Source of the DNA: Loxodes magnus
Taxonomy: Eukaryota > Ciliophora > Karyorelictea > Loxodida > Loxodidae
Direction of reading: 5' to 3'
DNA length: 64,000 bases
NCBI GenBank assembly: GCA_946699065.1
Contig: CAMPDV010000424.1
Span: 124,001-188,000, forward strand
Shown here: positions 1 through 64,000 of the stretch, piece by piece
Layout: the number at the start of each line of letters is the position of its first letter
Position numbering within the stretch: the first letter of the stretch is position 1
Position numbers and translations under genes: made by a program
The notes under the pieces: generated by a model
Databases searched by the model: none
What the model was told of the DNA's origin: nothing
Seen by the model: only the letters and a program-made list of their open reading frames with translations

Positions 1-1
1 C

Positions 2-106
2 GTTCTTTTCTTTAGTGATTAAGAGGTGTATCAAAGCCAGCAATTAGATGAAGGAACTCCAGGGGAACAATTTGCTATAGAGAGACTTAAATAATTGATG
101 TTTTGA
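2..106 (+). CDS. C-terminal tail of a gag-like retroelement protein (partial)
   Basis: Only the last ~34 codons lie in the window. With TAA/TAG read as Gln the frame gives a protein-like tail containing QLDEGTPGEQFAIERLKQL and ends at a TGA at 104-106. The other two frames read less well. The stop is followed directly by the GC-rich hairpin seen at the 3' end of the SINE-like repeats, as in the gag-like copy ending near 53.98 kb. That position, rather than sequence similarity, is why I call it the end of a gag-like element. No catalytic motif is visible. It could be the tail of any gene that acquired the hairpin. Confidence 0.4.
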
Positions 107-135
107 ACAATGCTGAGCACCGTTGAGGTGCTAAA
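95..135 (+). repeat. Solo 3'-terminal hairpin
   Basis: The sequence TGCTGAGCACCGTTGAGGTG at about 108-127 resembles the hairpin at 13,290-13,325 (AGCTGAGCATCGTCGAGGTA). It sits just downstream of the stop of the preceding coding tail. Degenerate copy. Confidence 0.5.
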
Positions 136-1825
136 TACTTTAATTAAAAAAATTTAATTTAATATCATTTCCTTATTTAGCAGTAAGATATTTAATAGTT
201 TTTTAATTTACTTGTAGTCAATATTTTTTAATATTAAATTTTAATTTCTTTTTTAATACATTTAGCGGCTATTTTACACCTTTTACTCTTCTGACATTTT
301 ATATTCACACATTATATAAAGAAAAAAAAATCCTATTTTTATAGATTTTCTAATTTACTTTTTATACACTTTTGTAAAAATCTTTTTGTCCCATTTCATA
401 TTTGATTAAATTAAATTAAATAGGATAAATTTAAAAATTATTAGTAAGACTTTTTTATAGAACAAAGATATTCTTCCATTAACAAATATAAACATAATAG
501 TTAAATGGATTCAAACTAATTTTATATTTATTTCGCAAAAATAAATGTTTATTTTAGCTATTTTATTCTATAGACATAAAATAAGAAGTTTTTCAATTTG
601 ATCCTATGATTATTTTATGAATTATTTTATTCAGAATAATTATTTTTAATAGATACCTTAAATATAACTAAGCTAAGTATGCTTTATTATCATTAAATTG
701 AATTATATCCAAAATTATTATTAAAAATGGTGTGCTTTAATCATATATTTTACTCTCATCTATAAATTTTTTATTACTAAGACAATAGTATGTTTAAGTG
801 CTTTTCGTTTAACTCTTTCAATTTACTAAATTCACTTACAATAAAAATCAATCAAAGAAATATAATCACTACTTACTTTTTTATATTTCTCTGCCTAAAA
901 ATAACTTAATATCTTAAAAATTGAGATAATTTAATTTACTTAGATTAATTTTTCCTTTAAAATCATTTAAAATTTAAATTTTTAGTAAGTTTATCAATTT
1001 CAAGATCTAATAATTTTTAATTATAGTGGTTTAAAATATCAATAGGTTAACTATTTTAAAGCTTATTTATTTCTTTATCACATCTTTTGACTTTCAATCT
1101 GATATACGTTTTTGCAAAAGTTATATAAAGCTTTAGATTTCTTTCGTCTTAATATGCTAATGTACTTCATCCCAGTTTATTTGAATTTTGATGTATTTAT
1201 GTTTTTCGTTTTTACTGTCATTGATTATAAAATTTCATGCTCTATATTTGATCTCTTCTATTCCATTTTCTTTCTAGCGCATAATAGAATTTTCATAGAA
1301 GAAAATCTGTTTTTTTAAACTGCAGATCTTTATTAATGCCCTATTTTCTTGCAGCACCAGTATCTCTTAAATCTCTTTTTTATTGAGCTAAAAGTATAAA
1401 TTTAAGGCTTAATGTTAAAGAATTACTTAAAATAGTTGAAGGTTAAGGTTAATTTTCTACTTCTTTCAGAGTTAAAAATCTACCGATCAGACAAGAGATT
1501 ATATTGTTTAATTCTAATTTAGCGTGCAAGGTTTAGTTTCTGGTCTTATTTAATTATTTTAAAATCACATATTAAGAAACTTTTTTAAGATTATCGATTA
1601 AGAGTTTTTCGATAATTTGATAAAAGCATCTTGACCTATATTTTCCATTTTTATTTATTTCATTTAATGCTCGGTTTTTATTTATAAAAATAGGAAACAG
1701 ATCTTATTAAAACTTCTTAATTTGAAATTTCTAACAAATTTGAAATCGAGAATTATGATTCTACCATTCATTTCATTTATATCATTAAGTTTATAGTTAA
1801 TATATCTTTTTTACGAAATCGTAAA
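136..1825. other. AT-rich gap, no gene recognised
   Basis: Low-complexity AT sequence. A T-rich stretch near 1,110-1,320 is open in the standard code but has no motif and no support under the reassigned code. I see no repeat family member here. Confidence 0.5.
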
Positions 1826-1829
1826 TAAT

Positions 1830-2569
1830 AGTTAAAACAAGTTTTGCAGTAGTTCATAACCGCTGCTCAAAGAAGTTTATAAATTTGTGAGAAGGTCGCT
1901 CTTAAATATTATAAAGTTTTCTTCTTTAAGGTCCTGTTTATTATAATCACAACAGTTGTTAATTTTCTTTTCTTCTATAGATTTATCTTTCTTGGTTACA
2001 ATAAAGTTGTTCTCTTTTTCTTTTTTTCCTAGATTCAATAATGTTTTTTTAATTTTAAGAATTTTCAGCAATTTCTATATAAATTTTATTAGCTACTACA
2101 GCAGTAGCAGCGTTTTCTTTTCCTCATTTTCATTTTTCACTGCTATTATTCATTTTTTTCTTTTTCTATTTCCATGTTTTTTAAGTTGGAAGTTAAGATT
2201 TTAACTTTAAAGAATTTTTTCAAGCTGTTAATTTAAATCCTATATCCTTTAGACTTGAGAGTTTGTCTGGCTCAGCTGTTCACGTTGATAGCTTTAGAGT
2301 GCGCTGATTTCTCTTTCCTGGTTGTTCAATCTTAGGTCAATAGAATCTTAGAGTCCCCCAGTCACTAATTCTATCAGCTTTGCGTTCTCCTTTCGAAGCT
2401 TTTTAATCTCTTCTTGGAGGTTAAGCACCACCTTTATAAGCTGTTCATAGCTTATCTATTGTTAGATATTGAATTCTGATACTTCTTGCTGTATAATTTC
2501 TTAAAAATCTTATTAAATTTCAATTTTTTATTCGAAGGAGAACTCATTCTTTTTCTCGGCTTTACTCAT
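1830..2569 (-). pseudogene. Gag-like zinc-knuckle protein, family 1, copy G1 (degenerate)
   Basis: Starts at ATG 2,569 with MSKAEKKNEFSFEQKIEI, then a Gln/Glu-rich coiled coil containing YEQLIKVVLNLQEEIKKL, which aligns with MEQLIKVVLNLQEEVKRL in copy G7. The knuckle at about 2,065-2,110 reads CYCCSSQQNLYRNCWKF, with Asn where the zinc-binding His should be. The Trp of NCWKF is TGA here and TGG in copy G9. At least one frameshift separates the coiled coil from the knuckle. The 3' part near 1,840 keeps the (G/S)xEYELL-type tail. Gag proteins of this kind bind element RNA; that role is inferred. It lies downstream of a membrane-protein gene on the same strand. Confidence 0.7.
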
Positions 2570-2704
2570 TTTTATTTGTTCCCTTCTGATTCTTCTTAAT
2601 TTTTCCAATCTAAATTTATTTAGTAAAAAACCCGGGCTTCATTTTTTTCTTTTTTACGAAATCATAAATAAAGATAAATTTAAGTCTATAAAGCATTGAA
2701 GTAA

Positions 2705-4258
2705 TCACATTCTACTTAAGCAAGTAAAATGAAATTAGTATTATAAATATACCTTTTAGTTAAAGTAAAATAGTATATACTTTTGATGATAATTTAACTT
2801 TTTTAATAAAAATTAAATCTTTTAGGATAAAGTTTCATTTTTTTGCAAATAGCTCAAGATTTCTTCCCAATGCTTGCTATTAAAATACTCATTGCTAACA
2901 GCATATTCAGCTAATAAAAGTAGTTCATCTCTAAAATAGCATCCCAATTTAGATGTAAAAATCCATGGTAATTCTGCCTTGGAGCTTTCTAAATGTAAAA
3001 GTACTCCATCTAAAAAAAATTATTTCATATTGGTTCATGTAATATTTTGCAGCATTGTATAGAAATTGTTCCTTTCACTCCCATCATATCAATTAGTTCA
3101 TTTAAACTTTCTTCTTCTTCAGTGTTTTTAATAAAATAACTGCTTATCCGGTTACAATCCGTATTATTGATAAAATTAATATAGTTCGGTTTAATTTTGT
3201 TGTAGCTACTATCATTTTTAAGTGAATGAAGATACATAGATTTCGTCAAATCCTATTCATTCGTTAGACTAAAATAATTATTCCATTTAATCTTTAATAT
3301 AAGCTATCTTAGCTTAATATGTTCAATTGAATTTTTCTGTAGAGTTTAGAAAAATATGAACAAAATCAGAAGCAAAGTAAGAAAAATAGTAAAAAAGAAG
3401 TCTATTACTAATGATTTGGTTTCTAAACTTATATGTTTTTCCATAATATCTATTTTCCCAAGTATGATAAAACTTGTAATCGTTTATTTTATGATAATAA
3501 TATCAAGCACAATTAAAAGTAATTGTGTCTGCATCAGTTTAAATTAAGAAGTCATTTGGCTTGAAGAAAAGTGGGATTCATAGTCTTTAATCTTATGATC
3601 AGGTGGCTCTTCTATTTTCTCATTTTTTAGGCAGTGGAATTGGATAGGAAAACGCTTTGAAATTTTAAGATTTTCAAAATGATAAGGTTTTTTATAATAT
3701 AGAAGAATTTCATTCTTGTGGTTGTCCTTACATGAAAAAAACTGGCTAATAACCACAAAGTCTATAGACAACTCCTGTAAACGGTATAAGATAGGAAAAT
3801 TCATCTGGAGTTGCAGAAAGAGTAACATATCTATTTTTAGGAAAAGTAGAATTTTTCCAAATTATTTATGTGTCAATTTGCTAACATTAAGGATTTGCAT
3901 CATACATTTCTAAAATCTACGAAGGTGAAAGTAATTTATCCTCACTTTGTTTTCAAAATCTTTATTATTCACCAAAAAATGCATCATAGTTAGATTAGTT
4001 AACTCTTTGATAAATTTTTTCTAATTCAACTAAATTTCTATTCTTATAAAATGCCTTTGTTTTAGCGTTCTATTTGGAAGAAGAATCATATTATAAATTT
4101 TTTTCTTAGGATTTTTATTAAAGCAAAAAAAATAAATTTGAAGACTACCCAAATTCTTTTTTTTAATTTTGAGTGAAATTTTAAAGCTGCGGCATTTTTT
4201 TAAAAGTCCAACTGTTTTCAAAATAAAAAAAATAAAAAACAGAAAGGTTAAAATAGGA
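2705..4258 (-). CDS. Predicted multi-pass membrane protein, unknown function
   Basis: From about 4,258 down to about 3,030 one frame runs roughly 400 codons without a single TGA, which is unusual here. It has hydrophobic segments near its start (PILTFLFFIFFIL), in the middle (QLLLIVLDIIIIKQ) and late (FFFTIFLTLLLILFIFF), with charged soluble stretches between. A well-formed C-terminal segment (ELPWIFTSKLGCYFRDELLL) continues in a frame one base away. The switch lies at or before an A8 run (3,012-3,019 on the plus strand). This could be an indel, a base-call error or an unrecognised intron ending in TTTTTTTTAG. No in-frame ATG is obvious at the 5' end, so the start is open. The first in-frame TGA after the last segment is at 2,705-2,707. 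No family recognised. Confidence 0.55.
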
Positions 4259-4439
4259 AAAAAAGAAAAAGAAAACTAGAGTTTTTTTCCAAGTTCTGAG
4301 TATCATGATAAAACTCAAAATTTAAATAATAAAAAAATTATGAAAAATTATAAAAACTCAGTTTACACTAGAAATAAAATTGAAATAAAAAAAGTTAAAA
4401 ATATAAATTAAATATTAACAAATTTAAGCATTTAAAAAT

Positions 4440-4775
4440 ACATTTATTTGAATGAATCTAATATTACTCAGCAAGATTACAACAGTAGTAATAAATATTT
4501 TTCAACTCCAGGGAGATTTATTAGCGAAAGTTTGTCTTCAACTTAAAATTAAGTAGAATTAAAAATTTTATTAGAGGAAATAGAATTAGCATTAGAACAT
4601 TAAAGAAATCAGATGAAGTTAGAATGCTTTCTTGACTCCTATTAAAAGCAAAAATTGATTTTTTTATTGTTTTCGTAGTGATTTTAATAATGATTAAAAA
4701 ACGTTAATTTATTTATTTTTTATTTATAAACATTTGAAATGAAAAAAATAAAAGGCAGCGAATATAAAATAATTT
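4440..4775 (+). pseudogene. Gag-like fragment, copy G18
   Basis: The frame beginning near 4,455 gives SNITQQDYNSSNKYFSTPGR followed by a Gln/Glu-rich helix (ELKILLEEIELALEHQRNQM). It stays coherent until a TGA near 4,680. At about 4,755 the DNA GGCAGCGAATATAAAATAAT matches the conserved 3' segment of family-1 copies (GSEYELL-type). No knuckle is visible between them, so this is a deleted remnant. Low-AT islands are absent. Confidence 0.35.
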
Positions 4776-5143
4776 AGTAAAAAGAGTGAAGAAAAAATGT
4801 ACTAATTAAATAAAAAGAAAAGGACAAAAGAAAAAAATTAAATGCAAACTTAAAAAATGATAAAATTGATTATTTTATTAAACTTTTTTATAAATTGGTA
4901 TAAAATATATAAATCTTATGATAAATATAAATGCTAAATCTATAATTTAATTCTAAACTTCTAAACTCATAAATTATATAATTTAAATTACTAATAAATA
5001 AAAATTCATAAATAAAAGCAAAAGTTAATAATTATTATAAAGCTGCATAAAATTGAGCTTGCTTGATTGAAAATAATTCTTTCTATTTAAAAATAAATTT
5101 AATTAATTAAATATGGTACTGAAAAAATGGAAAAAAACGGGGA

Positions 5144-6360
5144 ATGGAAACTTTAAATTCTAACCTAATAGATCAATCTTTAGTTTTAGTTAACTAACAA
5201 GAACCAATATTTCAAAAAAGATAAATCTACCTCTGTTAAGGATTGAGAAATACTGATCTTAGCAAACTGAAAAAACTTGAGAAATCTGATGAGCAAGATA
5301 TTATTAAGCTTTATTCCTTGCTTGAGAAAATTAATACAGAAATATAGATCCTAAAGGCGGAAAGCTAGCATCTTCGGTTTCTTTTGTAAGATAAGAAGAA
5401 TGAAAATCAAGGTTTGATAAGTTAAGTTTTGTTTTAAATTGAAGCCTTAATTTCAAAATTAATACTAATTAAAAATACATAGCAGCAAATCCATAGAAAA
5501 TGAAAAAAGTCAAATTATCAATTAAAAAAACTAATATCAAACAGATAAGATGGAAATTGAAAAAAATTTAAACAAAATGAAAATTTTACTTCAAACCCTT
5601 ACTAAAATCTTGTTTTTGTTGTCAGAAGATTGGAAATTTATGGAGGTAATATCAGAAGTGAAGAAGAATGCTTGGGCAGCACCGAAAAGAATTTGGAACA
5701 TCAAGGAGGTTATATTGTAACTGTTTTGGAGGTATTTACAGAAAAAGGCCGAAATTAGTTGATTCAAATGTGACATTACTTAAACAGAATCTTGATAATT
5801 GATAGTAACAAAATAAATAGTTCCAAAAGGACAATAATTACCTTAGAATTTATTTAGAGAAGCTGGAAAAAAATACAAGAAGATGGAATAACAATTCTAT
5901 GAGCTAATTGAAGAGAAAGAAGAGCTATATAAGTTTGAAATTTATTCAGATGAAGATTTATGCAATTGAGCAAGAATATTAAAACTTTTATCGTCTTTAA
6001 TTTGAGGAAAATTTCCTCTAATAAAGATGATCCTAACCTTTTTAGTTAAATTAGTTAATTAAGTAGGGTACCAAAATCCAAGTTATTGATTTGGCTAATT
6101 ATCTCCCTTTGGATTGCTTCGAGAGATGACGTGTCTATTTAATTATTCCAGGAAGATGGGTTCCGATAAAGTCTATTGGAATCTAATTTTTCGAAGTGTC
6201 TACATTGCATTATAGAGTCCATGATGGTTTGGCACTGCCAAAAGATTAAGCAGAGAAAATAAATCCTCAAACATATTTCTCTTGTAGATCTTATGCACTG
6301 TACTTAATGACTTCTGAAAGTCCAAATCTTGATACTTTAGAAAGTCAAATTTTTTAATCT
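5144..6360 (+). pseudogene. Gag-like zinc-knuckle protein, family 1, copy G2 (degenerate)
   Basis: ATG 5,144 opens METLNSNLIDQSLVLVNQQE, then a coiled coil (LKKLEKSDEQDIIKLYSLLE, ILKAESQHLRFLLQDK). A knuckle near 5,610 reads CFCCQKIGNLWRQYQK: both N-terminal cysteines are kept, while His has become Asn and the last Cys has become Tyr. About 35 residues later comes YCNCFGGIYRKRPK, the second family motif. A frameshift lies between the coiled coil and the knuckle. Beyond about 6,000 I cannot follow a clear frame, so the 3' limit is approximate. RNA-binding gag function is inferred from the knuckle; the copy looks inactive. Confidence 0.6.
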
Positions 6361-7160
6361 TAATCTTAAAAATTAAATTAAAATCAGCAAAAAAATATAT
6401 TAATTTTATAAAAAGTGGAATATTATTTTTTATATTAATAACGAAAGCATTACTTTAAAACTTTTAATTTAGTAAATATTTTTTAAATATTTTATTTGCT
6501 TTTTAACTTAAATATATTTGATTGAATTTTTTTAATATAAAATTCGCATTAAAAAAAGAAATTTAGAATACATTTTTTTTATGAAATCGAATTTTTATTC
6601 AAAATTTTTAGAAATTTATGAACTTAAAATAAAAAAAGCTAAACAGCATTAATTAATATAATAAAAGTTTTTTATACAAAACTGTAGCCATAAGAATCTT
6701 AAAAAATAAAATACTTGAAAAAGTACATTTTTATAAAGAAGAATTGAAGAATAAAGATTTTAATGTAAAATATTTATTATTACATATGAAATAGAACATT
6801 ACGCAAAATTTATTTAGATTACCAGATTTGATTACTTGGTTTTGCTTATAAATAAAATTATGATTGTCTTCTAACTCTAAACTGAACCTTACTGACATTT
6901 AAAATTTATTTTGAAAAATGTAAAAAAGTTATGGAATTAAAAAATTTATTCAAATCTCTTTGAAAAGCTTTTAAAATCTTAAAATTTTTTTTAATTAAAA
7001 TTAATTTTCAAACTTTTCTAAAGCATATCAAATTTTTCAATATAAAGTCAGTTCAACTGATAGTGAGGAAAGTATTTCAAATTATATAGGCATCAAGTTA
7101 AAATTGTATGAAAGTGATATTAATTATCTTGGTTTGCTTGAGCAGAATTAAGCTCTCAAC
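6361..7160. other. AT-rich gap
   Basis: Mostly A/T runs. From about 7,035 a frame continuous with the next gene reads well (SSTDSEESISNYIGIKLKLY), so that gene may start upstream of the chosen ATG. Confidence 0.35.
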
Positions 7161-7418
7161 ATGAAAATCATTTTTAATATTTTCTTGGTGTCTATAGCTG
7201 GGATATTATGCCAATCAGATTTTTTAAGCTAGGACTACCATGAGTAATGAAGACATGCTTTGCTAGCATTTATTTAAAATCCCTACCAAGCCAATTAATC
7301 TTTCAAATTCGTTTTCTTCAAGACTTAGATACAAACTGAAACTCCTCTAATATTTAGAGATATAACCAAATAAATCAAAAAATTACTCTTAACTTCTTTT
7401 GTTTTTTTAAATATTTGA
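7161..7418 (+). CDS. Small putative secreted protein
   Basis: ATG 7,161 begins MKIIFNIFLVSIAGILCQSD, a textbook signal peptide: short basic start, hydrophobic core, small residues before the likely cleavage site. With Gln/Trp reassignment the frame runs 85 residues to a TGA at 7,416-7,418. One internal TGA (HEQ-W-RHA) is read as Trp. The mature part is short and has no recognised domain. Upstream sequence is also open in this frame, so the signal peptide could instead be a transmembrane segment of a longer protein. No homologue was recognised. Confidence 0.35.
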
Positions 7419-7972
7419 GAATATTATATTAACTAATACCTTTCATTTTTTTAACCGAAATCGGTTAAAAAAATTATAATATTATTAAATTTTTATTATT
7501 ATAACTTTAATTTTATTTCGCTTAGATTATTTAAATTAACTTTTTTATTTTAATTGTTTCTTTATTTTTGCCGTTTATTTAAAATAATTACTATTTTTTA
7601 AATCTTAAACTATAATTTAAATATTATAAGAGAATTTTTTTTCTTTTTGGAGCATATAATTTCAAATACTCTATTTGAGAAAAATTTCTAAAAAGAAATG
7701 TTACAGTACATTATCTAGTCTATGATACAAAATTTCTTTACTTGTTCAAAATATGGAATTTGTCGATAATTATGCTTTTAAATTTCAAAAATATTTGATT
7801 ATTGCTCCTTCCAATAAATTACTTATTGAATATGATTTAAAGAAAAACAATTATAACTATATAAAATACTTTCTAATAGTTTTTAGAGTTGTGATTAGAT
7901 TTTTAGTGCTAAAATTAGATATCTAAGTTTAAAAAATTCTGCTTTATTATATAAATAAATGAATAAAGAGGA

Positions 7973-8378
7973 TTTTAGAGCGCATAGTACTTCGTTGGCG
8001 CGCAACTCTTTCAATATTAATATTTAATATTAAGAAAAAAAAATTTCATGCTTCTTGTTAAAATTCTTCTAGTTTAATGAGTTAAATCAGCTTCTCCAAA
8101 AGGGAATCTACTTATTAAACCCTATTCACAAATCTTGAATCAAATGTTCCAGTCTTATTGAATAAGGTCTAAATAAAAATAAGTTATTAAGCCATTAATT
8201 ATATGGCTCATTAGACAAATGTTCATGCTGCTAGGAGAACCCTCAGGTAAGTTAGACTTGTCTTTTCCGAGGTTATCCACCCTTCCTCGTGGTGGTATCT
8301 AGTGTGAAATTACTCGCAATTCAGTATAAACTGCACCAAATTACCTACTAATTCTCCTGACCTCAAACGACATCCATT
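7973..8378 (-). repeat. SINE-like repeat A, copy 1
   Basis: About 400 bp, reverse complement of the copies at 12.92 and 31.67 kb. The 5' end (high coordinates) has a TATA-rich run, ATGGATGTCG and a GC-richer structured half. The 3' end is the hairpin TTTAGAGCGCATAGTACTTC on the plus strand. Indels between copies break every frame, so it is non-coding. Confidence 0.8.
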
Positions 8379-8565
8379 TATATTATATATAGTATTTTTA
8401 GTTTCTGAATTAACTGTTTTATTTTCTTTTTTCTTGCTTAGTTTTTACTCTATTTCTTTATCTTTAAATCTATAGATATCTGATTGAATTTTATAAGATT
8501 AATACTCTTCATTTTCTTGATCCTCATTTCTATTTTTAAAATAACTAGGATAATTAGAATAAGAA

Positions 8566-8636
8566 GGTCAAGAAACTCAGTAGTAGAGCATTGGAATGCA
8601 GAACCAGAGCCGTGGATTCGAATTCCTCTTTGTCCT
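8566..8636 (+). tRNA. tRNA-Cys(GCA)-like gene, partly degenerate
   Basis: Acceptor GGTCAAG pairs with TTTGTCC (one mismatch, one wobble). The D arm is ACTCAGTAGTAGAGC. The anticodon loop is ATGCAGA with anticodon GCA, and the T loop contains TTCGAAT. The closing anticodon-stem pair is A-A and the T stem is imperfect, so this may be a pseudogene. T5 follows, as for a Pol III terminator. Two related loci are at 26,996 and 32,167. Confidence 0.65.
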
Positions 8637-8684
8637 TTTTATAAAATTTAAACTCGTTTATTTTATTTATAAACTAAATATACC

Positions 8685-9637
8685 TTTCTGATAGGGGAAT
8701 CTCAGTCCCTTACAAAGGACAGCAGTTCATGCTCCCTGCTGCTTGATATAATTTTTTTGGATTTCCAATTTTGGTCAGATTGGTAACTCAAGTTTCTTTT
8801 TTTCTCTTTCGCTTCAGGTATTGAATTATTCATATCTTACTTGATTTTATATATTGTACAGCTCAAGCTACAATACATTCTTTTCAATTTATCTTTTCTC
8901 GTTACTTCCTCTATTTCTTTTGAATTCAATTATTTTATTGCTTGTATTGAAAATTTAAGTACTTCCGATACAGGTGTTGTGAGCTTACGCAGTAAAAGAG
9001 TTTCTTTCTAATCTTTATCAGTTTCTTTTTCTAAGGTTATTCTTTATGTTCCACATCTATTGACATTGCTCATAGTTAATTTACTTTAATCTTGCTTTTA
9101 ATTATTTATTTTTTAATCCTATTTGCTCAAATAATCTTTCAGCTTGTTTAGACGCAATTTTTATAGTTCTAAACATTAAGGAATGCATCTATCTGGTTTT
9201 AATAATTTTCGATTTTGGATACATCCTGTTGATTTTTCTCTTCATGTTTTTCTGTATTCTTTTAGTTAAGTTGCTATGATTTTTCTATAGAGATTTACGA
9301 CCATTAGTGCCAACTGAATAATACTGATTTACTCAGTTCCAAAGTCGAAGCCTCGCACTTCCATATACATAGCAAATTTCTGCTGCTTGTGAGAATTTCC
9401 TTTTTGATGTCAGTGTTCTCAGTATACGTTATTTGGTAAGCTCTTATTTAGCTTTTAGTTTATCCCTTTTTTTGCTAAGTTGGACAATTTACCTTTTGTA
9501 ATTCTCGAAAAATTTTTCGAAGGCTTTAAAAGAAAGTTATATCTTTTAAAGAGTTGACATGCAGTGCAAATTGACATTTCTGATTTTTTTCTTCTTTTAG
9601 GAGATATCAAAAAAACCCTCTCTGAACCGTCAGGCAT
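8685..9637 (-). pseudogene. Gag-like protein, family 1, copy G3 (degenerate)
   Basis: ATG 9,637 gives MPDGSERVFLISPKRRKK, matching the basic N-terminus MEGFKRVSIPPPRRKRG of copy G9. A middle segment FGTEQISIIQLALMVVNLY matches the coiled-coil core of G7. The knuckle has decayed to YCVSSQHLYRKYLNF, and the second motif survives as RMYCSLSCTIYKIK. The C-terminus ends QNWKSKK...SREHELLSFVRDW, conserved with G9; its last Trp is TGA. Downstream lie two stem-loops (AGCAGCAGGGAGCATGAACT and GGGACTGAGATTCCCC). The gene is not intact, and its role is inferred from family resemblance. Confidence 0.65.
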
Positions 9638-10282
9638 TTTTTAATTTAATGAAGAAAAAACAATGATTTAATTATATGTTAATTAAGGAATTATTTATTT
9701 GTTTATAGCTATAAATGTAATATATGCAAGATTTTTCTTGATTATATTCAATATATAACTGAATGTGTTTTTTTATTGAATGTATGTTTAAAAAATATAT
9801 ATATATTATAGCTTAAATTTAATTAGCTTTAAAACCCCTAAATACTTATATTTGGATTATATTTATTTAGCAATTAGAAAGCTTTTTTTATGTACGATTT
9901 TTATTTTTCTTTTAGTTTGGATATTTTTTTCTCTAGTATGAGTAGTTTTTTTCGCCTGTCTTGATTATAAATATTGAGTTGAACTATTGAATTTTTGCAT
10001 AATATTTATTAATGAAAATGTATTTAAATTTATTCAAATTTAGTAATTAAATCTTTCCATTCAGTTTCTTAATCTAAAAATGCTACCCTCAGGATTAACA
10101 TACAACTTACTTATTTTATTTCAGATTTTTTAATCCACAGTTAATTGATCTTAAAGGATGTGTAATTGATCTTTTTCTTATCAAGTTTATTCGCTTAGAA
10201 CTTAAACTTTTATTTATAGTTATTAGACTAATATAAATTCATAAGGCTGAAAATTTTTAAAGTTCCTTAAAATAACCTAATA
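9638..10282. other. AT-rich gap
   Basis: Short T runs and an (AT)n patch near 9,798-9,808. No coding or structured element recognised. Confidence 0.4.
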
Positions 10283-10612
10283 TGATGCAAGTCACTTGGT
10301 AAGTAACTTAAAATCAAATATAAAAAGTAAAAATATGAGGATAGAAGGGAATTGTTTGAGGATTCCGGTAGTTCGCATTTGAACAAGCGGAGGTGCGCTG
10401 TTAATACTGAAAATGAACACTGTTTGGAAACTTTCAGCTTTATTGGCTAAGATATTAATTTCTGATCTCATCATTTCTATTCTTTTTTGAGAAAAGGAAA
10501 GTTTTTTATAGGTCGTATCTTAAAGAGAAAAAATGGAACCCTTATGTGGTTTCGATAAAGCAGAAAGACAAACCTATCTTAATTCAATTTTAAAGATAGA
10601 ATATAAAAATGA
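10283..10612 (+). CDS. Uncharacterised protein fragment
   Basis: The plus strand is purine-rich here. One frame reads KYEDRRELFEDSGSSHLNKR and then CLETFSFIGQDINFW, with one TGA as Trp, ending at TGA 10,610-10,612. About 110 codons are supported. No in-frame ATG was found upstream, so it is a partial gene, an exon or a remnant. The opposite strand is also open in the standard code, but I judge it a shadow because it is pyrimidine-rich. No domain recognised. Confidence 0.35.
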
Positions 10613-10779
10613 ACAGTTTTACTAATTTCTTCCTTTTTATTACAAATTTTAACTTAAAATAAACAGATTTGCTGCAATTTTCTATTTAAGTATTTTATTT
10701 TATATTTAAAATTGAATAAAAATAATAATAAAATTAAAAATTAACTCAGTTATTTACAATAAAATACAGAAACTATTCT

Positions 10780-11560
10780 ATCTTCAAAAAGTTAAAAAGC
10801 TTTGTTAATGTCTTAGTAGTCGGCCATCTGACCTATTCTTTCAGCTTGTCTCCATTAGTTTGTCTTGAGTTCCTTCTAGGCTTAGTTAGATGGTGTAGCA
10901 CTTCATTAATGCACCATCCTTTAATATTCTGAATAGTTTTCATCTTGCAAGTAGTCCTTATTATTTCTCCAAGGATTAAGATTTGAATTAAAGAATTTTT
11001 TTCTATAATTGTTTCCGCTTTATGTTGGATATATCCTAAATAGTTTTCTAAAAATATCTTATTTATTCTTTCTTTAAATTTCACTTAGTTAGTAGCAGTA
11101 TTTTCATTGGTGTTATTTATTGCACACGTAGCATTTTATTCTTCTTTTAACCTATTATTCCTGTAACACTTACTTAATTCAAATAGATTAGTTATTTTAA
11201 ATTAATGTTTACTGTTTATTTTAATTTGAGGCTTCATTTTCTATTTCCATAGGATCTGATTAATTCTGTTAAAACGAAAATGGCTTACCTGAATTTATTT
11301 TTAAATTTAAAGATTCTTTGTTCCAGTTTTTTTTTCTATTTCTTATGGTGATTAATATTGTTTCTCAAGTAAAGACTTTATTAATTTTTCTAATTTTTCT
11401 ACTTTATCATTGAGGTATCTGTTTTGAACATAAACTCTTTTAACGACTTAGATAATATTTCTATTTTAGTTTTGCTTCAGAAGTATTTTTAATTCTTGAT
11501 TTCCAAGTGGTTAATGTTCATCATATCAATCATATTTCTCCCTTTCACTCATTGTAATTA
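10780..11560 (-). pseudogene. Gag-like zinc-knuckle protein, copy G4
   Basis: Reading downstream on the minus strand: a polar linker (INSGKPFSFQQNQSDPMEIE), then RRIKCYVCNKQHQWKYC, a knuckle with three instead of four residues between the second Cys and His. The Trp before KYC is TGA. The C-terminal domain continues in the same frame (RKKFFNSNLNPWRNNKDYL, then WRQAERIGQMADYQDINKAF). The N-terminal coiled coil upstream of about 11,400 is unclear and probably frameshifted. It lies tail-to-tail with G5, whose start is only ~260 bp away. Confidence 0.5.
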
Positions 11561-11823
11561 TTTCGCTTTTTTATTTTTTTGTGAATTTTTCTGTTTAAAT
11601 ATTTTATTAAAAGTTCTGTTATTTCTTAGAAGCCATTTTATATTTCAATAAAGTAACTAAAAAAGGAATAAAGAAAAAGTAATATATTTTTAAGACTTTT
11701 GAATATATGAGATATCTAAGCTATTGTGAAAAAAAGCACTATCTATATCTAATTTTTGTAAAGTATTCTTTTTATTTAATTTATTGTATATTTGATATAA
11801 CTTTTATCTTAAGAATAAAAAAA

Positions 11824-12635
11824 ATGGAGAAGAACATTCGTCTTTCTAAGAAATAACAAAAGAAAAATGAGAAAACAAGTTACGAACGAGGTGCTAAAAA
11901 AGCAAAGACAGGATAGAGAATCTAGCTCGTCTTCAGAGGGAAAAGTAATGGCTGGTCGAATGAACAATAAAACCCTGAAAGTAAAAATAACAATTTACTC
12001 CAAAGAGAAATCGAAAAAATGAAAGAAAAAATTGCAAAATATGAAGAGATATTTTTTAATCAAAGAGAAAAAATCCGGGACTAATGAATTACATTGAAGA
12101 TTAAAATAACGATCTGTTCATTTTCAAAAGTTAACTGATTATAAACTCAGTAGTAGCAGAAAATTAACTTTATGAAATGTCGTAAACTAACTTCAATTCA
12201 TCACAAAGAACGATCATAGAAGAAGATTAGCACAAAATACAACTTTAAGAAAAGTAAAATTAAGTAAAAAATGATACAAACATAAAAAAAGAATTGAGAT
12301 GCTGGAGAAAAAAGTTTATTAAAAATAGAAATTAGAAAAACGATATAAAAATTGTTGGTACTGCTAATCTTGGTATCATTTACTAAGAAATTGTAAGAAA
12401 CGAAGATAACTCAAGTATAATGAAGAATAAAGGACCTGAAGAAACTTAAAAAAACTTTGGATTACTGAGTAAGGAATATATAAATAGAAACTATGAACAA
12501 GAAACTAAGAGAATCCTTCGTGGTAGTCGTCCACTTTAAAAAAAGGTAGTGGAGAACAACCACGGAAAAAAACTTGTTAGCAGAAACCTGGTTGAAAACC
12601 CAGGATATGCAAACTTTAATTTTACATTTAATTAA
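11824..12635 (+). pseudogene. Gag-like zinc-knuckle protein, family 3, copy G5
   Basis: ATG 11,824 begins MEKNIRLSKKQQKKNEK. The knuckle at 12,353-12,394 is intact: CWYCQSWYHLLRNC (CX2CX4HX4C), followed by a basic tail. A polar C-terminus follows (GPEETQKNFGLLSKEYINRN, then VSRNLVENPGYANF). Its Trp codon at 12,356-12,358 is TGG, while the paralogue G15 has TGA at the same residue (62,547). A TGA and frame changes after IEKMKEKIAKYEEIFF, compared with G15, show that the N-terminal half is damaged. Probably a nucleic-acid-binding gag; this copy is likely dead. Confidence 0.65.
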
Positions 12636-12919
12636 AATAATAATAAAAGTAATAAACTTTTATCTTAAATGCTTATTATATTTTTTCAAGATATATTTCT
12701 AAAGAGATAGTTTTTCAAAAATCCTATACTTTTAATAATTTTTAATTTAATGATGAACTACTAAAATGATAGAATGATCAGGGCATAATCGAAGCAGTAG
12801 ATAAAAAATAAAAGCGATAAGTAAAGTAGAACTGATGATAAAGATGTAAATAAACAGTTTTTTTACCTATATGAAAATATAGTAAATATATGTTAATTGA
12901 TATTATTAATATATAAAAT

Positions 12920-13329
12920 ATGGATGTCGGCTGCTATCAGGAGAACTAATAGGTAATCTGGTGCAGTTTATACTGAATTGCGATTAATTTCACACTAGAT
13001 GCCACCATTGGGGAAGATTGGAAAAGCTTAGAAGTGACAAGCCTAACTTACCCGAGGGTTCTCGCTAGCAGTATGAATGTTTTACTGATGGACCTTCTAA
13101 TTAATGACTTAATAACTAATTTTTATTTTGACCTTATTCAAGAAAACTGGAGACCTTGATTCAAGACTTGTGAATTGGGTTAAATAAGAGGATTTCCAAT
13201 TTTGAGAAGCTGATTTGACTCATTGGATGAATAGAATGATAACAAGTAGTATGATAGCATTTTTATTTAGTATTAAATATTAATATTGAAAGAGCTGAGC
13301 ATCGTCGAGGTACTACGCGCTCTATAATC
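12920..13329 (+). repeat. SINE-like repeat A, copy 2
   Basis: Begins ATGGATGTCGGCTGCTATCA directly after ATATAAAAT. The 5' half holds short hairpins (GCAGTTTATACTG and others); the 3' half is AT-rich. It ends with AAGAGCTGAGCATCGTCGAG and GCGCTCTATAATC. Best-preserved copy. Confidence 0.85.
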
Positions 13330-13529
13330 TTATTTTTTATTATTTTTCATTTATTAATTAAAATTTTAAACTGTTTAGAGTAAACAAAAAGTAAGCGTTT
13401 AACTTTCCTCAAATATTTGATATTTATTACAATTACTTACTAAACTTTTCAATAATAATTTAAAGAAATATAAAAAAGTCTAAAAATTTAATGCAAAATT
13501 AAATTAAATTAAAATACTTTAAGATAAAA

Positions 13530-14880
13530 ATTTATCATATCTAAAGTTTAATCCATTTAGGATTTTTCACATCATACATATTTATCTCTTCTTTCTTACT
13601 CTATATATGCCACATGTAAATTTTTTCATTTTAATACATAGGACTAAACCAATTTATCGTACTATTATATTTTTATTTTTCTCCGTGTACTAAGAAACTT
13701 TTGTAATCAAACAAATAAGTTTACTCTAACTTATTTTTATTATCAAATACAAATACACTATCTATTTCATCTCCTCATACTGCTGATGTTCCAAATGAGA
13801 CGTTGGGTAATCCTTTATAAAAATGTATTCAGATGTTTACTGTTGTATCATAAAATATCACTTTATTTCTTTGAATTGCATTCTCCAAACTGACCAAACC
13901 TCCGAAAATATAAACTAAGTCGTGCGTGTATGTAGATCCAAAATAGTTCGTTTAGTAAAGAGAGTCAGCTATTTCAACTGATTTATTGTTTTATATATCA
14001 AACTTTTCACATTTGTTCGTATACTGTATTTGATTAATTTTCCCAGAAATTATGTAAACATTATTATTATTATCATAAACTAACTGAGTCGATATTTTTG
14101 GATGAATTAAGTTGTAAGTTTCAGAATATGTATGAATTATTTTATATATATTTGTTTTATTTGTTCTACTATCCTAGTTTCCGCATACTAACATTAAATC
14201 ATTATTTATTTAAACTGAGTAGAAAAAATTTTCACTTGAAGGATCAAAGTTTGCCAGTTCGATAAATTTCTCAGTTTAGGTATTTAAATCGAAAATAAGT
14301 GATTTGTTAGATTTTAATAAGCTGATTTAGTAAACTTGAAACTGAGGTATTCTAAACGAATTTTTAGATTTGATAACATCTTGGGTGTAAAAGTTATCAA
14401 TAGGTTATCTGAAATATTAAATTAAGTTTTAGAGATGATTCTTTAATTCTTATATTTAATGATCTTTTTATAGATTTTATTCTTGGAAAATTTTAAATTA
14501 TTATAGAAAGTTTTCTAACTCTAGTTTTTCTTTTAAAATTTGGTTATTATTTTCATTTAGTGATTTAATTTATTACTATAAGTTATTATTTTCGTTTTAT
14601 AATAGATTGATTTAAGTTTCTTAGGATTGGATTTATATTAAAAGTTGATTTTCTTTTTATGAAAGTGTTTCTAGTTATTTTTGAGTAGAAAGAAGTTATT
14701 CTTAAAGTAGCTCATATTATTGTAAAATTAACTGGTTTTATCTTTAAAGAAACTTATTTTATGTAATTAATTCAGTTTCATAGATTCCTTAATCCTCAGT
14801 ACTTTCATTTCTTTATGTATTTTCTTATGTTAAAATGGATTATTCTCTAATATTTGACTAAAAATTTTATCCAAAATTTT
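13530..14880. repeat. Inverted-repeat arm: kelch 3' half (left)
   Basis: Near-identical reverse complement of about 23,306-24,635. It covers the C-terminal half of the kelch gene and ends just past the stop. Spacer between arms is about 8.4 kb. Confidence 0.85.
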
Positions 14881-15850
14881 CGCTTTATTTTTAGTCTATC
14901 TAAAAATGTTTTCTAATATATTCAGACATTTTTATTATATTTTCAATTATTTCGTCAAATTATATCATTTAAGTTATCTAAATATTACCTTTTTTTTAAC
15001 TTTCGTTAAATTGTATTAAATTTTCTTGTCATTTAAGGTTTAATAATTCAGTTTGAGAATTTTAAATTTTATTGTATAATTTTTCTATTTTTTTTAATCA
15101 ATTTTCATTAAGTGTTATTAACTCTAAACTTTTCTAATCGAGTTCTCTATTTAAATTTTCTTTTTCTTCTGATAAATATTTGTTTTATTTTTTGATTTTT
15201 TTTGATTAAATCTTTAATTCAGAGTTACATTTTTTTTCTTATAGAGAAATATTTAGCTAATTTACATACAAATTTTGTAGGTCTTGATTTACCTCATTTA
15301 TATTTTAAATATTGGAAATGATTTCTTTTAAGTTTTGTTAAATCTTGTTAAATTACTAAGGAAGTTCTTGGCTTTTGCACTCTTAAGTATCTTATTTAAG
15401 ATTTCACTAACTTTAATTAAAAGGGCTTCATATTCTTTCTTAACTTTCATTCGATTTATTAATTTCTTTTTAGTTTTGTTTGACTTCATTTTCTTATGAC
15501 TTTTTAAGTCAAGAATTATAGTTTTTATTTTACCCCTCAATCAAACTATTTTATTGACTGGAGTCATTTAAAAAGGATTAAAAGGATTTTTACATCAATT
15601 TTTCAATTTCTTCATTTGAAATAAATTTTTTGTCTATAATAGCTTTAATAATTGCTAAAAGATCCTCTCTGATTAATTTTAAGAAGACATCATGGATTTA
15701 AAGTTATTCTTACAAATCACTCTATACTTTTAATTTATAATTTTCTTATCTTCTATAATCTTCTATAAATTGTTATAATATCTAATTTGTTATGGAGCAA
15801 GTCTGATCGCTGTTTCTATTTTCTTTTTATCTATTTTCATTAGCATTCAT
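13535..15850 (-). CDS. Coiled-coil / kelch-like repeat protein
   Basis: ATG 15,850 to TGA 13,535 is 2,316 nt = 772 codons with no frameshift, provided TAA/TAG = Gln and seven internal TGA = Trp; three Trp are TGG. Residues ~1-490 are a Gln-rich coiled coil (QEQLLSTQKQLETLSQKENQ). Residues ~530-770 form beta-propeller-like repeats with kelch features (THDLVYIFGGLVSLEN, SVEIADSLYQTNYFGS). The Trp at residues 674 (NIWIHFY) and 692 (AVWGDEIDSV) are TGA. The end is ...KWIKLQI-TGA-TAA. Similarity with the duplicate at 23-24.6 kb stops a few bases past this TGA, which supports it as the true stop. Likely a cytosolic protein-interaction scaffold (inference). Confidence 0.85.
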
Positions 15851-16580
15851 AGTTTCTTTTATTTTTTATATTTTAACACTTTTTAAAAGTCTAAATTTAA
15901 AAAAAAGTTTATGAAACTTTTTTTTAAAATGGATCATAGCAATTTAGTATTATAATTTTAGCCAACAATTGCTAAAGAAATAACTTAATTTGCTAAATTT
16001 ATTTTAATCTTTTTTATCTACTAAAAATTGACTAATTTAATTCATTTATTTTTAACAAAATTAATATATTAATTTAAAGCAGAAAAAAGTGTTTTTGTGC
16101 AATCAGGAATTTTTTTTTTTTCATAATCTAAATGAAAAATTTAAAATTATAATTACATGCTTTATTTTTAAATTCGTTACAATGTGAAATTTTAGAAATT
16201 TAATTTGTTGAAAAATTTTCGGAATAATAAATTTATAAATTCTCTAAAGAAACTTTTTTCTAATTTTTTATACAAAACATTACACTTAAATTCAAATAAA
16301 AAATTATATTAATTTAATAAAAAATTTTAACTTAAAACTATTGCTTAATATAATTTTTGAATTATTGATTCACTATTTTCTAAGTTTATTTTTAATAAAT
16401 AAAACAGTTAATTTTTTCTTATTGAACTAAATAATGTTTTCTTTTATCCAAAATAGAAATAACTTTTCTTTTAATTATCTCATAATTTTTTCAATCTTAA
16501 TTGTTAGGAAAATATCTTAAGATTTTAAATATTTTTATTTTTATAGATTATCTAAAGAACTTTTAAATATAATGCTTGTA
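15851..16580. other. AT-rich intergenic region
   Basis: Probable 5' region of the kelch gene, then A/T runs. No element recognised. Confidence 0.4.
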
Positions 16581-17000
16581 TCATTAAATTAAATTAAAGT
16601 GTTAAAGAAGGATTGTCTACTTAAGAGCTTCCTACTTCTCTATCCAACCAATAGAAACTTGATCTCTAGGTGGTCTTCTCCTCCCTTCATTGTCAAGTTT
16701 TCGGAATGGTTGTCTCTTCATATAGCTTGCTTTCTTCTTTTAAATTTCTCCATTCCTGGTTGGGTAAAATTAGGTTAGGTCATTCCATATTTTCTATTAA
16801 ATCTTATTTCTCTTCCAACATCGCCTTCATAGGTGATCTGTTCTCATGCAGATGTAACATTTTTTCCTAAAATATTTCTCTTTAGTTAGTTCAATTGGCT
16901 TATTATTTTAATTTAGACTCTTGCTTCTACTTTTTATTTTATTTTATTTTTAATAATATTAATCAATGTAAAAATAAAGGAAGAAATTAGCCAGATTTGT
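16581..17000 (-). CDS. Gag-like zinc-knuckle protein, copy G6a (C-terminal part, well preserved)
   Basis: The frame ending at TGA 16,581-16,583 contains the perfect knuckle CYICMRTDHLWRRCWK (CX2CX4HX4C). The Trp in HLW is TGA at 16,827. About 20 residues on comes FYPTRNGEIQKKKASYM, equivalent to the second family motif, then a basic tail (RRRPPRDQVSIGWIEKQEAL). The segment before the knuckle (KSLNQNNKPIELTKEKYFRK) is in frame. No coiled-coil N-terminus fits between here and the next remnant at 17.1 kb, so the 5' part is missing or displaced. Confidence 0.65.
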
Positions 17001-17099
17001 TTATTCAAAATATAGTTATTTTACCAATTAAAAAGCTTTGTCAAATATAGTCAAATTTAAATATAGCATAGTATAATTTATTAATATTAAATTGCTTTT

Positions 17100-17640
17100 T
17101 ATTTTACTTTTCGCTTTTTAGTTTATAAAAAATCTCAAGAATCATAGTAAAAAATATTGAAATCGTCATTTCTCCTCAAGTTACAAATTTTTAATAGCAT
17201 ATCGATGCCTACTAATTTATCCTTTCCTTTATTGATGATATTTTAATCCAATTTCAGTCCTTTCCAAACATTTTTTTGTTTCTTCTTTTATGAACAATTG
17301 CTATTTGTAAGAGTAATTAATATATATCAATCATTTTTCTAATAAATCTCCTTCAGATTTACAATAAGTTTTGATTAAGTTTTTTCAAAATTTTTTTTCG
17401 TTTTTTACAATTTTTGGTATCTCCAACTGTTCCTTTTTGAAGCACATAACATGTCTTCTTTCTATTATTTAGTTAATTAACTAAATTTTTAAGTTTGATT
17501 GCTTAATCTCCATTGAATCTTACATTATCTTAACGATAAATTGTTCGTGGTTTATCTAAGGAGATTTGTATTTCTTTTATTTTTTCTTCTGCTCTTTTAA
17601 TTCCTAATAAATAGATATATAAAGAAGCTTTTAAACTCAA
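17100..17640 (-). pseudogene. Gag-like protein, copy G6b (degenerate)
   Basis: A decayed knuckle (TCYVLQKGTVGDTKNCKK) is followed by TYCKSEGDLLEKW, the second motif. Next come KKMFGKDWNWIKISSIKERI and a C-terminal FYYDSWDFLQTKKRK. The last two blocks match copy G13 (FRKDWDWNKIPKVNKGQI and FYVDSWDFLKASQ). In both copies the first Trp of DW(N/D)W and the Trp of DSWDFL are TGA. Frame changes between blocks mark it as a remnant. Confidence 0.55.
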
Positions 17641-17709
17641 TTCTGTATTCAATATTTTTTATCATTTTACCATATATAAAATACATAAATAAAAGCCTTG
17701 AATAATATA

Positions 17710-18201
17710 ATGTTTTCAGAATGTTTTTAAAGGAATGCATAGATACCTACAGTCTAAAGATATAAATAATATATTTAAGATAATCAAAGTACATTTCCTG
17801 AAATTACTTATACTAAGTTTAACAAACATCGTATATAAGACATTTTTTCTATTTTCAAACTGAGAACAATCGTCTATAATTTCTAAAACGAACTTAGTTT
17901 GCGTCACATAAGCACATAAAATGGAATTGATTGTGCATGTGGTTTAGCTCATGATGAACTTGATCATAAATTTGAATGTACTTTCTATAAAGATATCTTT
18001 TAGGATTTTCTAATCGAAAAATATTTTATGGCAAATAATATTAAAAAGCTAATTCTGTACGACTAAAATTATTTAATTCAAACTTAAAAAAAATAAAATC
18101 CCTAAGATTAAAAATATATTAATATTTTTCATCGAAAAATGCTTAAAAAAGGATAGAAATTAAAAAAAATTAATATCTGAAGCAAAAAGATAAATTGATG
18201 A
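17710..18201 (+). CDS. LINE-type ORF2 C-terminal fragment (zinc-finger region)
   Basis: ATG 17,710 opens a frame with FSIFKLRTIVYNFQNELSLR and then CACGLAHDELDHKFECTFY. This resembles the segment at the end of non-LTR retrotransposon ORF2 proteins, with an LRTG-like stretch and a C-x(1-3)-C-x8-H-x(3-4)-C finger. In-frame TGA codons at 18,178, 18,196 and 18,199 are candidate stops, the last two in tandem. No reverse-transcriptase palm motif is present, so this is a 5'-truncated remnant or a domesticated fragment. It is the only RT-associated signature recognised in the window. The chosen ATG may be fortuitous. Confidence 0.45.
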
Positions 18202-19377
18202 GAGAAAAAAATATAATTTAAAATAGAAACTTAATAAATGATTGTGCAAAAAAATAAGAAGAAAATTGAAAATAAGATGAGAAAGAGAGAGGAAAATTCG
18301 AGAACATAATTTAGAACTAATATAGAAGAAACAAAAAATAGAAAAAGGAATAATTAACTAGAAGCTGATTATAATTTTACATAAACTCTTATACTTAAAA
18401 TATTTCGCATGAAATAAACTATAAGTAGTGCAATTATATCCCAATATTAAATTATTGAAACTTTTTATTTATTTATTTAAGATTTTTTATCATTTTAGAA
18501 TAAGATAATTTTTAAATCGAGGCTTCTTATTTAAAAATTAGCTGATGCATTGCATCCTATAATTTTTTATTCTCAGCCTAAAACTAATAAATCTAAATCA
18601 GATTATCTTTTTGACAGCTAGATGATCAATTTTATGTGAATTACTACTTAGATGCCATTTTTCATATATTTAATAAAGGACTAACTCAATTTATTGATTA
18701 AGTAAATAAATTTAACTTTTTAAAACTTGAACGTATTTAATATTTTTAATAATATTTTGCTTTTTATAAAATTTAAAATTATACCAAATCCTCAAATATA
18801 ATACACAGTTTTAATTTAAGTTAAAATGTAACTATTTAAGGTACTCAATTTATAAATGTGAACAATTATTATTTCGGCATTATTTCTTAAGATTTGAACT
18901 TATTTATTTTTTAATAATATTTTAATATAAAAAAAGTGTTATCTAACTTGTGATTATTTCCTCAGATGATAAATTTTTTTAAATATATGAATTATAAAAT
19001 CTTCAAAATAATTAAAGCTTAAGAAAATTAAGTTAAATAGCTTGACTATAATTTATAAAATATTAAGGATTAAAATGAAAATTTTACCTTTCTAATGTCT
19101 TTTATTTATGACAAAACAAATCTCTAACAAGTTTCAGTAGTCTATATATTTATATAGCATCAGTTGATTATTTCCATCTTATATTTAAATATCTATCTTT
19201 TTTTGTCTTTATGATACTAACATTAAATTAAATTAAATTAAAAATAATATAGTTTGCTTAATAGCTTTGAATGATACAAACATTAAATTGGAAAAAATTA
19301 GAGACAAGTGTAAAATAATAGGCTATTCAATCTATCCCAATGGAGATCGAATAAGAGAATAGTATAAATATAATTTT
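18202..19377. other. AT-rich gap, lysine-rich open stretch at its start
   Basis: From 18,202 to about 18,400 the frames remain Lys/Glu-rich (KKKIENKMRKREENSR), possibly a continuation of the preceding gene. The rest is AT-rich with a short ATTAA-type tandem patch near 19,223-19,245. Confidence 0.3.
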
Positions 19378-19693
19378 TTTAATTTATTAATTTCAACTAA
19401 AAAGTTTTTGGACCGGAAACTCCTTTCCGATTGCACGACCCGATGCTCTCTTTTTATGGAATAACGGGGATATCCTGTTGTGCTCCAGGTACAGCTGCTA
19501 GGGAGCTCCATCGCAATGAGCAGCCAGGCTTCAAGCCCCTACCAAGAGCGGATAATCTCAAAGACAGTGTTTCCTTCAGAAAATGACTCTGACCAGGGAC
19601 TTTCTTAGCGACAGGAAAGGAACTTGTTCCTAGCCATAAAACCAGAAACTGCTGTCACGAAGATCATTCTCAGTTTCCACCATCTTTTCAATT
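19378..19693. repeat. GC-rich repeat B, copy 1
   Basis: About 300 bp near 50% GC between AT-rich flanks, from TTTCAACTAAAAAGTTTTTG to CACCATCTTTTCAATTA. It is about 95% identical by eye to 54,817-55,137. Substitutions between the copies show no codon-position bias, so coding is doubtful. Confidence 0.8.
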
Positions 19694-22190
19694 ATTTTAT
19701 TATTTTAATTTAAAATTATTTACATTAGAAAGAATTCTACTTAATAATCTCATTTTAATTTAGATTTAACCATTAAATTCTAAAAATTTGTTTTATAAAA
19801 ATTAATTTTAATCCTGATTTTTAACCTTTTTAAAATAAATTTAAAAAAATAGAAAAAGAAAAAACGAAAAAAGAAGAAAAGTTTTCTGACTTATTAATTA
19901 AATTTTGAAAATATAAAACTTAACTTTTTTTAATTTTCCATTAATTAAAAGAGATTTAAAAATAATATTTTACTTTTATTGACAATTTTTGAGAATTTTT
20001 CAATACAAGAAAAATGCTTTATTACATTTTTTTTATAATAAAAAATACTCATAAAATTAAATTTTTTAGATAAAATATTTAAAAAAATAAATTTATAACA
20101 ATAGAAAATTTTTTAATCAAAAAATTTAAAATTTAACTTGATAAATTTAAGCATTTCAAAATCTATTATAAACGGAAAAAAAAATAAAAGCTAGATCAAA
20201 TTATATTTCTGATTTATTTTCTATAAGTTGAAGAAAAATTATTTAGATTTAATTAAATGAATTATTATGACCTTAAAAAAATTATGGATTTCACATTTTA
20301 AATTTTAAAATCGATTATAAAAATTTTTTAAAACTGAAAATTTAAATCCATTTTGTTCTATAAAAAAAAATTATATTCTGGCTAGCAATTTTCCGAAGAA
20401 CTAAATTTAAAAAGATAGCAATCTTTAATTTCAAAAAAACCCTTCGTTTTTTTCTTTAATTTAAACTTAAAAGTTTGATGTATTTGAAAACCTAAAAATA
20501 TTCAAGCAATGAATTATTTATTCTCCTAGATTGTTTGAATAATGATTTTAAAATTTGGATAATAGCTTAAGAAATATTTAAAGAAATTGATAATGTAAAA
20601 ACAAATTTAAATTAATTAAGCACATCTAAAATCGTGTGCTTTTCAACACTATAAAAAATAAAATAAAAACCCAAATTTTCAGTTTGTTATGTGACTTTAA
20701 AAATTTTAATTTCTTATTTCCTTCTTTCTAAGAGTTATAATAAAATAAATGTTAATGTTTATTTTTAATTCAACCATCTTAAGTTTAATAAATTCCGATT
20801 TATAAAATCTAGCTTTTTTTAAAATATAGGAATTAAATTTTTATTTCCTAAAAATTTTGATTTAAAAGTCATTAAGAAGCAATATCTTTTTCTAAATTAA
20901 TTCTTAATTGATTCATTTAGATTATGTTATGTTTTTATTATTTTTAATTATGAGTAATTTAGATAAAATTCAATAAAAGTGGGCTATAATTATTTTTTAT
21001 GATTATCCATTAATTAAAAAATATGATTGATCACCTCTTATTTTCAACACTATTACTTTTCAAATATAAAAAAGATTAAATAGAAACTATAAAAAAGTTC
21101 TCTTAAGCAATATTCTTTAAAAGATCCAACTAAAGTGTTAGTTTATTTTTCTCTACTTTATAATCTTAAAATCAATAAGAATTTAACTTAGCTTATGTAA
21201 TTTTCAAACTGATTTAATCCAAATAGAATTATATAATTAAGAAAACTAATTATCAGTCATAAATCTAGTTTCTCTATTAACCTAAATAAAAACCTAATTA
21301 TCGTTTTCCTTTATATTTTCTACTAAACAAACTTTATCTTATAATTATTACTGTTTCCTTTTTTCTATCTAACTTGATTTATGTTATATTCATAAATTTA
21401 TAAACCTAATAGGTTTTATTAACTTCATAATCTAGTTAAATTTACAATGTATTAATATAAACTTTACAATATAATAAAGTTCTCAGTTCATTTAATATCT
21501 ATATAATAATAATTTAATATTATTATAGAATTCTTTCAAAGAAATTGCTGTTTAACTTGAAAATAATTATAGAAAAGCTATATCTCAAATTAAAGATTAA
21601 TAAGGCTGAGAATTAGAATTAAATTTTTGGTGCTAGATTATTAATGAACTCAAATAAATAGAAATTTAAGATAAACTTAGCTTAAATAGTTTAGATATTA
21701 GATCTAGATTACTAAATTCTTTGCTTTTTTATATAAAACAAATTTTTAGAAGAATTATGGTTTTTATTGTTTTAGTCCTTTTTAATTTTTGAGAAGTATA
21801 ATTGATATCGTCTAATCTTTATCTCTATAGTAAAAGATTTCTTTAAATTATTAGAAAGCTTGAAAACATTTATACTTTAGTAGTTCATTTAAATAGTTAA
21901 AAGTATTATTAACAATCTCTTCTTTTTTATATTTAAAGTTTCATTTAAAAATTATTTCTATAAAAGGAGTATTCTACTAGTGCATTTTATTCCTATTATT
22001 TTATTTCTTAGTTTAAAGAAAAGCTTTTGTTTACATTTTTTTATGAATTATATACTTAAAAAAAATCAAAGTCTTGAATTAGCTATCTTCAACTTCTTTA
22101 ATTAAACATGAAGCTAAAAATAGTAAGTTATTTTAAGTTTCATTAGTCATTAAAGCAACCCATTCCCAAAATCACCTATTGAATAAACAA
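19694..22190. other. Long AT-rich gap
   Basis: A/T runs throughout. I found no coherent frame, RNA or repeat family member in these 2.5 kb. Confidence 0.45.
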
Positions 22191-22292
22191 TTATTATTTA
22201 TATTTTTTATAGGTTTTTTATTATCCAAGGCTAGAAGCGAGAATTTTTGAAATTTTAGTACTTTTGAGTTTTTATTATCTAGAGGAAGAAGA

Positions 22293-22715
22293 ATGCAAGT
22301 GTATTGTGATTTGTATGGTTCTAAATATTTCTTAGTTAAAGAATTATTTTTGAATATAAGAAAAAAGGAAAAGAAAACCCAATTTCCTAAGCTTTCTATA
22401 TCAAAAACTTTATTGTTTTCATATTAAAAGATCCTATACTTGAATTTTGCTGGCTTAAGAACAATAAGCTCTCTGATTCCTCAAGAGCTTATTCGTTAAA
22501 CTAACTTATTTCTGGATTTCAAATTAAAAACAATTATTTTATTTAAATCTAATAAAAGATGCAGTCCTAAAAATAAAGCTGCTAGAAATGCAAAGAATTG
22601 AATACAACGCAAAAATGTTAAATCCATGGAAAATTCTTAGAATACTTCTGCATTACTCATAACTAAAGTATATGCAAAGTTTGTATAAAAAATGAGCATA
22701 ACTCTTGTTTAATGA
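22293..22715 (+). CDS. Hypothetical protein
   Basis: ATG 22,293 to TGA 22,713-22,715 is 141 codons. The frame reads MQVYCDLYGSKYFLVKELFL and continues with TLLFSYQKILYLNFAGLRTI and LIPQELIRQTNLFLDFKLKT; only one internal TGA is read as Trp. The same frame is open upstream to about 22,200 with FLLSKARSENFWNFSTFEFL, so the true start could be earlier. No domain recognised. It lies upstream of the kelch-related locus on the same strand. Confidence 0.45.
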
Positions 22716-22855
22716 AATCAAATTTGAATAAAAAAGCAGAAAGCATACTAAACAAAGAAACGTCTAGTGTACTAGCGACGGTCAGTTAAAATGAGTAGAA
22801 AATTCAGGTTTTCCTCTAATAATTTACTATTTTATTTAAGAAAAAGAAGATAGAA

Positions 22856-24624
22856 ATGGATAACTAAATGCAAGATCTGCTATATTCAATTAAGAAACAA
22901 GCTTCCAAATAATTATTTGAAATATGTAAATAATTTGAAGAATTTTATGATCAAATTAATATTTGCTGGAACGAACTGAAAAAAATAATTCTTGATATTT
23001 AATTGATGCAAAATGAGAAATAAATTAAAGAATAGGATTTAGAAATTAAGATGCAAGAAATAAATAAAAGAATAGAATGCTAATAGCAATAATTTTCATT
23101 AAATTAAGAGGAAATATCAAAAAAATTCAATTAAGTAGAATTTATTTAAAAATTCTGGAATTCTCTGCTAGACAGTTCTGAATTTAGTCATTCAAAAAGG
23201 GTTATTGAATAAATAATATAAAATTAACAAAAAATGAAGAAACAGAACGAGGTTCTCAAACTTTAAGATTAATAAAAAAAAGAAATAGTCAAAGTTAAAT
23301 ATAGAGTAATATGGAATAAGCCATTTTAACATAAGAAAATACATAAAGAACTGAAAGTACTGAGGATTAAGGAATCTATGAAACTGAATTAATTACATAA
23401 AATAAATTTCTTTAAAAACAGAATCAATAAGATTTACAATAAAAAGAACTACTTTAAGAATAACTTCTTTCTACTCAAAAATAACTAGAAATACTTTCAT
23501 AAAAAGAAAATCAACTTTTAATATAAATCCAATCCTAAGAAACTTAAATCAATCTATTATAAAACGAAAATAATGACTTAGAGTAATAAATTAAAGCACT
23601 TAATGAAAATATTAACAAAAATTTAAATGAAAAACTAGAATCAGAAAAAATCCTGTAGTAATTTAACATTTCTCTAGAATAAAATCTATAAAAAGATTTA
23701 AAAATATAAGAATTAAAAAATCATCTTTAAAGCCTAATTTAATACTTCAGGTAGCCTATTGATAACTTTTACACCCAAGATGTTATCAAATCTAAAAATT
23801 CGTTTAGAATACCTCAGTTTCAAGTTTACTAAATCAGCTTATTAAAATCTAACAAATCACTTATTTTCGATTTAAATACCTAAACTGAGAAATTTATCGA
23901 ACTGACAAACTTTGATCCTTCAAGTGAAAATTTTTTCTACTCAGTTCAAATAAATAATGATTTAATGTTAGCATGCGGAAACTAGGATAGTAGAATAAAT
24001 AAAACAAATATATATAAAATAATTCATACAGCTTCTGAAACTTATAACTTAATTCATCCAAAAATATTGACTCAGTTAGTTTATGATAATAATAATAATG
24101 TTTACATAATTTCTGGGAAAATTAATCAAATACAGTATACGAACAAATGCGAAAAGTTTGATATATAAAACAATAAATCAGTTGAAATAGCTGACTCTCT
24201 TTACTAAACGAACTATTTTGGATCTACATACACGCACGACTTAGTTTATATTTTCGGAGGTTTGGTCAGTTTGGAGAATCCAATTCAAGGAAATAAAGTG
24301 ATATTTTATGATACAACAGTAAACATCTGAATACATTTTTATTAAGGATTACCCAACGTCTCATTTGGAACATCAGCAGTATGAGGAGATGAAATAGATA
24401 GTGTATTTGTATTTGATAATAAAAATAAGTTAGAGTAAACTTATTTGTTTGATTACAAAAGTTTCTTAGTACACGGAGAAAAATAAAAATATAATAGTAC
24501 GATAAATTGGTTTAGTCCTATGTATTAAAATGAAAAAATTTACATGTGGCATATATAGAGTAAGAAAGAAGAGATAAATATGTATGATGTGAAAAATCTT
24601 AAATGGATTAAACTTTAGATATGA
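22856..24624 (+). pseudogene. Chimeric kelch paralogue with one frameshift
   Basis: ATG 22,856 starts a coiled coil unrelated to the other kelch gene (MDNQMQDLLYSIKKQASKQL). From about 23,306 the sequence is nearly identical to the 3' half of the gene at 13.5 kb and ends at the same TGA-TAA (24,622-24,627). The two halves are one base out of frame across an A8 run at 23,274-23,281. TGA at 24,328 and 24,382 occupy the same Trp sites as in the other copy. It is either a pseudogene, a real gene with a base-call or homopolymer error, or a fusion made by partial duplication or gene conversion. Confidence 0.7.
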
Positions 24625-24635
24625 TAAATTTTTAA
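23306..24635. repeat. Inverted-repeat arm: kelch 3' half (right)
   Basis: Reverse complement of 13,530-14,880. The breakpoint at about 23,306 lies inside the coding region; the other end is a few bases past the stop. Confidence 0.85.
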
Positions 24636-25309
24636 TTTTATCTTGCATTTAAAATATATCTAAGATCTACCAGTAATTCTTCTTAAAAACTATTTACAAT
24701 GGAAATTATTTAAAGAGTTTTCACTAATACATTAATAAATTTTTCATTGTATTTAAAACTTGAGGATTCTAAAGATAATTGAAAATAAAATAATTTATAA
24801 ATTAATAAGATTTAAAATTAAAATTTAAGGATATTTGAAGGTGTCAATTTAAAAGCAGTTTTAATAGATAATTATTTTGTGATAAAGTTTATCTCTTCAA
24901 TCAATTATAAAATTGTCTTTATTTTTTAATTTTCATATTTAATTTTCTTCAAAATAAGTTTAATGATAATACATAATTTAAAAAGTCTGATCTCAAAAAT
25001 ACTAATATCTATTAAATTAAAAAATAGCTTAAACAAATTTACATTCTTTTTAATATAAAATGAGCTGTGCTACTATTATTTGAGTAAATTTAAAAAATTT
25101 GATTTTTAAGCCAAAAATGATATTAGAATTAATTTAAGAAAAATTATTGAAATTAATGATAAAAAAATGTGATATTAATTAATTAAAGTGATTTCACCTA
25201 TATTTGTTTCATCACGAATTAAAAGTTTTGGTTAAATAAAAGCATTAACTTCAAATTTGCTTGGATCATGTCTATCATTATTAATAATAATAATATTAAT
25301 TTTAAGTTT
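24636..25309. other. AT-rich gap
   Basis: No coherent frame or RNA recognised. Confidence 0.4.
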
Positions 25310-26244
25310 TCCGTTTTAGGGATTTTCAACTCCGTCAGAAAGACAGCAGTTCATGCTCCCTGCTGTTAAATATAAATTTTTGGGACGCCCAATTTTAGCG
25401 AGATTGGGAACTCGGATTTTTCCAGGTTTTCCCTTCTTTAACTTGTCTTGATTCCATCTTAATCTTGTATATTAAACCATTCGGGTTACAATACATTCTT
25501 TTCATTCTTGCTTCTTTTTTTTTCTTCTTTTTTTGTTCTTTTATCCAATAATTTCTTTATTTCTATAAGAATTTCTAACACTTCCGATAAAAATGTCATA
25601 CGTTTCCACAGCAGAAACATTTCTTTTTATTTTGAATTATTTTCCTTGATTTGTTTGCTCTTTCTAGGCTTCGATTTCCATTTTTATAGCTCCAGTTTCG
25701 CTTTACTCTTTCTTAAAAGTTTACAATTTCTCTTCTTCTTTTCCGAGTCTGTTATCCAGTTCAGTCTGTTTCTAAAGCTAATTTTAGAATTCGTTAGTCT
25801 GACTTTGTTAGATATTCCAAAAGGCGTTAAGATCTCTTTCTAGGACATGAGTCTTGACTCAATTCCTTCTGCTAGGTCTAGCTTTGCCATCAGCATATCA
25901 TTGTCCTTCTTCAATCTCTTGACCTCTTCCTGGAGGTTCAGTACTACTTTGATGAGCTACTCCATGCTCATCTGGCCAGAAGGGTTGAACTCTGATACCT
26001 CCTGGTGGAGAACAGACTTCATCTGCTTCCTCAGTTTCTCGCTTGAGGTTGGAGTTTCCGTGTGTATATTCTTCAAGGTTGGCTTTCGTTCGTTTTGTTA
26101 GATTCCAAGTTGTTAGTTCAGTGTTGGTTAAGGTTATGATAGAGAAGATTGTTAAGATTATTAAAGCTTGGTTTCTTGCTTCCTCCCTTCCTTTTTGGCT
26201 TAGGAAGAGGTGGTATAGAAGCTTGACTTGAAACCTTCAACCAT
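25310..26244 (-). pseudogene. Gag-like zinc-knuckle protein, family 1, copy G7
   Basis: ATG 26,244. The central coiled coil is well kept (HQEVSEFNPSGQMSMEQLIK, VVLNLQEEVKRLKKDN). Relative to copy G9 it lacks one base near 25,830 and one just before the knuckle. The knuckle reads CFCCGNV-W-HFYRKC, with TGA at the residue before His in both copies. Its FWN triplet uses TGG (25,817) where G9 uses TGA (29,386). The 3' end keeps two stem-loops (CAGCAG...CTGCTG and GGGATTTTCAACTCC). It forms an inverted pair with G9. Confidence 0.7.
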
Positions 26245-26795
26245 TTTTTTTATTTGTCTATCATTATTCTTTATGATTTTAAGTTTTTTCTTACTAATAG
26301 TTTCCTATAGTCAATTTTCATTTATTTCTTTTTGAATTCATTAACTTTATGTTAGTATATGGAGCTTCTTTGTTTAGTTGGATTGTTTTTCCTGTAAATT
26401 TTGCCTTCTTAATTGCATCAAAATCTGAATATATTTTCCCATTAATTTTCTATGATTCTCTTTTCTTTTAGTCTGAATTGGAAACAATTTCATATTTTAT
26501 GTAATGGCCACTTTTCATATCAGCATCTAGTTATTTTCCGAAAGGAAATATAAATTATCGTAAGTTGCTGCTTCACATTCATCGAATCATTCATTGATAT
26601 CTTTTAGAAGAATATGCTTTCCGTCAGCTCTTCAAATAGGTAGAATTTTGTTTCTAATTAATCGATTCTGATATTCGCTGCCTGATTATTCTCATTTTTT
26701 TGTACATTTTTATTAATCATCAGATATTAATTTTTCTTTCGAGCTCTTTTACTTTTCTTAAAAGTTTAAAATTTTCTTTTTGCATAATTTTAAAG
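26245..26795 (-). pseudogene. Gag-like zinc-knuckle protein, family 2, copy G8
   Basis: Starts near 26,795 with MQKENFKLLRKVKELERKIN. A long segment aligns in frame with copy G16: ELTESIFFQKISMNDSMNV, then a knuckle TRCWYEKWPLHKIWNCFQF in which the second Cys is Glu, then RFWCNQEGKIYRKN for the second motif. Two Trp in the knuckle are TGA. A frameshift lies before ELTES. It abuts G7 head-to-tail on the same strand. Confidence 0.6.
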
Positions 26796-26995
26796 TCTTA
26801 AAGTATTGTTTAATGATCTTAGTTTTTCTGAGATAAATCCTTTACAAGAGATTTTTTTAAGAAATTTTCTTTTTTTATATTAAAAAAGTATGTAATAATA
26901 GCTATAAAAAATAACGCAATCTGATAAAAATTAGATTGAATTAACTTTAGATAAAATAGATCGAAATTAAATAATATTAATGTTAAAATAAAGCA

Positions 26996-27068
26996 CGAAT
27001 AAGGTGGGAATTGAACACCACGACCTCTGGATCTGCAGTCCAATGCTCTTCTACTGAGCTACTTGTCC
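26996..27068 (-). tRNA. tRNA-Cys(GCA)
   Basis: On the minus strand acceptor GGACAAG faces CTTATTC. The D arm is TAGCTCAGTAGAAGAGC, and the anticodon stem TTGGA/TCCAG encloses CTGCAGA (anticodon GCA). The T arm GTGGTGTTCAATTCCCAC has one extra base. It is the best of the three Cys loci but slightly irregular. Confidence 0.75.
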
Positions 27069-27212
27069 TTATTCTAGCTATCTTAAATAAATTAAATAGA
27101 AATAACGTTTTAGAAATTTAAGAACACTACTCATAAAAATTTATTCAGATATCTATAAATTTAAGATAAATAACTATTTAAAAAACTTAATAACAAATCA
27201 AAAAAATCAAAA

Positions 27213-28580
27213 TCAGAATAAAAGAAAATAACAAATTTCGTAAATATCAAAATCCAAAATTTTAAATTATTTATCCTTTTCCAACATGCAATTTTTTTTT
27301 GTTTTAACTCAAATGGAAAGACACTCAATAGAAATAATATAATGCAAGAACTTGCTTTAATAAAATATTTATAAATTTATAAGAATCAAATTAAAAAATA
27401 AAATACAATAAGTTAAGTTAGACTAGCAAATATCTACTTTGTTGTAATCATAAATTAATGCATTAGTTTATTTATCTTAGTTTTTATCTTCAAAATGTAA
27501 GTGCTCTAATCAAAATATAATTGTTTATTAGTTTTAAGTTTTTTCATCTTCACTAAGCATAATAATTTCTTTGTCAAAGATCATACATACAAAATTTAAA
27601 ATTTCCCACTCTCTGATAACTTTTCAACAAAATTCCAAACTTTATTGCGGAAGTATAATAATTACTGCAATCACTTGCTTAATTTTTTTCTCTGTGCTCT
27701 ACAAATTCTTTTTTAGTTGAATCCAAAAATAGAGTAATTTTTATCCGTTTACTTAGGGGGAAAAAATTTAGTTAGCTATACATTTTAACGCATAAAGCTA
27801 GCAGGAAAAGTTTTTTTTAAGTTATTAATTCCTATTTTATTAAAGAAAGGGACTAAATTTAATCTATCATCTTAATTCGTGGAATAAATCCTCGAATACT
27901 TAAATTTTACCTATAAATCATATTTCTTTTCATAAACTGCTACATTAATTTCTCATAGTTATCTTAAGTTTTTTCTTGCTTTAGTCAAAAAATTCCCATA
28001 AATGTTATAAACAACCTAGAATAATTTATGTATCAACGGAACAATTATTTCTGTGAATTTTCTTAGTGTCATTTAAAAAATGTGAACATTGTCATGAGAT
28101 TGTAAAAGTTAATTATTTGGCTGAAACTACATCTTCAGATATTTTTCCTTGTTAAATTAAACGTAATCTTCATTCAATCATTTTTTCAGAAAGATCCTTA
28201 TAGTAATAGTTTTAGTTAGTTTTATCTTGAAAACATATTCAGGTAAGAGATATTGGAAATTTAACTTGTCAAATACTTGCATATTTTAAAGCATAAGTTT
28301 GCAAAAGCATTTCATATTTTTAACAAATAAAGGAATTTTCTATTAAAGACTGGATAAAATGGAGCAGCTTTTTTCGAAAAGCTTTCTCAAGTAAGTAAAT
28401 TAAGCTGAATGCTCGTGATTTTTAAAAAGAAAAGTCACTTACTATCTTTGCATCATAGCTTTAGATTTAAACCTTAAAAATCAATATAATAACTTGGAAA
28501 TATACGAATTTTATGAAATTATGAAGAACAAAATGGGAAATAAATAATCTAAATAGAGCGAAAACTATATAAGTAATCAT
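27213..28580 (-). CDS. Predicted membrane protein, unknown function
   Basis: ATG 28,580 to TGA 27,213 gives 456 codons in one frame with about ten TGA as Trp and three TGG. The N-terminus is hydrophobic (MITYIVFALFRLFISHFVLH, FVYFQVIILIFKVQIQSYDA). Soluble segments follow (RAFSLIYLLEKAFRKKLLHF; NYYYKDLSEKMIEWRLRLIQ; FFDQSKKKLKITMRNQCSS). Trp content is high, so parts may be read in the wrong frame or contain introns. Several TGA cluster at the end. It sits inside the G7/G9 inverted pair next to the tRNA-Cys. No family is assigned; a PAS-type sensory protein is a guess only. Confidence 0.4.
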
Positions 28581-28964
28581 GAATAAGCAATCATTATGAC
28601 TTCTTTTGTCTAAAATAAATCCTATAATTAAAAATCTATTATATTATCAACATTAACTACTGATGGAGTATCCACAAAATACTAAATAATGCTTTTTAAA
28701 AAATAAATTGAATGATTTAGAAATAATAATTCAAATTTGAAAATTCTCCCAAATTTCATCCATCTTACTCCTTAAAAAAGGAATAAAGCTAATAAAATAT
28801 TCTGAACTGCTATCGCATCTAGTTATTTATAAAAAAATAAAAAAGTTTTTATTAAATTTTTAAGTAAGTTAGAGATTTTAATAAAAGCAGATGCTAAAGA
28901 GTTTAAATTAGAAAGAAAAAACATCATAAAATAAAGTTTAATTTGAAAAATAAAATAAAATAAA

Positions 28965-29900
28965 ATGGAAGGCTTCAAAAGGGTTTCTATACCACCTCCT
29001 CGAAGAAAGAGAGGAAACCAGAAACAAATCTTGGGCAGTCTTCTTACATTTAACCTTAACCTTAACATTTTACTTAATAATTTTAAAAACCTGGAATATA
29101 ATAGAGCTACGAAGAACGGAAACAGACTCAGAAAAGCACTCATGTGCTTACTCCAACGTCGGAGGAGAAGCTTAGAAAACAAGCGAAATCTGCTTTGCAC
29201 CAGGAGGTCACAGAATTTAACCCTTCTGGCCAGATGAGCATGAAACAGCTCATTAAAGTTGTACTAAACCTCCAGGAAGAGGTAAAAAGCATATGAAGGA
29301 CAATGAGAAGCTAATGCATTAATTTAACCTAGAAGAAGGAATAGAGTCAAGACTCATGTCCTAGGAATGAGAACTAAGTGCCTTTTGAAACATATCGAAA
29401 AGCCAGAATAGCTAATCCTAAAATTAGCTTCAGAAACAGACTGAACTGGATAACAGATTCATAGAAATAGAAGAAAAATTGTAAACATTAAAGAAAGATT
29501 AAAGCGAAACTGGAGCTATACAAATGGAAATCGAAGCCTAAAAAGAGCAAATCCATCAAGAAAGATAATTAAAAATAAAGAAGAAATGTTTCTGCTGTGG
29601 AAGCGTATGACATCTTTATCGGAAGTGTTGGAAATTTTAATAGAAATAAAGAAACTATTGGATAAAAGAGCGCAAAAAGAAGAAAAAGAAGAAGCAAGAA
29701 TGAAAAGAATGTATTGTAACCCGGATGGTTCAATATACAAGATTAAGATGGAACCAAGACAAGTTAAAGAAGGGAAAACCTGGAAAAATCCGAGTTCCCA
29801 ATCTCGCTAAAATTGGGCGTCCCAAACATTTATATTTAACAGCAGGGAGCATGAACTGCTGTCTTCCTGACGGGGTTGAAAATCCCTAAAACGGAAAACA
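28965..29900 (+). pseudogene. Gag-like zinc-knuckle protein, family 1, copy G9
   Basis: ATG 28,965 gives MEGFKRVSIPPPRRKRGNQK, a basic N-terminus. The coiled coil (HQEVTEFNPSGQMSMKQLIK) follows in another frame, and one base is missing near 29,295. From 29,356 the frame is intact: QEWELSAFWNI with both Trp as TGA, coiled coil, knuckle CFCCGSVWHLYRKCWKF (29,587-29,637), second motif RMYCNPDGSIYKIKMEPRQ, and a C-terminus SREHELLSSWRGWKSLKRK. Two 3' stem-loops follow. Near-reverse complement of G7. A gag-type RNA-binding role is inferred; this copy carries at least two frame breaks. Confidence 0.7.
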
Positions 29901-29949
29901 TAAATTAATATTATTATACAAAGTTTAATTTGTTCTTAAATAAATTTCG

Positions 29950-30810
29950 ACTAAAATTACCTTTTAAGATAAAATTTTAAAATAAGTAAATTGATATAAT
30001 GATAGATTAAATAATAATAATGATAGAATACTTAAAGTTGATAAAGATGAAAATTTCCTAGAATTTCAACCAGTTCCTGATGACATTTTTTTACTTCGAT
30101 GTGTTTTAGTGCCTTTTAATAAATGAGAAATTATGGCTTTAACTGTTCAAATGGTCTTGCAAAGACTTTTATTGTGAGATCCAGTCTTAATTATTCATAG
30201 TTTATTAAGTTATCTTCATGTTATCTTTTGCTTTTATTCATTTTTTTATTTCATTATCGTTAATTTCTTAATAAATGGGTATTAAGTTTGCAACATGAGC
30301 GTAATTTATTTTCTTATCTTATTTTTAGGACATTTTACATTATATTTTATCTAATCTTTAAATTAAGTTCATATCAATGGTTTCTTTTTCTGGATTTAAT
30401 CTACTTTTAAGTTAAATGCTGTTTTTTCTATTTCTATTTTTGTCCAATAATTAATGCTTTATTGTAACTACATTCAGAGTTGTTCTTCTGTTATCAACTT
30501 GCTATGAATACATTACTTCTAAGTGATAATAATTATTTGTTCTAATCCTCTATACTATTCATTAATTTTCGTATTTATTCGCTTTATTTGTAAGTTGTTC
30601 TTCATAATTTGCGATTATTTCTACATTTAATCTTATTAATTATATTTTTTTTGATCAGCTTTGTCCTGAGATTATCTTTTCTCTGAAGTTATAATTTCGG
30701 CTTTACCTTTTAATGAAGAAATTGACCTCTCTTATTACTATTTTTTTCTCCATCCATTTCTCCGTAATTTTTTTTAGTTATTTCTTCCAGAGGCGAGTAA
30801 ATTATTCCAT
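29950..30810 (-). pseudogene. Gag-like protein, family 3, copy G10 (degenerate)
   Basis: ATG 30,810 (MEQFTRLWKKQLKK). A middle block NSIEDQNKQLLSLRS matches NYIEDQNNELLILKS in G15, followed by KLITEEQLWMQLQQS. The knuckle region near 30,290 aligns at DNA level with G5/G15 but has lost its cysteines (AHVANLIPIYQEIN). Several frame changes. A strongly decayed remnant. Confidence 0.5.
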
Positions 30811-31009
30811 TTTTTTTTAAATGATAACTTAAAAATTTTTTTTTTGAGTATTAAAAAATTTAGAAAAGATTGAAAATAAGCTTTACACATAAAAAAATTA
30901 AGGAAAAAAGATATAAAAAATTGATATCTAGCGCTTATAAACCTTAAGAAAATAAATCTTTTCTTGTTTAAATTTAATTCGAAAAATAAATATAATACCT
31001 TTCTCTAAG

Positions 31010-31105
31010 CGTATCAACACTTTCCCAGTCTAAGTCAGTATAACTGGTTGCGAGGAAGACACCTATTCCGGATGTCAACTACGTTGATTACTCAGCAAAA
31101 TTTTT
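31010..31105 (-). other. GC-richer island, possible coding remnant
   Basis: On the minus strand one frame gives LTSGIGVFLATSYTDLDW then ESVDTLRERY. Another frame is also plausible, so coding is uncertain. It stands out from its AT-rich surroundings. Confidence 0.25.
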
Positions 31106-31666
31106 AATTTTCTACTTTTATTTTTTGTTGATAGTTATAATAAAGAATTTACTATTAGTTAGAGAATGAGAAGTTTTAAATTGTGTTTGTATGATCTTCA
31201 TCTTAAAAACTAGAAATATTTAGTGAAAGCAAGTGAACTTAAAAATTTATATATATATTCTTATTTAAAATTAAAACTTTTTTTCAAGTTTAATTTTATT
31301 AAAAAGACAGATGCTTCCAATCTTAAAGTTTTACTTGCTAAAATGTTTATATTTTAAATTCTACTATGAAATCCAATTTTATGACTATTTCATAGCGAGT
31401 GATAATTAAAAACATTTGAAGGTTTTTTGGTTAACAATATTTGGTTTAAATTTGTGCCTCTATCTTAAAGAAATAATATTATTATTTTATTTCAATTAAT
31501 ATTTCTTAGATTTATGCAAGATAGAAAAGAGAATGGAAATTTTGAATAACTACAATTTATGTTAGCTTTTAATATCAAAATTGTTTATTTAGCTTTCCTT
31601 TTAGAGATATTTGATCAGTTAAAAGCTTTTAAACCTTTTTATTTTTTATTATATGATATAAAAAAT

Positions 31667-32071
31667 ATGGATGTAGTCTGTGGTTAGAAGAACTAGTAGG
31701 TAATCTGGTTCAGTTTATACTGCATTGTGAGTAATTTCGCACTAGATGCCATCATGGGGAAAGATGGGCAAGTTCGGAAGAGATAAGCCTAACTTCCCCG
31801 AGGGTTCTCACTAGCAGTATGAAAGTTTGGCTGACGGATCTAGTAAGGACTTAAATATTTATTCTTAATTGGATCTTATTCAAGAAGATTGAAGCATTTG
31901 GTATAAGATTTTAGAATAATCTTTAATAAGCAGAATCTCCTTTTTGAGAAACTGACATGAATCATTGGTAGAATAGAATAATAACAAAAAAATATGAGGA
32001 CACTTTTTTTAATATCAAATATTAATATTCAAAGAGCAGTACGCCAATGAGATGTAACGGGATCTATAATC
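31667..32071 (+). repeat. SINE-like repeat A, copy 3
   Basis: Starts ATGGATGTAGTCTGTGGTTA after a TATAAAAAAT run and shares the GC-richer 5' half with copy 2. Its 3' hairpin has mutated (AGAGCAGTACGCCAATGAGA...GGGATCTATAATC). Confidence 0.8.
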
Positions 32072-32166
32072 ATGTTTATTTATTTAATTTTTTTCTTAAT
32101 TAACTTAGAGCAGTTTTTTCTTTTTCTCGACTCTTTTTTTAATTAAGTAAGCCAAGATAGTTAATA

Positions 32167-32239
32167 TAATAAGGTAGCTCAGTAGTAGAACACTGGACTG
32201 CAGATCCAGAGATCGTGGAGTCGACTCCCACCTTGTTCT
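32167..32239 (+). tRNA. tRNA-Cys(GCA)-like gene
   Basis: Acceptor TAATAAG/CTTGTTC pairs at six of seven positions. A D arm, anticodon stem CTGGA/TCCAG around CTGCAGA (GCA) and T loop GTCGACT are present, with one mismatch closing the T stem. A T-rich run follows. It lies ~95 bp past a SINE-like copy. Confidence 0.7.
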
Positions 32240-33419
32240 TTTTATCAAAAATTTAAATTATCTAAACTATAAATTTTGAAATGAGAAATATTATCATTCT
32301 AATATTATATAGCTAACAAAAAATATTTCTTTGATATATTTGCTACACAGAAAGAAAATATTTTCTTTATGAAGTTTAAAATTCATTGCTTTTAATAACT
32401 TTTTTCAAAATTCTCTATAATAGATTCAATTATCAAAAAAATGTATTCAGGTTATTATACTACTATTGAAGCAACTTCCAATTTTTATTTAATTTAAAAC
32501 CTAAGAATCTAAGCAAAAAAATTTATAAATTTCAGCTTAGAATTAAGGGAAGTAAAATAGAGATTTCAAATAGAAGGATTTCCTTATTATATTATTATTA
32601 CCTTTTCTTCATAAATAACTATCTTTATTTTGTAGGATTGTAAACGAAAAGATTTAAAACATTAATTAGTGAAATTTCATCCTCGAAAGTTTAAATTTAT
32701 TCTAGAGGTTATGGAATATTTTACTGAAGCTCATATCTATTATTTTATTAACTAGATAAATATTATATTTTCTCCTTCACTAAATTAGATAAATTCTATA
32801 AGCAATTAAAAGTTTTTCTGCTTAATCTATTATTAGCCTTCCAAAATCTTTTTTATTACCTAGCAATTTTTATTAAATTTAACCTTTTTTTAATCCGGAA
32901 TTAAGGAGCTAAATTGACTAAATGCTAAATATAATTTTATAGACCAATAATAGGGAAAGCTTTCATTCTAGAAAGGTATAGAATTTTTTTCTCGATATAC
33001 TAAAAAAGTTCCTTTTATAAATGCCTAACTTTCCCTTTTAAGATCTTTTGTCTATTAATATATCTTAAACAAAAATTTTGCTGAAAGTTTCTATTAAAAA
33101 AAGTTGAAGAGATAATATTAAAATTAATAAGAAGAATATTAAATATTTATTATTCAACTAAGCTTAAATAATTTACAATCTAAATATTACTAGATAAACA
33201 ACTATAAGTATATTAAAAGATAATCATTTATAAAGAAAGGAAATATTTTGCTTTTTTAATCTCAAGATAAGATAGTAGTATTATAATAAAAGAACGATGG
33301 CAATTGAAAGATTTAATAAATTCTTTTAGGCTTAGATGAATTTATTTTGAATTAAGAAATAATTAAAAAATGGTATAAGTAACACATAATTAAATCAGAA
33401 GAGATATTGTAAAAAAAAT
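32240..33419. other. AT-rich gap
   Basis: No element recognised. Weakly coding-like stretches cannot be separated from background when no codon is an obligatory stop. Confidence 0.35.
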
Positions 33420-34167
33420 ATATTTCATACCTTTATCAACAGTATAAAATATCATCAAAGTATAAAAGAAAGGGTGATTTAGAGAAACGTATTGAATCTG
33501 TTATTAAACCTAAATTTCTCTTTGCTTTGCATGCAAAATTTCTGCTATTAGATTAAAAGAATTATTTTTCTCATTTTGTTTCTTTCTTTTATCTTTTATT
33601 TTTTATATAAAATTTAAGTTTTTATCTTCGTTTGATTTAGAAGCATATAAAAATTCAATTTTATAGGATGATGCAAATTTAGTGTCTTTTAGAAAATTAA
33701 AGGTCATGTTTCATGCTGCAAATGAATGTATTTTTATGCATCCTTTTAGTTAAATTAAAAAGATACCAGTTCAAAAAAATCACTTTCAAATTCATTAAAA
33801 ACAATCTTTCTTAATTCGAAGCTTAATTTTATATATTAAGCAGATCTTGAAACATAACAGCATGCTAGAAAAATGTAGCCAAGATTCTTAAAAATTAAGA
33901 AATGAAATTATCAGTCGTTAAACTAAAACTTTTCCCTTATGCATAAGAATATTTTATTTAAAGGTATCTGAAACTTATTCAATCATAAAGATTTTTATAA
34001 TCAAAAATATTTAAAAACAAATTTAATTATACCACTTTAATTAGAAAACTAGCTCTACATTTTTATTAAATTTTTATATGCTAAAAAGAAATAATTTGAT
34101 ATTATCTTCCTTTTGTTTTTTTATTTTCTTTCGACAAACTTCATAAAGACTAATTTCTAGAGTTTGA
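33420..34167 (+). CDS. Hypothetical membrane protein
   Basis: The frame ending at TGA 34,165-34,167 has no TGA over its last ~200 codons. It begins with a hydrophobic segment (LFFSFCFFLLSFIFYIKFKF), continues SSFDLEAYKNSILQDDANLV and FRKLKVMFHAANECIFMHPF, then a basic, Gln-rich region. The 5' end is undefined; an overlapping frame upstream (GDLEKRIESVIKPKFLFAL) also reads well and may be an exon. No family recognised. Confidence 0.4.
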
Positions 34168-35059
34168 AGAAAAAAAAAGAATTTTCACGCTATGCATTTT
34201 TAGTTAAATTGCATTTATATCAATTCTTATTTCACCATAGAGAGTATGTTACTGAGTATTAATTACATTTGAATCATCCTTAATCTAAATTAAAATGTTA
34301 GTATATTCTATTTAATAAAAGACATAGAGTTAAAATTATCTTCAAACTTATATCTAGAACCACATTTAACAATTAAATACACACCGCTAAAAAATTTCTG
34401 AGATATGAGATTCGTGGAAGTTAAAAAAGATGTGAAATTAAAGGGATTTTCTTCTATCAAATATTTTAAATAAGCTTTATATTAATTAGATATATCCTTA
34501 GCCAAAAATGATAGAAGGATTAAAAATGAATCGAAAGAAACTAATAATATAGTTTCTTTTAATAAGGAATTATTAATAGAAAATTATCCTATTTAGTAAA
34601 ATTTTCATTTTAAAGAAACTTGTTTTTTAACAAACTAATACTCAAGCGTAGTTTACTATTATTTAGTAAATTTATGCGAAAATATACAAATATAATAATA
34701 TATTTAATTCTTCTTTAAGCAAATAGATTCTTTTAATAAATTTTTATCTAGAAAGAGATTGCTTGTTCTTATCCATTTAATTTAAACTAGAATAAATTTG
34801 CTGATAAAAATTTCACTAGAAACTTCAAATTAAGACAATTTGTTTTTTATAACCAAAAAAGTAAAATAAAATGTATTTAAAGCATTTCACAATATCTCTT
34901 TAATTTTAATACCTTTTATTTTAACTATGACTTTTAGTATTGTAATAGAAACATCATTTTAATAAAGACTAAAACATCCTATTTTTAGCAAATATTATAT
35001 AAAGAAAATGTTTCTTCTTGCTTGTTCATAAATTTTCTGATAAAAAGCGACACAATATT
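34168..35059. other. AT-rich gap
   Basis: No element recognised. Confidence 0.4.
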
Positions 35060-35569
35060 TCAGTATTGGTGTTATAATGCTTCTGGTTCTTTGAAACTTC
35101 TTATTCTATTTTGCTAGAATTTTGATGTTTAAGTTTGAACTCTATTATATTTTCTTGCTACTTTGTTTTATTCATTGTTTTAATTAACTTATCCATCTTT
35201 ATCTTTATTTAAGTCTCTTATTTCTTCTTATACTTATTAATAAAAAAGATTAACATGAACTCCAAACTTACTAAAAATTCTTAAAAGTATCTCGTCTTTT
35301 TCTTAAGTTCGTTCAAAATTTCGAAGAGGAAGTAAAACTCCTAACCATCGCTTTTTGCCCTACTTTCCTGTACGAACTTCTTGCAAATGGAAATCGGAAT
35401 TTAACTGTCTAGATACCCTCGACCACATTACTTTTTTTTTGGGGTAATTAACAATTTTTGTTAGAAGTTAATCTTCTTCTTAAGTCCAATCAACTTTAAC
35501 ATACTTTCTCCATTCAAGCTTAACCTATTTATCAATCTAACTATTTAAAAGAGTCTGCTAACTTTCCAT
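35060..35569 (-). CDS. Divergent Myb-like DNA-binding protein
   Basis: ATG 35,569 to TGA 35,060 gives 169 residues in one frame. The first repeat is clear: KVDWTQEEDQLLTKIV, VMWSRVSRQLNSDF, EVRTGKQGKKRWLGVL. The second repeat (EKDEILLRIFSKFG) lacks its first Trp. The paralogues have TGA there (LEWNEEKE), whereas this copy has CGA (FERTQEKD), a one-base change from TGA to CGA. Myb repeats bind DNA as helix-turn-helix units, so a nuclear regulator is likely. It shares strand with the Myb gene at 40.2 kb. Confidence 0.8.
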
Positions 35570-38500
35570 TTATAAAATGTATTTAAAATTTGCTTAAAAA
35601 TGATTAAACTTATATAAGCTAACTAATGCTTAACTTATAAGCATTTATAGCTTCTCATTTCTATAAAAAATTAGGTTAAAACCTATCTTACCATTTAATA
35701 ACCAGTTATATAGCTTTAATTATTTAAAAAGAGAGAATTTAAGTTAATGAGATTGAAAGAATTTTAGCATTATGAATTTTATATTTGCTTAGCTTTAATT
35801 AAAATGTATAAGTAGGAAAGATAGAAAGGCATTTTGTAATAAATACATAAACATTCTATTAAAATTAGTTTATTTCTAGTAGCTTCGTAAGTTAATAAAT
35901 ACGCTAAATCATGTGAAAATATTTCATCTTTTTAGGTATTATTAAGTATATTGCTTAAGATGAAAAAAGCATTAGGATTAATAAAGCTTAAACCAGAATT
36001 AAATTAATATTTATAACTTGCAAGTTCAATAAAAAAGCCTAGAGATATAATTTTACTAGGTATCAACAATAAAAAAATCAAGAATAAAGTTTTAGAAATG
36101 TTTCTATTTATAAATATTAAGTTCGAGGCTCTTTCGATATTTTGCAATTCTATACTTATATAAATTTATTTTTAGAGTAGATTTTTTGACAAAATCAAAG
36201 TCCAAAATGCTTTTTTAGTTTAATAATTATAAAAGAAACATATCGCTTGCAATTTTTTTACAGTCCACTTATCGATAGAAAGTCTAGGTTAAATTCTAAT
36301 TGAAAGATATTAGCACCACTTAAAGATAAAAATATTTATAATATTTGATATACCAGACTTAAAGTTAAATTTTATTTGCTATGTTTATTCGATTTTAACG
36401 AAAACTTCCTGAATTTTGCTTTATTTTTTATAAAATCAACGAAGAAAATAATTTTTGGTATTAAAACATTAAATTTTTCTTCATTAAGGCATAAAATAAA
36501 AAATAAACTAGCAATTAACTGATTATAGTTAAAAAATAATAAAGAAAATATGATTTTTTTTCCTTAAATTTATATATCTATCTTTATATTTTTCATCTTT
36601 TTTATAAATGATAATCTTTTTATAAACTTTGGATATAAATTCATAGCTTTGGTGAGAAAATTATAGGCAAGAAATTTAATTTAAGGATTTTAATAATTAT
36701 AAGGAAATTGAAAAAAAAAGAAATTTAATTTAGTAAAAAGATAGTTAGAATGCTTGCTTTAGTAATAATATCTGATATAAGCTCTTGTTTTCTTTACTAA
36801 ACAATATAATTAAAAAAATTTCGCTTTAAATAAATTTTAGAAATTATAAGAAGACATCTAAAAAGTCGCTTGCAATGTCTTAAATGTTTTTAATTATTTA
36901 AAATAACTAACTATAACTGAGAAATTGTTTATATTTTTCCATAATAAAAACGCTTATAGTGAATTTAAGGTAAATGATTTGATAAATTTCTAGAAATATT
37001 TTTAATTTTATTAGAGTAGCTTAAGATTATTGCATACTACTAATATAAAAATTGATTTTTTGGACTTAAAAATAAATTTTCTCTTAGTGATTATGAAAAC
37101 TCTTTCTTTATTTATAGCAGCAATATAAATTTTATCGTTAAGGAAAAATATCTATAATATAAATAATTTTTAAGTGGTTCTTTATAGAAAATCCAAGTAT
37201 AATATGGTAAAAAGCATATTAAAATAATTGTATATTTTTATATCTTTTTTGATTAAATTTAGTTCAAAAGTTAAAAGCTGAGGCGGGGAAAATTTTAGAT
37301 GTTCTTCATTTAAAATAGCGCTATAATTTATCATTTTTAAGTTATTTCTTTCTGGATTTATTAAATCAAAAAGAAATGATATTTAAAGATAAAAATGGCA
37401 AGAACAAAAATATCATAATTATGTATTATTAAAATAAAAAGAACATTGTTTAAAATAATAAAAGTTCTAAAGGAAAAGAAGGGAGTCACTTAAAAGTAAA
37501 CTTTTCAAGCCATAGAGTTTCATTATTACTATTCTAACTTCATTACATATTTTAGAACAAATCATTAAAATAAAAAACTTATTATTTGTGATAAAGCAAA
37601 ATATCAAACTCACACATGAAAAAAGTTTTAAAGCAGAGAAACATTTTTAATTTTTAAATAAAAATTTAAACATTAATGAAATTCGGTTTACTTTTATTGC
37701 ATAATAAATATTTTGATTTAATAATAGCTAGTAAAAAAGAAATAAATTGATATGAGATATTTGAAGGATATAAATTAATAAAAAAAGATAATAAATATTA
37801 AATAAAAACTCTTTATAAAATAATTTTATTTATACTGAACTTTTATTAGCTTCTCGAAGCTTAAAAAAACATTTTCATTGAATGTTTTTGTTTATGTAGT
37901 TAATAAAAATTTTGATATAATATGACTTAAACTTAGAATATAGTTAAATATTGTAATTAAATAGTATACTAATTCAGAAAAAATTTAATTTTAATACACT
38001 TAAAATTTACGAAGGTGTAGGGATACTTTCTTAAATTAATGAAAATTTTAATGAATTTCAATTTTTATTTTTAGTTCTTAATAGTTAGATAAAACCTAAA
38101 AATTTTTTATTCATTTTATCCTTTTTTTTATGTTTTAATTCATCATATAATATTCATTCTTTTAGAAAAAAGTCTCAAAAACTATTAAGAACTTAGTTTT
38201 ACATTTCTAGTTTTGCTAAATAGTTAAGATCGAAAAATTAATTTACAGTTAGATTTTATAATTACATTAAAGTTTCTTATATTTGCTTATTGACTAATAA
38301 ACAAATTCTGACTAAATTACTAAACGTAAATTAAGAAATTTAATTAGTGTGCTCAGTCTAATATTTCTATAGCATTTTTTTAATATTTAATCATTGATAT
38401 ATAATCTATCAAATATATGTTTACCACTACATTGTATGTGTTTGTCTATTCAGACTCATTATAAAAAACTTAAGTATCTTAATATTTGATAAAAAAGATA

Positions 38501-39069
38501 AAAAAATATTTTAGAAACAGAGGGGACTTTATTTCTCTACATTTGATTTTTTTTAATCTCTAAGACAAAGTTTTTGTATTTTTACTCTTTACTCATAAAT
38601 AGAAATATGATATCTTAAGTTAAATTTTAATTTAATAGCTAAAAATTTATTTTTCATTTCGTTAAATTACTTACAGTTAACTTTTAGTTATCAAACTTAT
38701 AAAATTATTTATTTACTTTTAGAGATTGTATAGATAAGCTTTAGATTAATTGAAGAAAAGCTATTCATTATTTATATTATAAATACCTTTTAATTTTATT
38801 TTTATAGATTATTTTAGAACTTTAAAAGTTTAGATTTTTATCTAGAAGATAAATTTTCAACTTTTTTTAATTTTTTGTAAAATATAACACTAAGAATTTT
38901 GAAAATCAAGAAAGAATAATAAAAATACAAAAAGGTTTATAAGTAACTTTGAAGCTGCAAAACTTAGATACAATTATAATTTTATTAAAATAGATTATAA
39001 AACTAAGTGAGTTATAGACTTAGGACTTAAAAAAAGCTAAATAAATAAGTCAAATCTTAGAAAATATCT
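35570..39069. other. Long AT-rich gap
   Basis: 3.5 kb of A/T-dominated sequence with no motif-bearing frame, RNA or member of the repeat families that I could identify. A gene without recognisable motifs could be missed. Confidence 0.35.
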
Positions 39070-39425
39070 TAGTTATTTTTAGTTTTTGGTATAATTTTAA
39101 GAAAACAAAGATAATAATAAGAATTAGGAAAATATGCTATTTTTGCAAAAATTAATAGCATCTATACAGGAATTGCTGAAAATTTAGGAGCTTTCAAAAA
39201 TAATTTTGAATTTATGAGAGAAAAGGAAGAGAAAAGAGCTACTGTAGAATTGAAGGAGACATATATACAGAAAAGGAAATCAATAACTATTGAACTGATT
39301 TTAATGGGACCTGGAGGCAAAAGAAGAAAAGAATTGAAACAAGAGGATTGGAAACAGAATTTAAAAACTTATTTTAGGCAGCGAATATGAGCTGCTATAC
39401 ATTTTTATTAGCTTAAACTTATAAT
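39070..39425 (+). pseudogene. Gag-like fragment, copy G17
   Basis: Contains the second family motif as SYCRIEGDIYTEKEINNYW, then DFNGTWRQKKKRIETRGLE. It ends at GGCAGCGAATATGAGCTGCT, the conserved GSEYELL segment, which also forms a GCAG/CTGC stem-loop. An overlapping frame (FKNNFEFMREKEEKRATVEL) suggests the preceding helical part. The knuckle is not visible. Confidence 0.45.
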
Positions 39426-40038
39426 AAAAGCTAATTATTTATATCTTATAACTTTAAAAAAAAGAACATTTAATAAGATAATTTTATTTAAATCATCAAG
39501 CAAAAATTAAATATAATCCTTCGAAGATTAATTATCTAGATCATTTTCTTTATTAATTAAGATTCTAGTATTAAATAAGTTTAACTTACGTTTGTATAAT
39601 AAAGTAAATTATATACACACTAAAAGAATAATTGAAAGAACAAAAATTAAAATAAGGTTTAATTTCGTAAGCTTATTAATATGATAGCTTAAAGATAAAT
39701 AAGTTTTACTTTTGGTAGCTTGAATGCTTAATAATAGTTCTTAGTATCTTTTTAAATAGATCTTCTCTTTTATTTTAATTATTTAATGATAAACTTTAAG
39801 TATTTTTTTCTTATATGTAAGTTAAATCTTACAAATTTGATATTCAAAAGCTACTTAAAGAAATTATTTAGATAGCATAATAAATAAATAAATGCTGTAA
39901 ATAAAAAATTAAGAGTTTTCATTTCTTATTTAACTATATTTGCTTACTTTCAACCTAAACTTATATATGATTTTAATAAACTATCTTAAAATACTCTTCA
40001 TTTTGTGAACTAATTTATGTTTATTTTTCTTAGTAAAT

Positions 40039-40866
40039 CAGTTTATATGAGATTGGCTTCGAATAAGAGTGATAAGTAATTATTATTAGTGTAATAACTT
40101 CTTATTTTTAATAAAAGTATTAACTTTAGGGTAGTAATTATATAAATATAACTATCTATTTCATACTAATTAAAAATAAAAATCTATCTTCACTAACTTT
40201 CCATTAAGCAACTACATAATATCTTCAAACTTGAGTCGTTTACTTTCACTTTCTTTGCTACTTATTTTTCTTCAATCATCTAAATTTAATGTTTTTCTTT
40301 AGTTTAAGCTTTTCTTTCATCAGCGTTCTCTCCTTTATTTCTTGAATTCAAAAGGTCTTCTAATTTTAATTTTATCTGATACTTATTAAAATCTCTTAGT
40401 TTTACTTAGCATTCTTTAAGAAAACGTTTTTCATATAGTCCAAGATTTTCATGTATTTGTAGTAGCATTTTCTCTTTTTCTTCATTTCACTCCAACTTTT
40501 ATAGAGGCTGTAAAACTTGCACCCAGCGTTTCTTACATTACTTTCCCGATCTTACATCCCCCAAATGAAAATCTAAGTTTAATTACCTAGCTACTTTAGA
40601 CCAAATTACTTTTCTCTTACTTTTGGTAACTATATCCCTGAGAAGTTAATCTTCTTCTCTATTCCAGTCAACTTTTACGTATTTTCTCCAAATAAAGACA
40701 ATTTACTTAGAGTCACGAACATTTTAGTCACTCTAGACTTGCGAATCCATTTTTATAAACATCTAATCTGCATTCAAGTAAATATCTCATTTAAACTTCT
40801 AAATTAAACATAACTTTAAACATTTTAAGCAGGTATAACAAGCTAAATTATTCCTATATTTAAATT
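40039..40866. repeat. Inverted-repeat arm (left) carrying a Myb gene
   Basis: About 828 bp, nearly identical to the reverse complement of 50,193-51,020. Only a few substitutions were seen. Contains the whole Myb gene plus ~115 bp upstream and ~150 bp downstream. Confidence 0.9.
40190..40750 (-). CDS. Myb-like DNA-binding protein (two Myb repeats), copy 2
   Basis: 561 nt, ATG 40,750 to TGA 40,190, same length and frame as the copy at 50.3 kb. Differences I noted include Ser to Asn in HESLGL and Asn to Lys near the C-terminus. The TGA for the first Trp of the second repeat (40,487-40,489) is conserved. Predicted nuclear DNA-binding protein of 186 residues with a basic C-terminal tail. As both copies sit in identical arms, they probably share flanking control sequence. 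Confidence 0.85.
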
Positions 40867-41568
40867 ATAAACGAGATTAATTTAACCATACAAGCATTTT
40901 CAAATGCTCTATACAGAGAATTTTATATAGAACTAAGCAAAAAAATTATATGAATAATTCATATCTTAGAGTGAAAATCTGATTTTTAATAAAGTAGTTA
41001 TTTATTCAGTTAAGATGCATAAGATTTAATCTCTAGAATTGTTTATATAATTTTGTTCAGTTGATAAGTTTGTACTGAGCCTGAGATTTGAAATTTGAAT
41101 CAATATACTACGAAAAGTAAACCTAATCCATCATATTTTATTTAGCTAAGCAAATCCTTTTCTTTTTATTTGGCGAAATTAACTTTTTAATCTTTTTACT
41201 TTCACTTTTTATCTATTTTTAATTCAGGGTATAAGGATATTTTTTAGATTATAGAAGATAATATAGTGAAACTTGAAACGTGAATCATCCATCATAAAAA
41301 GTATGAAAGATGAAAAATTCGAAATTTTACTAAAGAAAAATTTAACGAAGGTTAAACAAATTAAATTAAAGCCAATAAGAAATGTTTATAATTGTTAATA
41401 AAGTTAGCTCATCTAATAAGCGAAAAAATTCATAGAAGCAAATAAATTAATTTTAAATCAGAAGCTAAAAATTAAACCATTATTGACGTTAGGCAATTAA
41501 ATAGAGAAAAGATAATTAAACAAAGCAAATATTTAATCTAAGTCATTTAAAATTTTATCAAAATTAGC
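40867..41568. other. AT-rich intergenic region
   Basis: No element recognised. Confidence 0.4.
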
Positions 41569-42021
41569 ATGAGTATAATATCCTCTTGTCCAAACTCATC
41601 GAAAATCATAATAAACGAAAAGGTGTAATAAAATACCAAGCTAGATTTTTTATATTTTAATGATGTAAAATTGTTAATAGCTTACAATAAAAAGCGCACG
41701 ATTTGGATTGCCTTTAGATTAAAAAAAGTTAAAATTGATTATGAAAGTTTTGAAAACATTTCATTTAAGAAATCAAGGAAAATGAATCAATTTCTTTTAA
41801 AAGTATATCATCATCTTATTAAAGATTTTTATTTATGCCTAATAAATTTTCTTATTAACTACCTACTATTTATATTATAAACATTTCTGAGTACTTGTGT
41901 CTACTAAAATACAAAAATGATTATAAAATTTTTTTCCCATTTGTGCATTGGCTAAATCTGTCCTTAATGTTTTGGGTTATTTATGCCTATTTTAGATGAA
42001 AATTCTCTTTAAATTTATTGA
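41569..42021 (+). CDS. Hypothetical membrane protein
   Basis: ATG 41,569 to TGA 42,019-42,021 is 151 codons with no internal TGA. It starts MSIISSCPNSSKIIINEKVQ, has a basic middle (YNKKRTIWIAFRLKKVKIDY) and a hydrophobic stretch (YLCLINFLINYLLFILQTFL). The frame continues past the TGA, so the protein may be longer. No family recognised. Confidence 0.45.
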
Positions 42022-45000
42022 AAATAGTCTTTAAGCTTCCTTCTCGTTACTTCATTAGAATATTATATTAATTTTTAAGTTTTATGCCAAAGGTGATCTT
42101 AATTTTATTAAGTATGTGGAGAAAAAACTTAAAAAAGGCTTTTTAAGCTAAACCATTATATACAAAAATGCTAAAATATACAATAAAATCAAGTTATTTC
42201 ACGTATAATAGCAACTTTAAGTCAAGTTGAGATTGATGTACTCATGCTCTAAATAATATAAAAATCTCTTCAAGTTTAAGTTATTTTTTAAAATAGATCC
42301 TATTTAAGATAACATACCACTAATTAATAAATAAAGTAACTTTGGTTCAAATAAAATAGTTTTGCTGAAAGCGAAGATGATTGAATGTATATAAATTATT
42401 TTTGACGAAAATAATTTGAGAGAAAGATTAATTTTTGATTTAATGAAATAAAATAAATCAAACTTTAAGGCATTAACTGTGATTTTATGACTAATAGAAA
42501 TAAAAATATTTTGTGTTAAAATCATTCACATGAATAAGTTTTTTGATTATTATTTTTACTTCGGTATTTCATTTTTAATAGAACATTTGCAATAATTTTA
42601 CTCTAGATAATTATAAAGAAAAATAATTTTTTATTCAGTTTTGTTAATTTTTCTATTTAATCCAATTTTTTAAATTTTGCAAAAATAGTTTTCAGCATAA
42701 TCAAAACCTAATTTATTAATGTCAAAACAAACAAAAATCAAATTTGATTTTGATTTTATTTTAATCTGCTATTGCTCACTTTTATTATAAAAAACTATTA
42801 TTTGTACCAAATTTTTTTTTAAAATATGTTGCAAATCATACATAATCTTAATTTGGGATTCATTTCTTCTAAATTAAAAATTTTATTTAGCTAGATTATT
42901 TTAATTAAAATGAATAAAAAGCATTATCGCTATTATTAGATCCACCTAAGTCTTTAAAATTTTAATTTATTTTCAAGAAAATTATCTAAATCATATTGTG
43001 CTAGTTAAGTTATTTCCAGATTTATTATTTCAAATTTAAGATCTCTTTTAAAAATTTATTAGTATTATAGTATAAATTTTTCTAAATGAATTTTCTATTA
43101 ATTAACACACTATTTCCTCACTATAATCACTTATATTTTCCTTTTGTCTTAATTGATATAAAACTTCTACTAAGTTCCTTCAAATCTTCTAATATTGAAT
43201 TAATATTCAAAAAAACTATCCAGTCTTTATCATTTTTTCTCACATACTTTTAGTTTAAATTTCATAAAGAACTTGAAATAAAGTTTCTATATTTGCTATA
43301 TTAATAACAATATACTTTAAAAATTGTATTTCTAGCATAGAAAAGAAGCAAAATAAATCTCATTTAAAATTAGCATAATTAGATGGGGATGAATTAGTTG
43401 CTTATTTTAATGAATATATAAGTAACCTAATATATTCATTTCAAGATATAAGGTAATTAAGAGAAATTACTTTGAATATAGTTAAGTTTCTTAATTGCTC
43501 AGTTCTTAGTAGTTAATTAACTCCCATCAGTATATTTTTTTTATAAAAGATAGAAAGTTCAAAGTGATGTATGGTGTTAGACCATAAGAGTAAATAAAAG
43601 CTAGTAAAGCATTTAGAAGTATGTAATACAGTTTGAACTTTAATTGGTTTTTTCTTGGAAATGAGATCTAATTGTAATTTTTTGGTTTGTTAAGAAATAT
43701 AATAGCGATATTCCTTACTTTATAGCTCTACTATCAAATTAAAAAATATTTTCAGTTAGAAAAATTTTCGTTTCTCTTCTCTAATATCAAGTTGGATTAC
43801 CTCAAATGAACAAATTTAACGCTTTATTCATTTCCTTAATATGATTGCATTTTATCTTTTTATATAGTTATTTAAATGTAATGCTTTTTTTCATATTCTT
43901 ATACTACTAATGAAAAACAAACAATGAGCGATCTTTCACATCAGGATTTACTTTTATGAAAAATATAATACAAATAAAAAATTTAAATATGAACCTCTTA
44001 TTTTACGATTCTATGAAGATAAGAGTGATTTTAATCATATTAAAATTCTTATTTATCATAAGTTTTAATATACTAAATAAAGCTATATCCTATCATTTAA
44101 GTTAAAAAAGTTTCTTTCAAAGCAAACTTATCTCATGATATTTTAAATTGACTGTGAAACTTGCTTAATTATTTTTTTATTACTAAATCTATTTTGATTT
44201 TTACATTTTTATCTTTAATCCTATATAATTTTGCTTCTAGTTATTACATTTTAAATTAGTAGAGAATCTAATAACATCTTTTATTTAAAGCTAAAAACAG
44301 TAGCTGTTTTTTATATTTATTTCTGAAGTTTAAATTTGTGTATAAATCATTAGCTTCAATTATTCCTTTAGACGTAATTTCTTTTATCTTAGTTTCGTTA
44401 AAAGAATCGACTGAAATTCTTTCTTATTACACTTAAAAATGTAACCAAAGCTCTTATTTCTATATAATCGAGTATATCCAAAAAAATTCATTATAACTAG
44501 CTGTCTAAAAGTTTAAAGGAATTCTAAAATGCTACAAAAACATAATATTTTAATTTGCTTTATTTTATCATTTATAGTCAAGAAACTAGAATAAAATAGA
44601 AGAAATTGAAATGATTCAAGATAATAGATTTTATATTTTAATATCGATAGAATATTAAATAGATGCTTAGACTTAATTATTATATATAATTAGAAAAAAG
44701 AGTAAAATATATTAAAATTGCTTTAAACAAAAATAAAGGAACATTTTAAGCTTTTTTGAGGATCTTGAAATCATAATTAAAAGACTATTTCGGAAAATTT
44801 TAAAATTTATATCTCTTAATGATTTAAAAAAGAATGATAAATGCTCACAAACATAATTAATGAGAACATTAACGGAAAAAAATTACCCAAAATTCATTTG
44901 TGGTGCTAATTTAAGTTAGTTATAATTATTAGTTAAACTTAAAAACAAAAGAAAAACTTAAGTTTGAAATAAAATTATTAAATAAACAAATAAAAGTTCA

Positions 45001-45562
45001 TATCTTATAAATTAATCATTCCTAAAATTTTATTTAATAGAAGCTAAATTTCAAATTTTTTGGCTTGCTTTAAAGAATCAAACCAGAAAAAAATCAATTT
45101 ATTTATGTGAATATTATTACTTTTTTTTATTTAGTAATTTTGAAGAGAATTAACTACAAATTTTTAAAAACGAATCTGAAATAATTATCTAATAACTGAT
45201 TATTTTATTATTATGCAAATTTGAAATTTTATTTATATTCTCTTAGTTTATAAGCTTAATGCTTATTAATATTAATTTTATTTTAAGTTTTTTTTCAGAA
45301 GATAAATAAAATTTTAATCTGTAAAAATATTAAAAAAAATTGAAGTATGACTTTTTAATTTGATGCTAGTAAAGATAATTGAATTTTCTTTCTATTTTTC
45401 CTTCAAAATTTTAGAATAACAAATAGTAAAAAGATTATCCAATCGTCCTTCTCTGAAAATTTGATAACTTATAGCCTACTGATTTAACTTCTTTTTCTTT
45501 TATTATTTATAAATTTTTATATCTATGAATAATAAGACTTATCAGATAAATAAATAAAAATG
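42022..45562. other. AT-rich region with one coding-like patch
   Basis: Around 43,545-43,930 (plus) a frame reads VMYGVRPQEQIKASKAFRSM, then FFGLLRNIIAIFLTLQLYY, like a membrane protein, with a single TGA. Boundaries are unclear. Nothing else recognised. Confidence 0.3.
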
Positions 45563-45967
45563 ATTATAGAGTGCGTAGCACCTCGATAGCGCGCAGCTCT
45601 TTCAATATTAATATTTAGTATTTAAAAATGTTCACATGATTCTTGTTAAATTCTAGAGGTCCGATGAGTTATGTCATCTTCTCCGAAATGGGGAATCTTC
45701 TTATTAAAAATTATTCTTAAATCTTGAGTCAAATGCTTCAGTCTTCTTGAATAAGGTCCAAATAAGAGATAGTTATTAAGTTGGTAATTAGAAAGTCCGT
45801 CAGTCAAACTTTCATACTGCTAGAGAGAACCCTCGGGGTAAGTTAGGTACGTCTCAACAGAGCTTATCCACCCTTCCCCGTGGTGTCATCTAGTGCGAGA
45901 TTACTCGCAATGCAGTATACACTGCACCAGATTACCTACTAGTTTGACTGACGCGGCCGACATCCAT
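45563..45967 (-). repeat. SINE-like repeat A, copy 4
   Basis: Reverse orientation; 3' hairpin at 45,563-45,605 (TATAGAGTGCGTAGCACCTC...GCGCGCAGCTCTTTC). The 5' end near 45,967 is CGACATCCAT on the plus strand, followed by a TATATTATATAA run. Confidence 0.85.
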
Positions 45968-46166
45968 TTTATATTATATAATAATATCATATATTAATAG
46001 TTAAAATTAAAATTTGAATCATTTTCTGACTTTTAATTTTCAAGTAAGTTATAGTCTAAATCTACTAAAACCATATCGAATTTTATCTAAGATCTTTAAG
46101 TTTAAAATCAAATTGATTCTGAAATTAAAAAACTTTTTTCTAGTTTTAAGCATTGTAGAATATCAA

Positions 46167-47827
46167 GGATGAAATAAAAAATGCTTTAAGAGCTAAACAT
46201 ATTATATTGGATAACTTAAAAAAAGTGATGATAAGGTTGCTATATTATCAGACGTAGAAAAAGCAAAGCCAAGTTCTATATTATTTGTTAAAAATTCAAA
46301 CATAAACTCAAGTTTATTTCTTAAGTTTCTATAATCCTTCTAAAAATTTGCTAAACATAGTTAGGAATTTTTTGAACTTGAGGATATATAAATAAATATA
46401 TTAAAAGGGATATACAGATAAGAGAGTGCCTTGTATATGTTCATTCTAAACATAAAAGGTACATTTCATAAGCTAAAGTCTAACGAGTATCTTAAATTCT
46501 GAATTTGTTTTTATAATTTACAAAGTATTAAAAGACTTTATGATATTAAATTTCTATTATTAACTTAAAAAAGATATAAATCCATTTTTGATCTCACTTA
46601 TTTACATTAATAACTAATATTTACTTACTTAGCAAATTAAATAAAAATGTATAGCCAAAACTTAATAAATCTGAGAGCTAATTTGGATAAAAGCAAGGAT
46701 ATCAAATTTTACTCTAATTACTTCTTTATTTTTAATAGTTCGATTGTGGTTGCTTGCATTAGTGGAAAATTGGTGAGAATTAATAAAGATATCTCAGTTA
46801 AATTTCCTTTACTTTTTTTAAATTTTTTGCTAATTGATAATCAATTAACTAAATAAAAAAGTAGGTTAAAATGAAATTTGGTTAAAAGAGATAAAAGGAT
46901 CTGGAAGTGAAAAGTTAGAAATATCATAAATAAAGCAATTTTCTTTAAAATGACAACCTAGTTTGATCTATAATTAATTAAAATTCTTTAGATTATAAAA
47001 TTAAGAATATAACAATATATTTAATTCAAAATCAATAAGAATTTAGGAAATACATAGCACTTATAGAATTAGAAAATCAATCTTCAATACCAAAAAATAA
47101 GCTAATTACTTGGTAAAAATCAATTCAAAAGAAATAGAAAAAGAAGAGTATTTCTTTAATAAGACATCTTAAAACAATCTCTATGAGGCTATTTCTCGTT
47201 AGATACATTAAAAAATAGTAGAGTAAATCAAGGAGGTGGAAGCAATTTTTGATTAAATTTAAGTTAGTTTAAGATAAAATTTAGTATCTTTCTATAACTA
47301 AATTTGTAATAATTAGAGAAGCAAACTATTTTAGAAGAATTGTTGGTATTTACAAAAAGGTAAAGGTAATATCAATAGAGCAAATTGGCGATTAAAGTTT
47401 GTTTATATAAAAAAATTAATTTATATCAAAATTCAAATTCAAACTTAAAAATAGAAAATCCTGGGAAATTTTAAGAGAACATAAGTGAATTTATATACAA
47501 ATTTGTATTGTGATCTACATTCTCTAGGTCTTTTATCTGGTATAATATTGAAAAAATGTCTAAAAATTAATTTTATTTTTATATAGAATGGATGAATAAA
47601 ATTATTTTCAAGTTTAACAAAAAAATTATAGAAAGATAAATCAATTTGATAATTTAACTTCTAACTTACGGCAAAAGCAGTAGATATATCTAAATTTACT
47701 TATTTAATAAAAACTTTTCAGAAAGTAGAAATTCAAATTCATTCTATTTTCAAGCACTTTGTCGAATAAGTGTTTTCTAATTTTTTCTTAAGAGTTAGGA
47801 ATTAAAAAATGCTGAAAAAAATAATTT
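46167..47827 (+). CDS. Large uncharacterised, possibly signalling, protein (partial)
   Basis: One frame stays coherent for over 500 codons with few TGA. Segments include DDKVAILSDVEKAKPSSILF, HSQEFFELEDIQINILKGIY and RQESALYMFILNIKGTFHKL, then YSNYFFIFNSSIVVACISGK. The later part is Lys/Gln-rich. It resembles the large multi-domain membrane or PAS-type proteins common in ciliates, but no diagnostic motif is visible and this is only an impression. No start ATG is convincing near 46,167. The 3' end runs into the solo hairpin at 47,829, so the frame may be truncated there. Confidence 0.4.
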
Positions 47828-47828
47828 G

Positions 47829-47880
47829 ATTATAGAGCGTGTAGTACCTTGTTGGTGCACAGCTCTGTTTAATACTATTT
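47829..47880 (-). repeat. Solo 3'-terminal hairpin
   Basis: TATAGAGCGTGTAGTACCTT followed by GTTGGTGCACAGCTCTG, the 3' end of repeat A, without any repeat A body beside it. Confidence 0.75.
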
Positions 47881-48239
47881 AAATACCTTATTTTAGTAAA
47901 AGTTAAAATTGTTTTTTCGTTCCTTTGCTTTCCTTAATACTTAAAATTTATTATCTAATTATCCAATTGTTTAACTAAAGATATATCTCAAAGTTGTAAT
48001 TTAAGACCTTAAAATTAAAATAGAGATAAATAGCATATTTTCATACAGAAGCAACTTTAAATTACTTAGAAACTAAACTAAGAATTAAGTAGCTTAGAGA
48101 TTATTTCTAAAATTGCTAGTTAAATTTCATAAAGCTAGCTAAAATTACTAATCTAATCAATGTCAAGATCTTTTGCTTTTAATGCTAAGTTATCTCTTTG
48201 AAATTTAAATTCTCATAATAAGTCTATAAAGAATACACT

Positions 48240-49900
48240 ATGAAAGATAGGAATATATACCTTTTTAAGGAATTATAAATCCATCTGAGCATTTTGCTAG
48301 TTAAAGCTTTTTATGAGTTTAACGAAAAACCTTTATAAGATAACGAGGAAATATATCAATAGTAAAATGATTGAAAAAAGCATGCTTTTGATTATGAGAT
48401 ATCACTTAAAAAATTCTTATATCCTAAGTTATTTTATGCAATCGTCTGGCTATATTTATTTCCTCAATCTGATTTAATCAAAAATTAAAGGATTATGCAT
48501 AGATATTTTTATCATTTATCAGTTTCTAATTCATTTAAGTATTATTTAAGTATATCTACATTTTCATCTTAGATGTATATATCAAATAATTTATACCTAG
48601 GAATTATTAAAATAAATGAGGACTTTATTTATTATTTACAATAACTTTAGAAATATTCAATGAAAAGTTTGAATTAAAGCGCTTGTATATTCACCGCTTC
48701 ATAAATAAAGAAGAGCATAAGAAATGTATTGCTGATATGAAGAATTTCCCTTGTGATATGTAGTTAATAGTGATTTTATAATTTGATGGAAATCAAAAAT
48801 AAAAAGTGATTTAAGGATAATTTATTTGTTCTTATATTAGAAAAACTAGGTGGAATACTTACAGTTATAAATAGAAACTTATACTCTATTTTACCACTGA
48901 ATTTATATGGTATTACTATCCTTATCAAGGAAGTACAAATATTCATTTTTTCATATTAGTTCCTAAATGCTATTAAAAAGGTATGCTATTATTAAGTTTT
49001 CATTCAATATGGTTTAAAAAAACGACCCTGATATTTAGTATTTTAGGTTTATATCAGTTGATTTATAATTATAAAAGTAATGATCGCGATATCTACTTAA
49101 ATTAAACTTAGGGTATTTAATATCATTATACTGTTCCTCATAGCATTTTAACTTTATATATCAGCTTAATATTTTATTTACCTTTCTCTATATCAAATGT
49201 ATTTATTACTATCCTTTAATTGATTAATACATCAATCATAAGTTAAAGCATGATCTGTTCGTGAGTTTAGTAAAGTGTGTATGCTGATTATTTAAATTAT
49301 TTTGCTTTAGAAGCTATTATTTTCATTTAAAAATAGCAAATAGGGATTTAAAATATCTATCAGTATACTACAATTAGCTTTCTCATACTGTTCTGATGTT
49401 AATTCATTTGCTTCTGCATTTTTTCAAGCAGCATTAATCTAATTATTTCATAAGTGAGTTTTTATTAATCTATGGTGAATTGAGTACAATGAAAATAGTT
49501 TCATTCTCAATACTCACTGTAGCAAGAAGAGATTTGAAAATAAGATCCATTAATAAAAGATACAGTTCTGACATTTAAGACTCCATAGGATCTTTTTTTA
49601 ATTTCCCAAGCAATCCTAGGAAATATTAATGTAACTTAAGCACTAGCGAAGTAAATAATATTTCCTTAATTAATTTAAAAAGTTGGTTCATAATAGAAAA
49701 TCAAATAGAAAGCAATCTTTTTAGAAGAAGAAGTACTTCGCTTATAATTAAATAGTTTTCAAAATAAATAGATTGCTACCAGAAACATCGAGAAGAGTAA
49801 ATAAAGCATTTTATTAAATCAATACAAACATAGAAAACCGTAGAACTTAAATATATGAATAAAACCTAGAATATAGAAAACTCTGCTTTATAAGTTTTGA
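48240..49900 (+). CDS. Probable Cys-loop (pentameric) ligand-gated ion channel
   Basis: ATG 48,240 opens an extracellular-like region (FNEKPLQDNEEIYQQQNDW with Trp as TGA; AIVWLYLFPQSDLIKN). After a one-base frame change at about 48,640-48,690 comes a Cys-loop-like element, CIADMKNFPCDMQLIVILQF, recalling the C...FPFDxQ signature of the family. Further on, VPHSILTLYISLIFYLPFSI then NVFITILQLINTSI resembles TM1 ending in FYLP and TM2 of nicotinic-type channels. More hydrophobic segments follow (TM3/TM4). The second Cys of the loop is missing. Stop candidate TGA 49,898-49,900. Role, if correct: ligand-gated ion flux at a membrane. Confidence 0.45.
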
Positions 49901-50192
49901 GTTTAAATTCAAATTTCTTTCCTTGAAAATAAATTTTCTGAATGAACTAGTAAACTAGAATAGTATAAGATAATAAATGATATTGTACTTAAAATCATTG
50001 CAATATTTCAAGGAACTAAGACATTAAATCTATTAACTTAATGGTATATTTTCCAACTAAAATTAATATAATAAATATCATTAGAGAAATGCTATTTGTA
50101 GATCTTTCTTTTTCATCAGCTTTTAATGCTCAATGAAACGATTAAAATAAACGAAGATCAAAATGATATTACATAGATCTACTTAAAACTTA

Positions 50193-51020
50193 AAGCTTAA
50201 ATATAAGAATAATTTAGCTTGCTATACCTGCTTAAAATGTTTAAAGTTATGTTTAATTTAGAAGTTTAAATGAGATATTTACTTGAATGCAGATTAGATG
50301 TTTATAAAAATGGATTCGCAAGTCTAGAGTGACTAAAATGTTCGTGACTCTAAGTAAATTGTCTTTATTTGGAGAAAATACGTAAAAGTTGACTGGAATA
50401 GAGAAGAAGATTAACTTCTCAGGGATATAGTTACCAAAAGTAAGAGAAAAGTAATTTGGTCTAAAGTAGCTAGGTAATTAAACTTAGATTTTCATTTGGG
50501 GGATGTAAGATCGGGAAAGTAATGTAAGAAACGCTGGGTGCAAGTTTTACAGCCTCTATAAAAGTTGGAGTGAAATGAAGAAAAAGAGAAAATGCTACTA
50601 CAAATACATGAAAGTCTTGGACTATATGAAAAACGTTTTCTTAAAGAATGCTAAGTAAAACTAAGAGATTTTAATAAGTATCAGATAAAATTAAAATTAG
50701 AAGACCTTTTGAATTCAAGAAATAAAGGAGAGAACGCTGATGAAAGAAACGCTTAAACTAAAGAAAAACATTAAATTTAGATGATTGAAGAAAAATAAGT
50801 AGCAAAGAAAGTGAAAGTAAACGACTCAAGTTTGAAGATATTATGTAGTTGCTTAATGGAAAGTTAGTGAAGATAGATTTTTATTTTTAATTAGTATGAA
50901 ATAGATAGTTATATTTATATAATTACTACCCTAAAGTTAATACTTTTATTAAAAATAAGAAGTTATTACACTAATAATAATTACTTATCACTCTTATTTG
51001 AAGCCAATCTCATATAAACT
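50193..51020. repeat. Inverted-repeat arm (right) carrying a Myb gene
   Basis: Reverse complement of 40,039-40,866. Homology breaks at about AAATATAAGAATAATTTAG on one side and CATATAAACTG on the other. Confidence 0.9.
50310..50870 (+). CDS. Myb-like DNA-binding protein (two Myb repeats), copy 1
   Basis: ATG 50,310 to TGA 50,868-50,870 is exactly 187 codons. It begins MDSQVQSDQNVRDSKQIVF. Repeat one: KVDWNREEDQLLRDIV, VIWSKVARQLNLDF, DVRSGKQCKKRWVQVL, with the three spaced Trp as TGG. Repeat two: KLEWNEEKEKMLLQIHESLG, where the conserved first Trp (residue 88) is TGA at 50,571-50,573. The C-terminal ~80 residues are charged and helical. RSGKQCKKRW is the classic recognition-helix signature of Myb repeats. 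Likely a nuclear DNA-binding regulator. It stands ~400 bp downstream of the channel gene. Confidence 0.9.
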
Positions 51021-53928
51021 GAAAAAGTTAATACATTTAAGTAATTGAGTAAAACAAAAACTTATAGAAATAAAAGAAGATAAAACTAATAAGGCTTTTA
51101 TTTTTATAAATTAAAGACTAATTTAAGATAATCTGCTAAAATACATCATAAATTTAGGATGTAATAAGCAATATATTGATATAAAAATTTATCAATAGTT
51201 TTTTACTTTTAAACTAAAATAATTTCTTAAGAAAAATTCTATCAAAAAGCAAATTTTCAGTTAAATTCATCATTTTTACATAATAAAATATTTTTAGGAG
51301 TTTAGTAGTTGATAATTAACTAGCTTTAAAAGTTAAGGTAGAGTTATTACACTTTCTAAAAGTCTAAAAATTTAATTTTTCATTTAGCATTCTGAAAATT
51401 AAAAAATTTGTAATACTTAAAAAAACTACCAAGTTTAAGCTTTACTTTTTGACTATGGATAACTCAATAGCAGTTAAATTTAGAAAAATCCTGATTAATT
51501 CTAATCTAATTATTTTCTAATTCTTTCTAGAAATTATTTATTAAATAGATTATTCAAAATTTATTAAGAGAGAGAAATCTATTTTCGAGTATTAATTTCT
51601 ATCTACTTTAATTAATTTATGCTCCTATCTTTAAAAAGATTGCTAAACATAAACCGATGTAAAATATGTATTGTTTGCCTTAATTTTAGAATGCTTTTTA
51701 TGAGTTTAAATTAGTAATAAATGAGTATTACTAATGAAAGTTGTAAACTAATAAAAAGTTTAAATACCTCACATTATATAATAAATAAGTATACTAAAGA
51801 AACTAATAAAAATGATTATTCAATTACATATCTAATAAGGCTATACGCTAGATTTATATGATTAAAAATGGTTGAAATATTTTTCAATAGATAAACTATA
51901 AAGTCTGTATAAGAAAAAATTAAAAATTAAAGCAATAATAAATAAAAAATCTATTAACGCTAAAATTTGGATACTTATTTAGTTTTATTCTCCAACTTCT
52001 TCTCACAATAAAAATTTACCTTAAATTCATTCAATTATTCGATAAGTTTATAAATTTTATTAACAGTGCTATGCGCAATTTAATCAAATTTTGGTTTAAT
52101 CAGCAGAGAAAGAATTTTCTTTTTATTTTCCTTTTTTTATTTTTAATTTTATAAATTATTTTTATTTTTGCTTAATCAAAAATACACTAGAAATTATTTA
52201 AAAACTGATTAAGATTAACATTTTGACTATCTCCTTTTAAAGTTGTTCATGTTTAATAACTTTTAAATAAGAAACTTTCTTGAAATATAAAAAATAACAT
52301 CGATTTTACTAAATTAGATAATTATTTTATGAATTGCTTAAAATTTAAATAATCTATCATTTTTTTATTTATAATTAGAGATATGTTCTGCTTTAGTTTA
52401 AACTAATTTAAAAATTGCTATTTTAAAATTTTTAATTAGCTAATTTTTTTTTTTCGCTAAAAGTTAAATCTCATTTTATCATCTTTTTAAATGATACCAC
52501 TCATAATTATGATGCCATTATTAAATAGATTTTAGCTTTAGTTTTGGATTTTTTTATACAATAATCAAAAAGGCAAGGATTCCTTGCTTTATTATCAACT
52601 CATTTTTTTAATTTTTTCCAGCCGAAAAATATGATATAGTTCTAAAGTTTCGTGAAGTTAGTTTATTAAGGTTAAAATCAATAATAATCTATAAATGGAA
52701 AATATATACTCTAGTTCTTAAACTCAAACCGAAATTAAAAAAGATTCTCTAAATCTTTAAACTAAAATCATAGCGAGACATATCCATAATACAATCTTAT
52801 TCAAATAATCTATCTCTTTTTTCTTAGAAAATTCAGCGGAAAAATTGAAAGACTAGCTCTTCTCACTTGGGCACTATTGAATAAAAAAAGGAAAATATAT
52901 CTGACACAATTATTGCTTAACATATCTTTAAACTTGTCATAATTTAAAATTTTGGTGTAAAAAGGGTTGTAAATTTATTTAATTATACAAAAAAATAAAT
53001 CTAACTGAAAGCTATATTGCAGGTAGCAAAGCGTAAGATATGCTAAAGAAAACAATAAGATAATTAAAAAAATGCTTTATAATAAATTTAAAAAATATAT
53101 TAAGATGTGGGATGGATAGATTTAATTAGAAGTGGTTAAAATTATTATATTAGTATATCATTAGAAAATCTAGAATAGGAAATTATGTAAAGCTCGTTAT
53201 TTAGTTTTAATATAAATTGATATAGTAAAATTTTAAATCTAAGAAGGTGAAAAAATTAGCAAAAAACTTTAGAAGAAAGAGTTATTTATTCCGTTATTCC
53301 GCTAATAAAAAAGAAATGAATACTCATTAATAGTCTAGCAATAGTTCTGTTAGATAGAAAATAGATTTATAGTGATTACCATTATTTTAACTTCTTTATT
53401 CGATGTATTAAAAAAAAATCGAAAATTGATTTTCATATAAATAGACTTTATCATTCGTTAAAACTGAAAAAAGTATTACAGGCTGATTCAAAGCTTTTAG
53501 GAATCTAGAACTCTATGAATCATAATAATATCAAAAATAAATTCCTTCATTTTCTAAATTAAATTGAAGTTTCTTCAATATATAGCATGGAAACAAAAGC
53601 AATCGTTTTATCTATTTCCTTAAATAATCAAAAGAAGGCATTATAAAATATTTCAATTTTATTGATCGGTGAGATTATTTAATCATACAAGCTAGATTTG
53701 TTTAAATTAAGATAGCAACTAAGATAATAGTAGTACTTAGCTTCTAAAGTAAAAGAATAGTAACTACATTGATATAATTGAAATATTTTTAATATTATGA
53801 TTATTAAATAAGCTTAATATAATAATTATTACATAAAGCTATCATGTTTTTTTTAAGATTAAAAATACATAAAATTTATTTGTTTCCTCTATCAAATTTT
53901 TGTCTTAAATAAATAAAAAATAAATTTA
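51021..53928. other. Long AT-rich gap
   Basis: 2.9 kb dominated by A/T runs. I found no motif-bearing frame, RNA or repeat family member. Confidence 0.35.
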
Positions 53929-53985
53929 ATTATAGAACGCGTAGCACCTCGTTGAAGCGCAGCTCTTTCTATATTTTAATATATG
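53929..53985 (-). repeat. 3'-terminal hairpin of a gag-like element
   Basis: TATAGAACGCGTAGCACCTC then GTTGAAGCGCAGCTCTTTC. It lies right at the 3' end of the gag-like gene G11, so here the hairpin belongs to a coding element rather than to repeat A. Confidence 0.7.
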
Positions 53986-55710
53986 TCTGTTTTTTCAAGT
54001 AAATCTTCAGGTAATAGAAATTATTCTCTTATTAGTTACGTATCTTCATAAATCTCCGCTATATTATCTCTTGTTCTTTTGTCTTCTATCTACGCCCTAT
54101 TAGATCTTTATTACAAGCTTCCTTTATTCTCTGCCTTACATATCCAATTCCATTTTGATGGAAGATCATTCTTATTTATTCTTTTAGCATACAAAACTTT
54201 TTATTGTTTAGTTACTAGAATTATTTTTCTATTTTCCTCGTGTTATTTCATTCTTTTCTTCCCTTGCTTCCTCTATAATCATTTATTCTCCTTCTCCAAT
54301 TATCCCCTTTTTGCTTGATTTGCATTTAATTCTGGTTTGTTTATTGCTAATTTAAATTTTCCTTCAAGCATTTCTAATCCCATTGCATGCATTTTTTTCC
54401 TTTTTGCTGCTTCCATTCTTCTGCAATGTCGACCTGTGTTCCCTTTCAATTTAATTACAGTAAATAAATCTTACTGGTTTTGCATTAACATTTTGTTTCC
54501 ATTCAAGTTTATTACTTCTGCTATCCTTTTGCTTACTCTATATTCTTTAAATCTAGGTACACTACACTGCTACCTGCTAGCATTATAGTGTTTGGATATG
54601 TATGCTAATCCTCTCCTCTAGATTTTCCATATTACCTCATTATTTCCATTACATCATTCATAATTAAATATTCGTTTATTATGAATTAAACTGGTTAGTT
54701 ATGAACGTTAAAGTGTTATAATTAGTTTCTTGTTTAGATAGGAATTCTAACACTTTAGAATATTCATTCCCTGAATTACGCTAATCGCTAGTATTTTTCT
54801 TTATTGTTGAAGACTAAATTTAATTAATTAATTTCAACTAAAAAAGTTTTTGGACCGGAAATTCCTTTCCGATTCCACGACCCGACGCTCTCTTTTTATG
54901 GAATAATGGGGATATCCTGTTGTGCTCCAGGCACAGCTGCTAGGGAGCTCCATCGCTATGAGCAGCCAGGCTTCAAGTTCCTACCAAGAGCGGATAATCT
55001 CAAAGACAGTGTTCCCTTCAGAAAATGACTCTGACCAGGGACTTTCTCAGCGACAGGAAAGGAACTTATTCCTAGCCATAAAACCAGAAAGTGTTGTCAC
55101 GAAGGTAATTCTCAGCTCCCACCATCTTTTCAATTATAAAGACTAAATATACTATTCTGTTTTATTTAACAATTAATTAGCCAATTGCTTGTTCGTACTC
55201 GCTTCATACTTGAATCCTAAGCACTTGTATCACTTCTTAATCTATAACCTTTTTCTTTACTAAATCAATGTTTCCAGATAGTAGTCAAAATAATCTGCGG
55301 CTACCATATCTGATAGATCTTCATTGGTATTTTAGTAGATTCTTCATTTTGTCTTCAGGGACGTTTTTTGAATTAAATTTGTCATTCTTTTGTTTTTTTT
55401 GTTAAATTATTGGTTAAGTTGTGTACTTTTTTACCACTTCATTCATTTCTTATTATGCTCCTCCTTTTAGTGAAATCTCTCCAATCATAGATATATTTAT
55501 ATCCTTTTCCCGTTGAGCGTATTATTATTTCATGTTCGTTCGATCAATGAATTTGGTTTTGTTGTTGAAGGATTGCTTGTGTTATGAGTCTGGTATCTCG
55601 TAATAAAGAAGATTGGATTTAGTAAAGACTAAAACGTGGTAGTAGAAAGCGTTTCAGGTTCTCTCCTACTCTAAGGAGGTGATATAAAAAAGCTTCTTGA
55701 AGCTAACCAT
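53986..55710 (-). pseudogene. Gag-like protein, copy G11, interrupted by repeat B
   Basis: ATG 55,710 begins MVSFKKLFYITSLEQER. The N-terminal part is interrupted at 54,817-55,137 by GC-rich repeat B. Downstream, one frame runs ~190 codons: a decayed knuckle FTVIKLKGNTGRHC (C to F, C to I, H to N), then GLEMLEGKFKLAINKPELN in the second-motif position. Next come DLPSKWNWICKAENKGSL, matching INWSMITKIKKGE in G16, and EDLLEKTDIYQNIERAALQR before the hairpin. The C-terminal frame is open, so decay is concentrated in the knuckle. Confidence 0.6.
54817..55137. repeat. GC-rich repeat B, copy 2, inserted in G11
   Basis: Near-identical to 19,378-19,693. It is flanked by AAGACTAAAT on both sides (54,810-54,819 and about 55,138-55,147), a 10-bp direct repeat that looks like a target-site duplication. 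One frame is open and contains SIAMSSQASSSYQERIISK, but a neighbouring frame is equally good. Confidence 0.8.
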
Positions 55711-55732
55711 TTTTAATATATATAATAAAAAT

Positions 55733-56025
55733 ATGGATGTTGGCTGCGGTCAGGAGAAATAGTAGGTGGTCTGGTACACTGTATACTGCACTATGAGTAA
55801 TGTTCCACTAAATACCACACGGAGCAAGGGGGTAAATTCAGAAAAGAAAAGCCTAATTGCACGATTTAGTTAAAAAAAATGAAAATTCGACTGACATGGT
55901 ATATTAATTAACTATTTATTCTTATTAAGTCCTTATTAAAGAACTGGAGGAATTGGTTTAAAAATAATTAATTATTTTTAAAAGGAAGATTTCCCATTTG
56001 AGAAACTGACATAAACATTAGAATT
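55733..56025 (+). repeat. SINE-like repeat A, copy 5 (3'-truncated)
   Basis: Starts ATGGATGTTGGCTGCGGTCA after TATATATAATAAAA. It matches the other copies as far as TGAGAAACTGACATAAACAT and lacks the terminal hairpin. It begins 23 bp past the start codon of G11 on the other strand. Confidence 0.75.
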
Positions 56026-57238
56026 CTGTTCATATTGCTATCTATTTCTAATTTTACATTTAATTCTTTTTACCCAGTTTTAGAATTTTTTTACCAAAAT
56101 AAGCATTATTTTATACTAATATTTTCTGTTTATCTTAAAATTAGACTTCGCTAAATAATTTCATAAATTCTGATTGTATAAATTAAATAGAATATAGTGC
56201 TATTTTTTATTTTTTTTTATAAATATAGATACCTTTTTTAATTTAATATGTAATTTTTGTTATATGCTATTTAAAATTATAAAAAATACTTTTCTTAATC
56301 AAAATCTTTAATTAGCTGCTTTCCTACCTATCATTTTTGTACCTATATTATATAATTTTTTTCGCTTAAAATTTTTTTTTTTGTATCATTATAGTTACAA
56401 TTTTGTTTTTTTATTACGCTTCAATCTATTTATATTCATAAATTAGATTTAAATTGAATTTTTAAATTAAGAGAAAGATTTAGTTTTCTTAAGAGTTCTG
56501 TTTTGTTTGGAATTTCAAAAGTTATTAAATATAATACTAGTTCCTTACAAGAAGCTTGGTTTGATGATTGATCTTCTCTGACCAAACTGTAAGCAATGCT
56601 AAGCAACTATCGACTAAACAATATATTGTAAACACTAAAGCAAATTAGACTCTATACGTCTTTGGCAGAAGTCTCATCTTTCCTGATTTTTAAATTCGTT
56701 CTTAATCTTACGAAATAAATCAAAAGGAGTAATCAGGCAAAAAAATTTGGATTTAGATTTTTAGTATAATTTCCATTTGATGACAAATTATATCTGATAT
56801 ATATTACATTAAACTAATTTTATATTTCTTTTATTGAATATTTAAATTTTTTTCTTAATAAATTATTTGATTTCTTTTTTAATTTATAGTTCTTTCGTAT
56901 TTAATAATAAATTTTTTTAATTAAAATATCAATTTTTTATTTTTTTATAAACATAATCCTATTTTTAGTTGCTATTGTTTTAAATAAGTTTTTTATAATG
57001 ATAAATATTTAGTTATTTTTAATATTTTCAATAGTATGATTTAAATATATATCTATTGCATAAAATTTATGTATATAGTTTATTTTATTTCTAAGGGATT
57101 TTAATTTAGAATAAAATTTAATAATTACGTATCTTACTTTTTTATTTAGTTTTTTAACTTTTTTATTTTTTAAATATTACTATTTTAAAATAAAAATTTA
57201 AACCATAGAATAGTAGTATAATAATAGATTAACGTGAT
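56026..57238. other. AT-rich gap
   Basis: A slightly richer patch near 56,540-56,730 has no clear frame. Nothing else recognised. Confidence 0.35.
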
Positions 57239-57402
57239 TCTTAAACAATTAAAAAGATGGTGGGAGCTGAGGTTAATTCTTTGATAAAACCTTATATTTA
57301 TGGATATCTACTTATATTGCATAAAATTAGTGCTTTTGGGCGTTTAGCTGGAAAGAAGTTTCTTATTCCTTGAAAGAAAAACTTTTTTAATTTATAATTA
57401 AT
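57239..57402. repeat. GC-rich repeat B, internally deleted copy 3
   Basis: AAAAAGATGGTGGGAGCTGA at one end equals the reverse complement of the end of copies 1 and 2. The other end has GGAAAGAAG...AACTTTTTTAATTTATAATTAATT, like their other terminus. The middle is unrelated or strongly diverged. Confidence 0.6.
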
Positions 57403-57459
57403 TAACGTAATTCTTCCTTCAACAGGATTACCACAGTTTAAAATAAGTTTAATTGTTTA

Positions 57460-58000
57460 TTGTTTTATGAAATCTTCTTTGTTATTTCCAAAATTGTTGA
57501 CAGCTTTCTTTATATTCTTTCTCTTCAACTTAGCCTTCTTCATATTCAGATAATCAGTTCTTTTTTTGCTCTTTTAAGATTATTCGACTTGCACTCCTTT
57601 TATCATTTTCTTCTCTATTGTATTATTCGCTTTCGTTATTATTAATGTCATTCCATTCCTTAATATACTTTCTTCTATTATTTACTTTTATTTAAACTAT
57701 TAGTATTGTCTTACTAAGTTTCTTTTCCTCTTACATAATCAGTATATAATATATTTCTCTTGTTCAAGGTATAAGTTAGTTTTTGTTCTTTCTCAATATC
57801 ATAAAGAATCTCCATTGATTAAGTTTTATAGGATTATTGATTATATTTATAAGCTAAACTGGTTGAATCTTTCTTCTATTTTATTTAGTTGGAAGTTTAT
57901 CTTTTATGTTTCCGATTTACTGCTAATTTTCTTTTTTAATTATTATCTATTGCTAAATCTTCATAGCTGCTTATAAAAAAAGATAATTTTTTCATTTAAT
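57460..58000 (-). pseudogene. Gag-like protein, copy G12 (C-terminal part)
   Basis: A knuckle near 57,740-57,780 has decayed to YWLCKRKRNLVRQY, aligning with CWYCKRPGHKVRNC of G16 (Trp is TGA). The C-terminal block reads well: EQYNREENDKRSASRIILKE, KNWLSEYEEGQVEEKEYK, ESCQQFWKQQRRFHKTIN, similar in spacing to the G16 tail. The 5' region is unclear. A remnant on the same strand as G11. Confidence 0.5.
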
Positions 58001-58194
58001 TCTGATAATAAGACTTTAGGACTTGCTCTCCGTAAACAGTTACTATATCTCTTTTTAGTAGTTCATATTTCAGGTTGTTTAAGTTTTTCCTTTAGAAGAG
58101 TTTTTTTTTAAATAGGAAGTGATAATTTATAAGATAAGCAGTTTTATAAATCATTGGATTTGACCATAATTCTTTATTTGTTATGATAACTATA

Positions 58195-58320
58195 GTATAT
58201 TTAAAATTCAAGTTTTAGCTTCCCTTGGGCTCTCAACCAGGTACCTACTGCCAATTTTTACGTGGATGAATACCACGCCACGGCCTTTTTATATATGGTA
58301 GACTACCAATAATAATTAAT
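58195..58320. other. GC-rich island with a perfect small hairpin
   Basis: CGTGGATGAATACCACG forms a 5-bp stem with a 7-nt loop, like a tRNA T arm, followed by GCCACGG and T5. No matching acceptor or anticodon arm was found upstream, so I do not call a tRNA. Confidence 0.35.
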
Positions 58321-58329
58321 CATAAACTC

Positions 58330-58740
58330 TTAATAAACATTTCTATTTATAAACTCTATTTTCAATTTTTCGGATTTTGTTCATTATTCTTCATGTTCTT
58401 TATTTTTCTCTGGTTCATTATTGTCGTAAAATATGGTTATTTTAATGGTAATATAAGCAGTTTTTTATCTATTTTTACTGAATTTATTTCTAAAACACTT
58501 TTTCCAATTTCTCTATTCTTTTTTATAAATCTATGTCCTATTTTTTTCTTATTTAGTCTTTGTTATAATTACACTTTTCTATTGACTAATCATCGATTGT
58601 GATTGCTTATAAAGTTGCTGTTCAGCTATAAATTAATTTTAATTAATTGACTTCGTAGTAATAATAACACTTTATTTTGGTCGTTAATATTGTTCATTAA
58701 TTCTCTTATTTTTCTCCTTTATTAAAAATTGATTCTTCTA
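58330..58740 (-). pseudogene. Possible gag-like remnant
   Basis: Minus-strand frame with KNCLYYHQNNHILRQQWTRE, possibly a knuckle with two lost cysteines. No second motif. Weak call based on spacing only. Confidence 0.25.
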
Positions 58741-59472
58741 TTTTTAGACCATTTTTTCCATTTATTCTAGTTTATTTTTTAGTTTTTGATCTATTCTATT
58801 CTAAGACAATTTTATCTCCATAATTCCAATCATAAGTTTACCTTCTCAATTCCAAAAGTTTCTTTCATTCTTTCACATTTCTTTCACCACTTTACTCCTT
58901 AAGTTTCTAAGTTAGTTCTACAAGAGACGAACAGATTACTGCAGTTTATTTTTCAAAGTTAATTCCTTTTTTTATTATAATTAATCTATCTAAAAATAGG
59001 AACTTATAAAATATATTATCAACATTTTTAATTATATAGTTAGATTTACAAGCAAAATCAGCAAACATATTTCACTAGTTTTGTTGAAAGGAATCTGATT
59101 CATCGAAAACTCTTTTAGTTCGTATCTTTTTAGTAAAATAGGTAAAAGTCAACTTCATAAAATATTTGTTAGAGAAATTAAAAAAATGGCATTTTATAAT
59201 TACCAGAAAAAGCTTCTTTTAAAGTATAAATATTATTATTTCTAACTTTTATCTATGATATAAACACAAAGCCTCACTCTAAATTAGGAGTTTCATAAAA
59301 TCAAAATTACTAGATAAGAAAGAGAAAGATTTTAAATTTATGAGCTATATTTGATTTTCAATTTATATTTAAATTTTAATAGCTCTAAGAAATTAAAAAA
59401 TTAAAGATTAGCATGAAAATTAGATAACTTTATTAATATTAATTTGTAAAATCGCCAACTATAAAAAAATGT

Positions 59473-59515
59473 TATTATAGAGTGCGCAGCCCTACAATAG
59501 CGCGCATCTCTTTAA
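59473..59515 (-). repeat. 3'-terminal hairpin
   Basis: TATAGAGTGCGCAGCCCTAC then AATAGCGCGCATCTCTTT. Same family as the other hairpins, with a different body upstream on the minus strand. Confidence 0.7.
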
Positions 59516-59765
59516 AAAAGTTAATTTATAAGTCTCATTAATCTCCAATATTCCCATAGCATTCTCTCTTCTATTTGTGGACAAGGTTGTGGTTCAAAAT
59601 CTCCGAAGCACAGGACGCCAACAGGCGATTACAGGTAGATTTCCAACTCATGTTTAAGAGATTAATCAGGTCCAATGTTTAGAAAGGTTGCTTCACAGTC
59701 AGTTCATCTCTGGGGAATCTTCTCGCGACCTTAAAAGATAAGGACCACCCTTTTTAAATTAAATT
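59516..59765 (-). CDS. C-terminal fragment of a hairpin-terminated element
   Basis: A 200-bp GC-richer stretch. One minus-strand frame gives IPQRWTDCEATFLNIGPDQS, LKHELEIYLQSPVGVLCFGD and PQIEERMLWEYWRLMRLINQ, directly before the 3' hairpin. It is comparable in position to the tails at 2-106 and 54.0 kb, but the sequence is different. A non-coding structured RNA cannot be excluded. Probably a 5'-truncated insertion. Confidence 0.4.
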
Positions 59766-59860
59766 TAATAGATAATTCAACTTTATCTTTTATCCTAAAT
59801 TAGAGAATAACAATATAGAAACTCTTTTTTAATTAGTATATAATAATAAAATGATTCCTA

Positions 59861-60653
59861 ATGAGTGACTCAAACTAAATTGATCTCTAACTAACAATAA
59901 GATATTTCGAATGAAATTTATTCATTATAGCTTGAGAAAAATTATAGGATGCAGTGTAGCAGATAATTCAGCATAGAAGTATACTAGATTTAATGAATAA
60001 ACGGACTCTAAAATGATAATTAATCGTTAACATAGAATTGAACTTAAAGTTTCAACACATCTATTTAATTTAGAAATTAAAAGAATATTCGAAAAAAATA
60101 TAAGAAGTTTAAAATAAATAAATAAATCATGAGAAATTAGGGGCTAAAACCATGAATGAACCAATGGATTTGTACAATCATATTTAAATATTAATCAAGC
60201 ATAAAAAATCTATAAAATTAATCAAGAAATAAAAAAGAAAAGCTATTTACTGATTTATTATAATAAGGCTACACAAAAAATTATTGTGATAGAAAAATTT
60301 CAAAGTTACGAAAATAAAAAATTCTGAAAAAAAACATAACCAAAATTTATTGTTCATTTGAAGGTGACTTATATTATAAAAAATTATTGATGGATACTAA
60401 TTATTCTAGAAATAGCAGATGCTAAAAAAGAAAAATCAAGTAAATGTTTAGAAAAGACTGAGATTGGAATAAAATACCTAAGGTAAATAAAGGATAGATT
60501 AACAGCCATATATATGGATTTGAAGAGAATGAACCTGGAGAAGAAATAGGCGATTTAATTATTTTTTATGTCGATTCTTGAGACTTTTTAAAAGCTAGCC
60601 AAGTAAAGGGGAAGTTACATTAATAAATTATGTTATTTATGTTATAATTTTGA
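59861..60653 (+). pseudogene. Gag-like protein, copy G13
   Basis: ATG 59,861 begins MSDSNQIDLQLTIRYFEW, then a helical region (EKLQDAVQQIIQHRSILDLM). The knuckle near 60,240-60,285 is FTDLLQQGYTKNYC, with only the last Cys kept at CX2CX4HX4C spacing. The second motif is intact (YCSFEGDLYYKKLLMDT), followed by FRKDWDWNKIPKVNKGQI and a tail FYVDSWDFLKASQVKG ending at TGA 60,651. Frame changes lie between the blocks. Closest relative in the window is G6b. Confidence 0.55.
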
Positions 60654-60839
60654 TTATTTCTAGTTTTTTTTAAGAAAAGTTAATTATAAAGTAAGTTAAA
60701 AAAAAAAATTTTTTAATAAAAATTTATTTAATTTCATATCCTAGGTTATTAATTAAAAAGTTATGTATTTGATATCCTCTTAAATAGCAACAATTTTACA
60801 ATAATTAATCATTAAAATAACTGTTCATCACCCGGCTTA
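60654..60839. other. AT-rich spacer
   Basis: Spacer between convergent gag-like remnants. Nothing recognised. Confidence 0.4.
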
Positions 60840-61795
60840 ATTGAAGTTTTAAATGTAGAAAATAACTGTTTCTATATGTTCTATCCTTGCATTATATCTC
60901 CTCCTTAATTTCCCTAAATTTTATATTCTGAGTTAAGAAATTATTTTTTCTTTCAAATTTTCCCATTTTACAACGGAAATAATTCTGACACTGTTTATTT
61001 CAGTTACTATCAGTTAAAATTTCTCAGTTATTAATTCTTTTTTATTTCATTTAAGGACGTTCCGTTACAAATATCAAGTGCTCTTACAAATGCAGCATCT
61101 TTTCTGTTTCTCTATTCCATGGTAAATTCTTATGAAGGCTTATGCAATTTTCTTCAATTAGCTGGAGTTTTGAATGTAATTATTCTATATTTTTATCGTC
61201 TTGCTCTCTTATTATTTAACCCTGACATTATTTCATAACTCTGGCTTAAATCATCATAAGGACTTCTTCATCATCTTCATGTTTTATCAGGTCCTGACTT
61301 ATTTAAAATATTTCTTCCTTTATTGGGTTAAAATCCTCTTCAAGCTTTTTTATATTTTTAATAAGATAATATATAAGTAATATCATTTATTAAGAGTCCA
61401 TTTATTCTGCTTAGATATAATCTAAATCAAAGATATAAGAGCTTTTATGAATTTTCTTACATTACATTTTTATTTTCATTTTATTTCTTATGCATTTTTT
61501 GCAGTGATTCAGTCGAAAGATATTTTTTCAGTTTTAAATGGAGGTATTGAGATTTGTGTTAACTTTTCTGTTCAGAATTTTTTTCTTAGCTCCTACTTGT
61601 TTTATGATGAAAGAAAGCACTTTTATTCTAATTTTTGAGGTTTAAATTTTATTAATTTCTTCTATTTTATCGGGTTATTATGGTTAAATTTATTAAGAAG
61701 AGTGTTAATTTGAAGATCACTTGTAGTATTAGAGAATTGCTTCGGTTTTCTCTCCTGTTCTGAGGAAATGTAAAAAAACCCTTTCTGAAGCTAGG
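60840..61795 (-). pseudogene. Gag-like protein, family 1-like, copy G14
   Basis: The N-terminus near 61,790 reads FRKGFFTFPQNRRENR, like the basic start of G9. The core EEDFNPIKEEIFQISQDLI aligns with the EFNPSGQM block of G7/G9. A Gln/Glu helix (RVMKQCQGQIIREQDDKNIE) leads to a knuckle RCCICKSTWYLQRNVLKW in which His is Tyr and the last Cys is Val. A frameshift lies just before the knuckle. Degenerate. Confidence 0.5.
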
Positions 61796-62012
61796 CAATT
61801 TATATAACGCTAATTTATAATATTTTAAATTTCGACACAAATTTAGGAAAATAATTTATTGAGTTTAAAAATAGAAATCTATTTTATCTGAGATAATTAA
61901 GATCTATTAAATTATTTCCATTTGAAATATGTTAGAGATATATATATTTTTATTTAAGATCTTAGAACAAAATTATAAATATTTGATAGATAGTATTTTT
62001 TTATCAAAAAAA
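61796..62012. other. AT-rich spacer
   Basis: Spacer between divergent gag-like copies G14 and G15. Nothing recognised. Confidence 0.4.
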
Positions 62013-62830
62013 ATGGAGAAGAATATTCGTCTTTCTAAGAAATAACAAAGAAAAATGAGAAAAAAAGTGACGAACGAGGAGTTAAAAAAGAAAAGATAGG
62101 ATAGAGAATCTAGCTCGTCTTCAGAGGGAAAAGTAATGATTGGTCAGAATGAACAATAAAACCCTGAAACCAAAAATAACAATTTATTCCAAAGCGAAAT
62201 CGAAAAAATGGAAGCAAAACAGGCAAAATATGAAGTGATATTTTTTATCAAGGAGAAAAAATCCGGGAGCTAATTAATTACATAGAAGACTAAAATAACG
62301 AATTGCTAATTCTCAAAAGTTAACTGATTAAAAACTCAGTAGTAACAGAAAATTAGCTTTATGAAATGTCGTAAATTAACTTAAATTAATCACAGAGAAT
62401 GATCATAGAAAAAGATTAGCACAAGCTACAACTTTAAGAAAAGTCAAGTTAAGAAAAAAAATGATACAAACTATAAGCAAAAGAATTTAGATGATGGAGC
62501 GAAAAGTTTATTGAAAATAGAAATTAAAAAACGATATAAAAATTGTTGATACTGCTAATCTTGGTATCATTTATTAAGACATTGTAAAAATGAAGATAAC
62601 TCAAGTACAATGAAGAATAAAGGATCTGAAGAAACTTAAACAAACTTTGGATAACTAAGTAAGGTATATAAATAGAAACTATGAACAAGAAACTAAGAGA
62701 ATCCTTCGTGGTAGCCGTAAAAAAAGGACGTGGAGAACAACCATGGAAAAAAACTTGTCAGCAGAAACCTGGTTGACCAGGATATGCAAACTTTAATTTT
62801 ACATTTAGTTAAAATAATAATAATATTTGA
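62013..62830 (+). pseudogene. Gag-like zinc-knuckle protein, family 3, copy G15
   Basis: ATG 62,013: MEKNIRLSKKQQRKMRKK, then EELKKKRQDRESSSSSEGKV. One frame shift later comes a helix NYIEDQNNELLILKSQLI. The knuckle is CWYCQSWYHLLRHC with Trp as TGA (62,547), where G5 has TGG. The tail keeps HGKKLVSRNLVDQDMQ. It has several small indels relative to G5 in both directions, so comparison of the two recovers the ancestral frame, but neither copy is intact. Confidence 0.65.
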
Positions 62831-62999
62831 TAGACAGTTTTATTCTTTTTTTTCAACGATAACTTCTTTATTTTTTGAATCATGCCGCATCTTATATTTT
62901 TATATTTTACTTTTATTATTTTTAAAATTAATTTATAATAGTAAATAGATTAATGTGCTTTCACCATTTTTAGTTTAACCACAAATTTAATTCTTCATT
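62831..62999. other. AT-rich spacer
   Basis: Nothing recognised. Confidence 0.4.
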
Positions 63000-63270
63000 G
63001 CTGGTAAACGATTCAATCCTTTAGATGGAGTCATGGTAGATTACATCTCTTGACCACTAAACAGTACTTATTATTTTCCATTTCAGACCAGAATAAAAAA
63101 TTTCCACAACTGAAAGTCTTTCGTTCCATGTTCTGAGTATAAACCAAAGTAATAGATGACAAATTTTATTATGGGCACTTGATTCCCAAACCTCTAATAA
63201 AGTTTCTCTTTACTTTGTTCCACGATTGATGACTTTAGTTCTTAATAGGTTTCACTGAAGATAAAATATA
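63000..63270 (-). CDS. Tryptophan-rich protein fragment, unknown
   Basis: A minus-strand frame reads RTKVINRGTKQRETLLEVWE, HLLLWFILRTWNERLSVVEI, WSRDVIYHDSIQRIESFTSN and EELNLWLNQKWWKH. Most Trp are TGG and two are TGA. The IYHDS...SFTSNEEL block faintly recalls the RNase H region of LINE ORF2 proteins, but the catalytic residues cannot be confirmed. It lies ~260 bp downstream of G16 on the same strand, so it could belong to the same element. Confidence 0.4.
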
Positions 63271-63530
63271 TTATGACTATTAATATATAATGTAGATCTC
63301 TATTAAAAAAAGTTCAAAATGCTTAAATAAATCATACTAAAAACGATAATCAAACTTAAAATTTAAGAACTGAAAGTAGAAAAATTTTATAGTTGGAAAA
63401 CATAATTGAAATTATACTAAATTAATAACTCTTTATTTTGTTTAAATTAAGTTACTCAAACTTTAAGCATCAATCAGAAAATAGTGGAAATTTATATAAT
63501 AATAATAATTAATTATAGTGATCCCACTTA
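63271..63530. other. AT-rich spacer
   Basis: Between G16 and the Trp-rich fragment. Nothing recognised. Confidence 0.4.
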
Positions 63531-64000
63531 TCAATAAGGTTCGTCACTTTTTAAAGTTTAATAGTTTTGTTAAAATTTCCATTTCCAGTCTTCTTCTGGG
63601 TCTTCTTCTTGAAGCACATATCTATCTGTGCTGTGTTCTCCCTTTTTTATTTTCGTAATCATGCTTCAATTAATCTTCATTCCAAGCATTTGTTCATTTC
63701 TTCTTTGTCCTGCTATAATCACGTCTTCTAGAATTTCACGCCCTGCGTACATCTTTCTTCTATAAATTCTTCCTTCCGCAGTGCAATATAGTTTACTTAT
63801 GGATCTTCATAGCTTTAAATTTTCTGCTTTCTGTTTTTATTGGAATTAGAAGCAGTTTCTAACTTTGTGTCCTGGTCTCTTGCAGTATCAGCATCGCAGT
63901 ATTTTCCTATAGGGAATATCTTTTATTACAGTCTGTTTCTCCACATCCATAGGATCATTCCCCTGTATATTTTGCAAAAATATGCTTTCAGTTAGTTCTG
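63531..64000 (-). CDS. Gag-like zinc-knuckle protein, family 2, copy G16 (best preserved; 5' end outside window)
   Basis: A single frame from the window edge to TGA 63,531-63,533 (followed by TAA). It contains ELTESIFLQNIQGNDPMDVE, a perfect knuckle RCWYCKRPGHKVRNCFQF (CX2CX4HX4C), and KLYCTAEGRIYRRKMYAGRE, the second motif. Next come RNEQMLGMKINWSMITKIKK and an acidic tail RYVLQEEDPEEDWKWKF. Three Trp are TGA (in the knuckle, KLWRS and INWSM) and two in DWKWKF are TGG. No frame break was found, so this may be a functional copy. Nucleic-acid binding is expected from the knuckle; assembly into gag-like particles is inference. Confidence 0.75.

Follow-up and report, generated by a model that had tools for sequence, protein, structure and literature searches.

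The closest described system is Loxodes magnus. Its published macronuclear assembly comprises 706 Mbp, of which 231 Mbp are tandem repeats and 454 Mbp interspersed repeats, and karyorelicts including Loxodes are reported there to use NCBI table 27, with UAA and UAG as Gln, UGA as both Trp and the sole stop codon, and short 3′ UTRs (PMC11441545). The passages of that report on gene ends describe coding UGA and UAA as depleted ahead of the stop, whereas UAG is not, so that TAG is tolerated right before a terminal TGA. In Condylostoma magnum (table 28), all three stop codons likewise have a sense meaning, but all three also terminate translation there (PMC4967479), and a tRNA-Trp(CCA) with a 4-bp anticodon stem is found as well (PMC13092985). 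The karyorelict Parduczia sp. has the same assignments as L. magnus, with UGA as stop (PMC4967479). Amoebophrya sp. ex Karlodinium veneficum is a syndinean and not a ciliate, but it reads UAA and UAG as Gln and UGA as Trp, has UGA as its only apparent stop and possesses a 4-bp-stem tRNA-Trp; its dynein genes, however, strongly prefer UGG over UGA, and its 3′ UTRs are longer than those of ciliates (PMC6394959, PMC12005148). Termination that depends on proximity to the poly(A) tail is the model put forward for such codes (PMC4967479). A 4-bp-stem tRNA-Trp has been reported earlier for Loxodes, and those of Blastocrithidia and Condylostoma increased UGA readthrough in reporter systems (PMC13092985).

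The stretch of DNA analyzed here, referred to as the window, comprises 64,000 nucleotides (C424:124001-188000) of an assembly whose 7843 contigs total 705,730,643 bases. It is close to certain that this DNA is nuclear and comes from a karyorelict ciliate that uses table 27, almost certainly L. magnus. By sequence comparison, TAA and TAG fall at conserved Gln, TGA falls at conserved Trp, and actin has TGA at its canonical end as well. Among the features compared, no difference from the published description of L. magnus appears, including the TAG just ahead of a terminal TGA. This code is already published for L. magnus and is not a new finding. An earlier note on this DNA had placed the novelty in the data set, a claim that fails in view of the published assembly, which was annotated with table 27 (PMC11441545). 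The raw sequence does confirm the context-dependent karyorelict code in the window (Table 1), and an annotation made with the bacterial code or with table 6 would disrupt these genes.

Table 1. Positions of the genes, codons and repeat copies discussed in the text (window coordinates).
Feature	Position	Strand	Remarks
Coiled-coil and kelch-propeller gene	13535-15850	minus	772 codons, table 27; 8 TGA (7 internal, 1 terminal)
TGA codon 674	13829-13831	minus	conserved kelch Trp, context YDTTVNI-W-IHF
TGA codon 692	13775-13777	minus	within propeller; best PDB alignment pairs the codon with Ser
Terminal TGA codon 772	13535-13537	minus	TAG ATA before, TAA after
Second kelch copy, different N-terminal part	23307-24634	plus	95% identity over 1328 bases, no indel
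Myb gene	40235-40756	minus	TGA codon 90 at c-Myb Trp; TAA codon 73 at Gln of GKQC
Myb inverted copy	50304-50825	plus	99.4% identical to 40235-40756; TGA at same codon 90
Diverged Myb paralogue	35009-35533	minus	CGA where the two other copies carry TGA
Zinc-knuckle repeat copy	11811-12614	plus	TGG at 12,356-12,358; frameshifted partner of 62006-62791
Zinc-knuckle repeat copy	62006-62791	plus	TGA at 62,547-62,549
Zinc-knuckle repeat copy	25193-26830	minus	relatives on other contigs of the assembly
Zinc-knuckle repeat copy	28879-29904	plus	inverted relative of 25193-26830; relatives on other contigs
Repeat of ~440 bases, copy	7945-8400	minus	
Repeat of ~440 bases, copy	12890-13365	plus	
Repeat of ~440 bases, copy	31636-32105	plus	
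Repeat of ~440 bases, copy	45540-45990	minus	
Repeat of ~440 bases, copy	55700-56025	plus	

Judged from sequence comparison, TGA means Trp within genes and terminates at least one of them. This dual role follows from the genes for actin, a CHD-type helicase, a WD40 protein and a MORN protein in the same assembly, which together bear out the code that the earlier note had proposed (TAA and TAG as Gln, TGA as Trp and stop, of the karyorelict or Condylostoma type). The assembly was sampled in 18 stretches of 10 kb, which were scored with a fixed coding model in place of one retrained on the sampled stretches, as the latter drifted into satellites. The actin gene (L018:3454-4578, plus strand) scores 535 bits against an actin chain in PDB. 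Of its four TGAs, codons 81 and 342 correspond to Trp 79 and Trp 340 of that chain, and the other two stand opposite Thr/Pro and Gly in the two PDB chains shown. TAA is found at conserved Gln at codons 123, 139 and 355. The frame closes with GIVHRKCF-TGA, the canonical actin end and the sole gene end fixed by homology; terminal TGA thus coexists with sense TGA, as had been claimed. Two of the four TGAs of the CHD-type helicase likewise fall on conserved Trp, codon 491 in GLNW and codon 900 in FDSDWNP, the remaining two lying outside the aligned domain, and its TAG codon 826 is the Gln of LIFSQ. A long frame in L008 gave no match in PDB.

TGA and TGG also replace each other among repeats within single proteins. 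The WD40 protein consists of seven 42-residue repeats, whose ‘K-x-I’ site is filled by TGA in four repeats and by TGG, Tyr and Val in one each, and whose ‘IKxWD’ site is filled by TGA once and TGG six times; at the ‘V-x-S’ site, TGA is found in one of six repeats, with neither TGG nor any other aromatic residue. In the MORN protein, the 12 repeat columns hold TGA 5, TGG 2, Phe 3, Tyr 1 and Leu 1, chosen by a pattern allowing W, TGA, F, Y, L or TAA/TAG, and five of its nine TGAs are on the repeat column and four off it. Hypergeometric values for such placement (MORN, 7e-8; WD40, 1.6e-7; actin, 5e-4) serve as illustrations, as the columns were picked once the sequence had been viewed, TGA is built into the MORN rule, and the WD40 value was calculated for 18 columns where 20 are shown. 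In 12 hand-picked genes (6442 codons), TGA occurs 53 times (0.82%) and TGG 52 times; the 53 TGAs include kelch codon 772, which is terminal, and a codon late in a dehydrogenase frame, perhaps its stop. Sense UGA makes up 0.042% of codons in C. magnum and 0.120% in Parduczia sp. (PMC4967479).

Within the window itself, the kelch gene is an exact single frame once Gln is assigned to TAA and TAG and Trp to TGA, just as the earlier note had stated, and it uses 64 TAA, 13 TAG, three TGG and eight TGA codons. The note further held that several of the seven internal TGAs (codons 114, 141, 149, 251, 274, 674 and 692) lie at Trp of propeller repeats, which was overstated: only codon 674 does so, codon 692 is opposite Ser, and the other five are all in the coiled-coil half. 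In-frame GT..AG stretches of 12–33 nt span none of six internal TGAs, and two candidate stretches exist at codon 149. The C-terminal half exceeds the cut-offs of both PF13964 and PF13418; PF24681 is the best family by E-value (8.4e-08), with 32.2 bits below its own cut-off of 50. When ten residues were tried at TGA in PF24681, Trp scored best (28.5 bits) and Leu next (24.9). Leu leads Trp in PF13418 (29.7 vs 28.6) and Gly leads Trp in PF13964 (29.0 vs 28.0), two families of short kelch motifs whose best-matching stretch stops short of the TGAs. The second copy of the kelch region retains the equivalents of TGA 674, 692 and 772, and no TGA differs between the copies. Relatives of the kelch region and of the Myb genes were not found among predicted proteins.

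The Myb genes supply both assignments on a smaller scale. According to the earlier note, TGA encodes the invariant first Trp of a repeat in these genes; this holds for the inverted pair and not for the diverged third gene. The c-Myb residue aligned with codon 90 is presumably the first Trp of repeat R3. TAA is found at the Gln of EEDQ as well as that of GKQC. In PF13921, four residues were tried for TGA and Trp came first (40.7 bits; Cys 38.6, Gly 36.2, Arg 36.1). For TAA, Gln gives 40.7 bits in PF13921, ahead of Glu (39.0), Ser (37.5) and four others with lower scores, and in PF00249 Gln is ahead of Glu by just 0.1 bit; the Pfam bits overall put Gln at or above Glu, and Glu above the others. 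The inverted pair extends over 833 bases with 99% identity (40038-40870 and 50190-51022, 9.3 kb between them), with one Myb gene in each arm.

Which codons end the genes decides between table 27 and table 28, the Condylostoma type, in which TAA and TAG would be able to terminate too. The stop at the kelch and Myb ends is ambiguous because TAG stands near the terminal TGA: the 3′-end of the kelch gene reads CTT TAG ATA TGA TAA, with TAG two codons ahead of TGA, and the Myb gene contains TAG TGA close to its end. The similarity of the second kelch copy stops 10 bases past the terminal TGA, and the last internal TGA lies 36 codons (actin) or 80 codons (kelch) upstream of the stop in these two genes. 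A gene end that needs TAA or TAG was not seen, a single end being fixed by homology. That end, the canonical one of actin, is TGA. The published account has UGA as the sole stop of L. magnus, with UAG not depleted ahead of it (PMC11441545), and the tandem-repeat content of the assembly matches Loxodes, which leaves table 28 very improbable. An all-sense code from outside the ciliates is hardly credible, even though that of Amoebophrya sp. ex K. veneficum has identical assignments (PMC6394959, PMC12005148): the long tandem repeats of the assembly match L. magnus. The Blastocrithidia code, in which TAR is Glu, is opposed by the higher score of TAA as Gln than as Glu and by the position of TAA and TAG at conserved Gln.

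Table 6, in which TAA and TAG are Gln and TGA is only a stop, would turn the TGA-bearing frames into pseudogenes, and the repeats of the window lend this some color. Pair 11817/62006 shows 12 indels and pair 25287/29150 shows 8, each of them of frame-breaking length, and the codons opposite a differing TGA are TGG 5, AGA 5, TAA 4, TTA 4, CGA 3 and TGC 1, summed over three frames and counted along one sequence. Between the two kelch copies, 61 bases differ; in the gene frame, 18 codons have synonymous and 34 have nonsynonymous changes, little sign of purifying selection. However, these 61 differences come without any indel, whereas the two zinc-knuckle pairs combine 63 and 90 differences with their indels; in full-length actin and in a CHD helicase, conserved Trp residues are written as TGA, and TGA and TGG interchange in the WD40 and MORN repeats. 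Table 6 is therefore even less probable than table 28. A further alternative, that TGA stands for Cys, Arg, Gly or Tyr, has a negligible chance of being right. The zinc knuckles taken alone favor Tyr, with BLOSUM62 sums over seven knuckles (six TGA cells) of 42 for Tyr, 20.5 for Phe and 19.5 for Trp, those of Cys, Arg and Gly being negative, but PDB alignments show Trp at the actin, helicase and Myb sites and the Pfam bits favor Trp. The alternation of TGA and TGG between paralogues was rejected as proof of TGA as Trp, as the pairs are frameshifted and AGA is as frequent opposite TGA as TGG; because the copies are decayed repeats, the argument does not discriminate. The differences listed in the earlier note at 62,547/12,356 and 29,386/25,817 are real, although they share this weakness. 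In the column of its NCWKF block, after the last zinc-knuckle Cys, TGA and TGG do both occur, but the seven copies read TGG, TAG, AAG, AAA, TGA, TTC and TGG.

Under table 27, UGA must be read in the middle of genes and obeyed at their ends, and the assembly contains candidate components for both. The tRNA-Trp(CCA) pattern is found at 128 places against 13 in the control. Among the 100 places listed, 48 are on C67 (C67:482323-491201, units of ~187 bases) and 49 on C148 (C148:155464-168698, mostly units of 241), and the others are two single genes on C110 and one place on C12 that Rfam missed. In all four array copies inspected, pair 27-43 is broken (A.C in two copies from C67, U.C in two from C148), leaving a 4-bp anticodon stem, while both single C110 genes keep five intact anticodon-stem pairs. 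The anticodon-UUA pattern occurs at 199 places against 28 in the reversed control; four of five inspected matches, in three of four stretches, are tRNAs by ARAGORN at a lowered threshold, and one stretch is without a tRNA. From their likeness to eukaryotic tRNA-Gln, we take these to be Gln tRNAs. Anticodon-CUA tRNAs number 86 places against 12, by pattern only. Arrays are not specific to Trp, because part of the UUA tRNAs are also arranged in arrays and tRNA-Lys-like sequences form equal-scoring places of regular spacing on C78, C103 and C158; tRNA-Lys(UUU) was found in all 11 checked of 30 tRNA-Lys-like loci, the array copies lying outside these 11. The length of tRNA arrays may be affected by assembly.

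On the termination side, two eRF1-like genes, C196:19713 and C196:54613 (L020 and L021), lie 35 kb apart and have NIKS and FLCENTF; we assume NIKS and YxCxxxF to be the usual eRF1 motifs, FLCENTF standing in place of the latter. A third match to the eRF1_1 family, on C2 (L019), has a higher score and is without NIKS. By analogy with the literature, Gln-type tRNAs would read UAA and UAG, UGA would be a near-cognate codon decoded by the 4-bp-stem tRNA-Trp(CCA), and eRF1 would end translation at UGA only where a short 3′ UTR brings the poly(A) tail close. A limited literature search found no published description of tandem arrays of tRNA-Trp genes, an arrangement that is relevant to the decoding of UGA by a tRNA other than one with the UCA anticodon and that is one part perhaps worth a second look. 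It is conceivable, though rather doubtful, that L. magnus devotes an amplified, arrayed pool of 4-bp-stem tRNA-Trp(CCA) to UGA and separate 5-bp-stem genes to UGG. If so, one isoacceptor would be divided into two decoders by gene dosage, which would fit the share of TGA, about half of the Trp codons in the 12 hand-picked genes.

The surroundings of these genes are rich in repeats. In three of the 18 sampled stretches more than 90% of 15-mers are repeated; the share is 93–96% in L004, L010 and L013 (10 kb each). Repeats of the window have relatives on other contigs, with 42 matches to the fetched loci covering 8756 window bases. No relatives of the window were found in viral contigs or in genome contigs, a genome set that may omit the window's own genome, and low-complexity matches dominated when the window was compared with itself by six-frame blastp. 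The frame L006:8107-9603 (minus strand) contains a FAYADD motif, which we take to be reverse-transcriptase-like, and lies next to a sequence related to window 10788-11682 at 91%; because of this neighborhood, the sequence suggests that the zinc-knuckle families may be parts of retrotransposons. The ~440-base repeat has five copies in the window, one of them truncated, with 67–80% identity, and further copies in L005, L007 and L011; it had no Rfam match at the gathering threshold. Three diverged tRNA-Cys(GCA)-like copies, at 8566-8636 (plus), 26996-27068 (minus) and 32168-32238 (plus), are detected by Rfam and missed by ARAGORN at its default setting, and they may be SINE-like, because two of them sit at most 170 bases from copies of the ~440-base repeat.
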